From assembly GCA_947044405.1 (NCBI GenBank), contig CAMRHE010000197.1, positions 1,984,001 to 2,048,000 of the forward strand: a stretch of DNA of 64,000 nt, written 5' to 3'. Numbering within the stretch: the stretch's first letter is position 1; each line of letters opens with the position of its first letter. The DNA is from Leptodactylus fallax. Taxonomy: Eukaryota > Chordata > Amphibia > Anura > Leptodactylidae. The notes below the pieces were generated by a model. The model was given only the letters and a program-made list of their open reading frames with translations. It did no database searches and was not told the origin of the DNA. Below are positions 1 to 64,000 of this stretch, piece after piece. Made by a program: the position numbers and the translations under genes.

Positions 1-631
1 GTTTAGCAATTATCATAGTTATTGTATGCAAACTCAGCTGTGGGTAAATAATCAGTCCAGTCATCTTGAAGATAGCTTATGAAGCATTGAAGATACAGTT
101 CAAGAGTCTGATTAGTTCTTTCAGTTTGCCCATTTGATTGAGGATGAAAGGCAGATGACAAGTTTATTCCTATTCCTAGAGCAGAGCAAAAACTTTTCCA
201 AAATTTAGATGTAAATTGTAGGCCTCAATCTGAAACCACATTGTCAGGGATTCCATTCAATCTGAAAACTTACTGAATGATAAGTTTGGCAGTTTGCTCC
301 GCAGTGGGTAATTCTCTTAGTTGGGATGAAATAAGCCATCTTTGTGAAATGGTCAGCAACAAGAATGGTGGTCATTCCTTTGGACGAATATAGATCAACC
401 ACAATTTCCATAGAATTTGAGCCCCAGGGGCGAGAGGGAATGGTTGCAGCAAACCAACATGAGAAGAGCAAGGCGTTTCATTTTGAGCAGAAACTACACA
501 TGAAGAAATATACTTCCGGACATCTCTCTTAAAGCTTGGCTGCCAAAAGGAACGGCATAGAAGTTCCACAGTCTTTTTGATGCCTAAATGTCCAGCCAAC
601 TGAGAATCGTGGACTAATCTTAAAATGATAA
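1..631 (-). pseudogene. Ty3/Gypsy integrase fragment (decayed pol)
   Basis: Read on the minus strand, this is the integrase end of a Ty3/Gypsy pol. The part nearest 631 shows a zinc-finger-like stretch with HLGIKKTVELL and a following SSCVVSAQNE. Then comes the catalytic core beginning near VVDLYSSKGMTTILVADHFTKMAYF (about 350-420, in two frames), and nearest the window start are [19 protein letters not shown] and [12 protein letters not shown] (about 10-150). These are family hallmarks of the integrase core. The frame is broken by stops and shifts, so it is a fossil. It continues the pol relic at 1276-3330 across the solo LTR at 632-1275. The element runs off the left edge, so its own LTRs are not seen. 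Confidence 0.85.
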
Positions 632-1275
632 TGTAACGTCCGCGCCCGTTTGGCTGCATGCTACGGCCCAGGAGGCGTGTCCGGCTATGATTCCTTGCTT
701 TAGGTTCTTGTTGTACTCTGTCTGAACACTGTACACTGTCCTATTCCCTCACCTCTGTAATTGATTTTCCACCACACCCATCTCTTACACCTTTGTTTCC
801 CTCTGCTCCTCTAATAGTTAATCTCAGCCTGGCCTTGTGATTTACAGCCTGACAATCAATCTTGGGGCGTCGTTCTGAACTTCCTATTTACAGCCCATCA
901 GCCCACACTTGGTTGCTGGCTATTGACTCTGTCCTTGCTAAGCGTTCTACTTGCTCTTTATTGTATTGTACTTACTGACTCCTGACCTTTGGCTTTTGTT
1001 GTTACTACTCTTTTCGATTGTGATTTGGTACTGTTTGTCTCTCTGCTTTGACCTCAGCTTGCTGACTCCTCTTCTGTGTTGTTTTGTCTTGTCCTGTGTC
1101 ACACTTATCATAAGAAGGGACTGGCACCCAGTTGTCCGCTGTCACCTAGGGCAGTGAAGCAAGTAGGCAGGGACAGGGGGTGGGTCAAGTTTAGGACTCA
1201 CTGTCTCTGTCATTCCCTTCCTCCCAGGTTTCAGCAGCAGCAATGGGGAATTGCTCAACTGGCAATTCCCTTACA
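632..1275 (+). mobile_element. Solo LTR (644 bp) with 5-bp TSD
   Basis: The sequence begins TGTAACGTC and ends CCCTTACA, giving TG...CA ends with a short terminal inverted repeat. It is flanked on both sides by GATAA (627-631 and 1276-1280), a 5-bp TSD. It interrupts an older Gypsy integrase frame that resumes after 1280, which confirms the insertion edges. No internal retroviral sequence is present, so it is most simply a solo LTR left by recombination. A related copy in opposite orientation lies at 52593-53242. The small open frames inside it are not supported as genes. Confidence 0.85.
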
Positions 1276-1930
1276 GATAAGTTGTGTCGTCTCTGGTACA
1301 TACAGTTGTCCAGAATCCATCTTTGAAGTAGAGATTGATATTCCTTGCAGGAAGTAAAGGGTCATTTGTATATCTATCCTTTAGTAGACTCAGGAACTCC
1401 TTTGAATGGATAGCCCCTACAAAGTTCTTTTCAGATAAGATTGTGCTTTCACATTTGTTTCTTTGTGTAGGCTCTGAGAACATCTTGGACAAAGCGTCAA
1501 CTTTACCATTTTTGATCCAGGTCGATAAGTAATTATAAAATGAAATCGAGAAAAGAATAAACTCCATCTAGCTTGTCTTGAGGATAGTCTTTTCGCTCCA
1601 CAGAGAAACTCTAGATTTCTATGATCAGTAAGAACAGTTACAGGATTAGTAGTTACCTCCAAAAGATGTCTCCACTCAGAAAATGTACATTTAATTGCTA
1701 TTAGTTTTTTATTCCCAATATTGTAATTTCTACGCACAAGGGAGCTGCAACATCTTATCTCTACATTTCTGAGAAAGAATAGCCCCTGCAGCTGAATCAG
1801 GTACATCAACTTCATCAGTAAATGACAAATCTGGATTTGTATTGGTTAATATGTATGCTGATGTAAACATAGTCTTTAATTTTGTGAAAGAATCTTGAGC
1901 CTCTTGTGTCCAAACAAAGTCCACTGTTTT
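1276..1930 (-). pseudogene. Ty3/Gypsy RNase H and pre-integrase linker fragment
   Basis: On the minus strand this codes for recognisable RNase H pieces. WTQEAQDSFTKLK lies near 1915, TDHRNLEFL near 1620, and SSRQARWSLFFSRFHFIITYRPGS just after it. The linker NGKVDALSKMF lies near 1480-1510. These motifs follow RT in Ty3/Gypsy pol. The pieces sit in different frames with stops between them. It is part of one decayed pol with the fragments at 1-631 and 1876-3330. Confidence 0.85.
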
Positions 1931-3330
1931 CTTTGTGAGCTGTGTAATTGGTGAAATGATCTTAGAAAAAATTCAGAAAATCCAATGAATCTCTGAACTT
2001 CCATTTCATCTTTTGGAATTTGCCAATCAACAACAGCCTTGATTTTACTAGGATCCATACTCAGACCTTCTGGCAAGATTATGTACCCCAGAAATTGAAT
2101 GGTTGTCTGCTCAAATTCACATTTCTCAAGCTTACTATATAAGCAGTTTTCTTGAAGCCGTTGAAGAACAGTGCAGACATGTTCACGATGCTGCTCCAGT
2201 TTTTCTGAAAAAATGAAGATATCGTCCAAATAGGCAATAACAAATTGTTCCAGCAAGTATCTGAAAACATCATTGATAAAGTATTGGAAAAAGGCTGCGG
2301 CATTACATAGTCCAAAAGACATTACAAGATATTCAAAGTGTCCATACTGTGTCCTGAAAGCAGTCTTCCATTCATCTCCTGGATGGATTCAAACCAGGTT
2401 ATATGCTCCTCTTAGATCAAGCTTAGTAAAAATTTTAGTGGTACGAAGCTTTTCAAGTAATTCTGTGATTAAAGGGAGAGTATTTCTGTTTTTAACTGTG
2501 ACATTATTAAGTTCCCTATAATCAATGCAGGGGTGCAAGGAAGAATCTTTCTTTTCCACAAAGAACAAAGGTAACCCAGCTGGAGATGTAGATGGCCAAA
2601 TAAAGCCTTTTTTTAAATTCTCATCCAGATATCTCTTTAAGGCCTTCAATTCTGGTTCAGAAAGGGAGTAGATATGACCAAAGGGTATTTTAACACCAGG
2701 TAACAGTTCAATTGGACAATTGTATAGTCGATGAGGAGATAGCTTATCTGCATTTTTCTTATCACGCACATCCTGAAATTCTCTGTATGATGGAGGTAAC
2801 AAGTCTTTAGTGGAAAGTTCAGAGTTTGATGGATTCTCAGACCATGAAGAAACAAGTTTAGGCAAACAATTCAGCTGACAAAATTCAGAATGAAACCTTA
2901 TAGTGTGTGTTTCCCAATCTATGGATGGATTGTGAGTAGATAGCCATGGAATACCCAAAATCACTGGAAACTTTGGGGAAACAATCAGTGAAAAACAAAT
3001 GATTTCATGATGATGAGGACTTGAAGCTGCACAGTCTCATGAGTGACGGGTCCAGAAGATAAAGGTGACCCATCAACTGTTTTCATGTCTACAGGTGCTG
3101 ACTTTGTTAACAGTCCAATATTATTATCATTATAATGTCCATATCATTACTTATGTCCATGAAATTTCACCGGCCACAGAGTCTATCATAGCAGAACAAG
3201 AAATCTCATGTGTTTCAACGGAGATGTGTATTGGCACAATAAAATTAGACTGTGGCACAAATATCTTGTCATCACCCAACACTAAAGGAAAATTTGAGTC
3301 CGATTGACCAGATGTTCTTGATTTGATCTA
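1876..3330 (-). pseudogene. Ty3/Gypsy protease and reverse transcriptase fragment
   Basis: On the minus strand the order is protease then reverse transcriptase. A degenerate protease site reading MIDSVAGEIS lies near 3160-3195, where the usual D-S/T-G has lost its glycine. A protease tail MILGIPWLSTHNPSIDWE is near 2910-2964. RT motifs follow, including PCIDYRELNNVTVKN and TKLDLRGAYNLV (2389-2560), MSFGLCNAAAFFQYF (2275-2322), and the catalytic box AYLDDIF near 2225-2250. The frame shifts between the two RT halves around 2330-2390. It belongs to an old, inactive Ty3/Gypsy copy whose gag and LTRs are not identified here. Confidence 0.88.
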
Positions 3331-3503
3331 TTCAAATAATTCATAATGCCCTGATTCCCCCCAATAAAGGCAAAGGTTTTCTGTAAATTAAGGGGTTTTC
3401 GAATTACATCAATCTGCATATGATATCATTGATGATAAACAACACTTTTTTCTTGTCACTAATAAATGGAGCAGGTTGCATTTGAAAATATATACAGCAT
3501 AGA

Positions 3504-4753
3504 TTAACCCCTTAACGACCAATGACGTACCTGTACGTCATTGGTGACATGGGGATGTATGGAGAGGGCTCAGGAGGTGAGCTCTCTCCATACAGGGCGG
3601 ATGCCAGCTGAATAACACAGCCAGGACCCGCCGCTAACAGCAGCGATCGGTGCCCTTAGCGACTGCTGCTGTTAACCCTTTAGACGCCGGTGCTGCCATT
3701 TTTCACCGATTGCCGCCCTCCTGAATGTCATCGGAGGACGGCGATCGGTTGCCATGACAGCCGGGAGCCTATTGAAGGCTCCCAGGCTTGTCATTGCATT
3801 AGCTCTATTGAACGCTGCCAGGGGCAGGGGGTAATACAGAGGAGGCATTTTGCTATTCACTGCGATACAGTAGTATCACAGTGAATGGTATGAGTGATCA
3901 GACCCCCTAGGTTTCAAGGTCCCTAGGGGGTCTGATCATAAATGTAAAAGAAGAAAAAAAAAAGTTTTTAAAAGTATAAAAAAAATAAAAAAACACAAAA
4001 GTTCAAATCACCCCCCCTTTCCCTAGATCAGATATAAAAGTAAATAAACAAAAGTAAACATAAACACATTAGGTATCCCCGCACTCCACAATGCCCAAAC
4101 TATTAAAATATTAAAATATTTATCGTGAACGGTGAACGGCGTAGCGGTGAAAAAAAATCAAGATAGCCAAATAGCATTTTTTTCAACATTTTGCCTCCTA
4201 TAAAAATTTTTATAAAAAGTGATCAAACCATCAGATCTTTCCCCAAAGGATATCAGTAAAAACATCATCTTGTCCCGCATAAAAAGACATCTTACCCAGC
4301 TTCATACATGTAAATATGAAAAAGTTACAGGTATCACAATATGGCAACACAAATTGTTTTTCTATTTTGCTAAGTTTTTCATTTATTGAAAGATATCAAA
4401 ACATTACAAATACTACATAAATTTGGTATCGCCATGTTTGTACTGACCTGCAGAATACAGGTACCATGTCATTTTTACCACACAAATGAACACCGTAAAA
4501 ATTAAACCTATATGAAGTTGGTGCAAATGCATTTTTTCTCCAATTTCACCTCATTCTGAATTTTTTTCCAGCTTCCCAGTACATTGCACAGCATATTGAA
4601 TAGTGCTATTGCAAAGTACAATTTGTTTCGCAAACAATAAGCCATCATGTGAGTCTGTGAACTGAAAAATGAAAATGTTATGGCTCTTGGGATGTGGGGA
4701 GGGAAAAATGAAAATGCAAAAACGAAAAAATGACCTGGTCCTTAAGGGTTTAA
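3504..4753. mobile_element. Non-autonomous TTAA-flanked (piggyBac-like) element, copy A
   Basis: The element starts TTAACCCCTTAACGACC and ends GGTCCTTAAGGGTTTAA, so the ends are inverted repeats bounded by TTAA. A TTAA target and CCC-type termini are typical of piggyBac elements; the family assignment is an inference. There is no coding sequence. Internal features are an AATGACGTAC palindrome near the left end, a perfect 17-bp hairpin at 3895-3938, and a long A/T-rich half. Three relatives lie at 19544-20560, 34420-35469 and 35470-35814. Confidence 0.7.
3895..3938. repeat. Perfect 17-bp hairpin inside copy A
   Basis: The arms 3895-3911 (TGATCAGACCCCCTAGG) and 3922-3938 are exact reverse complements separated by 10 nt. 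It is an internal structure of the TTAA-flanked element. It ends in no T-run, so I do not call it a terminator. Confidence 0.9.
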
Positions 4754-6646
4754 GGAAACCGCGGAAATGACGACGATCACCATTAAACTTCTATGGCAAT
4801 AGCATATATGGATCTCCAGCTGAGCCACACACATCGAAAAGTTGTCTTTGCAATTCAATAATCTCACTTTGTTGACTGTGCACTAGAGTTTGTAGCTGTG
4901 AAAACTTTTCTTGGTAGGTGGCACACAAGGCATCACTTATAAATGATAAATATTTTTATGTTTAAGTTCATTTAATGTCCTTCTCCTATTCAAAGCAAGC
5001 CCATGCCAACCAGTGGCTTCTTTTAAAACGGTATTCCAGTTACAAAAAGTTACCCCCATACACAGAATAACTTGCTGACCACAGGAACGTGGGTGTTTTA
5101 TAACCCAGTTTAAATGGAGCGGTAGTCAGACATGCGAGCACCCACTCCATTCATTTCAATGCGACAATCGAGTGCTGAGTGAGAGAGAAAGCGGGTGCTG
5201 TACTTCAGCTGTCCCTTTGAAATGAATGGAGCAGGGTTGTGTAATTCTGATCAGCTGTCAGGTCTACCCTGATCAACATGCTACCTTCTATACAGTGGAT
5301 AGGAGGTAACTTGTGACCTGAATACCCTTTTGAAGCTGTTGGTGGTAGGTTGTTTAAAATTGCAATGACTTTTGCAAATCCCACTTGTGCTTCTGTCACC
5401 CCTCAAAGAAACTGGGTGTTGTGTCTGTCCAAAAAGTGCTAACCAGGTTAAAGTAACAACCTTTCTCTGTTATGGTGATTTTTCCCACCCTTGAAGGTGG
5501 CCTCTGGCGATGTCTAACTCAATTACCAGGGTACAAGGTAGGAACAGTGGGAAGCTGTTTCTTAGCTCGATAGTATATTGGGACATTCTCGGTGATGTTT
5601 AGTAAATAAGAGTACAAGAGAGAGGAGATAGCAGTAAAGCAAATGATCCATGGTACTTTAGTTGTAGATAAGCTTAGTAGTTATATACATCCAAAATGGA
5701 GTTGCAGTTCTTGTCAAATCATATCCAATTACAGTTCCACAACACAGTATAAAAAAGCAAGGAATGGCACACTATCCATCCCATCATGACACTAATTCTT
5801 GTGTCGCTCAAGAGTAAGAATGTTTCCAAAAAGCTGGCTATTACCTTGGCCCTCTATTCTATCCTTGCAGTCTAATGTGCATGCCGATGTGTTCTGTACT
5901 CCAATAAGTCCTGATAGGCCTATGCCGGGACTATCTCAATCTTTGGTAAAGTTGCCTCATAAAGACTGAGTAAGTGCACCTTAGCACAGTGAGCGCTATA
6001 TAGTTTTCTCTCTGTGAGTCTAATAAGGATGACACATTCCACTGCATTATTCATATAAATAAATATAGAACATTGAGGTCAATGGCAAAATAAAGCTATT
6101 CAAAATAGGTGCACTACAAGAACATTATTCACTCCCTTTGGGGGATACTACACCTCAGCCCTGCTGTCTTGTCCTTTATCTTGGTCTGTTTCTGACATAA
6201 TCTGACTTTTGTTCCTTATTGATATTGCATATGCATCATGATTTCCAGTTTCTGCTTAATCTTTTTCTGACAGCTATTCGGTTCTGGGCTACTGTTTTGG
6301 TTCCACCAAAGATGGACCATGTTTCCCACTCTTTTTCTTCATAAACAATACATATTTAAAGATTTATGGACCTTTAGTATGCTTTCTACTTTTATAGTTG
6401 GAAACTAGAAATGGGTGAACCTCTCAAGATTTATATAGTTTCAGGTTCGGGTGGCTCCAAGATTTTTTACAGGTCCAACAAGTTCGACTTGAACCACAAC
6501 TTAAAATAGTTTAAAACATAGTGTAGAACACTCTCAGGGCTACTAGAAACCTATCCAATTTCTAACCCTCTAAGGCAAACACAGCCGAAGTTATGACAGA
6601 GTGAAAGTGGCAATATTATGCTCTGGCATCTCTTCAAACCCCAAAG
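4754..6646. other. Unrecognised sequence
   Basis: I see no supported gene or repeat here. The sequence is mixed A/T-rich DNA, and frames are short with no motif I recognise. A short inverted pair around 5150 and 5220 (CATTCATTTCAATG / GAAATGAATGGAG) is the only structure noted. Confidence 0.5.
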
Positions 6647-6879
6647 TACAGGTGCATCTCAATAAATTAGAATATCTTTGAAACGTTCATTCATTTCAGT
6701 AATTCAATTCATAATCAGCGTCTTCCATGATTGTGTGTCCTACTGAACCAGACTGAGGGACCATTTAAAGACTTAGGAAACCTTGGCAGGTGACACACTG
6801 AATTTACAATACTGAACTTTTTCACAATATTCTAATTTTCTTAGATTCATGGTATGATACAGCTGCACTGTCACTTACT

Positions 6880-7526
6880 ATGTTACCAAATGTCTTTCTG
6901 CAGAACTCCCCTCCATCTCTACCACCAGTGCACACTATCCATATTAGTCCTTCTCTTCTGCCTTTTCCCATGTACAGCCCTCACACACTTTTCACTTTCT
7001 TCAACCACCCTAATCCCTATACTGCTTTTAGCAGTGAAGCCAAACATAAACATCCACATAAATCACAGAACCACCTTCTGTCTCTGTTCATTTTGCTACT
7101 CCTAGCTGCTGGGGACATCTCTCCAAACCCTGGCCCTCTTTCTTTCCCTATTTTTTCCTCTTCCTACACACACAGAAATCCTACAAACCTAATCAATATT
7201 TACCGTGTTCCCTCTCCTTATCTTTCTCCTGTCTCTTTTAACTGTTCTCTCTGGAACGCCTGCTCAGTGTGTAATAAATTAGAATATATTAATGACTTAT
7301 TTGTCAGTAAATCTCACAACATGCTTGCCCTTACTGAAACCTGGATCCAGCAGTCTGATACGGCCTCCCCTGCTGCTCTGTCTCATGGTGGCCTACAAGT
7401 CTCACACACCTCTAGGCCTGACAACAGGAAGGGTGGAGGTTTAGGGTTACTTCTGTCACCTCAGTGCACTTTTCAGGCCATCCCACCAGTACCCTCACTC
7501 ACATTCCCCTCATTTGAAGTACATGC
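6880..7526 (+). pseudogene. L2 ORF N-terminus: leader, 2A-like motif, start of APE endonuclease
   Basis: This open stretch codes for a Pro/Ser/His-rich leader, a hydrophobic run LLSLFILLLLAAG, then GDISPNPGP at 7111-7137, which matches the C-terminal core of 2A ribosome-skipping peptides (D-x-x-x-N-P-G-P). The apurinic-endonuclease domain follows: FNCSLWNACSVCNKLEYIND, then LALTETWIQQSD with the catalytic Glu, then [10 protein letters not shown]. The frame is lost where the inner L2 enters at about 7527, and the endonuclease resumes at 9463. 2A-like sequences are known from CR1/L2-type non-LTR elements; that it works here is untested. Confidence 0.8.
7111..7137 (+). other. 2A-like ribosome-skipping motif (GDISPNPGP)
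   Basis: The nine codons read GDISPNPGP just after a hydrophobic segment of the L2 ORF. The essential NPG-P is intact. The usual D-V/I-E-x-N-P-G-P has Ser in place of Glu. If active, it would separate a short leader peptide from the endonuclease-RT polyprotein. Confidence 0.6.
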
Positions 7527-9455
7527 AGTACATGAAGTACATTAAGATCCGTCAAGAAATAACTGCCCAATCCCCAGGTGGCACTGACCCTCTCACCAGC
7601 CGCACTTCAGACTGTTCATTCTCATCTTTTGAACCTGTTACAGAGGAAGAAGTATCTCAGCTACTTTCCTCTTCTCCTCTTCTTGACCCGTCCTGTGCTG
7701 CTAACTATCGACCTGTCTCTAACCTTCCTTTTATCTCCAAGGTCTTGGAACGCTTGGTCTATTCTCGTTTAATCCGCCGTCTTTCTGCTAACTCTCTTCT
7801 TGACCCCTTACAATCTGGCTTCCGCACTCTGCACTCTACTGAAACGGCCCTCACAAAAGTCTCCAATGATCTCCTGACGGCTAAATCCAAAGGTTACTTC
7901 TCTCTTCTTATTCTTCTAAATCTCTCAGCAGCATTTGACACTGTTGACCATCAACTCCTTCTCACTATGCTCTGCTCTGTCGGCATCACAGACACCGCTC
8001 TCTCCTGGTTCTCCTCTTATCTCTCTGACCGCACTTTCTGTGTATCATTTGCGGGCTCTGTTTCTTCCCCTCTTTCCCTTGCCGTTGGGGTTCCTCAGGG
8101 CTCAGTCCTAGGTCCCCTGCTCTTCTCCCTCTACTCAGCACCCATTGGACAAACCATCACTAGATTTGGCTTCCGGTACCATCTTTATGCTGATGACACC
8201 CAATTATACACGTCATCCCGTGACATCATCCCTGCACTAATACAGAACACCAGTGACTGTCTCTCTGCCATCTCTAATATCATGTCTTCACTCTATCTGA
8301 AACTGAATCTCTCAAAGACTGAACTACTGCTATTTCATCCATCTAATAGATCTGTCCCTGATATCTCCATTGCAGTCTCCAGCCTTACCATAACTCCTAG
8401 GCAGTATGCCCGCTGCCTCGGGGTTTTGTTTGACTCAGACCTTTCCTTCACCCCCCATATCCAATCACTCGCACGCTCTTGTCATCTCCACCTCAAAAAC
8501 ATCTCCAGAATCCGCCCTTTCCTTACCACAGATACACTAAAGACACTTATTGTTGCCCTGATTCACTCTCGCCTTGACTACTGTAACTCCTTACTAATCG
8601 GTCTTCCCCTTACTAAACTCTCCCCTCTACAATCTATTCTGAATGCAACGGCCAGGCTTATCTAACAGTCTAGACGCTACAGCGAGGCCTCCGGTCTGTG
8701 CCGATCACTACATTGGCTGCCTATTCAATACAGAATACAATATAAACTTATCACCCTTATTCACAAGGCTCTCCATAATGCTGCACCTCCCTACACTCCC
8801 TCCCTTATCTCTGTCTATCGCCCAACCCGTACTCTCCGTTCACTCAATGACCTAAGACTAGCATCCTCTATTATCAGAATCTCCCATGCTCATATACCAG
8901 ACTTCTCCCGAGTTGCACCACTTCTCTGGAATGCTCTATCCCAGACTATCAGATTAACCCCCAATTTCCACAGCTTCAAGCGTAAACTAAAGACATATCT
9001 TTTCAGACAGGCCTATCACAACTCCTAATGTAAACCCTTCCGTAGTTAGAATCCCTAAAACGTACCCTCCTCTGTTTATGCTTCAACATTACCTCACAGG
9101 ATATGATGCCGTATCAGACTAGCTTTATATGTCCAGGCACCATCTGCACGTTAAAGGACATGACTGGTGACGGCTCATACAGCTTTATATATGTGTAATG
9201 ACAGTAACCTCTATTACAAAATTGTCTGACCATTGTATAAGCAATGCTACGTCTGTTGCCGCCCCTGCTACCTCTTGTGTCACCCCCTCTACCTCATAGA
9301 TTGTAAGCTCTTGCGAGCAGGGCCCTCAGTCCCAGTGTGTGAATTGATTATTTCTTTGTAATGTATCTTTTTTTGTCAGTACTTGAACCCTAAAAGTTGT
9401 ATAGTGCTGCGGAATTTGTTGGCGCTATATAAATAAAATGTATTATTATTATTAT
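7527..9455 (+). mobile_element. Inner 5'-truncated L2 LINE nested in the outer L2
   Basis: This copy begins near the segment between endonuclease and RT and ends in the L2 tail GCGCTATATAAATAA plus (ATT)n. The 7-bp TACATGC occurs before it (7520-7526) and after it (9456-9462), and the outer endonuclease continues after 9462. The 5' junction carries about 16 nt of extra sequence (AGTACATGAAGTACAT, 7527-7542) that looks copied from the adjacent target. It lacks about 150 nt near 7675 compared with the outer copy at about 10470-10620. Confidence 0.82.
7544..9028 (+). pseudogene. L2 reverse transcriptase (inner copy), one premature stop
   Basis: The frame runs from [10 protein letters not shown] through RT motifs [60 protein letters not shown] and the catalytic box YADD at 8186-8197. 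It continues to LHWLPIQYRIQYK, PLLWNALSQ and KLKTYLFRQAYHNS, stopping at TAA 9026-9028. A single in-frame TAA at 8663-8665 interrupts it; the outer copy has a tyrosine codon at that place. There is no start codon or endonuclease of its own, so it is a dead 5'-truncated copy, but little decayed. The L2 clade call rests on the RT motifs, the single-ORF layout and the 3' tail. Confidence 0.85.
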
Positions 9456-9462
9456 TACATGC

Positions 9463-11599
9463 TATCAGACTTTTCCGCCCACTCTCCTTATGTGTAGCTG
9501 TGATCTACCGTCCACCCGGCTCACCCTATCAATTTCTGGATCACTTCGCTTCTTGGCTTCCCCTCTTTTTATCCAGTGAAATTCCTACCCTCATCATGGG
9601 TGACTTTAACATCCCCACTGACACCCCTGTCTCCCCAGCTGCCTCACAGTTTCTCTCAATAACCACATCTTTTGGTTTTTCACAACTTTCCTCTTCCGCC
9701 ACACATGTAGATGGCAACACCATTGATCTTGTCTTCCATCGACTCCTCACAGTTTCTAAATTTACTAACTCTTCTCTGCCACCTCTGACCATAACCTTCT
9801 GTCTCTCACCATCAGTGCTTTCTCTCCTTCACAGGACACACCTACTCATCATACATATAGGAATTTAAGTGCTATTAACACCCAGCACCTCTCAGATACT
9901 CTACAGTCCTCTCTGTCCCCCATCTACTCACTGTCCTGCCCCAATCTAGCCACCAGCCACTATAATGAAACCTATAAGAGTGCATTGGATGAGGCGGCTC
10001 CCCCCTCCACTCGAAAGGTTAGACGCAGGAGGCAGCAACCCTGGCACACGCCACAGACACGTTTTCTTCAGCGGTGCTCTAGGTGTGCTGAACGTCTGTG
10101 GAGAAAATCACGTATACCTGAAGACTTCCTGCACTTAAAATTTATGTTTAAAACCTATAATTCTGCCCTTCACCTAGCCAAACAACCCTATGTCACCGCT
10201 CTCATCTCTTCTCTCTCCTGTAACCCTAAAAGGCTATTTGAAACTTTTTACTCCTTACTCACCCCCAAGGTACAGATGCCATTCACAGACCTTAGCGCAC
10301 ATGACCTGGCCACTTATTTCCATGATAAAATTGATAAGATCCGTCAGGAAATAACTGCCCAATCCCCAGATGGCACTGATCCCCTCACCAGCCGCACTTC
10401 AGACTGTTTATTCTCATCTTTTGAACCTGTTACAGAGGAGGAAGTATCTCAGCTACTTTCTTCTCTCCCTACAACCTGTAGTAGTGACCCTTTCCCCTCA
10501 CACCTTTTCCAGTCTTTGTCGCCTGCCGTCACGATTTACCTTACTAAAATATTTAACCTCTCTCTCTTTTCTGGAATTTTCCCATCCTCTTTCAAACATG
10601 CTGTCATAACCCCACTACTGAAGAAATCCTCCCTTGACCCGTCCTGTGCTGCTATTGACCTGTCTCTAACCTTCCTTTTATCTCCAAAATCTTGGAACGC
10701 TTGGTCTATTCTCGTTTAATCCGCTATCTTTCTGCTAACTCTCTTCTTGACCCCTTACAATCTGGCTTCCGCACTCTGCACTCTACTGAAACGGCCCTCA
10801 CAAAAGTCTCCAATGATCTCCTGACGGCTAAGTCCAAAGGTTACTTCTCTCTTCTTATTCTTCTAGATCTCTCAGCAGCATTTGACACTGTTGACCATCA
10901 ACTCCTTCTCACTATGCTCCGTTCTGTCGGCCTCACAGACACTGTTCTCCTCTTATCTCTCTGACCACACTTTCTGTGTATCATTTGCGGGCTCTGCTTC
11001 TTCCCCTCTTCACCTTGCCTTTGGGGTTCCTCAGGGCTTGGTCCTAGGTCCCCTGCTCTTCTCCCTCTACACAGCCCCCATTGGACAAACCAACATTAGA
11101 TTTGGCTACCATGGTACCATGGTACCATGTTTATGCTGATGACACCCAATTATATACATCATCCCGTGACATCACCCCTGCACTAATACAGAACACCAGA
11201 GACTGCCTCTCTGCTGTCTCAAATATCATGTCTTCGCTCTATCTGAAACTGAATCTCTCAAAGAATGAACTACTGCTATTTCATCCATCTAATAGATCTG
11301 TCCCTGATATCTCCATTGCAGTCTCTGGCCTTACCATAACTCCTAGGCAGTATGCCCTCTGCCTCAGGGTTTTGTTTGACTCAGACCTTTCCTTCACCCA
11401 CCATAGCCAATCACTCGCACGCTCATGTCATCTCCACCTCAAAAACATCTCCAGAATCCGCCCTTTCCTTACCACAAATACACTAAAGACACTTATTGTT
11501 GCGCCTTGACTACTGTAACTCCTTACTAATCCATCTTCCCCTTACTAAACTCTCCCCTCTACAATATATTCTGAATGCGGCGGCCAGGCTCATCTATCA
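9463..11599 (+). pseudogene. L2 endonuclease (second half) and reverse transcriptase, outer copy
   Basis: The endonuclease resumes with VIYRPPGSPYQFLDHF, IPTLIMGDFNIPTD (catalytic GDFN) and THVDGNTIDLVF. A linker domain with CSRCAERLWRKSRIPEDF follows, then RT with [33 protein letters not shown] and YADDTQLY. Frames change near 9800-9985, 10650, 10945, 11110 and 11510. Compared with the inner copy, the last four reflect small deletions and a short triplication of ACCATGGT near 11108-11129. It is the continuation of 6880-7526 across the inner L2. Confidence 0.85.
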
Positions 11600-11607
11600 G
11601 TCTAGAC

Positions 11608-13656
11608 CCGTGATGGCGAACCTATGGCACGCGTGCCAGAGAGGGCACGCAGAGCCCTCTGAGTTGGCACGCGTGCCATCGCCATGATCGCTCACTAACC
11701 GGGAATCCGGTCTAGGATTCACGGTTAGTGAGCAATCGCTTCTTTCAGCTGTATGTGACAATGTACATACAGCTGAAAGCTGTCACTGTAGGCCGCGGTC
11801 CGCGGAGCCACGGCCTACACTGACTGCAGAGTGTGACCTCTGCCCCAACGCAGGCGCGATTACATCATTCATCAGCGCCTGTGAACAGAAGAAGGAGGAG
11901 GACGCTCTTCGTGGGACTGCAGCTCTTCATGGGACAAGGTAAGTAACATAAATTACTGTGTGGGGGGGACACTTAAGCATCTAATACTGTGTGTGTGTGT
12001 GTGGGGGGGACACTGAAGCATCTAGTATTGTGTGTGGGGGGGACACTGAAGCATCTAATACTGTGTGTGGGGGGGACACTGAAGCATCTAATACTGTGTG
12101 TGTGTGTGGGAGGCACTGAAGCATCTAATACTGTGTGTGTGGGGGGGGGGACACTGAAGCATCTAATACTGTGTGGGGGGGACACTGAAGCATCTAATAC
12201 TGTGTGTGTGTGGGGGGGACACACTGAAGAATCTAATACTGTGTACGGGGGATACTGAAGCATCTAATACTGTGTGGGGGGGACACTGAAGCATCTAATA
12301 CTGTGTGGGGGACACTGAAGCATCTAATACTGTGTGGGGGGACACTGAAGCATCTAATACTGTGTGGGGGATACTGAAGCATCTAATACTACTGTATGGG
12401 GGGACACTGAAGCATCTAATACTGTGTGGGGGGGACACTGAAGCATCTTATACTGTGTGGGAGACACTGAAGCATCTAATAATGTGTGGGGGACACTGAA
12501 GCATCTAAAACTGTGTGGGGGATACTGAAGCATCTAATACTGTGTGGGGGACACTGAAACATCTAATACTGTGTGGGGGACACTGAAGCATCTACTATTG
12601 TGTGTGGGACACTGAAGCATCTACTACTGTGTGAGGGATACTGAAGCATCTACTACTGTATGGGGTACACTGAAGCATCTAATACTGTGTGGGGGACACT
12701 GAAGCATCTAATACTGTGTGGGGGATACTGAAGCATCTAATACTGTGTGGGGGATACTGAAGCATCTAATACTACTGTATGGGGGGACACTGAAGCATCT
12801 AATACTGTGTGGGGGGGACACTGAAGCATCTTATACTGTGTGGGAGACACTGAAGCATCTAATAATGTGTGGGGGACACTGAAGCATCTAAAACTGTGTG
12901 GGGGATACTGAAGCATCTAATACTGTGTGGGGGACACTGAAACATCTAATACTGTGTGGGGGACACTGAAGCATCTACTATTGTGTGGGGGACACTGAAG
13001 CATCTACTACTGTGTGAGGGATACTGAAGCATCTACTACTGTATGGGGTACACTGAAGCATCTAATACTGTGTGGGGTACACTGAAGCATCTAATACTGT
13101 ATGGGGGACACTGAAGCATATACTACTGTGTGGGGGGACACACTGAAGCATCTAATACTGTGTAGGGGGAGGACACTTAAGCATCTAATACTGTGTGGAG
13201 GAGACGCTGAAGCATCTAATACTGTATGGGGGACACCGTGAAGCATAAACTACTGTGTGGGGCCCCACTGTGAAGCATATATTACTGTGTGGGGGCCCAC
13301 TGTGAAGCATAAACTACTGTGTTGGGGGGGGCTTATTGTGAAGCATATAATGTGGGTGGGGGCCCAAAGTGGAGCATATAATACTGTGTGGGGGCCTCTG
13401 TGGAGCATATAATACTGAGTGGGGGCCACTTCAGAGCACATTGTACTGTATGGGGCCCTTCACTATTTATATCACACGGTATCTGTTTGATAGCAGACAT
13501 GTGATATTATTACAGACTGTAATAACATTGCACGGTCACTATAAAATAGATTCTGGTTAATTTAAGGTTAAATTGCCGTTTTGGCACTTTGCGATAATTT
13601 AGTGGGTTTTGGGTTGCAGTTTGGGCACTCGGTCTCTAAAAGGTTCGCCATCACTG
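11608..13656. mobile_element. Non-autonomous hAT element with minisatellite core
   Basis: The ends are CCGTGATGGCGAACC (11608) and GGTTCGCCATCACTG (to 13656), near-perfect inverted repeats with one mismatch, of the CAGnGATGGCGAACC type typical of hAT. The 8-bp GTCTAGAC flanks both sides (11600-11607 and 13657-13664), the expected hAT TSD length. The inner L2 copy at 8670 shows the empty site. Subterminal regions hold palindromes (GGCACGCGTGCC near 11626). No transposase is present. The interior is a tandem array at about 11956-13456. Confidence 0.88.
11956..13456. repeat. Minisatellite, about 29-bp unit, about 50 copies
   Basis: The unit is close to ACTGTGTGGGGGACACTGA plus AGCATCTAAT, with variable G-runs and GT-runs. 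The last units drift to GGGCCCACTGTGAAGCAT. A block at 12361-12690 recurs almost unchanged at about 12744-13072, a higher-order shift of about 383 bp. Open frames across it, on both strands, are by-products of the repeat and not genes. Confidence 0.95.
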
Positions 13657-13664
13657 GTCTAGAC

Positions 13665-14017
13665 GCTACAGTGATGCCTCGGGTCTGTGCCGATCACTAC
13701 ATTGGCTGCCTATTCAATACAGAATACAATATAAACTTATCACCCTCATTCACAAAGCTCTACATAATGCTGCACCTCCCTACATTTCCTCCCTTATCTC
13801 TGTCTATCGCCCAACCCGTACTCTCCGTTCACTCAATGACCTAAGACTAACATCCTCTATTATCAGAACCTGCCATGCTTGTATACAAGACTATTCCTGA
13901 GTTGCACCACTTCTCTGGAATGCTCTATCCCGGACTATTAGATTAACCCCCAATTTCCACAGCTTCAAGCGTAAACTAAAGACATATCTTTTCAGACAGG
14001 CCTATCACAACTCCTAA
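13665..14017 (+). pseudogene. L2 ORF C-terminus, outer copy
   Basis: After the hAT insertion the outer L2 frame resumes, matching the inner copy at 8680-9028 nearly base for base. It carries LHWLPIQYRIQYK, PLLWNALSR and KLKTYLFRQAYHNS and stops at TAA 14015-14017. A stop near 13900 (TATTCCTGA) breaks the frame. The following bases to 14280 are L2 3' UTR, interrupted there by the Tc1 element. Confidence 0.8.
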
Positions 14018-14280
14018 TGTAAACCCTTCCGTAGTTAGAAGCCCTAAAACATACCCTCCTCTGTTGATGCCCCAACATTACCTCACAGGATATGATGCCA
14101 TATTAGACTAACTTTATTTGTCCAGGCACCATCTGCACGTTAAAGGACACGACTGGTGACTGCTCATACAGCTTTATATATGTGTAATGACAATAACCTC
14201 TATCACAAAATTGTCTGACCATTGTACAAGCAATGCTATGTCTGTTACCGCCCCTGCTACCTCTTGTGTCACCCCCTCTA

Positions 14281-15910
<1,630 letters not shown>

Positions 15911-16059
15911 TACCTCATAGATTGTAAACTCTTGCGAGCAGGGCCCTAAGTCCCAGTGAGTGAATTGAATATTTCTTTGTAATGTATCTTTTTTGTCAGT
16001 AATTGAACCCTACAAATTGTACAGTGCAGTGGAATATGTTGGCGGTATATAAATAAAAT

Positions 16060-16095
<36 letters not shown>

Positions 16096-16270
16096 GATTT
16101 GGGTTTTCATTACCTGCAATCCATATTAAACATTTACAGAAATAAAACACATGAAATAGAATACTCTGTGTGTAAAGAATCTAGAAAATATAGGAGGTCA
16201 CTTTTTTAATTTAATTACTGAAAGAAATAAATGTTTCAAAGATATTCTAATTTATTGAGATCCATCTGTA

Positions 16271-16876
16271 TAATAGGTGGAAACCCAGGGGAGGTGAGAA
16301 AAATAGCCGGCTTCTATAATTCTGTAGTACTCTTGCAATGTTTGTCTTTTTTTCCCACTATCAATGTATTGGAATTATTTTAGCTGCATCAAGCCTTCTT
16401 TGCTCTAGCCTGCTCTGTCATAAAATGAAACTAATTTCACTCAACTTTTGGAAATTTTGGATCAAAACCAGTTTGTTCATTTCTAATTGTCACCACAGCA
16501 ATGTCAGAAAAACCAACCCCTCTGTATTAAGTGAACGGCCCAATTGCATCTGACTTTCCCAGTCGGGGAGCTAATCGGAGCTGTGGGAGATATCTATATT
16601 GATGGTCACTAATCCGTTGCAACATTAGACACTCCTCAAAGGCTTTTTTCATAAAGACAACAATTTATAACCAGGAAGCTGCTTGTTTAGCTGACTTGCT
16701 GCATTCAGCACAATGTCGTAAAATTTAGAAATACATAACTCTCCTCACAGTGCAATTCTTTTATAGAAATTGCCCCAATAACTGAATAATGAAATGCATA
16801 GGTATAGAACTGCAGAGGGATCGGAGAGGTTCTGAGCTGCTGTGACTGGGGTTCACGTATGCACTTTTTGTTTAGA
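16271..16876. other. Unrecognised sequence
   Basis: This is A/T-rich DNA between the nested stack and the palindromic element. I see no gene, repeat or structure that I can name. Confidence 0.5.
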
Positions 16877-17020
16877 TGCTACCGTTAAAGTGCAGAAATC
16901 AGTTAATCTGCAGATTAACTAGGTAATATGCAGATTCACTAGGGCGATCTGTTAAAGTGCGGAAAACTGGAAAAAAAAAAAAAAATGGATTGGGGACAGT
17001 ATAGGAAAAGGTTGAAAATG

Positions 17021-17067
17021 GTTTGCTTTCAAAACCCATTCAACTTGAATGGGTTTTGAAAGCAAAC
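17021..17067. repeat. Perfect palindrome, 23-bp arms
   Basis: The arm GTTTGCTTTCAAAACCCATT continues to CAA at 17043, one central C follows, and then the exact reverse complement runs to 17067. Such near-spacerless palindromes extrude easily and are often unstable. Confidence 0.9.
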
Positions 17068-17255
17068 AGGTGGGTGTGTGCGCGCGCTTACACCCTCTGC
17101 GCTACGAAAAGCAGTTTTTTTTTTTTTACCGGAAACAAAGTCCTTCGTGTCCGAAAAAAAAAAAAAGAAAAGCCAGCTGCTTTGTGGCGTAGAGGGTGTA
17201 AGCGCACGCACACACACACCCGCCCGTTCGCTTTCTGCTGGCGAAAGAAGACTGT

Positions 17256-17702
17256 TTAAAGAGGACCTTTCACGTCCTCATGTATATGCGGTTTTACATA
17301 CCGCTAGAAAGCCCTGACTATGCTCGTCCATAACGCTGTACTGGGGGGGCGTTCCTCACAGCTCAGCATCATCACTGGGCGGTAAGGAACTCCCCCCTCT
17401 CTCTGAGCCGAGTACTATCAGAGGGGGCGTTCCTTACAGCCCAGCGATGATGCTGAGCTGTAAGGAACGCCCCCCCAGTACAAGTCTATGGACGGGTACT
17501 GTCAGGGAGGGCGTTCCTCACAGCAAAGCTAGATTGTCAGGAACGCCCTTCTCACAGTGAACGGTGAAATTTAGATCCCTGATATCTCCAGCCCTGGGGC
17601 ATATAACGGGAAATCCGGCAGTGCGCTGAATTCAGCGCGCTGTTAGCTTTCTAGCGGTATGTAAAACCGCATATACATGAGGACGTGAAAGGTCCTCTTT
17701 AA
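17256..17702. mobile_element. MITE with TTAA target site (T2/Kolobok-like)
   Basis: TTAA at 17256-17259 and 17699-17702 brackets long inverted repeats: AGAGGACCTTTCACGTCCTC at the left is mirrored at the right, and the arms run through ATGTATATGCGGTTTTACAT to CGCTAGAAAGC. The centre holds a second inverted repeat with GGGGGGCGTTCCT arms. The start TTAAAGAGG resembles the TTAAAGGRR ends of Xenopus T2 MITEs, hence the tentative assignment. A related element lies at 33838-34253. Confidence 0.75.
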
Positions 17703-18102
17703 CAGTGGAGGAAGAAGAGGGGGGACGGAGTATCGACAGCAGGACTACCAAAGAAACAAACTTCCGAACTTTAACAATCCACAAGCTGTGAATGTGCACA
17801 TTACCTAGCTAAAGTGCGGAAAACTCCTGATTCCGCGCTTTAACGGAGCAAATCACTGATTTCGCACTTTAATGGTAACATATATATAAAACCTTTTAAT
17901 CAATGCATAAAAATTGTTATATTTTAGACAACACAATTTAGTTTTTAGTGATAACCCCATCTTTGCAATTACTGTTTTCCCAGGTCGGGTAGTAAATCCC
18001 AAAGTTAAGCCAATATTATCCCAAAATTAAGCCAGTATTGGCCTTTAAAGATTTAGATTTTTGATTAACTGTTTCTCAGAGTATTCATTTTATTTTATTT
18101 TG

Positions 18103-18318
18103 CTTATCTATATAGTGCCATCATATTGCACATAATTTTACACATGTTGATGTCACTGTCTCATACAGGGCTCACAATTTACATTCCCTATCAGTACGTT
18201 TTTGTACTGTGGGAGGAAACCGGAGTACCTGAAGGAAACCCATGCAAGCACAGGGAGAACATACAAACTCCTTGCAGATGTTGCAGGGCTACAGTGCTAA
18301 CCACTGAGCCACTGCCCG
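18103..18318 (-). mobile_element. tRNA-derived SINE (V-SINE-like) with L2-type tail
   Basis: On the minus strand it begins GGGCAGTGGCTCAGTGGTTA, resembling a tRNA A box. It runs through AGTTTGTATGTTCTCCCTGT and GGTTTCCTTCAGGTACTCCG, a highly conserved SINE body. It ends with a segment like the L2 3' tail (GGCACTATATAGATAAGC). The B-box region is deleted here. Sharing a tail with the L2 copies in this window suggests it used L2 machinery. Confidence 0.65.
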
Positions 18319-19543
18319 AGTATTCATAACATCAGCTCTTCTCTGATACCTTAATTGTTTTAAAAGATAAAGATCCACCTGCGGTTAACTGCATTTAAAT
18401 GTTTTTTCTTTTCTTCCGTTTTTTTTTTCTCTCTTCTCCTTTCTGCATTTCCACTCTGAAAGGGCAGGTGGTTCGTTCACATAGGATTAGATAACTGTTC
18501 AGTATATATGTAGATTAGGTGGGAGATTATATTTATGTGATATATTGTCTTTTTGTAAATTTGTAATAAAACAAAACATTATGTTTTCGTAGAGTAATCA
18601 TTATGAATTCATGCAATAAATATATTGTGAATATTGAGATTTACTTCCAGTAACATACAGTGCACGAAAAATGTCCTAGATTTTATCTATGTATTTTGAT
18701 AAAATGGCTGTCACTGAATATTAATTTGGGGTCTTGCACTTGGCTTGCATATAGAATGTAGCAGCTGATTGGTCAGACATGTCACCTGATATACTCCGCT
18801 GAAGCTGATTGGTCAGGCTCGCTCCAGATCCAGATTTCAGACTTAGACATAAACAAAACCTTCAGATTTCTTGAATGTCCATAAAGTCATGTATCATAAA
18901 CTAATAAAGATTTCAACCCCCCAAAATAGCAACAGCCTTTATTTTAACTTTATGTTACTTGTTAAAAGGATAAGACATAATAATTTCCTGTGCCTGCAAT
19001 GTAGGTATTAAATGAAATGACTACAAAAATGAACTGTGTGGCAGTATCATACAGTTTGTATAAAGGTTCTGTATTACTAAATAACAATCTTTGTGCAAAA
19101 TTAAATACTTTTTTTAATTGGTTTGTTATATATAATTTCCATTTTAAGTTTAAATACTATCTGGACATTTTTTCTTTAATCTTGGGCCAAATGGCAACTC
19201 AAAACTATGCACACATTATATTGTACTTGAGAATGTCATTTTTATTTCTAAATTATGCTCTGTGTGTGTATATGGCCAAATACAATAAAACTGTGACAAG
19301 TGAAAAATGTAAGGAAAATATGGTTATTTCAACTACAAATAAATCACATTCATCTGCAGACAGTAAAAGACCGGTAAACCTACAGTTTAGCCCCAAAACA
19401 CAGAAAACCAAAACCAAGCAAAATCAGTTTGTCTGGTTGAAAATTCCAGTGAATATCATGAATACAAAAATATACTGTACATTTCTACATTTTGTCTTAT
19501 TGTTAATGTATTTAACATGAACTAGTACTTAGTAGAAAGCTCT
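18319..19543. other. Unrecognised A/T-rich sequence
   Basis: Two copies of AGCTGATTGGTCAG near 18770 and 18802 are the only repeat noted. A 167-codon open frame at 19017-19520 is A/T-rich with no family motif, and I do not call it a gene. Confidence 0.5.
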
Positions 19544-20560
19544 TTAACCCCTTCCTGCCTGTGATATTTTTTGATTTTCGTTTTTGACTCCCTGTCTTCC
19601 AAACCCCGTTTGACATGTCAGCTGTATTCTATGTTTCAGTACAATTCCGGGATACCTTTATATAGTTTTATTCACATTTTAACACCTTAACAAAAATCTA
19701 AAACTTTGCCATATTCTGACACCCATAACTTTTTTATATTTCCATGTACGGGGATGCATAGGTTGTCTTTTTTGCGGGACCAGGTGTACTTTTTATTCAT
19801 ACAATTTTGTGAAATGTCTATTGCTTTGATCACTTTTTATTCAAATTTTTATCAGAGATGAAACAGAGAAAAAACTGCGGTTTGGCACTTTTGATTTTTC
19901 TTTCCCACTACAGTGTTTGGCGTATGGAAAAAATATTTTTAAAGAAGTTTGTAGACTGGGTGTTTTTGGACACAGGGATACCTAATGTGTATGTGTTTCA
20001 GAGCATTTTTTTTTTTAGTTTTATATGTATTCTAGGGAAAGGGGGGTGATTTGAACTTCTAGGTTTTTTTTTTATATCTTTTTTTTTAAAATTATTACTA
20101 TTTTATTAGTCACCCACCTAGGGGGTTTGAACCTGCAATTGTTTGATTGCAAGTCCCATAGACTGCAACTGTATTGCAATCTATGGGATTTTTGCTATGT
20201 TACTATTGAGACTATTAATAGACCAGCCAAAATAGTAATATCCCTACTGCAGTCATGGAAGCCTTCAGAAGGCTCCAGGCTGCCATGGGAACAGGTTGGC
20301 TCCTCAACCTCCCGCCGTTTGGGAGCTTGCGTGCAACGAGAAAGGTATGGGGGCAATTTTTTTTACTTTGGGGGGGTGGAACCTGGCCTGCAATGTCCAC
20401 GATGAGAGTGGACTCTGCTCATGTACATTAGCTCTGAGTCTCCGCTGTACATTACAGTGGAGACCTGGTAGCTATGGCGGCCGCGCTGCAGCAGAGTGGC
20501 CACCATCTTTAAAGACCCGGCATCTGCCGTACTATTATGGAGGATGTTGGGAGGGTTTAA
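19544..20560. mobile_element. TTAA-flanked (piggyBac-like) element, copy B
   Basis: This copy is oriented opposite to copy A. It starts TTTAACCCCTTCCTGCC and ends GGGAGGGTTTAA. It shares the internal phrases of copy C such as the Phe-rich GTGTTTTTGGACACAGGGAT stretch near 19960 and the AGCAGAGTGGCCACCATC stretch near the right end. It has no coding content. Confidence 0.6.
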
Positions 20561-22606
20561 GGCCAGGGCCCCACATTGTAAAAAAAGACTGTGTTTTACA
20601 ATACCTACAAAGTGAATAGGATTCTGACTAATCCTATCCACATATTGCAGAAAAAAACCCAGCAGAGAAAATGCTGTGATTTCAAAATCACTTGCGTTTT
20701 TGTAAATAGCAGAATGTCAATTATACCTACGCTGGCATGTTCCGTATAGCTATAATAGAGCTTGCTTTGTCACATGACATCATGGTCGACATCACATCAG
20801 TGTCCATGGAAGGATTGGCATGGCAGGGGATGCAACAGACTGGCAATGAGGAATTGGAGCAAAATTGATAAGCTAAGCATATTGTATATCAGCCATTACT
20901 TTAAAACAAGCAACAGAAAAGAAGCATTAATTACGTTGTAACAATGGAATCTAGGCAATATGTAGAATAAATAGTCAGTTTCTGAAGTTTTTTTTTGGAA
21001 GCAGGAGCAATGGGCAAGTGCATGATGCGGTAAGTTCCAGAGGGGATCAGGGAGAGGATTGTGGACATCGCATATCTGGAATCTTCAAAGTCATGGGATA
21101 CTGTACCACATAAAAAGTTGGTACATTAAAATGAGAATACTGGAACTAGGGGAAAATACGTGTAACTGGGGTTAACATCTGGCTCACCAGATAGGAAGGT
21201 GTAATATCACAGTCACTGGTAAGTATTCCACCAGGAGGAAAGATAAATCAAAAGGTCATAAACAAATAACAAAATCACAAAGTATATACCCCTAAAATGT
21301 AGCCTTTAATAAATTATCATAAAAAGTATCTATGCAATAATCAAAGTCAACAACCAAGTCTACCACCATAAGTGATCTAAAATACTGGAATAATACTCCA
21401 AATCTTGATATGTTTTCCTTTCATCAGTTTCCATCAGGATATCACAGTAATCCAGTAATTAAAAATGCAATAATACCAACATCATAAATAGCTACAAATT
21501 ATCCAAAGTAAGATATAGGATAGGAGGATATAGGGTTAGTCAAGGAGGATGTATTGTAACCAAAACAGAAAAAAACTGTATAAGCCAGGTGAGATAGAAA
21601 ACAAAACTTCAGAGATATGCCACAATATAATGATAAAGTATTCTCAATAGTATATAAAAGACTTAGGAATGCATGAAAAATCAATGAAGATGCAAGAGGA
21701 GAAATACAAATATCACCTAAAGGAGTATATTATACAACCGTTGTACTTGAATTGGCCATATATATCCCTCAAAAAGCATACAATGATGTCACCAATCAGA
21801 TATACATAACTGTTAAGCAATATCCAAACTGCCAGAGGTAAGGCTGAAAATGCCTTACCTTTTTTCTAGGTGGTATAAAACTGGAGATAGAGCTATTTGA
21901 AGTGACTATCCTCTCCTTTGGAAAATGCTTCAGCTCTACATGCTGCATTGTGTATGGATCTACAGAGTCTTGCTGGCAATGCTTAGTCAAAACATTGCTA
22001 ACATGAACTTTGATGCCTGTGTTCTATTAAAAGGACATTTGATAGTTTGTTAAAGTATATTACAAAAATGTTCATCACATGCCACCTGACACAATAGCAA
22101 AAAAAATAAAATGGGAGTTAAACTTCAAGTTATAGTAGTATCTTCCATGTGATGCCAGTGTCCTGCATGTATCCGGGTAAATGACACATTCCCCAATCGC
22201 ATCATAAGGCTGAGGGAAAATCACTCAGTACCCCCACAGCATAACATTATCCACACATCAGTTATCCCCGTGGATAAAGGTCTATGACATAATAATATGA
22301 ATAAAGAGAATATGTTCATTTAAAAGATGGCACAATAGGAAAACCTATAATTATCCCTAGGGCAAAACCACTGTGCATACAAAAATGACAGAACCCGTCT
22401 TCACCTATAGCAAGCCACCTTTCCCAAGTCCTAATATTGTCTCTTGGTACTCAGGTACCGCCAGGACTTCTAGTAATGGCAAATGGAATGCAAAATGTAC
22501 CCCATTTCTATACACTATGGAAAAATTACAATGATGGAGCAAAAATGTAGGTTACTAGCACTGCAGGATGGAGTGTGTGATGAGGCCTCACTCCCACCCT
22601 AAATGC
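20561..22606. other. Unrecognised sequence next to the PLE
   Basis: No gene or element is recognised with confidence. The part next to 22607 may be the 3' flank of the minus-strand PLE at 31371-33010, because the Tc1 element that separates them entered at a TA right after the PLE stop codon. This is inference only. Confidence 0.4.
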
Positions 22607-22795
22607 TACAGAGGGGAAAAAAAGTATTTAGTCAGCCACCAATTGTGCAAGTTCTCCCACTTAAAAAGATGAGACCTCAGCTATGAGAGACAAAATGAGA
22701 AAACAAATCCAGAAAATCACATTGTCTGATTATTTAAGAATTTATTTGCAAATTATGGTGGAAAATAAGTATTTGGTCAATAACACAAGTTCATC

Positions 22796-23803
22796 TCAAT
22801 ACTTTGTTATATATCCTTTGTTGGCAATGACAGAGGTCAAACGTTTTCTGTAAGTCTTCACAAGGTTGGCACACACTGTTGCTGGTATGTTGGCCCATTC
22901 CTCCATGCAGATCTCCTCTAGAGCAGTGATGTTTTGGGGCTGTCGCTGGGCAACATGGACTTTCAACTCCCTCCAAAGGTTTTCTATGGGGTTGATATCT
23001 GGACACTGGCTAGGCCACTCCAGGACCTTGAAATGCTTCTTATGAAGCCACTCCTTCGTTGCCCTGGCGGTGTGCTTGGGATCATTGTCATGCTGAAAGA
23101 CCCAGCCATGTTTCATCTTCAATGCCCTTACTGATGGAAGGAGGTTTGCACTCAAAATCTCACGATACATGGCCCCATTCATTCTTTCATGTACACGGAT
23201 CAGTCGTCCTGGTCCCTTTGCAGAGAAACAGCCCCAAAGCATGATGTTGCTACCCCCATGCTTCACAGTAGGTATGGTATTCTTTGGATGCAACTCAGCA
23301 TTAACTCTCCTCCAAACATGACGAGTTGTGTTTCTACCAAATAGTTCTACTTTGGTTTCATCTGACCATATGACATTCTCCCTTAACTCTTCTGGAACAT
23401 CCAAATGCTCTCTAGCAAACTTCAGATGGGCTCGGTTATGTACTGGCTTAAGCAGGGGGACACCTCTGGCACTGCAGGATCTGAGTCCCTGGCAGCAAAG
23501 TGTGTTACTGACGGTAGTCCCAGCTTTCTGCAGGTCATTCACTAGGTCTCGCCATGTGATTCTGGGATTTTTGCTCATCGTTCTTGTGATCATTTTGACC
23601 CCACGGGGTGAGATCTTGCGTGGAGCACCTGATCGAGGGAGATTATCAGTGGTCTTGTATGTCTTCCATTTTCTAATTATTGCTCCCACAGTTGATTTCT
23701 TCACACCAAGCTGCTTGCCTATTGCAGATTCAGTCTTCCCAGCCTGGTACATGTCTACAATTTTGTTTCTGGTGTCCTTCCACAGCTCTTTGGTCTTCAC
23801 CAT
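22796..23803 (-). CDS. Tc1-family transposase, uninterrupted frame
   Basis: This 335-residue frame begins [18 protein letters not shown], the usual start of this Tc1 family. An upstream in-frame ATG at 23876-23878 adds 25 residues unlike the family, so I chose the later one. The N-terminal half has paired-like helix-turn-helix motifs ([23 protein letters not shown]-box-like [11 protein letters not shown]). The C-terminal half has the DDE triad: Asp in [14 protein letters not shown], Asp in [14 protein letters not shown], Glu in [11 protein letters not shown]. It ends NKGYITKY. Copy 2 has five extra residues (between KAGT and TVSNT) that are deleted here in the second DNA-binding region. The enzyme would cut and paste its element at TA sites. 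Activity is doubtful because of that deletion and because the right terminal repeat is split. Confidence 0.9.
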
Positions 23804-24160
23804 AGTGGAGTTTGGAGTGTGACTGTTTGAGGTTGTGGACAGGTGTCTTGTCTGATAACAATTTGAAACAGGTGCCATTACTACAGGTAATGAGTGGAGG
23901 ACAGAGGAGCCTCTTAAAGAAGAAGTTACAGGTCTGTGAGAGCCAGAAATCTTGCTTGTTTGTAGGTGACCAAATACTTATTTTCCACCATAATTGCAAA
24001 TAAATTCTTAAAAAAATCAGACAATGTGATTTTCTAGATATGTTTTCTCATTTTGTCTCTCATAGTTGAGGTCTACCTATGATGTCAATCACAGGCCTCT
24101 CTCATCTTTTTAAGTGGGAGAACTTGCACAATTGGTGGCTGACTAAATACTTTTTTCCCC

Positions 24161-25152
24161 TGTAAGAGACAGCCAATGTTGTCCTAAGCTTCATTTGTCT
24201 GTATAAACTGTTAATGTTGAATGTATTTCTGTGATTCTGTTCCTTTAAGACAGCAGCCATTGTAATTGTGACATGATGCTGAAGTGAGACCCCCCCCCTT
24301 TTTTCCCCCCCCCCTGGGGTCTGCAGACAAAGTGTGAGCAGAGAAGCAGGAAGTGACGAGACAGAGAGCAGCAGCCATCTTGGCAAGAGAGAAGACAGGT
24401 GTCTGTGCTGTGTTGAACTGGTGTGGATATTTTTCTGTACAGCTAAGCTGTATCTTGGTCCAGAGACAAACAGAGTGTAAAGAGACGACAGGACTAGTGA
24501 GTCCACGTGAAAGGAACTGTGCTCAGTGGCTGATCAGTGAGACTGACATTGTGACTGTGTATATGGATACCACAGATAGAGACTCGCAGTGCTGTTGACG
24601 TACTGGACAGTAACTGCATAAATCCCGGCTTACATCCCAGATCAGTGTATGGATTCGGCAGGACTGTCAGTGTGCTGAGTGGAATCTGCTGTTGGATTAC
24701 ATTGCATTCATTGGGTTTCCCTGTTAAAGAGGACTTCATTTCTCCCAAGATCCTGATAACAGTGAGGAGAGGACGCTTCACTATAAAAGAAAGGAACGAC
24801 TTTGGGCCCCACCGCGCGCTTCTACGGACTGTAAGCGGTCCACCTGGACCACTGGGGAAAAGGGGGTGCACCCAAATGTGATGTCAGGGTCAGTTAGGGA
24901 TAGTTTTGAGTATATTGTTCATTCAGTGTCCATACTGCAGAAGTGGACAGAGTAAAAGTAGAAACCATTGCAGAATTTGCCTTGAAATTGTTCATGCTAT
25001 ATTGTATATTTTGCTTGTCTTTATCCCTGTCATTTTACCTTTAACTAGCCTTTATTAACTTATAGTAAATATATATTCTTTTCTTGAACTACCGCGTGTG
25101 CGTTCATTTCTGGTTGTGGAGTCCAAACCACCTGCCTTGCTCTCGGTTCACA
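24161..25152 (+). repeat. 5' LTR (992 bp)
   Basis: It starts TGTAAGAGACAGCC and ends CTCTCGGTTCACA, with TGT...ACA ends. CTATAAAAG near 24781 could be the promoter TATA element. AGTAAATATATATTC near 25064 is A/T-rich. Compared with the 3' LTR it differs by a few substitutions and in the C/T-run near 24285-24320. Confidence 0.92.
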
Positions 25153-25155
25153 AAT

Positions 25156-25173
25156 TGGCGTAGTCGGCAGGAT
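25156..25173 (+). other. Primer binding site, tRNA-Ser
   Basis: TGGCGTAGTCGGCAGGAT starts 3 nt after the LTR. It is complementary over 18 nt to the 3' end (CCA included) of vertebrate tRNA-Ser(AGA/TGA) as I remember that sequence. It would prime minus-strand DNA synthesis. Confidence 0.85.
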
Positions 25174-25185
25174 CCGCTTACCAGA

Positions 25186-26211
25186 ATGGACGGTGACGCA
25201 CCCGTTAGAGAGAATGGTGCTGGAGGAAGAATTCCAGCAGGGGCTATAATGAGTCAGTTAGCTAAATTTGATGGCAATAATATGTCAGTGAGTATGTGGG
25301 TGGAACAGATACGAATGATACAGCGAATGTACCAGACCGCATCAGAAGTACTAGTAGAGCTAGCAATATTGACATTACAAGGGGATGATAAGACCACGGT
25401 GATACTGAGGCCATTTGAACAAAGGCAGACATTTGAGCAAGTAGTCCAGATTCTAGAAACCATCTATGGAGAAACTGCATTGCTGGGGTCTCTGCAGGCT
25501 CGGTTCTTCCAGAGGGTACAACAGGAGAATGAAAGCCTTCCCCAATATGCAAATGCCCTACAAGAACTGCTCCGAGATATTCAAGGGAAGGAAAGAGGGG
25601 GCTCGCCAGCCTTCTGTAACCCTGATCGGACTCTCCGTGACCAGTTTGTCCTGGGGATACGTGACGGCAGTTTAACTGTGACTATGCAGGATTTTATACG
25701 ACGAGAGACTGATGCTAAATTCCATGATGTACAGGTAGAGGCCATCTTCCGTGCCAATAGTATGGTCCCGAGGCCCCAGACCGCAGTTGGAGTTACTTTG
25801 TCACAGGGGGCTAGTTCTGGCTCAGAGACAGTAGAAAAGGGGACGGTTAAAGAAATTCTCACAGTAATGCAGAAACTGCAAGAGCAAATGGAACACTTGC
25901 ACACCCGTTGTGATGAGCATTCTATGAAAATTGCAGACTTCCAGAAAACTGGAGGTGAAAGCGTGAGCCGTCCATACCCAGAAAATCAGAATCACCCACC
26001 ACCCCGCTGGAGGGATGAGGATAGGACCTACCGAAGGGGTCTAAATCATTTAGTGCAGTGCTCAGGAGAAATCGAAGGGGCTTACCGAAGGGGCCCAAAC
26101 AGATGGCCAGAACGACGGGAGATACGCTGCTGGGAGTGTGGACGGATGGGCCACGTTGCTGCTAGATGTCCAGAGCAGCGACAAACTTATGAGAGACCGC
26201 CGTTAAACTGA
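25186..26211 (+). CDS. gag: Gag polyprotein of the Ty3/Gypsy element
   Basis: The start chosen is the first ATG after the primer site (25186); an in-frame ATG at 25084 lies inside the LTR. The 341-residue product begins MDGDAPVRENGAGG. A capsid-like domain follows with QTFEQVVQILETIYGE and SLPQYANALQELL, a layout that recalls PNMA-type capsids (inference). A single CCHC zinc knuckle, CWECGRMGHVAARC, is coded at 26128-26169. It ends at TGA 26209-26211. The pol frame overlaps its last 19 nt in the -1 frame. Gag would form the particle and bind RNA. Confidence 0.88.
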   Translation: MDGDAPVRENGAGGRIPAGAIMSQLAKFDGNNMSVSMWVEQIRMIQRMYQTASEVLVELAILTLQGDDKTTVILRPFEQRQTFEQVVQILETIYGETALLGSLQARFFQRVQQENESLPQYANALQELLRDIQGKERGGSPAFCNPDRTLRDQFVLGIRDGSLTVTMQDFIRRETDAKFHDVQVEAIFRANSMVPRPQTAVGVTLSQGASSGSETVEKGTVKEILTVMQKLQEQMEHLHTRCDEHSMKIADFQKTGGESVSRPYPENQNHPPPRWRDEDRTYRRGLNHLVQCSGEIEGAYRRGPNRWPERREIRCWECGRMGHVAARCPEQRQTYERPPLN

Positions 26212-26624
26212 AGTCCCCTGCTGCTGTAGGGCGTGTAGTAGGGGAGACTGACAAGGAGACTATGTGGGGAGAATGCCCTAATGATGACCTGATCGCTGCA
26301 AGTCCTGTCATACAGGTGGAAATGGAGGGTATTCCGGTTACCGGGATGATTGACACGGGTTCCCAAGTAACGACCTTGAGTAGAGACTGTTATGAACGGT
26401 ACTTCCAGCAACATGTGAAATATGATCCCCATACATTCGTACGAGTGGTCGCAGCTAACCAGTTACCAGTTCCGGTCGTGGGAGTGGCCTGGATGAATGT
26501 CCGGGTATGTGGCCAAGATCTAGGTAGGAAAGGCATTGTGGTGGTACAGGAGTCACATGAAGTAAAGGTCCCTGTCATTTTGGGGATGAATGTGTTAAAA
26601 AAAATTCGATCAGATCCTCTTTGA
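26193..26624 (+). CDS. pol: Pol, protease part
   Basis: This is the -1 frame relative to gag. It codes for an aspartic protease with the active-site triad in VTGMIDTGSQVTTLSRDCY (Asp codon at 26352), and the second conserved part VPVILGMNVLKK near 26567-26603. After the 8-A run at 26597-26604 this frame runs into a stop (26622-26624), and the rest of pol lies in the other frame from here on. Such a homopolymer is a likely place for either mutation or a sequencing error. Confidence 0.85.
   Translation, partial: ETAVKLKSPAAVGRVVGETDKETMWGECPNDDLIAASPVIQVEMEGIPVTGMIDTGSQVTTLSRDCYERYFQQHVKYDPHTFVRVVAANQLPVPVVGVAWMNVRVCGQDLGRKGIVVVQESHEVKVPVILGMNVLKKIRSDPL
26202..26211 (+). promoter_or_regulatory. 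Candidate -1 ribosomal frameshift site at gag end
   Basis: GTTAAAC directly precedes the gag TGA. It differs from the classical slippery heptamer TTTAAAC only in its first base and is phased as G TTA AAC in the gag frame. The -1 frame is open from 26193 into the protease. I did not establish a downstream pseudoknot. Confidence 0.5.
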
Positions 26625-28074
26625 AAAGAAAGGTCGCGGTTATTGGAAAGAAACCACCACCCATCGGCCTACTCAAACAGCTTTCCAGCGGCTGATCCGG
26701 ACATGTGGCTTACAGAAAAGTTCGGATGCACAGCGTCCTCTGGCTCGAATTTCAGTTCCTTTGCATACAAAAGTTACACTGCCACCCAGTCGGGAGACAA
26801 TAGTGTCCATGCCCGTAGGCACCTGTCGGAAACTAGAGGGCATAGCTGTGTTGGTAGAACCACTGCAGGCAGCCGAAGGAGGTGTTGATCCGCTAGTGGC
26901 CCGTTCCTTGGCAATAGTTCGCAATGGAAGAGTACCACTTCGATGTGTAAACACTCAGGACCAGAGTGTGGACCTGACCCCAGGGAGGCAGCTGGCTAAC
27001 ATCTATGTGACTCCGGAGGAAGTAAGGAAAGTAACTCCAATGCAGCTGAAGCCGACTGAAAGGGATGAGTGGACCGTAACTGTGTCCATGGGAGAAGATG
27101 AGGAACCCACCTCTGAATGGAATGGCCGTGCAATTCGAGAACAGATGAAGATAGATGCAAGTTCATGTTCTCTGGAATGGGTGCAGAAGGTAGATGAGCT
27201 GTTGTGGGAGAACCGAGCCGCCTTTGCACGGTATGCTGAAGATTTTGGATGTACCACAGGGATCTACCATGAGATTCCCACAGGAGACACCCCTCCAATT
27301 AGAGAGCGCTACCGACAAATTCCTCCACAGTTGTATCAGGAAGTGAAAGAACTGTTAGCTAAGATGCTAAAGGGTGGGATCATCCAAGAAAGCCAGAGTC
27401 CCTGGACGGCTCCTGTGGTGTTAGTAAGAAAAAAAGATGGGTCCATCCGATTTTGCATAGACTATCGGAAGTTAAACGCTTGCACAGTACGAGATTCCTA
27501 TCCCTTGCCACGGATTGAGGAGTCCCTCTCAGCGCTAGGGAGAGCCCGGTACTTCTCCTCACTAGATCTGGCTAGTGGGTATTGGCAGGTGCCGACGGCC
27601 ACAAAAGACAAGGAGAAGACGGCATTCATCTTGCCCATGGGACTATACGAATTTAACCGGATGCCCTTCGGGTTGACAAATGCACCCGGAACGTTTCAGC
27701 GGTTGATGGAGAAATGTCTCGGTGACTTCAACTTTGAGTTCACTCTCATCTACTTGGATGACATTATAGTGTATTCTGCGACCTTTGAAGACCATCTCCA
27801 CCAGTTGGGGCAAGTATTTCGAAGATTGCGGGAACATGGGCTCAAATTGAAACCCAGTAACTGTCGGTTGTTCCAATCTGAAATTGATTACTTGGGTCAC
27901 CGCGTATCAGGAGAAGGGGTGAGACCATCAAGAGACAAGATAGCGGCTGTTCAAGATTGGCCGATACCGACTACCCTGCGAGAAGTGAGGACGTTCCTTG
28001 GAGTAGCCAGTTACTATCGACGGTTTATTAAGGATTTCGCCAAGGTAGCAGCACCACTTAATGCTCTCCTATGA
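26625..28074 (+). pseudogene. pol: Pol, reverse transcriptase part
   Basis: RT motifs appear in order: QSPWTAPVVLVRKKDGSIRF, FCIDYRKLNACTV, YFSSLDLASGYWQV, EFNRMPFGLTNAPGTFQRLM, the catalytic YLDD at 27751-27762, and FLGVASYYRRFIKDFAKVA. A short upstream segment (26625-26760) reads on in the same frame from the A-run. A TGA at 28072-28074 interrupts it before RNase H, which continues in the same frame. TGA in place of CGA would be a C-to-T change at a CpG. Confidence 0.88.
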
Positions 28075-28920
28075 GGCACATCCGGTGGTCCAAAGAACCG
28101 GTCCGTGAAGTGGGGTCCTGAACAGGAACAAGCCTTCCAGGCATTGAAGGATGCACTGACAACAGCCCCAATCTTGGCATATGCTGATTACCACTTGCCG
28201 TTCCAGCTGTATACAGATGCAAGCCTGTATGGTCTTGGAGCAGTGCTTTCCCAGCTTCAGGATGGCCAGGAGAGGGTCATAGCGTACGGCAGCCGGTCTT
28301 TGAGAGATTCTGAAAGAAACCCCGAGAATTATAGTTCATTTAAGTTGGAGCTGTTGGCACTGGTATGGGCCATGACCGAGAAATTCTCTGAATATTTGAC
28401 TGGTGCTGAAGTTTTAGTACTGACTGACAACAACCCACTAGCTCACCTGGAAAATGCCAAGCTCGGGGCATTAGAGCAGAGGTGGATAGCCCGAATGTCT
28501 AAGTTCAATTACCGCATTAAGTATCGGTCCAAGACAGAGAACCAGAATGTTGACGGACTTTCTAGGGTAACTGCCCAGACCCCCACAGAAGACGTGGATC
28601 ATGAGTTGGAGCATGTGGAGGTGCCCGACTTCAGCAGATTTTCACAGGCCTTGGCCGCCGCTAATCAGTTTGAGATGGAGGGGACTGAAATGGCTCCTTT
28701 CTTTGGTCCCTCACGACAGGAATGGGCACAGATACAACAGACCCATGAGGGGCTGGCGCAGATGATCAAGTGTGTTGAGAAAGGCCAGAAGCCCTGTAGA
28801 GAGGAAAGAGAACGACTGACACGTGAAATATTATCTGTTCTGAGTCAGTGGGAAAAGTTGGAGATGAAAAATGGAGTGCTATGCCGAAAGGTCTATTTAC
28901 CTTCTGAGATCGACATTTGA
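28075..28920 (+). pseudogene. pol: Pol, RNase H part
   Basis: In the same frame as RT, this codes for RNase H with LYTDASLYGLGAVLSQ (catalytic Asp), SRSLRDSERNPENYSSFKLE (catalytic Glu region) and VLVLTDNNPLAHLEN (catalytic Asp). KTENQNVDGLSR and a helical linker follow. It stops at TGA 28918-28920. The integrase continues in frame, so this is a second in-frame stop, again TGA where an Arg CGA is plausible. Confidence 0.85.
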
Positions 28921-30351
28921 TACCAAATTGTGGTGCCTAGTGAACTGGCTCGCTCGTTGGCAGTTGAGGCTCATAATAAGAATGGACATTTTGGTCATGA
29001 GAAGACCTTTCGTTGGTTACAGCGACTGATTTACTGCCCTGGTCTTCGTCAAATGGTCGAAGAAGTATGCCGCAGCTGTCGAACTTGTGAGATCCATAAG
29101 GCAATAGAACAGAGAGCTCCCCTGCAAACCATCGTGACCCAGGAACCTTTAGAAATCGTCATGATAGACTATCTAATGGTGGGCCCATCCAATAGTGGAC
29201 ACCAGTACTGCCTCGTAATGGTGGATCACTTCACCAAATTTGCGGTGGTAACCGCCACCAAGGACCAGACAGCTGAGTCAGCAGCTCGTGCTCTGTGCCA
29301 AGATTTCATTCGAGTATATGGGTGCCCCCAACGCATCCACTCTGACCAGGGCGCCTGCTTTGAGGGACACGTAATGAAAGAAGTTCAACGTATCTACGGG
29401 ATAAAGAAGTCGCACACGACTCCATACTACCCTCAGGGAAATGGGGCCTGTGAAAGATTCAACAGAACTCTGCTACAGATGCTGCGGACTCTGGAGGAAG
29501 ACAAGAAGTTACAGTGGCCTCAGTTCTTGTCTGAAATGGTGTGGGCCTATAACAATCAGGTCCACTCTACAACGGGGTACTCTCCTTATACACTTCTCTT
29601 TGGGCGGCCTGGGCGAAGTATAGGAGAATTACAGTTGGATGATGTGGATGGGTTCCCTCCGAGGAATCCAACCTCTTGGGTGCGGGCGCACCGGCAGAGA
29701 CTTGAGACGATCCATCGATTGGTGCGGCAGCGCCTGCAAGAACATCCCCATCCTGATAAGACCCCAGTGCAAGAAGCACCATTGCAACCAGGCGACCTGG
29801 TGCTAGTTCGTGTCAAGAAACCCCAAGGGAAATTGGAAAGCCGATGGGAGGCTTTGCCGTATCGTGTTGTTGGCCGCAAGTATGCGAATGGGCCAGTGTA
29901 CCAGGTCCAGAAAGAAGGAACTGATTGTGTTCGAGTACTTCACCGAAATATGTTGCGCCTGTGTCATTCTGAAGGGACAAATCATGATGGGCCTGCAAAT
30001 GTGAATGAGCTCCCACAGTCAGAGAATGGAGGTGCGGAATGGGCCTCTGACGAGGAGGATGATTGTTGGCCGATCCCTGCTCCTGGGGATGTTCCACCTG
30101 TGACTACTGTATCTCCGGCCTGTGCCCCCTCTGGTGCGGAATCCACTGGTCCTTCTCAGCCCATAGCTGCAACACCCCATAATATACCACCGCTCCTCAG
30201 ACGGACCACTAGGCCAAATGCTGGTATTCCCCCTGTTCGGTATGCGCAGGATGAGTTCGTTTGGCCTGCCATACATCGGTATACTACCACCCTGTGCATA
30301 AAAGTACAACCCTCTGGATATACAGTCATAGGCAGGGACTGCCAATCTTAA
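28921..30351 (+). CDS. pol: Pol, integrase part
   Basis: The HHCC zinc finger is visible as HNKNGHFGHEKTFRWLQR and CRSCRTCEIHK. The D,D,E core has Asp at 29167 (MIDYLMVGP), Asp at 29344 (HSDQGACFEG) and Glu at 29452 (NGACERFNRTL). A C-terminal GPY/F-like domain (RWEALPYRVVGRKYANGPVY) and a Pro/Ser-rich tail follow to TAA 30349-30351. I see no chromodomain. It would insert the cDNA into the genome. It depends on the broken upstream pol for expression. Confidence 0.88.
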   Translation, partial: YQIVVPSELARSLAVEAHNKNGHFGHEKTFRWLQRLIYCPGLRQMVEEVCRSCRTCEIHKAIEQRAPLQTIVTQEPLEIVMIDYLMVGPSNSGHQYCLVMVDHFTKFAVVTATKDQTAESAARALCQDFIRVYGCPQRIHSDQGACFEGHVMKEVQRIYGIKKSHTTPYYPQGNGACERFNRTLLQMLRTLEEDKKLQWPQFLSEMVWAYNNQVHSTTGYSPYTLLFGRPGRSIGELQLDDVDGFPPRNPTSWVRAHRQRLETIHRLVRQRLQEHPHPDKTPVQEAPLQPGDLVLVRVKKPQGKLESRWEALPYRVVGRKYANGPVYQVQKEGTDCVRVLHRNMLRLCHSEGTNHDGPANVNELPQSENGGAEWASDEEDDCWPIPAPGDVPPVTTVSPACAPSGAESTGPSQPIAATPHNIPPLLRRTTRPNAGIPPVRYAQDEFVWPAIHRYTTTLCIKVQPSGYTVIGRDCQS

Positions 30352-30365
30352 AGTGGGGGGGAATA
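30350..30365 (+). other. Polypurine tract
   Basis: AAAGTGGGGGGGAATA lies directly before the 3' LTR (one T interrupts the purines). It is the expected primer for plus-strand synthesis. Confidence 0.75.
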
Positions 30366-31359
30366 TGTAAGAGATAGCCAATGTTGTCCTAAGCTTCATT
30401 TGTCTGTATAAACTGTTAATGTTGAATGTATTTCTGTGATTCTGTTCCTTTAAGACAGCAGCCATTGTAATTGTGACATGATGCTGGAGTGAGACCCCCC
30501 CCCCCTTTTATGTCAGCCTGCCTGTTCTGCAGACAAAGTGTGAGCAGAGAAGCAGGAAGTGACGAGACAGAGAGCAGCAGCCATCTTGGCAAGAGAGAAG
30601 ACAGGTGTCTGTGCTGTGTTGAACTGGTGTGGATATTTTTCTGTACAGCTAAGCTGTATCTTGGTCCAGAGACAAACAGAGTGTAAAGAGACGACAGGAC
30701 TAGTGAGTCCATGTGAAAGGAACTGTGCTCAGTGGCTGATCAGTGAGACTGACATTGTGACTGTGTATATGGATACCACAGATAGAGACTCGCAGTGCTG
30801 TTGACGTACTGGACAGTAACTGCATAAATCCCGGCTTACATCCTAGATCAGTGTATGGATTCGGCAGGACTGTCAGTGTGCTGAGTGGAATCTGCTGTTG
30901 GATTACATTGCATTCATTGTGTTTCCCTGTTAAAGAGGACTTCATTTCTCCCAAGATCCTGATAACAGTGAGGAGAGGACGCTTCACTATAAAAGAAAGG
31001 AACGACTTTGGGCCCCACCGCGCGCTTCTACGGACTGTAAGCTGTCCACCTGGACCACTGGGGAAAAAGGGGGGCAAACAAATGTGTGGGGGGGGGCTGT
31101 TAGGGGTATTTTTGAATATATTTTTTATTTTGTTTCCATACTACAAAAGGGGAAAAAAAAAAAAAAAAAATTTTTTCTTAATTTTTTTTGTAATTTTTTT
31201 TTTTTTTTTTTTTATTTTTTTTTTTTTTTTCCTTTTTTTTTTTTCCTTTAACTAGCCTTTATTAACTTATAGTAAATATATATTCTTTTCTTGAACTACC
31301 GCGTGTGCGTTCATTTCTGGTTGTGGAGTCCAAAACACCTGCCTTGCTCTCGGTTCACA
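30366..31359 (+). repeat. 3' LTR (994 bp), with a corrupted segment
   Basis: It matches the 5' LTR closely from 30366 to about 31070 and again from about 31248 to the end. The segment 31075-31247 consists of long G, A and T runs where the 5' LTR has ordinary sequence of about the same length. That looks like a consensus or assembly failure. Confidence 0.9.
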
Positions 31360-31370
31360 CCCCCACTGTA

Positions 31371-31604
31371 TATAAAGTCAAATGAAGCAAGCAAAGTTTA
31401 AATTTTCATTTAGCCCAAATGGAATGAGTGGTTTAAGTCTATAAATCCATTGAGCCTCTTTACGTAAAAGAATAGTGTCAATGTCTCCTCCCCTGATAGT
31501 ATTCTTTACTGTCTCTAAGGCTACAAAGCTAAAAACCAAAGTTTCCCCAGAATGTAAGCTGGCAACATGTCTAGGGATTGATTTATCCTTCTCATGTCCA
31601 ATGT
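31371..31604 (-). pseudogene. Penelope-like element (PLE), C-terminal end
   Basis: On the minus strand this codes for IPRHVASLHSGETLVF, RGGDIDTILLRKEAQWIYRL and PFGLNENLNFACFI with stop at 31378-31380. This is the typical C-terminus of PLE proteins carrying a GIY-YIG endonuclease. The Tc1 element's TA lies right after the stop. The upstream part of the same protein is at 32591-33010, separated by an LTR-like insertion and a ribozyme unit. Confidence 0.8.
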
Positions 31605-32274
31605 TGTTATGGTTGAGTTCCTGGAGCAAATGTAAGCAAAAGCAGAGTCTGGCTGATAACATGGTGCAGTAGAACGAGCTATTTAAATCTAGTACTGACC
31701 TGCGAGATAGACCCAGACCCCAAACACCTTCACTAGTGCCAGGCTCAAGACCAGATGGACTTTGCTGAACAGGAAATAAACACTCCACTTTCTGAAAACA
31801 TAACCGGAACCCACTATTAACTTACTAGGATGATCAGGATCAGGAAGATGGATCAGAAAGGTAATGTCCCAGTAGTAGTTTGTTAAATAAGAGACGTTTG
31901 AGTCAAGAGATAAGTGATATTCTGATAATAAGGTTGTTTTTTTCAAAAGATCACGTCAGGGCTAGATTCAGTATACAAGAAGTATCCGTTAACAAAGTCT
32001 AAGTATCAATATTCCAAGAAATCACATCAGAGTTTGAATCAAAAGACAAAGGTATTTTGGTCACAAGTCAAAGTTCGGTTTCCAGGAGATCAGTCTGAAG
32101 CAGTGATACACAAAGAATCAGATCACACAGCCAAACAAGAAAAGTAATTGCAGGCAGCTTGCTGAGGAGGAAGGAAGTTTAAATATGTATCCTCAGCTGG
32201 TAATTGTACAAGACCAGAGAACTATTGCATTGCAGGAGCTTCTCAGGTCAGCATGGCAACCTTAAAGCAACAGT
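31605..32274 (-). mobile_element. LTR-like insertion inside the PLE
   Basis: On the minus strand it begins TGTTGCTTTAAGG and ends CTCAACCATAACA, LTR-like ends. It shares scattered blocks with 46097-46612 (for example CAGCTGAGGA and TATTTAAA near the start, AGCT(C/T)GTTCTACTGC near the end). It splits the PLE coding region. No convincing TSD was read, so the exact edges are tentative. Confidence 0.55.
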
Positions 32275-32576
32275 ATCACAAGGCATTATGGGAAAAGAAG
32301 CTGGGAAGCTCATGTGCCCTCTGTTGGATGTAACAGATCCTCAATTTGCTTTTGACTCACTGAGTCTTGAGACAGCAAATGGGATTTTAGCCAAGCCAAT
32401 TTCACTTACCTGCATACAGCGCCGTTTCGGGATTTTTGTCCCTCATCAGTGCAGAGCAAAGTGAACTGACTGGCTTTGTGGGAGGCAATGAGTGGCTTAG
32501 GGACGGGAATATCTCTCCTTGAGGAGAGCACCAGTGAAGGGGTGTAGAGTTTTGATTTGCCTTTTGCCCTCTATGT
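32275..32576 (-). mobile_element. 302-bp PLE-derived unit (pLTR type) with 14-bp TSD and hammerhead ribozyme
   Basis: CTTAAAGCAACAGT occurs at 32261-32274 and again at 32577-32590, so this 302-bp unit is a discrete insertion. It contains no coding sequence. On the minus strand it begins ACATAGAGGGCAAAAGGC, contains a hammerhead motif (32410-32454) and ends CATAATGCCTTGTGAT. The unit at 49318-49995 shares sequence and the same 3' end. PLE pseudo-LTRs are known to carry hammerhead ribozymes. Confidence 0.85.
32410..32454 (-). ncRNA. Hammerhead ribozyme (type I, PLE class)
   Basis: On the minus strand the core CTGATGA, a 4-bp stem II (GGGA/TCCC with 6-nt loop) and GAAA are all present. A 5-bp stem III without loop (ACGGC/GCTGT) is followed by the cleavage triplet GTA. 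Stem I pairs CTGCA with TGCAG. The tiny stem III is typical of PLE hammerheads, which are thought to work best as dimers. Self-cleavage is predicted, not shown. Confidence 0.82.
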
Positions 32577-32590
32577 CTTAAAGCAACAGT

Positions 32591-33010
32591 GGCACTGATA
32601 CTCTTGACAGTCATTCAGGTGTTGAAGAATACGTCTCCTAAATTCTCTTTGTTTTTCCTACATAATATAAGCCGCAAGTGCAGATACATGCATAGAGGAC
32701 TGCAGAGTTCCGACAATTAGCAAAATCTTGAATTATGAAGATTGTTTTAGTTACTTTTACCCATAGGCATGCTTTGCACTAGCCACATCGAAACATTCCC
32801 ATACTTCTGGTTGCTAACCAACTAGATTTCTTTGAGATACTAAAATGGCTGTGTACTAGTCTTTCTCCTATATTTTTCCCTCTTGTATATGTTATAGAGG
32901 GATAAGGAGTTAAGGGTAACCTCTGTCTTTTTGTCTATAAGCATCTCTAGTAGAACAATTCCTGCAAACTCACAGTAACTGTCCTTTGGGGATTACCCTG
33001 CAAAGTGGGG
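32591..33010 (-). pseudogene. PLE linker and GIY-YIG endonuclease fragment
   Basis: On the minus strand the frame pieces read HSHFSISKKSSWLATRSMGMF with RCG and CKACLW (a conserved cysteine region), then CRNSAVLYACICTCGLYYVG, which holds the GIY-YIG signature GLYYVGKTK. REFRRR and HLNDCQ follow after a one-base shift. It is the N-terminal neighbour of the fragment at 31371-31604. The RT domain was not found upstream. Confidence 0.78.
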
Positions 33011-33039
33011 CCGAAAGGTGGTTAATAATTGTACATTCT

Positions 33040-33650
33040 TAGATTGGGTTACAGTCACCAGTGGGGTGCTACTACAAGGGGTCAGTGCTGGGTTCTTTTC
33101 TTTTTAATATGTTAAGAGTGTTTACAGAGTAGAATCAGAATATTTGCAGATGATACTAAACTCTGTAAAGTAGTCAACACAGAGGATAGTATAATATTAC
33201 AAAAGGATTTATGGAAGGTGGAAGCTTGGGCAGGGACAGGCAAGTTAATTTTAATGTGGATAAATGTAAAGTTATGCACCCGCGCCATGAAAATAAGTGT
33301 TACAATTATGTATTAAATAATAAAACATCACTCGGTAAAAGTTGAAAATTACCATTACCACTGGTGGATAGTAAACATAATTTTAACAAACACTGCCAGG
33401 CAACTGCTGTCAAGTTAAATAAAATCTTGGCATGCATCAAGAGTTACAGAGATGCTAATGAAAAGGACATACTGTAGTATATAAAACACTGATCGGACCA
33501 CATATGGCATACTGTTAACAATTTTGGGCACCTATGTAAAGGAAAGGCATAGTTGATCTAAAACAAGTACAAAAGAGGACAACCAAGGTAAGTAATGCAA
33601 TGGGTGATTTACAGTACAAAGACATATTCGCAAACGTGGGATCATTAAAA
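33040..33650 (+). pseudogene. CR1-type LINE reverse transcriptase fragment
   Basis: The plus strand, in shifting frames, shows the degenerate motif for GVLLQGSVLG (near 33070) and FADDTKLCKVVNTED (33135-33185). FNVDKCKVMHPRHENK lies near 33250-33300, a stretch like DSKHNFNKHCQATAVKLNKI near 33365-33425, and RPHMAYC near 33495. The order fits CR1-clade RT. It is an old fragment without ends, of the same clade as the copy at 51653-52470. Confidence 0.7.
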
Positions 33651-33837
33651 TAGTTGTCCAGGATTTGGAATAATCAATTGGAGGGCCGCTGGATATAAAA
33701 GAAAAAAAAAAGTGTACTCACCAGTCCCATTTACTGCCTACCAAGGTCGCTGTGCTGAAAGTTCTGACATATGTATGTTACTTTTTTTTTTTATATCCCC
33801 ACCTGGCCGCCTCATGGGTTACTCCTGGACAACCTCA

Positions 33838-34253
33838 TTAAAAAGGACCTTTCACCACCTCCAGCAAATCCAGCTCTTTACATCAATTAATAGCTGCTAC
33901 TTCACTGATTCTGGAACAGTTCTCTACAACCCACTGTTCCTGAGTAATCAATACTGTTAGTTTTGGTACCTGATATGCTATTTAGACTCTGTACTGTCAA
34001 GAGGGCGGTGTCAGGCAGGAGCAGGTAAGGGGTGTGAGTCTGAGCTCTGACACTGGCTGTCTCTGATTGGAGCTCTCAATCACATCCCCCTGCCTGACAC
34101 TGCCCTTCTGACATTACAGAACTGAAATAATCACATCAGGCATCAAAACTACCTGCGAGAAAAGATTTAAACTGTGCTAGAATCAGTGGAGTAGCACCTA
34201 TAACCAGATTCTAAGAACCTGATTTGGTGGAGGTGTTAAAATGCCCTCCATAA
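33838..34253. mobile_element. MITE related to the 17.26-kb element (TTAA type)
   Basis: It begins TTAAAAAGGACCTTTCACCA plus CCTCC and ends with a decayed inverted copy (GGTGGAGGTGTTAAAATGCC, to about 34253). The terminal 13 bases agree with those of the element at 17256-17702. The centre contains a further inverted pair (GGCGGTGTCAGGCAGG near 34006, CCTGCCTGACACTGCCC near 34090). Confidence 0.6.
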
Positions 34254-34419
34254 GTTTGGAAAAAGACAGCTTTGGGATCACCTAATTACAATGTACAAAT
34301 ACAGTACATGAATGGAAAGTACAGATTTCTAGTGACCTCTCTACACCTAGGCCTTTTTGCTTTTCTTTTTTTTTTTTTTTTTTTTATTTATACCATTTTG
34401 TGGAATGTCCAACATCACT

Positions 34420-35469
34420 TTAACCCTTAAGAGACCTTTTGTTTTTTACTCCTTACATTCCCAAAGCCATAACTTTCTCATTTTTCTGTTTATGTAGTCA
34501 TATGAGGGCTTGATTTTTGCGTGAAAAGTTCTACTTCAAAATGGTACCATTTATTATTTTGTACAATGTACTGGGAAACGTAAAAAAAAAAATTCAGAAT
34601 GAGGTGGAATTGAGAAAAAAAAACGCAGTACTGCCGTTTTCTTATGTCTTTTTTTTTTTACGGCTTCCACTCTGCGGTAAAAATGCTATGTTAGCTTTAT
34701 TTTGCAGGTCAGTATGATCACAGTGATACCAAATGTATATAGTTTTTTTCATGTTTTAATAACTTTACCAATATTCTAAATTTTGAAGAAAAAAAAAATA
34801 TCTTTGAATCACCATATACTGACAACTATAACTTTTTTTTTTTTTTCAGCCTACGGAGCCTTTTTTTTGCGGGACAAGATGTAGTTTTTATTGAAGCCAT
34901 ATTGGGGAATGTATGATGTTTTGATCACTTTTTATTTAATTTTTTTTAGGGAGGTAATTTGGCGAAAAAACGCCAATTATCAGCCATTTTGATTTTTTTT
35001 TCCTGCTACAGCGTTTACTGGGACAAATGTTTTTATATTTTAATAGTTTGGGCATTTTCGGACTTGAGGATACCTAATGTGTTTATGTTTACTTTTATTT
35101 ATTTATATTTATATGTAATCTAGGGAAAGGGGGGGTGATTTAAACTTTTAGTTTTTTTTTAATTTTTTTAATATTTTTTTTTCTTATTTTATTTTTTAGC
35201 CTCCCTAGAGGGCTTGAACATGTGAGCTTACCGAAAAGCAAATAGAAAATGAAATGAACCACTCAGATGCCGTGGTCACATTTGACCACGGCATCTGAGA
35301 TATTAAATGCCCGTGATCAGAGTCATGTCTGATTACGGGCAATGCTGCCGGGTCCCTGCTGTATGAAACAGCACAGACCCGGCAGCTAGTACGGCCACAC
35401 TGTTTCAGAGCGGCCACCATGTTTAGTCACGCACACGTAACTGTACGTCCGGGTGCGCCTAGGGGTTAA
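34420..35469. mobile_element. TTAA-flanked (piggyBac-like) element, copy C
   Basis: It runs from TTAACCCTTAAGAGACC to GCGCCTAGGGGTTAA, in the opposite orientation to copy A. It shares the block GCCATAACTTT and GGGACAAGATGTAGTTTTTA with the family, and the hairpin at 35263-35298. There is no coding content. Confidence 0.7.
35263..35298. repeat. Perfect 16-bp hairpin, 4-nt loop
   Basis: TCAGATGCCGTGGTCA (35263-35278) and its exact reverse complement (35283-35298) enclose CATT. It is an internal structure of the TTAA-flanked element. Confidence 0.9.
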
Positions 35470-35814
35470 TTTCAATATTAGTTCAGAAGTGAAATGGCAA
35501 AAAAAAACATTGATTCGGCTATTTTGAATTTTTTTTACTGCTACAGTGTTCAGTGTATCAGAAAAATATTTTTACAGTTCAGGTAGTTTTGGTACTGCAG
35601 TCTATGGCACGATTACAGTGTAACTGTTAAGGCGTGATCTCGTTGTGCCAGAGCTTTCCATAAACAAAAAAGGTACTGGAGAGGTGGGGGAGGCAATTGA
35701 GGGCACCAAAGGGAGGATTGAGGGGAATCAATGCCCATATGTGTAAAATAGCAGAGACCCAGCAGTTATGGCACCTGTTCTGCATATTACGGTGGATGTC
35801 AGCAAAGGGGTTAA
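35470..35814. mobile_element. TTAA-flanked (piggyBac-like) element, partial copy D
   Basis: It lies directly behind copy C and repeats the middle and right part of the family (GAAATGGCAAAAAAAAAC, CTGCTACAGTGTTCAGTGTA). It ends CAAAGGGGTTAA at 35814. The left part is missing. Confidence 0.55.
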
Positions 35815-35822
35815 AGAGGGGA

Positions 35823-38125
35823 CTGAAAGCCTTTCTTGAAAATAAAAATATTACAAGGCCTATTGGCTAATCAACAAGACCTAGACTTTAGAAAATGCCA
35901 ATGCCAGTTATATATTCATAGCAATAGAGCCAGTGCATTCCTTGCCAAGAAAATAAGACAATCACAACCCAAATCTCGCATTTCTCATCTCCTGGACAAC
36001 CGTGGCTGTAAAATAGTTGACCCTAGAATTATTGCGGAACAGTTCTGAATCTATTATGAATCTCTGTAAAACTTGATAGTTCAGAGGTTTATCAGCCTTC
36101 CATCCCAGAGAGTGATAATTTTTTGACACGTGTCCCCCTCCCCAGACTTTCTCCTGATAACAACAATTGTCTGCTCCGTTCTCCATAACTGAGATTTATA
36201 AAGCCGTCTCCTCACTAAAACCCTTCAAATCACCGGGACCTGACGGCTTCTTCGGGAGTTGCTATAAAAAATTTGTGTCTCTTCTTGCGCTCCACTTGCT
36301 ACGGGTATTTGCCAAAGCTACAGAGGACTGTGGATTCCAGAAGAAATGTTATCTACCACTATTGTTACCTTACCTAAACCAGGAAAACCTCCAATTAATC
36401 TGGCCAATTTCAGAACGCTATCAATGTTGAAGACCAACATAAAAATACAGTATATGCTATGATATTAGCAGAGCGCCTCCTTCAGTTGCTGACCAAACCG
36501 GTAAAACCCAACCAGGTGGGGTTTATTGCTGGTAGACAAGCCCCAGATGATACCTGATGGTTCATTAACCTGATTTAATGGGCAGAACGCACTTGAACGC
36601 CTTCTCTTATCCTGGCTCTGGACACGGAGAAGGTGTTCAACAGGGTCCACTGGGGATATCTTCACCGTCTACTGGAAAAGTTTGGGATTCAGGGCTCCTT
36701 CAAGGCATCCATCTTAGCATTATACTCACGCCCCTCTGCTAGAGTGTTATCTTCTGGGTTCTTATCAGACCCGTTTTATATACTTAATGGTACTCGTCAA
36801 GGATGCCCTTTATCGCCAATTATTTTTGCTCCTGTAATGGAACCACTGGCGGAATCTATTCGACTAAACCCGAACGTAGTTGGTATTGCTGTGGGCGACT
36901 TGCAACATAAAATCGGTTTGTATGCTGATGATGTGATTAACTTACTCTCACGTCCTCTCTCCTCCCTACAAGCGACTGTCACTACGTTGAAGGCCTTTAG
37001 TAGGGTATCTTACTATAAGATGAACCTGTCTAAAGCCCAAGTACTTACTATCGATATACCTCCGTCATCTAGAACCCAGTTGATGGGTGCTTTCCCTTTT
37101 AATTGGAACCTAACCAGTATTTCTTATCTGGGAATATCCCTAACAGCTCCAAGCTTGGCCCTTTTTACCCATAATTATTTGCCTCTACTTGCGAAGGTCT
37201 CTACCTTACTCGCTCACTATTCTAAACCTATTGATTACCTGGGCGAGCAAGATAGCGATAGTTAAAATGATGGTATTTCCTATTATACTATACAGTTTCT
37301 GTACTGTGGTCATACCTGTACCTAACACTTATTCTGCAAAGGATGATCAAGGATGATCTTGTCCTCATGATTAATATGCCCCTGACTTATGTAAATGTAT
37401 TTCTACAGCAAGTTAATTTAACTCACTGGTCTAATAACGGTTTGCATACCATCAGACAACTATTCGACAGCCCCCATCTTAATACACTGTTTAAGGAATT
37501 CAATTTCTTCGGTAGGGACTTCTATAAATATTTGCAAATACACCATATTTTACAATCCTATGACATTTCCCTACCTTATTTCCCTAAAGTAGTCCTCAAG
37601 CAGCTGCAAGCCTGACTCTCTTCCAATGGAGCATTGTCTGTATTCTATAAGACCCTTACTCAGCCATCTACACTAGTAAAACCTTCTTATACGATGGGAG
37701 AAAGATTCATCCTGACAAATATCCCTATCTGAGTGGTACACAGACACAGGCTTTGTAAAAACCATCTTGAAGGGTGCTGCTCATTGGGAAACGGCCTGCA
37801 AGATTTCCCTAAGGTGGTACTGTACCCCTTCCAAAATTACTCACATTGACCCCACCTACCCGAACCTTTGTTGAAGTTGTTGGCAATATAGATAATCCTA
37901 TCCACATGTGGTGGGAATGCCCCACAATCCTAGCCTTTTGGTCAGTTGTTTTCCAATTTTGTACCTTTGCTATTTTCAAAAAATATTACACATGGAAGGG
38001 AAATTAGAATTTTAGGTTATGATGTTCACCCATGGATTTATTCTGATTGCCATATTTGGAGTTGGGAAGTTGTACATAGCTATTGTAGTGCCCAATGGAA
38101 AATGTTTTAAGTCTTTTATAACAGT
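35823..38125 (+). pseudogene. Tx1/L1-like LINE ORF2, C-terminal half
   Basis: In shifting plus frames, this shows SRISHLLDNRGCKIVDPR (about 35970), LKPFKSPGPDGFFGSCYKKF (36220-36280), and LALDTEKVFNRVHWGYL across 36610-36670. ILNGTRQGCPLSPIIF (36783-36830) and the catalytic box YADDVINLL (36920-36946) follow, then VSYYKMNLSKAQ. C-terminal pieces include ISLRWYCTPSKITHIDPTYP (near 37810-37860). The motif set fits L1/Tx1 rather than CR1/L2. Several stops and shifts show an old 5'-truncated copy. No 3' tail or TSD was read. Confidence 0.8.
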
Positions 38126-39004
38126 TTTCACTATTTTCAAGTTTCTTTAACTACGGGTTAAATAATTCAGGCTTAACTGACATCTATATAGTTAGAGATG
38201 TATAACAGGCTACCCCAGACCATCTGGTCCAAAAGCTCACCAAGAAACTTGGTTGTATCCAGATTTCAAAAAGATCACTACTGGTTGTCAGTGAGGAACC
38301 TTGTCCAGAGCACTGAAACCAGGAAGTTTAGGAGAATAGGGCAGGGTTTAGGCTGCACACTTTTAGTCTATACGATGAGTGATGCAATTTTGTTGGAAGG
38401 ATTCCCCCAAGTAACTGATAGTATAAAATAGATACTAACAGTAGTACTACTAGTACCAACGTTAATAGTGTCAGTAGTAGCATACACACAGTGATACTAG
38501 CTGACTGTACCTTACTAACTTACAGTGACAACAACACAACTCTTTCCTCAGCTACCTGGGGAAAGTTACCCAACTTTCATAAACTGCTGAATGGCAAATA
38601 TGTGTAGTTATGCTTTGATCTTTTTCTCTTTCCAATATCTGGTAATTTTATGCAAGTTTACCTTTCAGGAGATTTGTAAAGCTGAATAACAACCAATAGA
38701 TAGGTATTATGAATACCAGATCTCATTATTGCCCTGATACTATATGTATATGTACTAAATCATGTGTCATACCTATTTGCTTTTCAGAGTCCCAAGTAGT
38801 GAAGGTGCCCAATAACATGCTGGTAAAGCTGCCTGTGCATTATGAAGTGATGGTGTCATTGTTGGTAGGCACCAGTGTGCCATTGCATGGAGCTGTGGTG
38901 ATGTTGGAGCCAGTGTTGAAATGGAAAGGAAAGGCCATGGCCGCACGCTGTATGCTGTGCAAAGGGGTCATGTCTGGGTATACATGATAAATAATAACCA
39001 GCAT
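38126..39004. other. Unrecognised sequence
   Basis: There is no element I can name. A 92-codon open stretch at 38709-38987 (with SQVVKVPNNMLVKLPVHYEV) is of unknown origin and lacks support as a gene. Confidence 0.4.
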
Positions 39005-39055
39005 GAGGTGACTAGTGATGAGCGAACCCGAAACGCACAGTTCTGCGCTGAAGTT

Positions 39056-39102
39056 CAGCAGTCAACCAACCAGCTTAAGAAGAGCTGGTTGGTTGACTGC
39101 TG
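39056..39102. repeat. Perfect hairpin, 20-bp arms
   Basis: CAGCAGTCAACCAACCAGCT (39056-39075) is the exact reverse complement of 39083-39102, with a 7-nt loop. It is subterminal in the hAT element. Confidence 0.9.
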
Positions 39103-39404
39103 AGCAGCCAATCAACCAGCTTTAAGCCCACAGACATCACAGACATGCCTAGTATGGGCCTGGCTGTGATTGGCCAGGTGGGACATGTGATCCCTCGATA
39201 TAAGAGACAGGGTCACAGGTCCCGTCGCCATTCCAGCTAGTTAGGCTAAGTAGGGAGAAGCTGCAGCTGAAGATAGGGACAGTCAGAGCCTTAGCTAAAT
39301 TTAATAATTGCCCTTTTCAGGGCAGTGCAGCTAGGTAGGGAGAGGAGCCTGATAATATGAGGGACAGTTAGCCTAGAAATAATAATTGCACTTTTCAGGG
39401 CAGT

Positions 39405-40290
39405 GACAGTAAACTGTGTGTATGCACATTCTGTCTCCTAGCACAGTAGCAATAACTGTGTGTGTGTACCCATACTGTCTCCTAGCGCAGTAACAATAAC
39501 TGCATGTGTACCCATACTGTACCTAGCACTGTAACAATAACTGTGTGTTTACCCATACCATCTCCTAGTGCAGTAACAATAACTGCGTGTGTGTACCCAT
39601 ACCGTCTCCTAGTGCAGTAACAATAACTGCGTGTGTACCTATACCGTCTCCTAGCGCATTAACAATAGCTGCGTGTGTCCCCATATTGTCTCCTAGCGCA
39701 GTAACAATAACTGCGTTTGTATACACATACCATCTCCTAGCGCAGTAACAATAACTGCATGTGTACCCATGCTGTCTCCTTGCACAGTAACAATAACTGT
39801 GTGTGTACCCATACCGTCTCCTAGAGCAGTAACAATAACTGTGTGTACCCATACTGTCTCCTAGCGCAGTAACAATAACTGCATGTGTACCCATACCGTC
39901 TCCTAGCGCAGTGAAAATAACTGTGTGTATACCCATACCATCTCCTAGCGCAGTAACAATAACTGCGTGTGTACCCATACTGTCTCCTAGCATAATAACA
40001 ATAACTGTGTGTGTACCCTTATCATCTCCTAGCGCAGTAACAATAACTGTGTGTACCCATACCGTCTCCTAGCGCAGTGAAAATAACTGTGTGTATACCC
40101 ATACCGTCTCCTAGCGCAGTAACAATAACTGTGTGTGTACCCATATCGTCTCCTAGCACAGTAACAATAACTGCGTGTGTACCCATACTGTCTCCTAGCA
40201 CAGTAACAATAACTGTGTGTGTGTACCCATACTGTCTCCTAGCGCAGTAACAATAACTGCGTGTGTACCTATAACGTCTCCTAGCGCAGA
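39405..40290. repeat. Minisatellite, about 40-bp unit, about 21 copies
   Basis: The unit is near GCAGTAACAATAACTGCGTG plus TGTACCCATACCGTCTCCTAGC. Unit length varies between about 38 and 44 through GT-runs. It stops exactly at the hAT coding remnant. A repetitive open frame on the minus strand is a by-product of the near-42-bp period. Confidence 0.95.
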
Positions 40291-40292
40291 CT

Positions 40293-40541
40293 TTGACTCA
40301 CATGGTGGATGAGTATCTGTCGACACGTCTCCTGGTACTGAGCGATGGGTCCTCCCTGTTCAATTTCTGGGGTGGTAAATTGGACATGTGGCCAGAGCTT
40401 GCCCTTTATGCCTTGGAGGTGCTGGCATGCCCTGTGGCAAGTGTCCTATTAGAACGTGTGTTCAGCACCACAGGAGGTATCATCACCAACAAGAGGATCC
40501 GCCTATCCACAGCCAAGGTGGACATACGTTTATTAAGATGA
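40293..40541 (+). pseudogene. hAT transposase C-terminal (dimerisation) fragment
   Basis: The 82 residues include FNFWGGKLDMWPELALYALE, then VLACPVASVLLERVFSTTGG and IITNKRIRLS. This is the C-terminal hAT dimerisation region (the P-x-S/A-x-x-x-E-R-x-F-S block). The catalytic parts are absent, replaced by the minisatellite. It shows the element derives from an autonomous hAT. Confidence 0.85.
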
Positions 40542-40659
40542 ACCAGGCATGGATCCCACAGGACTTGGCTGTGCCAGCGACTGAGTGAGTGGTTAAAGTG
40601 TTGGCTACCTCCTTCCCCCTCCTCCACCTCTTACACTTACATCACCACATCCACCTTCT

Positions 40660-41931
40660 CCTCCTCCCCCTGGACATCTACCATCTGTTTCAAAATTATT
40701 TTTTAATTTTTTTTTAATGTATTTATTTATTAAATTTTTTTTATTTTATGTTATTATTTTAAGTACTTTCCCTACCCCATTTTTTGCAGGGCACTTGCCC
40801 TGTTATTACCCCCATTTTGCAGCCCTCTACTCCTTACTATCCCCATTTTACAGCCATTTTTGGGTTACCAAGTTCGGGTCCCCATTGATTTCAATGGGGT
40901 TCGGATCAAGTTCGGGTACCTGAACCGAACTTTTGGGCAAAGTTCAGCCGAACTCGTCGAGCCCAAACTTTGACGGGTTCGCTCAACACTACAGTAGAGG
41001 TGACATTATCCTCAGAAGTTGTTGCCAACGTTCATACTGCTAGGTCAGGCGGAATCCATTTGTGATGCCCCTCACCCTTCACAAGAAAACATTCTTAATA
41101 AGTCTTGTAGAGTGAAGCACTTGGTGCCAATTTTCCACTTATTGCCTCTTTATTGGCCCCCAATGTACTAACCCTTCCCCCACCCCTTTATACCACTTGG
41201 ATGCCCCTATCACTGCTCTGCTAACTGCATAATTACAAAGTAGCTTCTGATGCTTCTGGCATGAGATGCTATTACACACAGCCTTTGTGCACCTCCCCCT
41301 GGACCTCTACCATCTGTTTCAAAATTATTTTTTAATTTTTAATTTTTTTTTAAATGTATTTATTTATTTTATTTTTTTATTTTATGTTATTATTTTAAGT
41401 ACTTTCCTTACCCCATTTTTTGCAGGGCACTTGCCCTGTTATTACCCCCATTTTGCAGCCCTCTACTCCTTACTATCCCCATTTTACAGCCATTTTTGGG
41501 TTACCAAGTTCGGGTCCCCATTGATTTCAATGGGGTTCGGATCAAGTTCGGGTACCTGAACCGAACTTTTGGGCAAAGTTCAGCCAAACTCGTCGAGCCC
41601 AAACTTTGACGGGTTCGCTCAACACTACAGTAGAGGTGACATTATCCTCAGAAGTTGTTGCCAACGTTCATACTGCTAGGTCAGGCGGAATCCATTTGTG
41701 ATGCCCCTCACCCTTCACAAGAAAACATTCTTAATAAGTCTTGTAGAGTGAAGCACTTGGTGCCCATTTTCCACTTATTGCCTCTTTATTGGCCCCCAAT
41801 GTACTAACCCTTCCCCCACCCCTTTATACCACTTGGATGCCCCTATCACTTCTCTGCTAACTGCATAATTACAAAGTAGCTTCTGATGCTTCTGGCATGA
41901 GTTGCTATTGCACACAGCCTTTGTGCACCTC
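40660..41931. repeat. 636-bp tandem duplication
   Basis: The block from about 40660 recurs 636 bp downstream with very few differences (for example GCACTTGCCC at 40791 and 41427, CAGTAGAGGTGAC at 40992 and 41628). It covers the hAT 3' end, its TSD and about 290 bp of flank. The junction near 41290 lies in CACCTCCCCCTGGAC, where both edges carry CCTCC. Confidence 0.93.
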
Positions 41932-42075
41932 CTATTCACCTCCCGGGTCCTGTCATACCATAGAGTAGGAGACAGGGGAGGTGAATAAATTGTGCACACT
42001 GGCTGTGTGCAATAGCAACTCACACCTGCTGCATCAGAAGGTGCTTTATAAGTATGCAGTTAGCAGAGCAGGGAG
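41853..42075. repeat. Imperfect foldback repeat, about 90-bp arms
   Basis: CTCTGCTAACTGCATAATTA ... TTGCTATTGCACACAGCC ... TTCACCTCCC (41853-41943) is mirrored by GGGGAGGTGAATAAATTGTG ... GCAATAGCAACTCA ... GCAGTTAGCAGAGCAG (about 41975-42073). It resembles a MITE without recognised termini. The left arm also lies in the tandem duplication. Confidence 0.75.
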
Positions 42076-42569
42076 AAGGGCACCCAAATGTACCCCTAAT
42101 AATGTGAAGGCAGGGGGCTGCTGCTGCTGAGTGAGAAGTGTGGGCTGCGGCTCAAGGCAGACAGCAATGCAGTTTGGCACTCACTGTCTGCACCTGACCC
42201 TAGCCATTTATTGTATGGTGTACAAGTCCAGAGAGAACCTCAATTGAGTCAAGGGATCTGGTCTCTTACATGGTGAGCTCGGTGCAAGTGGGAATCCTGC
42301 TGATGAGGTGTTGCTAGGGTAGGTCTTCCTAAGGACAGGGCCTCAGTGAGCATGTATGGCTGGTCCAGGCATATAGTTCTGTCTACCTGAAAGATGCATC
42401 AGGTCATGAGATGGATATTCAGAAAGAAGGGACACTGAGCCTAAAAAGATTTCTGCAAACTTACAAACCTACTACTATTTTCCAGAGCTGCTGCAAGTCG
42501 CTATATAGGTCTGCTGGAGTTGTCAGAATTGTGGCCTGGCAAGGGGGACAGACCAGAGGAACCAGTGGT

Positions 42570-43330
42570 GTCCATCAGTATTACAATTCCCCTTTGGTTT
42601 TGATGGACTGTCTGTGGGGGAGTCGCCGCAGGGTCGTATGTTCTGACAATTATTAACCACTTCACCAAATTTACAGTGGCTGTCCTCACCAAGCACAAGA
42701 CAGAGTTCATGGCCTAGGCCTTGTGAGAAGACAGGATGCCCCTCTATGGTTTCCTCACAGTTCTATATAGATCAGGCTGTCTGGTTGAAGGACAGATGAG
42801 TTGTATAGGTTGTACCAAATACAAAATACATGTACTACCCTGTACCATCCCAGGAAAATGAGGCCTACAAGAGGATGAATTGGTTTCTGCTGAAGATTTT
42901 GTATACACTGGAAAAACAGAAGTTGGAAGGCTGACCAAATTGAGTCACTGAATCAGTATGGGTGTACAGCAATGCTGTGCATGTGACTACCAGGTACTCC
43001 CTGATTATGCTGATGTTCGGGCAAATAGAAGATGCCCATTAATATAAACCACTGGAGGCCTGGATGCCACGGACCTGGATGGGAAGGCACATATGAAGAG
43101 TGCAGGAAATATACAATTGTGTGGCCCAACAGTTATGTCCTCAGTCCCTGTCGGCTAACCAGAAGTCGAGGAAGCTGTTACTCCATGTTTCAGATTGAGT
43201 TTTGATGAACTGGACAGCCTGAGAGGGTGGGAAGCGAAAGTGTAGAGGAGAGCCCATCCCATATGTAGCCATCCAACAGCCTAAGCCCCAGGTGCAGCTG
43301 TACAAGGTGTGGCCCAAGGAAGAATCAGGG
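42570..43330 (+). pseudogene. Ty3/Gypsy integrase fossil
   Basis: Shifting plus frames show INHFTKFTVAVLTKHKTE (42650-42710), a degenerate PSQENEAYKRMN region (near 42850), and TTRYSLIMLMFGQIEDAH (42985-43040). These are the integrase phrases seen intact in the element at 29200-29620. Many stops and indels point to an old copy. The preceding 42076-42569 shows nothing I can identify. Confidence 0.75.
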
Positions 43331-46096
43331 GTTGCCAGGGTGGTGTACTTGTACATTTGTGGTGCATCCAAATGATTCATCATCAGTGCTATCACTGGCC
43401 CAGATCTATGCAGACAAAGATTGTTGGGTTACGTTCCACACACTACCGTTATGAGAGGGAACTGGTATCATGGGGATCCTGTGATTGAGATCAGCAAGCC
43501 AAGATGTCAAAAATTTCACCTTCCTTCTCAAGAACTACAACAACCCTGAGGCTACTTGAGGTACTGCCACCCAAATTTTTATTGTTACTTGCAGGAGTGG
43601 ATAGCGTTACAGGAGTATAAATGTTTATTCCCCCTTTACCGTATACCCTGTCCTGTCTTTTTCCAGACATTTTACTGCACTGCAACATGATACTTCATTG
43701 CAGGAATAAAAATATATTTTACTGTAAATATGCCCTAAGTGCATATTAATAACTGTCAGTGTAAGAAATATATGTGCACTTTTAAAAACACTGGGGCAGA
43801 TTTATCAATCAATGATATTGCGGATCACATTTGGTGCAAGGCCCTGGCATGTGCCACAAGCATATGACACAAGCCCCATTCTGTGTCTCGATCAGCACAT
43901 TGTGTGAGTTTTCTGTGTGAGCTATAATGGAAATCTATTCCAGTTTCTAAATGTTGTAGTTTTCCATCCTGGCACTGGGACATGTGACTGATTTATGAAG
44001 AGACCGGAGCCTCTTCATATATCACTGTCTAAATTATATAAATCTAATGAATCTGTTCTCCAGAGTCTTCTCCTATAATTATGTAGTAGTACAACAATGT
44101 TTTTTTTCCACTATGACTGCGCTGATACTGCTGGATGCAGTAGCTGAGTTCGTCTCTCTGTGCATAATTTTATACAGTAAACTGCATCTGACATCATCAC
44201 TGTGACCTCTCCACTCGTCAGTAATGATTGGCCAATAGGCGGTCAGAAGCCCGCCTAGGTCACACAGAATGTGTGAACCTTCTTGTTTATGCTCTCCTAC
44301 ATCGTATTACGCATGGTGGTGGTCATTTTACAAGTTTGCCTAAGACAAATCAGATTTGCTCATCTCTAGTAGGGACAACATATACTGTCATAGGGACCTG
44401 TGTCATCTGTTTTTCACAGAGCCAAAGACATGGTCATACAAATACTTTGGAAAAAAAGTTCAGTTTTTCATGGATGTGAAAAATTAATCAACTATGAACA
44501 GCACACAATCCTGATTATTTTAGGATTGTTATTTGTGTGCTGTCTATGATTAACATGGACATTATACACTTCTTCAAAATGCAAGGGGGTGAATAAGTTT
44601 AAAATAAAGAATAAATTGAGTTGGACTAGAAGTGTAGTTGCTATCTTCTAAGTATCATGTGACAGGTATGGTGCATGTTTGCAGTTGAAAGGGATAAGAC
44701 ATGGGTGCTAAAGGTTTATGTAGAGGGTAGTCTTTGAGATATCCATAGTGGCACAGTAGGGCAGACTGTAAACTGACAGTCACTTTGGAGCAGCCTGACT
44801 TCTGCATAGATCAAGATCCCTGATCCCAGTTTAGGCACTAAAACCATTTGTACAACTGTAACTTTAATGATGTTGTGGGGAAACCATCTTAAATATCTGT
44901 CTGCATTAATCACCCAACAAAGGTCGGTGACAGACTAGCAGACTATAAAACACACCACAATCACTGTAAACACAGAAGTTGGTTCCCATTACAGAAGCAC
45001 AAGCTTTCTTTCTTTTCCAGCAAGCTTATGCTATTTTTACATCTGCATTAGAAGCTCTATCATGAGCCTTTGTCATAGATTTTGTCATGGTTGATAGAAA
45101 AGATAGCCCAGCATGCAGCACTCACCTTCAGTTAAAATGACAGATCCCAGAGAGTACCCATTATAAGTCAGTAGGGTTCATGGAGAGCTGCTGTTGTCTG
45201 TCATGTTATGAATTCGACACAACATTACAGTTTCATTTGTAACAGAAACCATGACACAGATGTGAAATAGAGCCTTAAAGGGGGTTGATGACTTACTGTA
45301 ACTCACTCCAGTGATTGAGACCAGCTGATTGGTGTGAGTACTGGGTGTCATGACAAAAGCTTCTGGTCCTATGAAAGTAGGATGAGATGGATGAGAGTAA
45401 TGGACTTGAGTAATGGTATGGTGAACATATCCTTAGGCAACCCCTTTAAACAGAGAGTTCCAGTTGCTGATTGACATTGCGGCCTGTGTGATGTGCTTTC
45501 CATTTACATTCTAATGAATTTACTAATTCCAAGGGGCTATTCCTTTTACCAACATTTTTTTACCAACATTTTTAGGACTTTTTTTTTCCTGGATAACAAC
45601 TGAACTACAAAAAAAAAAAAAAAGCAAAACAAGTCTTACCAGAATCTTTGGCCCGGTATGTTGTATATCTAGGGTCTCACTTGATGACAGCACAAGTAAT
45701 AAGGCAAACACAAAACATAAAAAGAAAAAGGGCTTTACTCAAGTTGAGGCTACAAGCGAGTAACTGTTACAAATGGTCTTATGAGACTCAAACAACTTGG
45801 TGGTTGCAAGAGGTTGAAACTGGTTTGGTGGTTAAAAATAGTTTCTCTATGAGGGTAAAGTTCTTGGCACAAATCACACACACAGTGTACAGAAACAATA
45901 CACAGTCTCTAAGTAGAACATAGTCCTTGAACAAGATAACATCCCTGTGCAAAACTTTAATCCAAAGGGTTATTTCCCACAGCAACACTTGGAATCCATT
46001 AGGCACATGTCCACACATTTGTAATTCACAAGTGTGTCAGTTCACTAGCAATCCACAGGAAGGAGATCCACAGCATGGCAGTAATACCCAAGGTAC
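43331..46096. other. Unrecognised sequence
   Basis: No supported gene. A small imperfect hairpin (AACAGCACACAATCCTGATT against a mirrored GTGTGCTG) lies at about 44500-44550. The block 45700-46090 is A/C-rich on the plus strand and may be part of the LTR-type sequence that follows, but I cannot show it. Confidence 0.4.
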
Positions 46097-46612
46097 TGTT
46101 ACGGAATTGCCAAAGGAGCAATTTTCAAAATACAGAAACTGGCTGCTACCAGAGAGCAGTAGAACAAGCTACCTAAATCTCACACAGCTTTGGGAGATAG
46201 GACTAAGGCTACCTATATGTCTTCACCAGAGCACGGCACGAAACCAGTTGGACTTGAACTGAATTTTGACACAGTAATAGATGATCTACCAAACTCAAAT
46301 CAAACCAGAACCCACAGCAATGCTCACAAGGCAGGTCAAACAAGGAGAGTGGAATCAAAGGAATAAACATTTCCAAGCCGAGGTCAAGAGTTAACAGTCA
46401 AAGCTAAAATCAGCAATCAAGAGATTATCCAGAAGAAATCAGAGCACAGGAGCCTCACTAGTAAGTAACAACTAATAGCAGACACATGGGAAGTTGTGAA
46501 CAGACTTTAAATATCCCTCCTCAGCTGCTGATTAGTTCATCATCCCAGAACTCTGATTAGCGGCACAGCGAAAGCTTTACATATTGGCATGATAACCTCA
46601 AAGTACAGGTCT
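46097..46612 (-). mobile_element. LTR-like sequence related to 31605-32274
   Basis: On the minus strand it begins TGTACTTTGAGG and ends GGCAATTCCGTAACA. It shares CAGCTGAGGAGGGATATTTA-type and AGCTTGTTCTACTGC-type blocks with the insertion in the PLE. The flanking pentamers agree at only three of five positions. Probably a decayed solo LTR; confidence is limited. Confidence 0.5.
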
Positions 46613-47068
46613 CAAACACAAGGCTTGCAGGCCAAATCTGTCCCGCGAGCTTGTTTTGTGGTCTGTGACCCAGGGCCGCGTCTGCAATGGAAAAAGGGGT
46701 TCATATATTGTGTGGGGTCCAAAAAAAGGGACATAAACTGCGTTGGCATCAAAAAATAGAGCCATATTATGTGTTGGGGGGCTAGTAAGCCATGTTACGT
46801 AACATAAAGTTAGTCATAAAACATTTATTTTAATATCCAGTCCAGATTTCCTGTGATGGGTTTTCTGCTCCACCACGTATTATGCATACTGGCCATCTTC
46901 TTTGAGAAGACTACTCCCACATAAGACCACGTTTCCATGTAATTTTCCTTACCTTTACATAGTTGATTTTACTGCCTTTAAAAGTAAAAGCTCCAATATC
47001 AGGAAAGCCCAAGGTCTTAACAGTTTTGACAGCCATAAGAAGACTACCCAAAAAAAGTTAAAGTAAAG
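46613..47068. other. Unrecognised sequence
   Basis: Nothing identifiable between the LTR-like block and the Tc1 copy. Confidence 0.4.
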
Positions 47069-47070
47069 TA

Positions 47071-48670
47071 CAGTGGGCAAAAAAAGTATTTAGTCAGCCA
47101 CCAATTGTGCAAGTTCTCCCACTTAAAAAGATAAGAGAGGCCTGTAATTGTCATCATAGGTAGACCTCAACTATGAGAGACAAAATGAGAAAATATATCT
47201 AGAAAATCACATTGTCTTATTTTTAAAGAGTTTATTAGCAAATTATGGTGGAAAATAAGTATTTGGTCACCTACAAACAAGCAAGATTTCTGGCTCTCAC
47301 AGACCTGTAACTTCTTCTTTAAGAGGTTCCTCTGTCCTCCACTCATTACCTGTAGTAATGGCTCCTGTTTGACATTGTTATCAGTATAAAAGACACCTGT
47401 CCACAACCTCAAACAGTCACACTCCAAACTCCACTATGGTGAAGACCAAAGAGCTGTGGAAGGACACCAGAAACAAAATAGTAGACCTGCACCAGGCTGG
47501 GAAGACTGAATCTGCAATAGGCAAGCAGCTTGGTGTGAAGAAATCAACTGTGGGAGCAATAATTAGAAAATGGAAGACATACAAGACCACTGATAATCTC
47601 CCTCGATCAGGGGCTCCACACAAGATCTCACCCCGTGGGGTCAAAATGATCACAAGAATGGTGAGCAAAAATCCCAGAACCACACAGGGGGACCTAGTGA
47701 ATGACCTGCAGAAAGCTGGGACTAATGTAACAAAGGCTACCGTCAGTAACACAGTACACCGCCAGGGACTCAGATCCTGCAGTGCCAGACGTGTCCTCCT
47801 GCTTAAGCCAGTACATATCTGGGGCTGTCTGAAGTTTGCAAGAGAGCATTTGGATGTTCCAGAAGAGTATTGGGAGAATGTCATATGGTCAGATGACACC
47901 AAAGTAGAACTGTTTGGTAGAAACACAACTCGTCATGTTTGGAGGAGAGTGAATGCTGAGTTGCATCCAAAGAACAACATACCTACTGTGAAACATGGGG
48001 GTGGCAACATCATGCTTTGAGGCTGTTTCTCTGCAAAGGGACCAGGACGACTGATCCGTGTACATGAAAGAATGAATGGGGCCATGTATCGTGAGATTTT
48101 GAGTGCAAACCTCCTTCCATCAGCAAGGGCATTGAAGATGAAACGTGGCTGGGTCTTTCAGCATGACAATGATCCCAAGGACACCGCCAGGGCAACGAAG
48201 GAGTGGCTTCTTAAGAAGCATTTCAAGGTCCTGTAGTGGCCTAGCCAGTCTCCAGATCTCAAACCAATAGAAAACCTTTGGAGGAAGTTGAAAGTCCATG
48301 TTGCCCAGCAACAGCCCCAAAACATCACTGCTCTAGAGGAGATCTGCATGGAGGAATGGGCCAACATACCAGCAACAGTGTGTGCCAACCTTGTGAAGAC
48401 TTATAGAAAACGTTTTACCTCGGTCATTGCCAACAAAGGATATACAACAAAGTATTGATACGAACTTTTGTTATTGACCAAATACTTATTTTCCACCATA
48501 ATTTGCAAATAAATTCTTTAAAAATCAGACAATGTGATTTTCTGGATTTATTTTCTCATTTTGTCTCTCATAGTTGAGGTCTACCTATGATGTCAATTAC
48601 AGGCCTCTCATCTTTTTAAGTGGGAGAACTTCCACAATTGGTGGCTGACTAAATACTTTTTCCCCCACTG
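47071..48670 (+). mobile_element. Tc1-family transposon (family A, copy 2), complete ends
   Basis: This 1600-bp element is bounded by TA (47069-47070, 48671-48672). It starts CAGTGGGCAAAAAAAGTATT and ends ACTTTTTCCCCCACTG, with terminal repeats of about 200 bp. It is the reference for the split copy at 22609-31368. Confidence 0.93.
47436..48458 (+). pseudogene. Tc1 transposase with two nonsense codons
   Basis: The frame is 340 codons long from [16 protein letters not shown] to GYTTKY, without any frameshift. TGA at 48018-48020 and TAG at 48234-48236 stop it. Copy 1 has Trp and Glu at these places. The first Asp ([13 protein letters not shown]), second Asp ([11 protein letters not shown]) and Glu (PIENLW) remain. 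It keeps the five residues that copy 1 lacks in the second DNA-binding region. Confidence 0.9.
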
Positions 48671-48672
48671 TA

Positions 48673-49304
48673 TTAATAAAACATTTTATATAACTAAATT
48701 TTTTTTGCCTGATTGTTTACACTCGTTCTCTCTGCTTTATGCTCCCATTTTAGCCATCTAAATCTGAAATTGCTGATTATACAATTTTTTTGAAAAAGTG
48801 AAAAGGAACATCAGAAAATCTATGTGGCTTAAGGGAGTCTGTCAACTGCAAAATCGGTATCAAACTAATGACAATACCTTGTAGGGCTGTTTCTACACTA
48901 TTAGCTGAAAAGGGCTTTGGGGGCAATTTTTCTTCTGCCGGGGCTTTGCTCTCCGCTCCAGTTAACCAGCCCTAATTGCAACCCAGCTCCACTCCCCATT
49001 GCTTGAGTAACATCTCCTGCTTTGTCACATTTTGTCTACAGCTGCCACCATCTGAAGCTGGCTTCCTGCTCTCTGGGTGGAGCCTGATGTCATCATACAT
49101 GAGCAGTACAGTCAGTACTACATTTGCCAAGGCCGATCCAGCAGGTGGGAGAAGTCACTCAAGCAATGAAGGGGGGAGGGGGCTGAGCTGGGCAGTAGTT
49201 AGGGACTCTCATTAAATTTCCTGCAATTAGCAGTTGCAAGTTAGGTGAAGATAAAGGGAAGGAGAAAGGATAGGAGAACATTAGCACTGCTAAAGCAGTA
49301 GGAC
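48673..49304. other. Unrecognised sequence
   Basis: No gene or named repeat was seen. Confidence 0.4.
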
Positions 49305-49450
49305 TACTACTAGTTTATCACAAGGCATTATGGGAAAGGAGCTGGGGAGCTCATGCGCCCTCTGTTGGATGTAACAGATCCTCAATTTGCTTTTGACTCA
49401 CCGAGCCTTGAGACAGCAAAAGGGATTTCAGCCAAGCCAATTTCACTTAT

Positions 49451-49495
49451 CTGCATACAGCGCTGTTTCAGGATTGTTGTCCCTCATCAGTACAG
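49451..49495 (-). ncRNA. Hammerhead ribozyme motif B
   Basis: On the minus strand: stem I CTGTA/TGCAG (one G-U), core CTGATGA, stem II GGGA/TCCT (outer G-U), GAAA, stem III ACAGC/GCTGT (self-complementary, no loop), cleavage triplet GTA. Confidence 0.8.
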
Positions 49496-49596
49496 AGCAA
49501 AGTGAACTGGCTGGCTTTGTGGGAGGCAATGAGTGGGTTAGGGACAAGAATCTCTCACATTGAGGAGAGCACCAAAGCCAGCCAGTTCACTTTGCT

Positions 49597-49641
49597 CTGT
49601 ACTGATGAGGGACAACAATCCTGAAACAGCGCTGTATGCAG
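49597..49641 (+). ncRNA. Hammerhead ribozyme motif C
   Basis: Identical to motif B but on the plus strand, in the right arm of the inverted repeat. The predicted cut follows A49636. Confidence 0.8.
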
Positions 49642-49907
49642 ATAAGTGAAATTGGCTTGGCTGAAATCCCTTTTGCTGTCTCAAGGCTCGGTGAGTCAAA
49701 AGCAAATTGAGGATCTGTTACATCCAACAGAGGGCGCATGAGCTCCCCAGCTCCTTTCCCATAATGCCTTGTGATATGTAGATGCTAAGTAGAGGGCAAA
49801 AGGCAATTCAATCTCTACACACCTTCACTGGTGCTCTCCTCAATGTGAGAGATTCTTGTCCCTAACCCACTCATTGCCTCCCACAAAGCCAGCCAGTTCA
49901 CTTTGCT

Positions 49908-49952
49908 CTGTACTGATGAGGGACAACAATCCTGAAACAGCGCTGTATGCAG
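49908..49952 (+). ncRNA. Hammerhead ribozyme motif D
   Basis: Same sequence as motif C, 311 bp downstream in direct orientation. The predicted cut follows A49947. Cuts at C and D would release a 311-nt RNA. Confidence 0.8.
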
Positions 49953-50008
49953 ATAAGTGAAATTGGCTTGGCTGAAATCCCTTTTGCTGTTTCAATACTA
50001 CTAGTTTA

Positions 50009-50795
50009 GTAAGTAACATAACCCTCTACCATTGTAGAGCATGAGTCCCTAACTTTCCTACTAGCCAACAGTAACATGTGCCTGTTTCTCTTCCTGTTTC
50101 CCTCCATCATCCTCTTCCCCTCCCCATAAACTTCTATGTTAGAAGTAACTCAATATATCTACTATATGTGAGAGGCTGACAGTCAGTCTGCTCTCCAGAT
50201 ATGGCTTCTATTACTTTTGACAGAGAGAAGGGAGGAGGGTAAAGGAAGCAATTTGATAAATGGCGATTTTCCTTCAAGATATATTACTACATTTTTTATA
50301 TTCACCTGCACTAGTCTATTATGAAAAGCTGCTTTATATATGGAGGTATGCTTTAAAAGTAATTTTTACAATTGCAAACAAAATATTTCTATAACAAAAG
50401 TTAATTTTCAAGAAAGACAAAAAACACACCCTTTAATAATTGCATCAGAATCCAGTCGATGGATGTACAGAATGTCCCTGCATGAGCCTCGAGGGTTTGA
50501 CTCAGCTGCCTCTATAGAGTTAAGTCTGTTTAAGTATTGTATTTATCCCCTGGCAATGAATCTAGTTGTGAGAATGATGTACACTTGGCTTAGTCTTGCA
50601 AAATACCCTCTAAGCTTAATGTAGTGATTCTCTGTCCATTCACATTGCATTGTTAGTGAGAAGAGGTTAAAAGGAACAGTTGCAATATGACAGACTGTTA
50701 GGATAACAGGGCACAAAGGTGCACACATAACACAAATGAGCGATGTGCAAAACACGTAAGCTTCTTAAATAAACAAATAAAATATTATGAACCTA
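50009..50795. other. Unrecognised sequence
   Basis: No supported gene or repeat was seen. Confidence 0.4.
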
Positions 50796-50798
50796 TAA

Positions 50799-51139
50799 GG
50801 GTGTGTTCACACTGAGTTTTTTGGAGGCTAAAAAAATCTGCTTCAAGAATTAGGAAATGCAGTTTTTTGCTCCAGTAGACTGTACCTGGGAACTTCCCTT
50901 TAAAAAAGACTTGTGTTTTTTTTTTTGCAGTTTTTGCAAATACCGATTCAAAAACACATTAAAAACTGCGTCAAAAATGCCTGAAGATAGGTAATCACGC
51001 TTTTTTTTTTACTCTAGCTGAAAAAAATCATAGAGGAAAAAAAACTGCTACTAACTCCCATTGAAATTAATTGGAGGCGGTTTTTGATACGGATTCCGAC
51101 TCAAAATCAGCCTGCAAAAAACTGTGTGTGAACATACCC
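50799..51139. mobile_element. Harbinger-type MITE (341 bp), TAA target site
   Basis: GGGTGTGTTCACACTGAGTT at the left is mirrored by the right end (AACTGTGTGTGAACATACCC). TAA flanks both sides (50796-50798, 51140-51142), as expected of PIF/Harbinger. It has no coding sequence. Internal A and T runs make further inverted pairs. Confidence 0.78.
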
Positions 51140-51142
51140 TAA

Positions 51143-51650
51143 CACAGCATGTATAGCAATGGTGCCAACAAACTCAGCACTGCTACACCTCTATGTTTGC
51201 ACAAAATAAAACAAGAAAGGTGCTGGTAATGATCTGTAAATATATCCCTTCTAGTTTTTATGTAAATCAAAAGTGTTCTTAGATGATATATTGAATATTG
51301 AAATATCTGCATTGGAATTCTTTTGAAATCATGAAATCAGTTGTTGGATTTCAAATCAGTAAATCAGTAAAGTATGTCCTGCATCAGTACCTTTAGCAAA
51401 AAAGGTCTACTAAGAAAATCCTTGAACAGTATACAGTATGAGAATTCAACAGAAATCTTTATACAGTTCATGGTCTCAATCCTATATTATGATCTCTCAA
51501 TCATTCACATTAGTTATTACATCCTTGATTGTTAATACTACTTTCTGTATATTCTGACCACAAACTGAGATGTTTTAGTTTACACATGCTCATCCATATC
51601 GTTGGCCCAGTGGACAAAAGGCATATTGAACTATGGACCATGCTGCAAGT
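51143..51650. other. Unrecognised A/T-rich sequence
   Basis: No gene or repeat identified. Confidence 0.4.
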
Positions 51651-51652
51651 TT

Positions 51653-52470
51653 ACATAGTCACATAGTTACATAGTAGATGAGGTTGGATGAAGACATCAG
51701 TCCATCAAGTCCAACCTATAACCCTACAGTCCCCTACAGTGTTGATCCAGAGGAAGGCAAAAAAAACCATGAGGCTTATGCCAATTGCCCCATTTCAGGG
51801 GAAAAAAATTCCTTCCCGACTCCAATCTGGCAATCAGTATAAAACCCTGGATCAATGTGCCCTTAAAATCTAAAACTCATAAACCGTAATACTGTTCTGT
51901 TCGAGAAAGTCATCCAGGCCCTCTTTGAACTTGTTCAATGAATCCACCATCACCACTTCCTGAGGCAGAGAGTTCCATAGCCTCGCTGTTCTTACTATAA
52001 AGAATACCCTTCTATGTTGCTAGTGAAACTTTCTCTCCTTCAGATGTAGGGGATGTCCCCTTGTCACTGTCACTGGCCTAGGAGTAAAAAGATCATTAGA
52101 AAGTTCTTTGTGCTAGCCCTTCATGTATTTGTACATAGATCTCCCCATAGACGTCTTTTTTCTAAACTGAATAACCCCAAGTTTGTTAATCTATCACTGT
52201 ACTCCAATCCACCCATTCCCCTAATAATTTGGGTCATCCTTCTCTGCACTCTCTCTAGTTCGATTATGTCTTTTTTGTATACCGGGGCCCAAAATTGTGC
52301 GCAATAGTCTAAGTGTGGCCGTACCAGTGATTTGTATAGAGGCATAACTATGTTCTTGTCATGAGAATCTATACCTCTTTTGATGCATTCCATAATTTTT
52401 TTTGCCTTGGCAGCAGTTGCCTGGCATTGGTCACTAAAGGTAAGTTTACTGTCTACCAAGGTTTCTTCAG
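51653..52470 (-). mobile_element. CR1-clade LINE, 5'-truncated
   Basis: On the minus strand it codes for the end of CR1 RT: VDSKLTFSDQCQATAAKAKK, LYKSLVRPHLDYCAQFWAPV, LERVQRRMTQIIRGMGG and LFSLEKRRLWGDL (52121-52459). The remaining coding tail and 3' UTR follow, with the typical frog CR1 phrase reading GGACTTGATGGACTGATGTC on the minus strand. It ends in the (ACATAGTT)-like short repeat CATAGTCACATAGTTACATA near 51653. It lacks the endonuclease and most of RT. Confidence 0.85.
52121..52459 (-). pseudogene. CR1 reverse transcriptase C-terminal fragment
   Basis: About 112 codons are open, from the strand after the catalytic box to the thumb-like region. The catalytic ADD box is upstream of the truncation and missing. 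Confidence 0.82.
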
Positions 52471-52592
52471 CTTTAAAGTATACTTTGCAGAAAGAACAAA
52501 GATGCTGTCAACTCTACCCAAGTCTGTTTTAATGCATACTTGTTTTCCCTATAAAATAACAATGCTGGAGCATATTTTTTTTAGAATTCAGC

Positions 52593-53242
52593 TGTTAGGG
52601 TCTTGCCAGATGTAGCAATACCCTACACTACTGTAGGGGTCTGGGAGGAAGGACAGAGACAAGTGAGCCCTAATCTCACCCCAGCCACTGTCCCTTCCTA
52701 TTGCCTCAGTTATCCTAAACGGTAAAAGGACAACCTGAAGACGAGCCCTATACTGGGTAAGTGACACATAGAACAGGACAAGACAAAACAACACAGAAGC
52801 AGAGTGATCAAGCCAAGGGGTCGGTAACAAACGAGCAATGCAGTACAAAATCACAATCCAAGAGAATAATCACAAGGCAAGCCAAAGATCAGAGAAATAG
52901 CACAGTAAATGACAAGGGCACAAAGAGAGCAGGCAAAGTCAGAGCAATAACCGGCAACTTGCTGAGAAAGTGACATCCCGTATATAGAAAGTCTGGGCCC
53001 AGCCCCAGACCTGATAGGTACACAGGCTGTCAATCACACAGGCCAGGAAGAGATTAACTCTATGCAGTCCAGAGAGAAATGCTCAGAACACGGGTGTGGC
53101 CGGAAATCCATTACATTGTCTAGGACCATGTTCAGACTGAGCAACAAGAAACCTACACAAGGAACCAAACTGAACACACCTCCTTTGCCGCAGCGTGCGA
53201 GCGGAGGGTGACGCAGAGACCCGAACAGGCAGAGACGTTACA
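52593..53242 (-). mobile_element. Solo LTR (650 bp) with 5-bp TSD, same family as 632-1275
   Basis: On the minus strand it begins TGTAACGTCTCTGCC and ends AGACCCTAACA. TCAGC flanks both sides (52588-52592, 53243-53247). It shares several blocks with the first solo LTR, such as GTTTTGTCTTGTCCTGT and the GGGACAG(G/T)GGCTGGGGT region. There is no internal element sequence. Confidence 0.85.
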
Positions 53243-54094
53243 TCAGCATAGTGCATTTCATTCAGGATCTTCCAATTTCCTAAATCATTTGGATGTTTTT
53301 CTACACACATTTACACTGTCAAAACTGTGTGGACAGTGTCAGTTCATGTATAGATGAAACCTTTAAAAAATAGTCTATTGGATTATATCATTACCATATA
53401 ACATAACAAAAAGATATCAATTATAGAGATGAGAGAACTGATTGGTTATGAACCGATTTCATCCGGTTGCAAAAATTCAGTTTTTTGATGAAACCTAAAC
53501 TTTTGTGACTCATCTTGGGTGACCTAAAATAGCCACATGTGAGACTAGGAAAAAGCAGAAGAGAAGGAGGATCACATGGTCTCTGTGACCCAAGCGGATT
53601 GTGATCAATGACTGTCCACAAAGTGTCTTATATTGTTTTTACTGACAAAGTCAGTCCAGTCCTTTTAGTAATAAAGTACAAAATCTCATTTTGTTTAGGG
53701 TTTTTTGACCATAGTATTTTTTGTTAACCAATACAGAAAAACTGCCATTATCACTGCAAAAATCCAAGCTGACTCATGCTGTGTGTTTTAGTATAATGAT
53801 CACTGACCAGGACAAATTTTTTGTGCTAAATCGCATCTTCTTAAGTATTTTTTGAAATTGTGTATTTTGTTAACAAATACAGACAAAATTGCCATTATGA
53901 TGCTCTAGTCTAATACTCACTGACCAGGTTAGCCGTTAGTGCCAAGTCTGATTTCTTTGCTAATTTTTGATGAAAATAAATAAATAAATAAATAAATAAA
54001 ATTACATACAAACAGTGTCAATATTGGTGTCTATCGCTATTACATAAACAGTGCAGTAACACGACTGGAAAAAAATAGGGCAAGGGACAGACTA

Positions 54095-54665
54095 CAGTCA
54101 TGGCCAAAAGTTTTGAGAATGACACAAATATTATATTTTCACATGATCTGCTGCCCTCTGGTTTTTATGTGTGTTTGTCAGATGTTTTTATCACATACAG
54201 AAATATAATTGCATTCATATTATGAGTAACAGAAGCTTATATTGACAGTTAGAATGAGTTAATGCAGCAAGTCAATATTTGCAGTGTTGACCCTTCTTCT
54301 TCAGGACCTCTGCAATTCTCCCTGGCATGCTCTCAATCAACTTCTGGACCAAATCCTGACTGATAGCAGTCCATTCTTGCAGAATCAATGCTTTAATTTT
54401 GTCTGAATTTGTTGGTTTTTGTTTGTCCACCCGTCTCTTGATGATTGACCACAAGTTCTCAATGGGATTAAGATCTGGGGAGTTTCCAGGCCATGGACCC
54501 AAAATCTCTATGTTTTGTTCCCTGAGCCATTTAGTTATCACCTTTGCTTTATGGCAAGGTGCTCCATCATGCTGGAAAAGGCATTGTTGAGCGCCAAACT
54601 GCTCTTGGACGGTTGGGAGAAGTTGCTCTTGGAGGACATTCTGGTACCATTCTTTATTCATGTAT
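54095..54665 (-). mobile_element. Tc1-family fragment (family D), 5' half of transposase missing
   Basis: It starts CAGTCATGGCCAAAAGTTTT after TA (54093-54094). The transposase end on the minus strand follows (54272-54676) with CLFQHDGAPCHKAKVITKWL (second Asp), NSPDLNPIENLWSIIK (Glu) and a C-terminus ending KKKGQHCKY. The sequence changes abruptly near 54665, where the N-terminal half and the second terminal repeat are lost. Confidence 0.85.
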
Positions 54666-54676
54666 GTGTATACCAT
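54272..54676 (-). pseudogene. Tc1 transposase C-terminal half
   Basis: This is about 130 codons without an internal stop, carrying the second Asp (QHDGAPCH) and the Glu (PIENLW). The DNA-binding domains and first Asp are absent, so it cannot be active. The first few codons of this frame come from the neighbouring sequence. Confidence 0.85.
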
Positions 54677-56314
54677 CTGGTATGTATCTATGTTGTGTTA
54701 TTACTGTTTTTACTATGTGTATGGTTTTAAATGGCGTCCATCAGTTACTAAGACTATGACGCATGCTCTTTTTGCACCTGGATTAGTGATGAGGAGATTG
54801 GTGGTTGCTGGGGTGACTGAGCGAGGGAGGTGCCTTTTTATGATGCACCCGGACTCAGTCATGCCATCAGCCTGTGGAAGCTCTGTGTGCGTGAAACGGC
54901 CTGTCACTGTTTGCTCTGGTATCGGCTAAGCCTGTTTTCACTCACTTGCAATAAAGTCTGATGTTTGGAGAATAGTGCCGCTCCTGTTTTTCTCTTTCTT
55001 GTGAATATTGTGAAATCCATGTTTTGCCCTTGTCCATAATTTCTGCTCCATGAGTCGATGGTGGCATGCACCTTTTCCCAGACTGACATATCTAAGGAAA
55101 GGTCCACATTCTCCAATACATACATAAAGCAGGGACAGCTTTCCTAGAGAAAAAATGGTGGCTAGGTATCTTCCATCAAGGTCAAGTACATGCCATCAGT
55201 TGGCAAAACGCAGTAGAAAATGCTAAGCAGCTTGGTCAGGTATAAGTTAAATTGCAGAACCACTGGATAAATGGACGTATATTGCTGTTTCCTGGACACA
55301 CATTCCCTTATGGACTGACATTGGTGTGGTAGAGGAGGAGAAGGAGAAACAGTTTGTGATGATGATTATAATGACAAACATGTGCTAGGTGTAGATGTGG
55401 CCTGCTTACAAGGAGGCAGTAGGAGAGTCTTTCTCATTTCCTCTGCCAGTGCCACTGCCAAGTCTATTTTGCCAAATAACATGTCTATAGGATGTCTATA
55501 TATGAGGCCTTTTCAAATGAGTATGTAGAGATGATGTTCCTACATTTGTTCCTGCATGGCCACGTCTAAGTTTATGCTTGCAGATCTTTCACATTGCCAT
55601 GGAATTATTCCCACATTAATAATAATAATACAGTAATAATAATAATAATAATTATAATAGCGTCAGTCAGCTTTAAATAACTACTTTTTTTTAGATTAGC
55701 ACAGGCTGTGATACTGTATATACTGTATGAGTAGCAACAAAAAAAAAAATGCCTAAGAAAAGAATATTTTTTCAGATGACCACACTCAGTCACACTGTGT
55801 ATTGGGTGAAGAGAGCAGAAAAAACCCCTGATATAACAGTTTTTTTTAGATTATTGAATGAAAGAGTTAACTGTCCTTTGTTTGTGTATTAGTGTAGCAA
55901 TGCTGCTGTTAGGCACCAGCACAGATATTTCTATCACTAATCTGCCTTTAATTGATTCAACTAAACTTTCTCTAACTCTGTTGCTTGCTATTGTAAGCTT
56001 TTCAGAACTGAGTGCTCTATATGATGCAGTGAGATAAATCCCAGATCCTTCTCTATGCCCTCCATGATGATAATTGCAGTACCTTGTATATTGTACAGTA
56101 AGGTGTCCACCTTCTACAACTGTCTATTGATTGAAAGCCTGTCACACTGACGCACAAGATATGTGTCTCTTCTGTATTTTTCCTACGCAATATATGTGGC
56201 AGCAGCCAGTTTGTAAGAGACTAATTTGCATTTGTTTGTTTTCTTTAAAAACCGGACAATTCAGAATACTCGGGTCGATCCCTGTTCGTAACAAATCGGT
56301 TTGCTCATCTCTAT

Positions 56315-56916
56315 CTCTGACTTTTTTATTAAAATAAATATTGATGTTGAATTAAAAAAAAAAGAAAAAAAGATGATCATTGACTGTGTCAGGTTAACAC
56401 TGCTACATTTGTAAGTAAACCATAGCCTGTAGCTAGTAGTGTTGAATGAATCTAGCCGGCAATCAAGCAACAAGCCGCAGTTGTCCCGAATTTAGCTTTT
56501 TTTAGCAAAATCAAACGATTTGGGATTTGTCTCTGGCAAACTAAAATTGCAGCTGCAGCAGGATTTGTATTAAATTATTATACTCTGGGGTCTCTTCAGA
56601 CCCCTGAGTATAATAGGTCTAGGCCCAAGAGAAGAGTAAAAAAAATGAAAAAAAAAAAAAACATTTATACTCACCTTCCCTTACCTTTTTTGGGCCTCCT
56701 CACGGCATCTGGTGATCTCTGTCCTCCTCTGTGCGCATTAAGTCTCAGAAGAGTGCCAGAGTAGGCCTTTGGTTCTCTTGTGTGACGCGCCCAGGGTCAT
56801 CGCTGATGCCAGTGATTGGCACTCTTCTGAGATTGATAAACAAAAAAAAAAAAATACCACAAATTTGGGATTGCTGAAATTACAAGACAATCCCTTTAAT
56901 ATATATTTAGAGATAA

Positions 56917-56959
<43 letters not shown>

Positions 56960-58140
56960 TTGACAAACTCTGGAAACACCATTGACTTAGATAGATACTG
57001 TAGATGTTAGACAGAAAACTTTATTTTATGGCCTTTATTCCCACCAGTGTCACAACTGCCATTTGCAAGTGAGTCAAAAATACCTAGGCATTTACAAACG
57101 GATACTGACAAACTCTGCAAAACACCATTGACTTTTATAGTGGTTCATAAGGTTTCCACCTGGTATTTTTGATACAAATAATACCCCTACTGACATCAAT
57201 ATGCATGCTGTAGAAATATACAAAAAATTCAGCTTGATTGGCAAAAATTGAAGAGTGAACAAAGCCTTAGTTTTCTGGAAAGTTCTTCAATTTAACTATA
57301 TAATTGATGCTAAAGGAATGAATCTATATTTGTGAATTCTAGCAGCAATTTCTCATTAGATTTGGATTTCCACAACATATCTTTTTACATTGCAGCTAAA
57401 TGATTTGTTTGAAAATGTGCTAACTTCTTGCAAGGCTTGGGAATCGTAAAAAGTATGAACGTCTTCATGTGTGCCCAATGTTGTGAACCAAAATCATGTA
57501 TCAATGCATAATGAAATAATTCTAGCAATGCAAGTTCTGAACCTTTGATTTGATATTATGCACACAACACAATCCCTTGCATGTTCTTCATTGTGGCATG
57601 AAGGATACAAGCCATAAAGTCAAGGCAAAGGCATAACATTATGTCACAAAAAATTTCAGGATCCTGTAAGCATGTTCTAAATTCCGGTGTCCAAGGTATC
57701 CAAGTATTTAGAACTATATTATAATAAACTTCACAGTGTACTTTTTTTTTCAATTGCTGTATATGCTTATGAATTGCAAATCTGTATATCCCTCTACTTT
57801 ATACTCAGTTTCTGATATATAAATGATGTGTTGTGAACCAAGGGTTAATCAAATCTTAATAACCATATGACTAATTTATTCTGCAAAAATGTAATGTATT
57901 TCTTCATGCAAACAGATAGGAGTTATTAAAACAAATAATCATTGTGTTCAGCAGATTCTGACTGAAAATATAGGTTCTTACATAGTGAAATTGCAATTCG
58001 AGCCGTATATCATTATCACAAGAAGCATGAACGAAAGCAGTCTAGATAAATCTAGAGCACCAGCAGAGGGAGCCACAGTTCATCATGTCTTACAATTTAC
58101 AGCAAAGACCTCTAGTATCTTGGCATGAGTATACACTCAC
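56315..58140. other. Mostly unrecognised; contains (GATA)n
   Basis: The block 56430-56880 shares the phrase TATACTCTGGGGTCTCTTCA with 58680-59040, so both belong to one unnamed repeat family. 56914-56957 is a (GATA)n microsatellite. No gene was seen. Confidence 0.5.
56914..56957. repeat. (GATA)n microsatellite
   Basis: About ten ATAG/GATA units in a row. Confidence 0.95.
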
Positions 58141-58152
58141 AGATATACATAT

Positions 58153-58157
58153 ATCTA

Positions 58158-58206
<49 letters not shown>
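58153..58206. repeat. (TATC)n microsatellite
   Basis: About thirteen CTAT units, the reverse complement of the GATA tract 1.2 kb upstream. Confidence 0.95.
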
Positions 58207-58207
<1 letters not shown>

Positions 58208-59642
58208 ATTTCTATCTTTATATAGCTCAATCAATCATAAAACCAGTCACAGGTGAAATGAATTGATTATTTTTGTGAATATGGCATTTTTCAAAGAATG
58301 GGATGACTGTCAGTGGCAGTGACAGTAAGTACACTGTAGCAGCCATAGTTGCCACAGGGCCTGCAACCTTACAGGGCCCGTGACCTTGGTGGGCCCCCGC
58401 TGTTTTTTTTTTTTTCATTAATAGGCCGTTACCTGCTGAAGTAATCCCAGGTAATGGGCTCTATTTACTAACTGATCCCCATTCCTGCTCACTACTGCCT
58501 CCGCTTCCCCTTCTGCCCTCCAGGGGGCACCATGCATCCCATATCACGTCATTGGGGACCCCAGGAGGGAGGAAGGGGAAGCGGAAGTGGCCATGAGCAG
58601 GAGTGGAGATGGTAATTAAGGCCACGAACCCGCGGCAATAGTATTTGTTTAGCGAATCCCTACAAATACTGCTACTATAATACTCGGGGGTCTCTTCAGA
58701 CCCCAGAGTATAATGATTGACGGCCCAGAGGAGGTGAGCAGACTAAAAAAAACAGTGTTACTTACCACTCCTGGACTCCGGTGTGACTCTCCCCTGTGTT
58801 CATGCCTCTGTAGTGATGTCATAGACGTCATGTGGGTTATACTCAACTCTCCTGCGCTCCAGCACAACTCCCTACTGTTTTCGGCCCTCTTGAATGATGC
58901 CGGCTTAACCCACGTCTGTGACGTCATTGAAGAGGGCTTATAACAGCAGGGAGTCGTGCTGGAGCACAGGAGAGGTGAGTATCATTGGTTTTTATTTTTT
59001 TCACCTTCCCGGGCCTCCGATCATTATACTCTGGGGTCTGAAATATAATATACTGTATAAAAACAGTTTGCAACGAACACTGTTGCGACATAATACCATG
59101 TAGAGAGGCCACTATGGACATAATACTGTGTGGAAAGGCCGCTATGGGACATTATACTGTGTGGAAGGGCCGCTATGGGACATTATTTTGGCAGTGCTGG
59201 GTATCAAAATAAAAGTTAGGGGGAGATCCTGTCTGATGTAAGGGGGGGTACACTCAATACCAGAAATAGATTATAAATGGAGACAATATGGCAGACCTGG
59301 GATACGGGACATATGGATTCAGGGTGCCCATATCTTATCGAAGGTCAGGCAGGTGTTAGATAAGGTGGCATTAATCTTTTCATGGAGCATGACTGTGTCA
59401 ATTCGACGAATCACGTCCGTCAACACAAGTAAGGGTTTCCTCCAATTAAAGGCAATATGAATCCGGGCAGACATTATGATATACTGTAATCATTTGAATT
59501 GAGCATATTTAAGGTTATCAGGCTTAAGGTTAAGGAGAAAAATAGGGGCCGATAATGGGATTGGCCATCCAAAAAGTTGCTTTGCCCTGTTTACAATTGT
59601 GTATTATAATTACTCTTACTTTGCAGGAACTATGTCTTTAGT
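58207..59642. other. Unnamed repeat blocks
   Basis: 58430-58620 is G/C-richer sequence with inverted pieces (CTTCCCCTTCTGCCCTCCAG against GAGGAAGGGGAAG). 58680-59040 contains GGGGTCTCTTCAGACCCC and two arms reading GAGGGCTTATAACAGCAGGG and, inverted, CTACTGTTTTCGGCCCTC. These look like a non-autonomous element, but I could not define ends. Confidence 0.45.
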
Positions 59643-61100
59643 AGAGATGGGCGAACCGATTTGTTATGAACTGGATTCGAAACCAAATTTTCCAAATTGT
59701 TTGGTTTTTAACAAAGCTACAGTAAATACTTTGTGATTTGTCTCGGACAAACTAAAATGGCCATCACAACATGCATTGCACAGTGAAAATACAGAAGAGA
59801 CACGTGTTTCTGACGTCCTGCCATCACCTGACCACCTCTCAGCCAATAGTTAGTGGTAGATGGACACCTTACAATGCTGATGTCACATACAGTATATAAA
59901 ATGTTGTGGTTAAGAACAAGAGGCATTTCAGTGATGGTAGAAATAGAGGATGGATGTGTTATTCATCACTGCATGATCCAAAGCAATTACTCCATTTTCT
60001 TCAGCAATACATAGGATAGCTAACTCTTTAATTGCCAATAACCTAATTTTGTCTAAGTCTGTTTTACAATAGAGCAGTTTGATCTGTGACTGTCCACAGA
60101 GTGCCTTACATTGTTTTTACTGACAATGTCAGTCCTATTAATGAAAAATCTTTTCTTAAGGGTTTTTTTGGGGGGGGGCAATAGTATTTTTTGTTAAATA
60201 GATACAAATCTACGTTCTAATGGCAAAACACTTATTCTGTCTGTGTTAATCTGAAAAATCTCCATTCCTTAAGGGTTTTCTTTGGTTACCCAATAAACAG
60301 TGTGCACAACCTGCTAATCTGAAAAATCCAAGAACATCCAAGAGACTTGCCTGGGGTAGGTCTAAGGCAAGCTTGTATGGTGGTGGCACTGGAAAAGATG
60401 TTTCCACGCGTGCTGATTTTGGCAGCAGCAGCTACATGCAGCTATTTCCCATATGGAATTTTTTTTATAAATTACCAAATGAAAAATGGCAAGGTGAAAG
60501 ATCTGCAAACAGAAAATTAGCCATGAGTATGCAGGCACACCTGTAGGAACTAAGTCTCTCCGTACTCACTTGAAATGTTGTCACCAGCTCATTTGGAAAA
60601 ATAGAATTGGCATTATCATTATCATATCTGTCTGCTTTTCTTCCTCCTCCACATCAACGTCAGTCATCATCCATAAAGGAATGTGTTTCCAGTAAACAGC
60701 AATCTGCAATCAGTCACCTGGCTAGTCTTTTACTCACACTGGGCCAAGTTACTGGCGGTGCAGTCACTGCCGTGCCACTTAGTGGAATCCACTGTGTTTA
60801 ACCAACTGATGGCATGTGCACAATCTCAATGGAGATTACCCAGCCAAAATTATTTCTCTAGGAAAGCTGTCCCTGCCTGATATTGCCATGTAAATATCTC
60901 CTTGTAAATGTCCATGTGCAGAAAGGTTCATGCCACCATCAACACATGGAGCAGTAATTATAGAAAGGGACAATACATAGCTTTCATGGCCCATCGAAAC
61001 ACCACAGTCTAGAACCACAGTCACAAGGCCAGGCGCTTTCTAGTACTGACATCACATCTTGGATGCCGGCCCATTTTCAACACCAAGCAGGACCATTCTC
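59643..61100. mobile_element. hAT-type element remnant, related to 53423-56314
   Basis: It starts AGTAGAGATGGGCGAACCGA and shares the block GACTGTCCACA...TTGTTTTTACTGACAA with 53600-53650, and an inverted block containing CTAGGAAAGCTGTCCCTGCC with about 55128-55150. The right end was not found, so the stated end is arbitrary. Confidence 0.45.
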
Positions 61101-62099
61101 CTCCTCCAGTTCCTCCACACTGGACCATTTCCCGACACCAAATTCACAAGGGCAAGCCATTACTTATACTCTCTCTCTTTCATTTCATGACTGTAAAGTG
61201 AAGCACACATTGAGTTGCACTGTGTCACATGCTGGTGCGTCAGTTTGAGCATCAGTGTACAATGAATGATTACTGCATGCAACAAACCATGGAAACGATG
61301 GAGTAGATAACTGTGAGAGGAATACAAAAAACAACTTCTACCTCATGACCACTTTTGGAAGATAGCCTGCCAGTTGAAAAACCTGGACTAAGCACACTAA
61401 CAGTGTGCAACAAATTTTCCTTCTGTAAATGGTCACTACTTGGTGCTGCATATGCACCCATAAAGATGCAAGAAAAGATAATTTTTGGTGGCAGACACAT
61501 TGGCCACAAATTTTTCTTCAAATTCTGTAAATTGTCACTCTGCCAACACAATGCTGATGTGCCATTTGCTCCTGTTCATGGATAAATGGCTGCATCTCCT
61601 CCCATAAAGGGATATTTTTTGGTGGTTTATTTATAAAGTCAGTTCTTTATCACTTCACTTTTCAAGTGGGAGACACTCTGACACTGTGCTACAAATTTGT
61701 CTTCAAATTCTGTAGTTTCCAGTGCCATTTGCCACTTCCACTCTGTTGGCACAAAAACAATAAAATAAAACAAACAACCCCATCATTGCTTCTTCCAATA
61801 CCAACACATTGTTGGTGTGGCATTCTACGCACAAAAAGGGATCATTTTTGGTGTTTTTTTTTTTTTTTTAAGCCACTTGATCACTTTTCATATAGGCACT
61901 AAGCCACAAATTTGTCTCTCAATTAACACCAAGCATGTAGCACTTACAAGTCATCAAAAGGGGCTAATTGTTCTTTAAATCCATTGCTTTTGTCAATATA
62001 ACTGCCATGTGTGTCTAACAAACCATGAGCAAGCACCTTTCCACAAAAAAGGGTAAAAGTGTTTTAAACATAAAAATCCGTAAAAGCAAGTGGCAGCGC
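61101..62099. other. Unrecognised sequence
   Basis: No supported gene. Some phrases recur within it (CCACAAATTTGTC or similar near 61505, 61690 and 61905; TTTTTGGTG(G/T) near 61480, 61615 and 61845), suggesting internally repeated, decayed hAT-type sequence. Confidence 0.4.
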
Positions 62100-62175
62100 A
62101 GTGTATGGTTAAACAATGTCTGTAAAGATTATAATGGCGCTATATAAGTAAGCAAAATAATAAAAATAAATAAAT
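62100..62175 (+). repeat. L2/SINE-type 3' tail fragment
   Basis: TAATGGCGCTATATAAGTAA followed by (AATA)n resembles the 3' tails of the L2 copies at 9420 and 16045. Only the tail is recognisable. Confidence 0.5.
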
Positions 62176-62227
62176 AAGCTAATAGTTTGTATCTACTGCT
62201 TATCATCTGTTTTTTATCATAGACATA

Positions 62228-62750
62228 CAGTGAGTATGGAAAGTATTCAGACCCCTTTAAATTTTTCACTCTTTGCTTCATTGCAGCCATTTGCTAAAAG
62301 CAAAAAAGTTCATTTTATTTCTCATTAATGTACACTCAGCACCCCATCTTGACAGAAAAAAAACAGACATGTAGATATTTTTGCTAATTTACTAAAAAAG
62401 AAAAACTGAAATAACACATGGTCATAAGTATTCAGACCCTTTGCTGTGACACTCATATTTAACTCACATGCTTGCTGTCCATTTCCTTCTGATCCTCCTT
62501 GAGATGGTTCTACTCCTTCATTGGAGTCCAGCTGTGTTTAATTAAACTGATTGGAGTTGATTAGGAAAGGCACCCACCTGTCTATATAAGACTTCATAGC
62601 TCACAGTGCATGTCAGAGCAAATGAGAATCATGAGGTCAAAGGAACTGCCCAAGCAGCTCAGGGACAGAATTGTGGCAAGGCACAGATCTGGCCAAGGTT
62701 ACAAAAGAATTTCTGCAGCACTCAAGGTTCCTAAGACCACAGTGGCCTCC
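62228..62750 (+). mobile_element. Tc1-family fragment (family E)
   Basis: It starts CAGTGAGTATGGAAAGTATT after TA (62226-62227). After a 5' UTR, ATG at 62610 (or 62631) opens a transposase N-terminus, MRSKELPKQLRDRIVARHRS and ISAALKVPKTTVAS, a helix-turn-helix region. It breaks off at about 62750, so all three catalytic residues are lost. Confidence 0.82.
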
Positions 62751-62751
62751 A

Positions 62752-63060
62752 ATGGCCTCTGCAGCCATCATCTTCACAGACCCGGCATCCGCCGTAACAG
62801 CACAGCGGATGCCGAGAGGTTCATACCGCCAGGACACCCTCTCAGCTCAAGGCCCGCAGCATCGCCACACTCCTCCCGCTGCAGGAAGCCAGCGGTGGCA
62901 GTAGTGGGGGCGGTGCTGCGACCCCACGCCTCCCCCCCCCCCCGCCAAAACACCCCACATTTGGACTATAAGACGCACCCCCATTTTCCTCCCAAATTTG
63001 GGGGGAAAAAACTGTGTCTTATAGTTTGAAAAATTAGGTAATTTCATGTAAAACGCCAAA
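62752..63060. repeat. Non-autonomous repeat with hairpin at 62950-63030
   Basis: G/C-rich sequence with a C-run is followed by ACTATAAGACGCACCCCCAT and TCCCAAATTTGGGG, then a mirrored ACTGTGTCTTATAGT, forming an imperfect hairpin. This hairpin motif is familiar from frog repeats, but I cannot name its family. Confidence 0.5.
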
Positions 63061-63063
63061 TAT

Positions 63064-63660
63064 GGGTAGGACAAAATTACTGGCACCCTCAACTTAATAT
63101 TTGGTTGCACACCTTTTGGAAAAAAATAACTGAAATCAATCGCTTTCTATATTCATCAACAAGCTTATTAAACATCTCAACTGGAATTTTGGACCACTCT
63201 TCTTTTGCAAAGTGCTCCAGGTCTCTCATATTTGAAGGGTGCCTTCTTCCAACAGCAATTTTAAGATCTCTCCACAGTTGTTCAATGGGATGTAGATCCA
63301 GATTCATTGCTGACCACTTTTGACTGTTGGTACTGTGTTCTTTTCTTTGCAGGCCTCATTCTGTTTTTGGTAAAAAGTAGAATGATGTGCTTTACCAAAA
63401 AGCTCTGTCTTGGCCTCATCTGTCCACAAGACGTTTTCCCAAAAGGATTTTGGTTTACTCATGTACATTTTGGCAAACTGCATTCTAGCTTTGTTATGTC
63501 TCTGTGTCAGCAGTGGGGTCTTCCTGGGTTTCATTTCATTCAAATGTGGACAGATAGTCTGCGCTGACACTGATGCACCCTGAGCCTGCAGGACAGCATG
63601 AATTTCTTTGGGACTGGATTGGGGCTGCTTATCCACCATACAGACTATCCTGCGTTGCAA
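63064..63660 (-). mobile_element. Tc1-family fragment (family B-like) with internal deletion
   Basis: On the minus strand, the transposase middle (63304-63660) has DNA-binding pieces and the first Asp in ENVLWTDEAKTELFG. The end (63089-63307) has LDLHPIEQLWRDLKIAV with the Glu. The stretch holding the second Asp is deleted at about 63305. The N-terminus is cut by the hAT end at 63662. Protein phrases resemble those of the Tc1 at 14281-15910. Confidence 0.82.
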
Positions 63661-63661
63661 C

Positions 63662-64000
63662 TAGAGATGAGCGAATTGAGGCTGCAGAAGTGGAATTCGA
63701 TCCGAATTTCAGGAAATCTTCGATTCACCACGATTCCGGATTTCCTCACGCTTCGATGCATCGAATCGCATTTTTTTATAAAATTGCCGCCGCACATGTT
63801 AGAACAAGGTGCAAGGGACTCTGGGAGCGCGGGATCACCCACCATGCCAAGCGTGCAGCTAATCAGCAGCCAGCCGGACCTGTGATGTCACAGCCCTATA
63901 AAAACCATTGGCCATTTTAGGTACAGTCATTCCACATCGCTCTTACTGTATGGACAGATGTCAGCAGGAGCTAGGGAAAGACAGAAAACAGATAGAAGTT
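63662..64000. mobile_element. hAT-type element, left end only
   Basis: TAGAGATGAGCGAATTGAGG starts immediately after the Tc1 fragment. An inner inverted pair (TTCGATTCACC, CGATGCATCG) and a hAT-like subterminal region follow. It runs off the window. Confidence 0.55.

Follow-up and report, generated by a model that had tools for sequence, protein, structure and literature searches.

What kind of element is a short, non-coding block of DNA that carries several hammerhead ribozymes and is bounded by its own target site duplication (TSD), and whose enzymes placed it in a frog genome? The question is raised by a stretch of 64,000 nucleotides from Leptodactylus fallax (contig CAMRHE010000197.1), all of which was analysed and is called the window here. 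Protein-free hammerhead retroelements were described from the axolotl by Cervera and de la Pena (2020), with Penelope-like elements (PLEs) as a strong candidate helper; for the helper enzyme of animal retrozymes, the accessible text of this literature names PLEs only as strong or likely candidates. Since ORF-less hammerhead retrozymes of the axolotl and of invertebrates, and the proposal that PLEs mobilise them, are thus known already, the original prediction went too far in presenting a PLE-dependent, retrozyme-like amphibian element as new in kind. Our reading, which we hold at a probability of about 0.6, is that the frog sequence is a hammerhead retroelement, non-autonomous and without protein, that belongs with the metazoan non-LTR retrozymes and was integrated by PLE machinery.

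The insertion is 678 bp long (49318-49995), non-coding, and has an exact 13-bp repeat at both flanks. It holds one antisense copy and about 1.4 (1.36) sense copies of a 311-nt unit, arranged as follows.

49305..49317, no strand: left TSD, TACTACTAGTTTA, whose terminal TA may belong to the element
49318..49574, minus strand: antisense unit copy (left arm), whose 3′ end lies at the left edge (unit offset 202-204)
49573..49574, no strand: CA common to both arms at the head-to-head junction, a 2-nt microhomology where the arms overlap
49573..49883, plus strand: full sense unit of 311 nt, the reference for unit offsets
49776..49789, plus strand: 14-nt spacer, ATGTAGATGCTAAG, between the unit 3′ end and the start common with the second copy described below
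49884..49995, plus strand: partial sense unit of 112 nt, stopping at unit offset 112, the right edge
49996..50008, no strand: right TSD, TACTACTAGTTTA, abutting the insertion edge

A 13-bp TSD had been predicted to fix the edges of the insertion, and TACTACTAGTTTA does abut both of them. Among 100 dinucleotide shuffles made from the window, none gave two matches to it with at most one mismatch, and only 1 in 200,000 random edge pairs (with ±3 nt of slack) had a 13-mer in common. Because the unit itself continues with TA at the left edge, the TSD is properly 11-13 bp; when this TA is counted as element, the left arm starts at 49316. Compared with the tandem unit, the right, sense part (49573-49995, 311 + 112 nt, offsets 0 to 423) agrees at 422 of 423 positions; the left arm, which runs from offset 256 to offset 202 of the next turn, agrees with it at all 257 of its positions. 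Across 112 nt the identity between the two sense copies is 99%, and the longest complementary pair between the arms spans 204 nt at 100%, with 53 nt between the arms. Both arms have their 3′ sides outward and their 5′ sides meeting in the middle of the insert. The arrangement foreseen for the locus, one inverted and two tandem units, is therefore correct in its order and orientation, while the second sense unit proves to be partial.

Near-perfect inverted repeats can be artefacts, and the block might have arisen as an assembly artefact or a segmental inverted duplication. An exact TSD nevertheless bounds the whole of it, the arms are unequal (257 versus 423 nt) and flanking sequence past the TSD is not duplicated within the window, all of which leaves an artefactual origin very improbable.

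The unit has a GC content of 47.3%, and in the tandem unit the longest stop-free run is only 65 codons antisense and 55 codons sense, in keeping with the claim of an insertion without protein. What it does contain is hammerheads. A structural descriptor for type I hammerheads, composed after the motif had been seen, finds four sites in the window, 49602(+), 49913(+), 49490(-) and 32449(-), and none in 500 dinucleotide shuffles searched on both strands; three of the four lie in the insertion, the number first reported for it. The cut positions below are placed by the cleavage rule that we take to apply.

49433..49519, minus strand: type I hammerhead, antisense copy, predicted cut between 49456 and 49455
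49573..49659, plus strand: type I hammerhead, first sense copy, predicted cut between 49636 and 49637
49884..49970, plus strand: type I hammerhead, second sense copy, predicted cut between 49947 and 49948
32392..32478, minus strand: type I hammerhead, second copy, with C replacing U at the helix II base

All four run unbroken over the predicted cut site. Between the two loci the hammerheads show 6 differences over 85 nt; four of these fall in the 18 named pairs, every one of the four keeps its pairing, and all 18 named pairs are standard at both loci. At the helix II base, G-U takes the place of G-C in all three hammerheads of the 678-bp copy. A stem I internal loop and a 6-nt loop 2 are present.

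Rfam gave no match in the whole window at the gathering threshold, and no hammerhead was among the matches of a scan of 901 bases at E<=5. That scan returned MIR2863 (E 2.3e-12) and mir-6012 (E 0.0063), each under its gathering score; we reject both miRNA matches, for which the long hairpin accounts. In both short scans the best covariance-model match was Hammerhead_HH9 (RF02275), with 22.8 bits (E 6.4e-4) for 49583-49659 and 28.6 bits (E 9.2e-6) for 32392-32468, below the gathering score of 52. HH9 is a conserved amniote motif.

Helix III is weak: three pairs are possible by sequence and they are unformed in the monomer fold. As a monomer the hammerhead sequence of the 678-bp copy folds freely at -26.2 kcal/mol versus -22.0 kcal/mol for the hammerhead fold, and that of the second copy at -30.6 versus -27.4 kcal/mol. 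The motif ACAGCGCUGU is self-complementary, and two strands folded without constraint form a double hammerhead whose palindromic helix III is 10 bp long (-52.1 kcal/mol for the 678-bp copy, -57.3 kcal/mol for the second). Among 300 shuffles for each copy, 2 and 1, respectively, had a dimer energy as low; the gain of the dimer over two monomers is unexceptional, being matched by 48 of 300 and 23 of 300. For axolotl retrozymes a requirement for the hammerhead dimer has been reported, in the published text available to us.

Comparison of the window with itself uncovered a second TSD-flanked copy, absent from the original prediction; translation of the minus strand shows two PLE-like stretches of reading frame on either side of it.

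32261..32274, no strand: TSD of the second copy, one side, CTTAAAGCAACAGT, exact over 14 bp
32275..32576, minus strand: second copy, a 302-bp monomer running from unit offset 217 round to 203
32577..32590, no strand: TSD of the second copy, other side, CTTAAAGCAACAGT
32610..32996, minus strand: PLE-like reading frame, first part, with frameshifts and stops, assigned by motifs only
31381..31620, minus strand: PLE-like reading frame, C-terminal part, beyond an interruption of about 1 kb, assigned by motifs only

These are the two loci with the unit in the 64-kb window. Depending on the aligned piece, the second copy is 90.5-93.2% identical to the 678-bp copy over 205-260 nt. Its TSD, 14 (13-14) bp long, differs in sequence from that of the 678-bp copy. 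A TSD that was itself a piece of the repeat had been named beforehand as the sign of a mere truncated PLE; since the two loci carry different TSDs, of 13 and 14 bp, it is distinct from the repeat, and its being a repeat component is ruled out. The arms within the insertion are 99-100% identical against about 91-93% between loci, so the three units arrived together, in agreement with the single insertion event that had been assumed. The 3′ ends agree within 2 nt (offset 202-204 in the left arm of the 678-bp copy, 203-204 in the second copy), and the right end of the 678-bp copy lies at another unit position, offset 112. The spacer ATGTAGATGCTAAG is missing from the second copy and has the length of that copy's TSD; it may belong to a circle of 311 nt or be the relic of a TSD. 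Exact-pattern scans of viral and of prokaryote DNA gave no matches, an absence that means little there.

Could a LINE have moved the RNA, with the inverted arm a product of ordinary twin priming? TSDs of this length are in the LINE range, and twin priming typically leaves an inverted 5′ part joined through microhomology. The window has LINE-like ORFs, and the recurrent 3′ end is compatible with such an origin. Against it, neither a poly(A) nor a simple-repeat tail is found at either edge of either copy (two loci), and we consider a LINE origin unlikely.

In its features the unit resembles the metazoan non-LTR retrozymes, as far as the available text of PMC7229834 describes Rtz_331 and Rtz_353 of the axolotl: a type I hammerhead with a weak helix III and a palindromic tetraloop, in an ORF-less tandem unit of about 300 nt with a GC content below 50% and an amphibian host. 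Units of this kind measure about 170-400 nt (here 311 nt) and their TSDs, if present, exceed 4 bp (here 13 (11-13) and 14 (13-14) bp). The group is also marked by a tertiary contact of loop 1 with loop 2, by plentiful unit-length RNA in linear and circular form and by many genomic copies. Unlike the axolotl elements, the present ones are from a frog, not a salamander, and are short, dispersed, TSD-flanked copies, one of them inverted head to head; the word ‘inverted’ does not occur in the main text of PMC7229834. The plant LTR retrozymes differ in having a type III hammerhead and a 4-bp TSD, whereas here the hammerhead is type I with an open stem I, and the TSDs are 13-14 bp.

The layout has its counterpart among the PLEs. 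According to the accessible text of PMC3846280, a typical Penelope insert has two direct pseudo-LTRs (pLTRs) with an inverted one adjacent head to head, a TSD (8-10 bp in the examples) and optionally a tail on one inverted pLTR, so that the inverted-plus-direct arrangement, first thought unusual, is the typical one for Penelope. In the 678-bp copy the 3′ side of the unit faces outward at both edges, which is the layout of such an insert without the ORF. Like Pen2a_Av in that paper, it combines head-to-head inverted and direct repeats with a short TSD and an extra tail at one inverted end; unlike Pen2a_Av, there is no RT or GIY-YIG ORF between the direct repeats, and the tail is about 91 nt as against 31 bp, this extra length at the left edge also exceeding the usual 30-40 bp of Penelope. 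Only the 678-bp copy has the direct-plus-inverted layout with a TSD; the second copy is a plain monomer.

Initiation can be compared with the Anolis PLE Poseidon_Ac which, in the part of PMC11167929 available, cuts and extends both target strands and starts reverse transcription internally in the RNA, at a site that lacks homology with the target. The frog unit is similar in having an ATG at helix II of the hammerhead and a putative RNA-internal start of reverse transcription 3′ of the hammerhead. It departs from the coding Poseidon_Ac in the position of that start, which is mainly 111-118 nt into the ORF in the lizard, while here the ends lie roughly 80 and 171 nt 3′ of the ATG.

Such likenesses are also what would be seen if there were no separate retrozyme family and the unit were the pLTR of a frog PLE that is autonomous, the two insertions being its ORF-less products (solo or tandem pLTRs). 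In layout and TSDs they match Penelope; both solo pLTRs and foreign sequence bounded by pLTRs, with TSDs, have been reported from Adineta (PMC3846280, accessible text); and the ATG at the start of helix II is placed as in Poseidon_Ac (PMC11167929, in the part available). The frame of this ATG, on the other hand, stops after 14 codons in both copies, and the tandem junction of the 678-bp copy passes directly from one unit to another, the end of an ORF being absent there. In the frog hammerhead three pairs of helix III and the stem I internal loop are possible, whereas PLE hammerheads are described, in the text consulted, as minimal, without helix III or loop-loop contacts.

The neighbourhood of the second copy bears on the same point. 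The motifs in 32996-32610 and 31620-31381 are ones that we take to be PLE-like, and this apparent PLE-like ORF near the second copy counts towards a pLTR. Searches of the pieces against Pfam, NCBIfam, PDB and protein sequences lent the identity no support; stray matches were PHD finger protein 19 (E 0.92-1) and one unrelated entry (E 0.076). The two stretches read as one frame split by about 1 kb, with the second copy inside the split. That this copy is the plain 3′ end of the adjacent PLE-like ORF was considered and rejected, because the frame appears, by these motifs, to resume at 31620; the copy is probably not the neighbouring frame's own 3′ end. One of the two unit copies in the window is thus near PLE-like coding sequence, the frame apparently resuming past the block of about 1 kb. 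An RT or GIY-YIG ORF was found inside neither TSD-flanked insert, and at neither of the two loci is a unit copy attached to a PLE ORF; as no such joined copy was seen, the label ‘PLE pseudo-LTR unit’ in the original prediction is unproven. On balance, a pLTR of an autonomous PLE is possible though doubtful.

One flank of the second copy is made by a diverged dispersed repeat, 31621-32260 (-), with a relative at 46088-46632 (-) at 63-65%. This relative stops short of the insertion site and matches one side only, so the joined empty site of the second copy lacks independent support.

On the preferred reading, a retrozyme integrated by PLE machinery, the 311-nt unit would be transcribed as a multimer, in which two hammerheads may pair through the palindromic helix III and cut as a dimer; the fold and the literature suggest that the monomers may then circularise. 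Since all four hammerheads continue over the cut and the sense arm is longer than the unit, the templates would be uncleaved multimers or re-ligated circles; the arm of 423 nt needs a template exceeding one unit. These would be reverse-transcribed at a staggered cut in the target by an RT and an endonuclease that a Penelope-like element supplies in trans, maybe from both target ends, and in the 678-bp copy two cDNAs would have met head to head at the 2-nt microhomology. It is from the insert layout only that we infer a PLE as the helper.

More tentatively, and with real doubt, the 678-bp copy may be the fossil of an event in which a PLE reverse-transcribed a ribozyme circle of 311 nt, with priming from both strands of the target, its arms of 1.36 and 0.83 turns joined head to head, while the second copy ended 14 nt before a full turn. 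The two ends are equally compatible with twin priming by PLE or LINE enzymes, in which priming occurs on a single strand and a 5′ inversion follows; on that view the recurrent end is the 3′ end, and offset 112 marks a position inside the element. The inverted layout might instead come from self-priming on an antisense template, which the available text of PMC3846280 favours for head-to-head junctions with palindromes in Adineta Penelope. Here the junction shares only 2 nt, 53 nt lie between the 204-nt arms, and a palindrome looked for at the junction itself was not found; self-priming is accordingly a questionable source of this layout. If priming from both strands did occur on a circle, the copy would provide direct evidence, in sequence, for the mobilisation of retrozyme circRNA by Penelope machinery.

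What the locus adds is a hammerhead element that lacks an ORF yet has a Penelope-like arrangement flanked by a TSD, for which no description was found in the portions of the literature examined. Short TSD-flanked copies with a Penelope-type layout make the helper question testable, and retrozymes and PLEs can be compared in any frog genome for 3′ ends, TSD lengths and inversion frequency. An ORF-less arm that runs in tandem from unit to unit bears on the circularity of the template.

The window holds other elements. A Ty3/Gypsy element has an LTR pair at 24394-25152 and 30600-31359 (91.6% over 760 bp, a repeat that may be longer since the query began at 30600) and long ORFs at 25069-30351 (+), the family name coming from reading and from the domains of matches. 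The best match of the Gypsy ORF is 52% identical, and in the best 21 of 184 protein matches all organism-named proteins (13 of 13) are from frogs, fish and others coming after; by these matches the host is amphibian-like. We take 14812-15294 (+), 22796-23977 (-), 47373-48020 (+) and 54272-54697 (-) to be Tc1/mariner-like transposase ORFs or remnants, and 6802-11509 (+), 36597-37265 (+), 52121-52507 (-) and 372-3036 (-) to be LINE-like and Gypsy-like reverse transcriptase remnants. Minisatellites lie at 11998-13462 (about 29/58 bp), 39400-40289 (42/208 bp) and 59087-59183 (31 bp); the consensus units of the first and the last have TAATACTGTGTGG in common.
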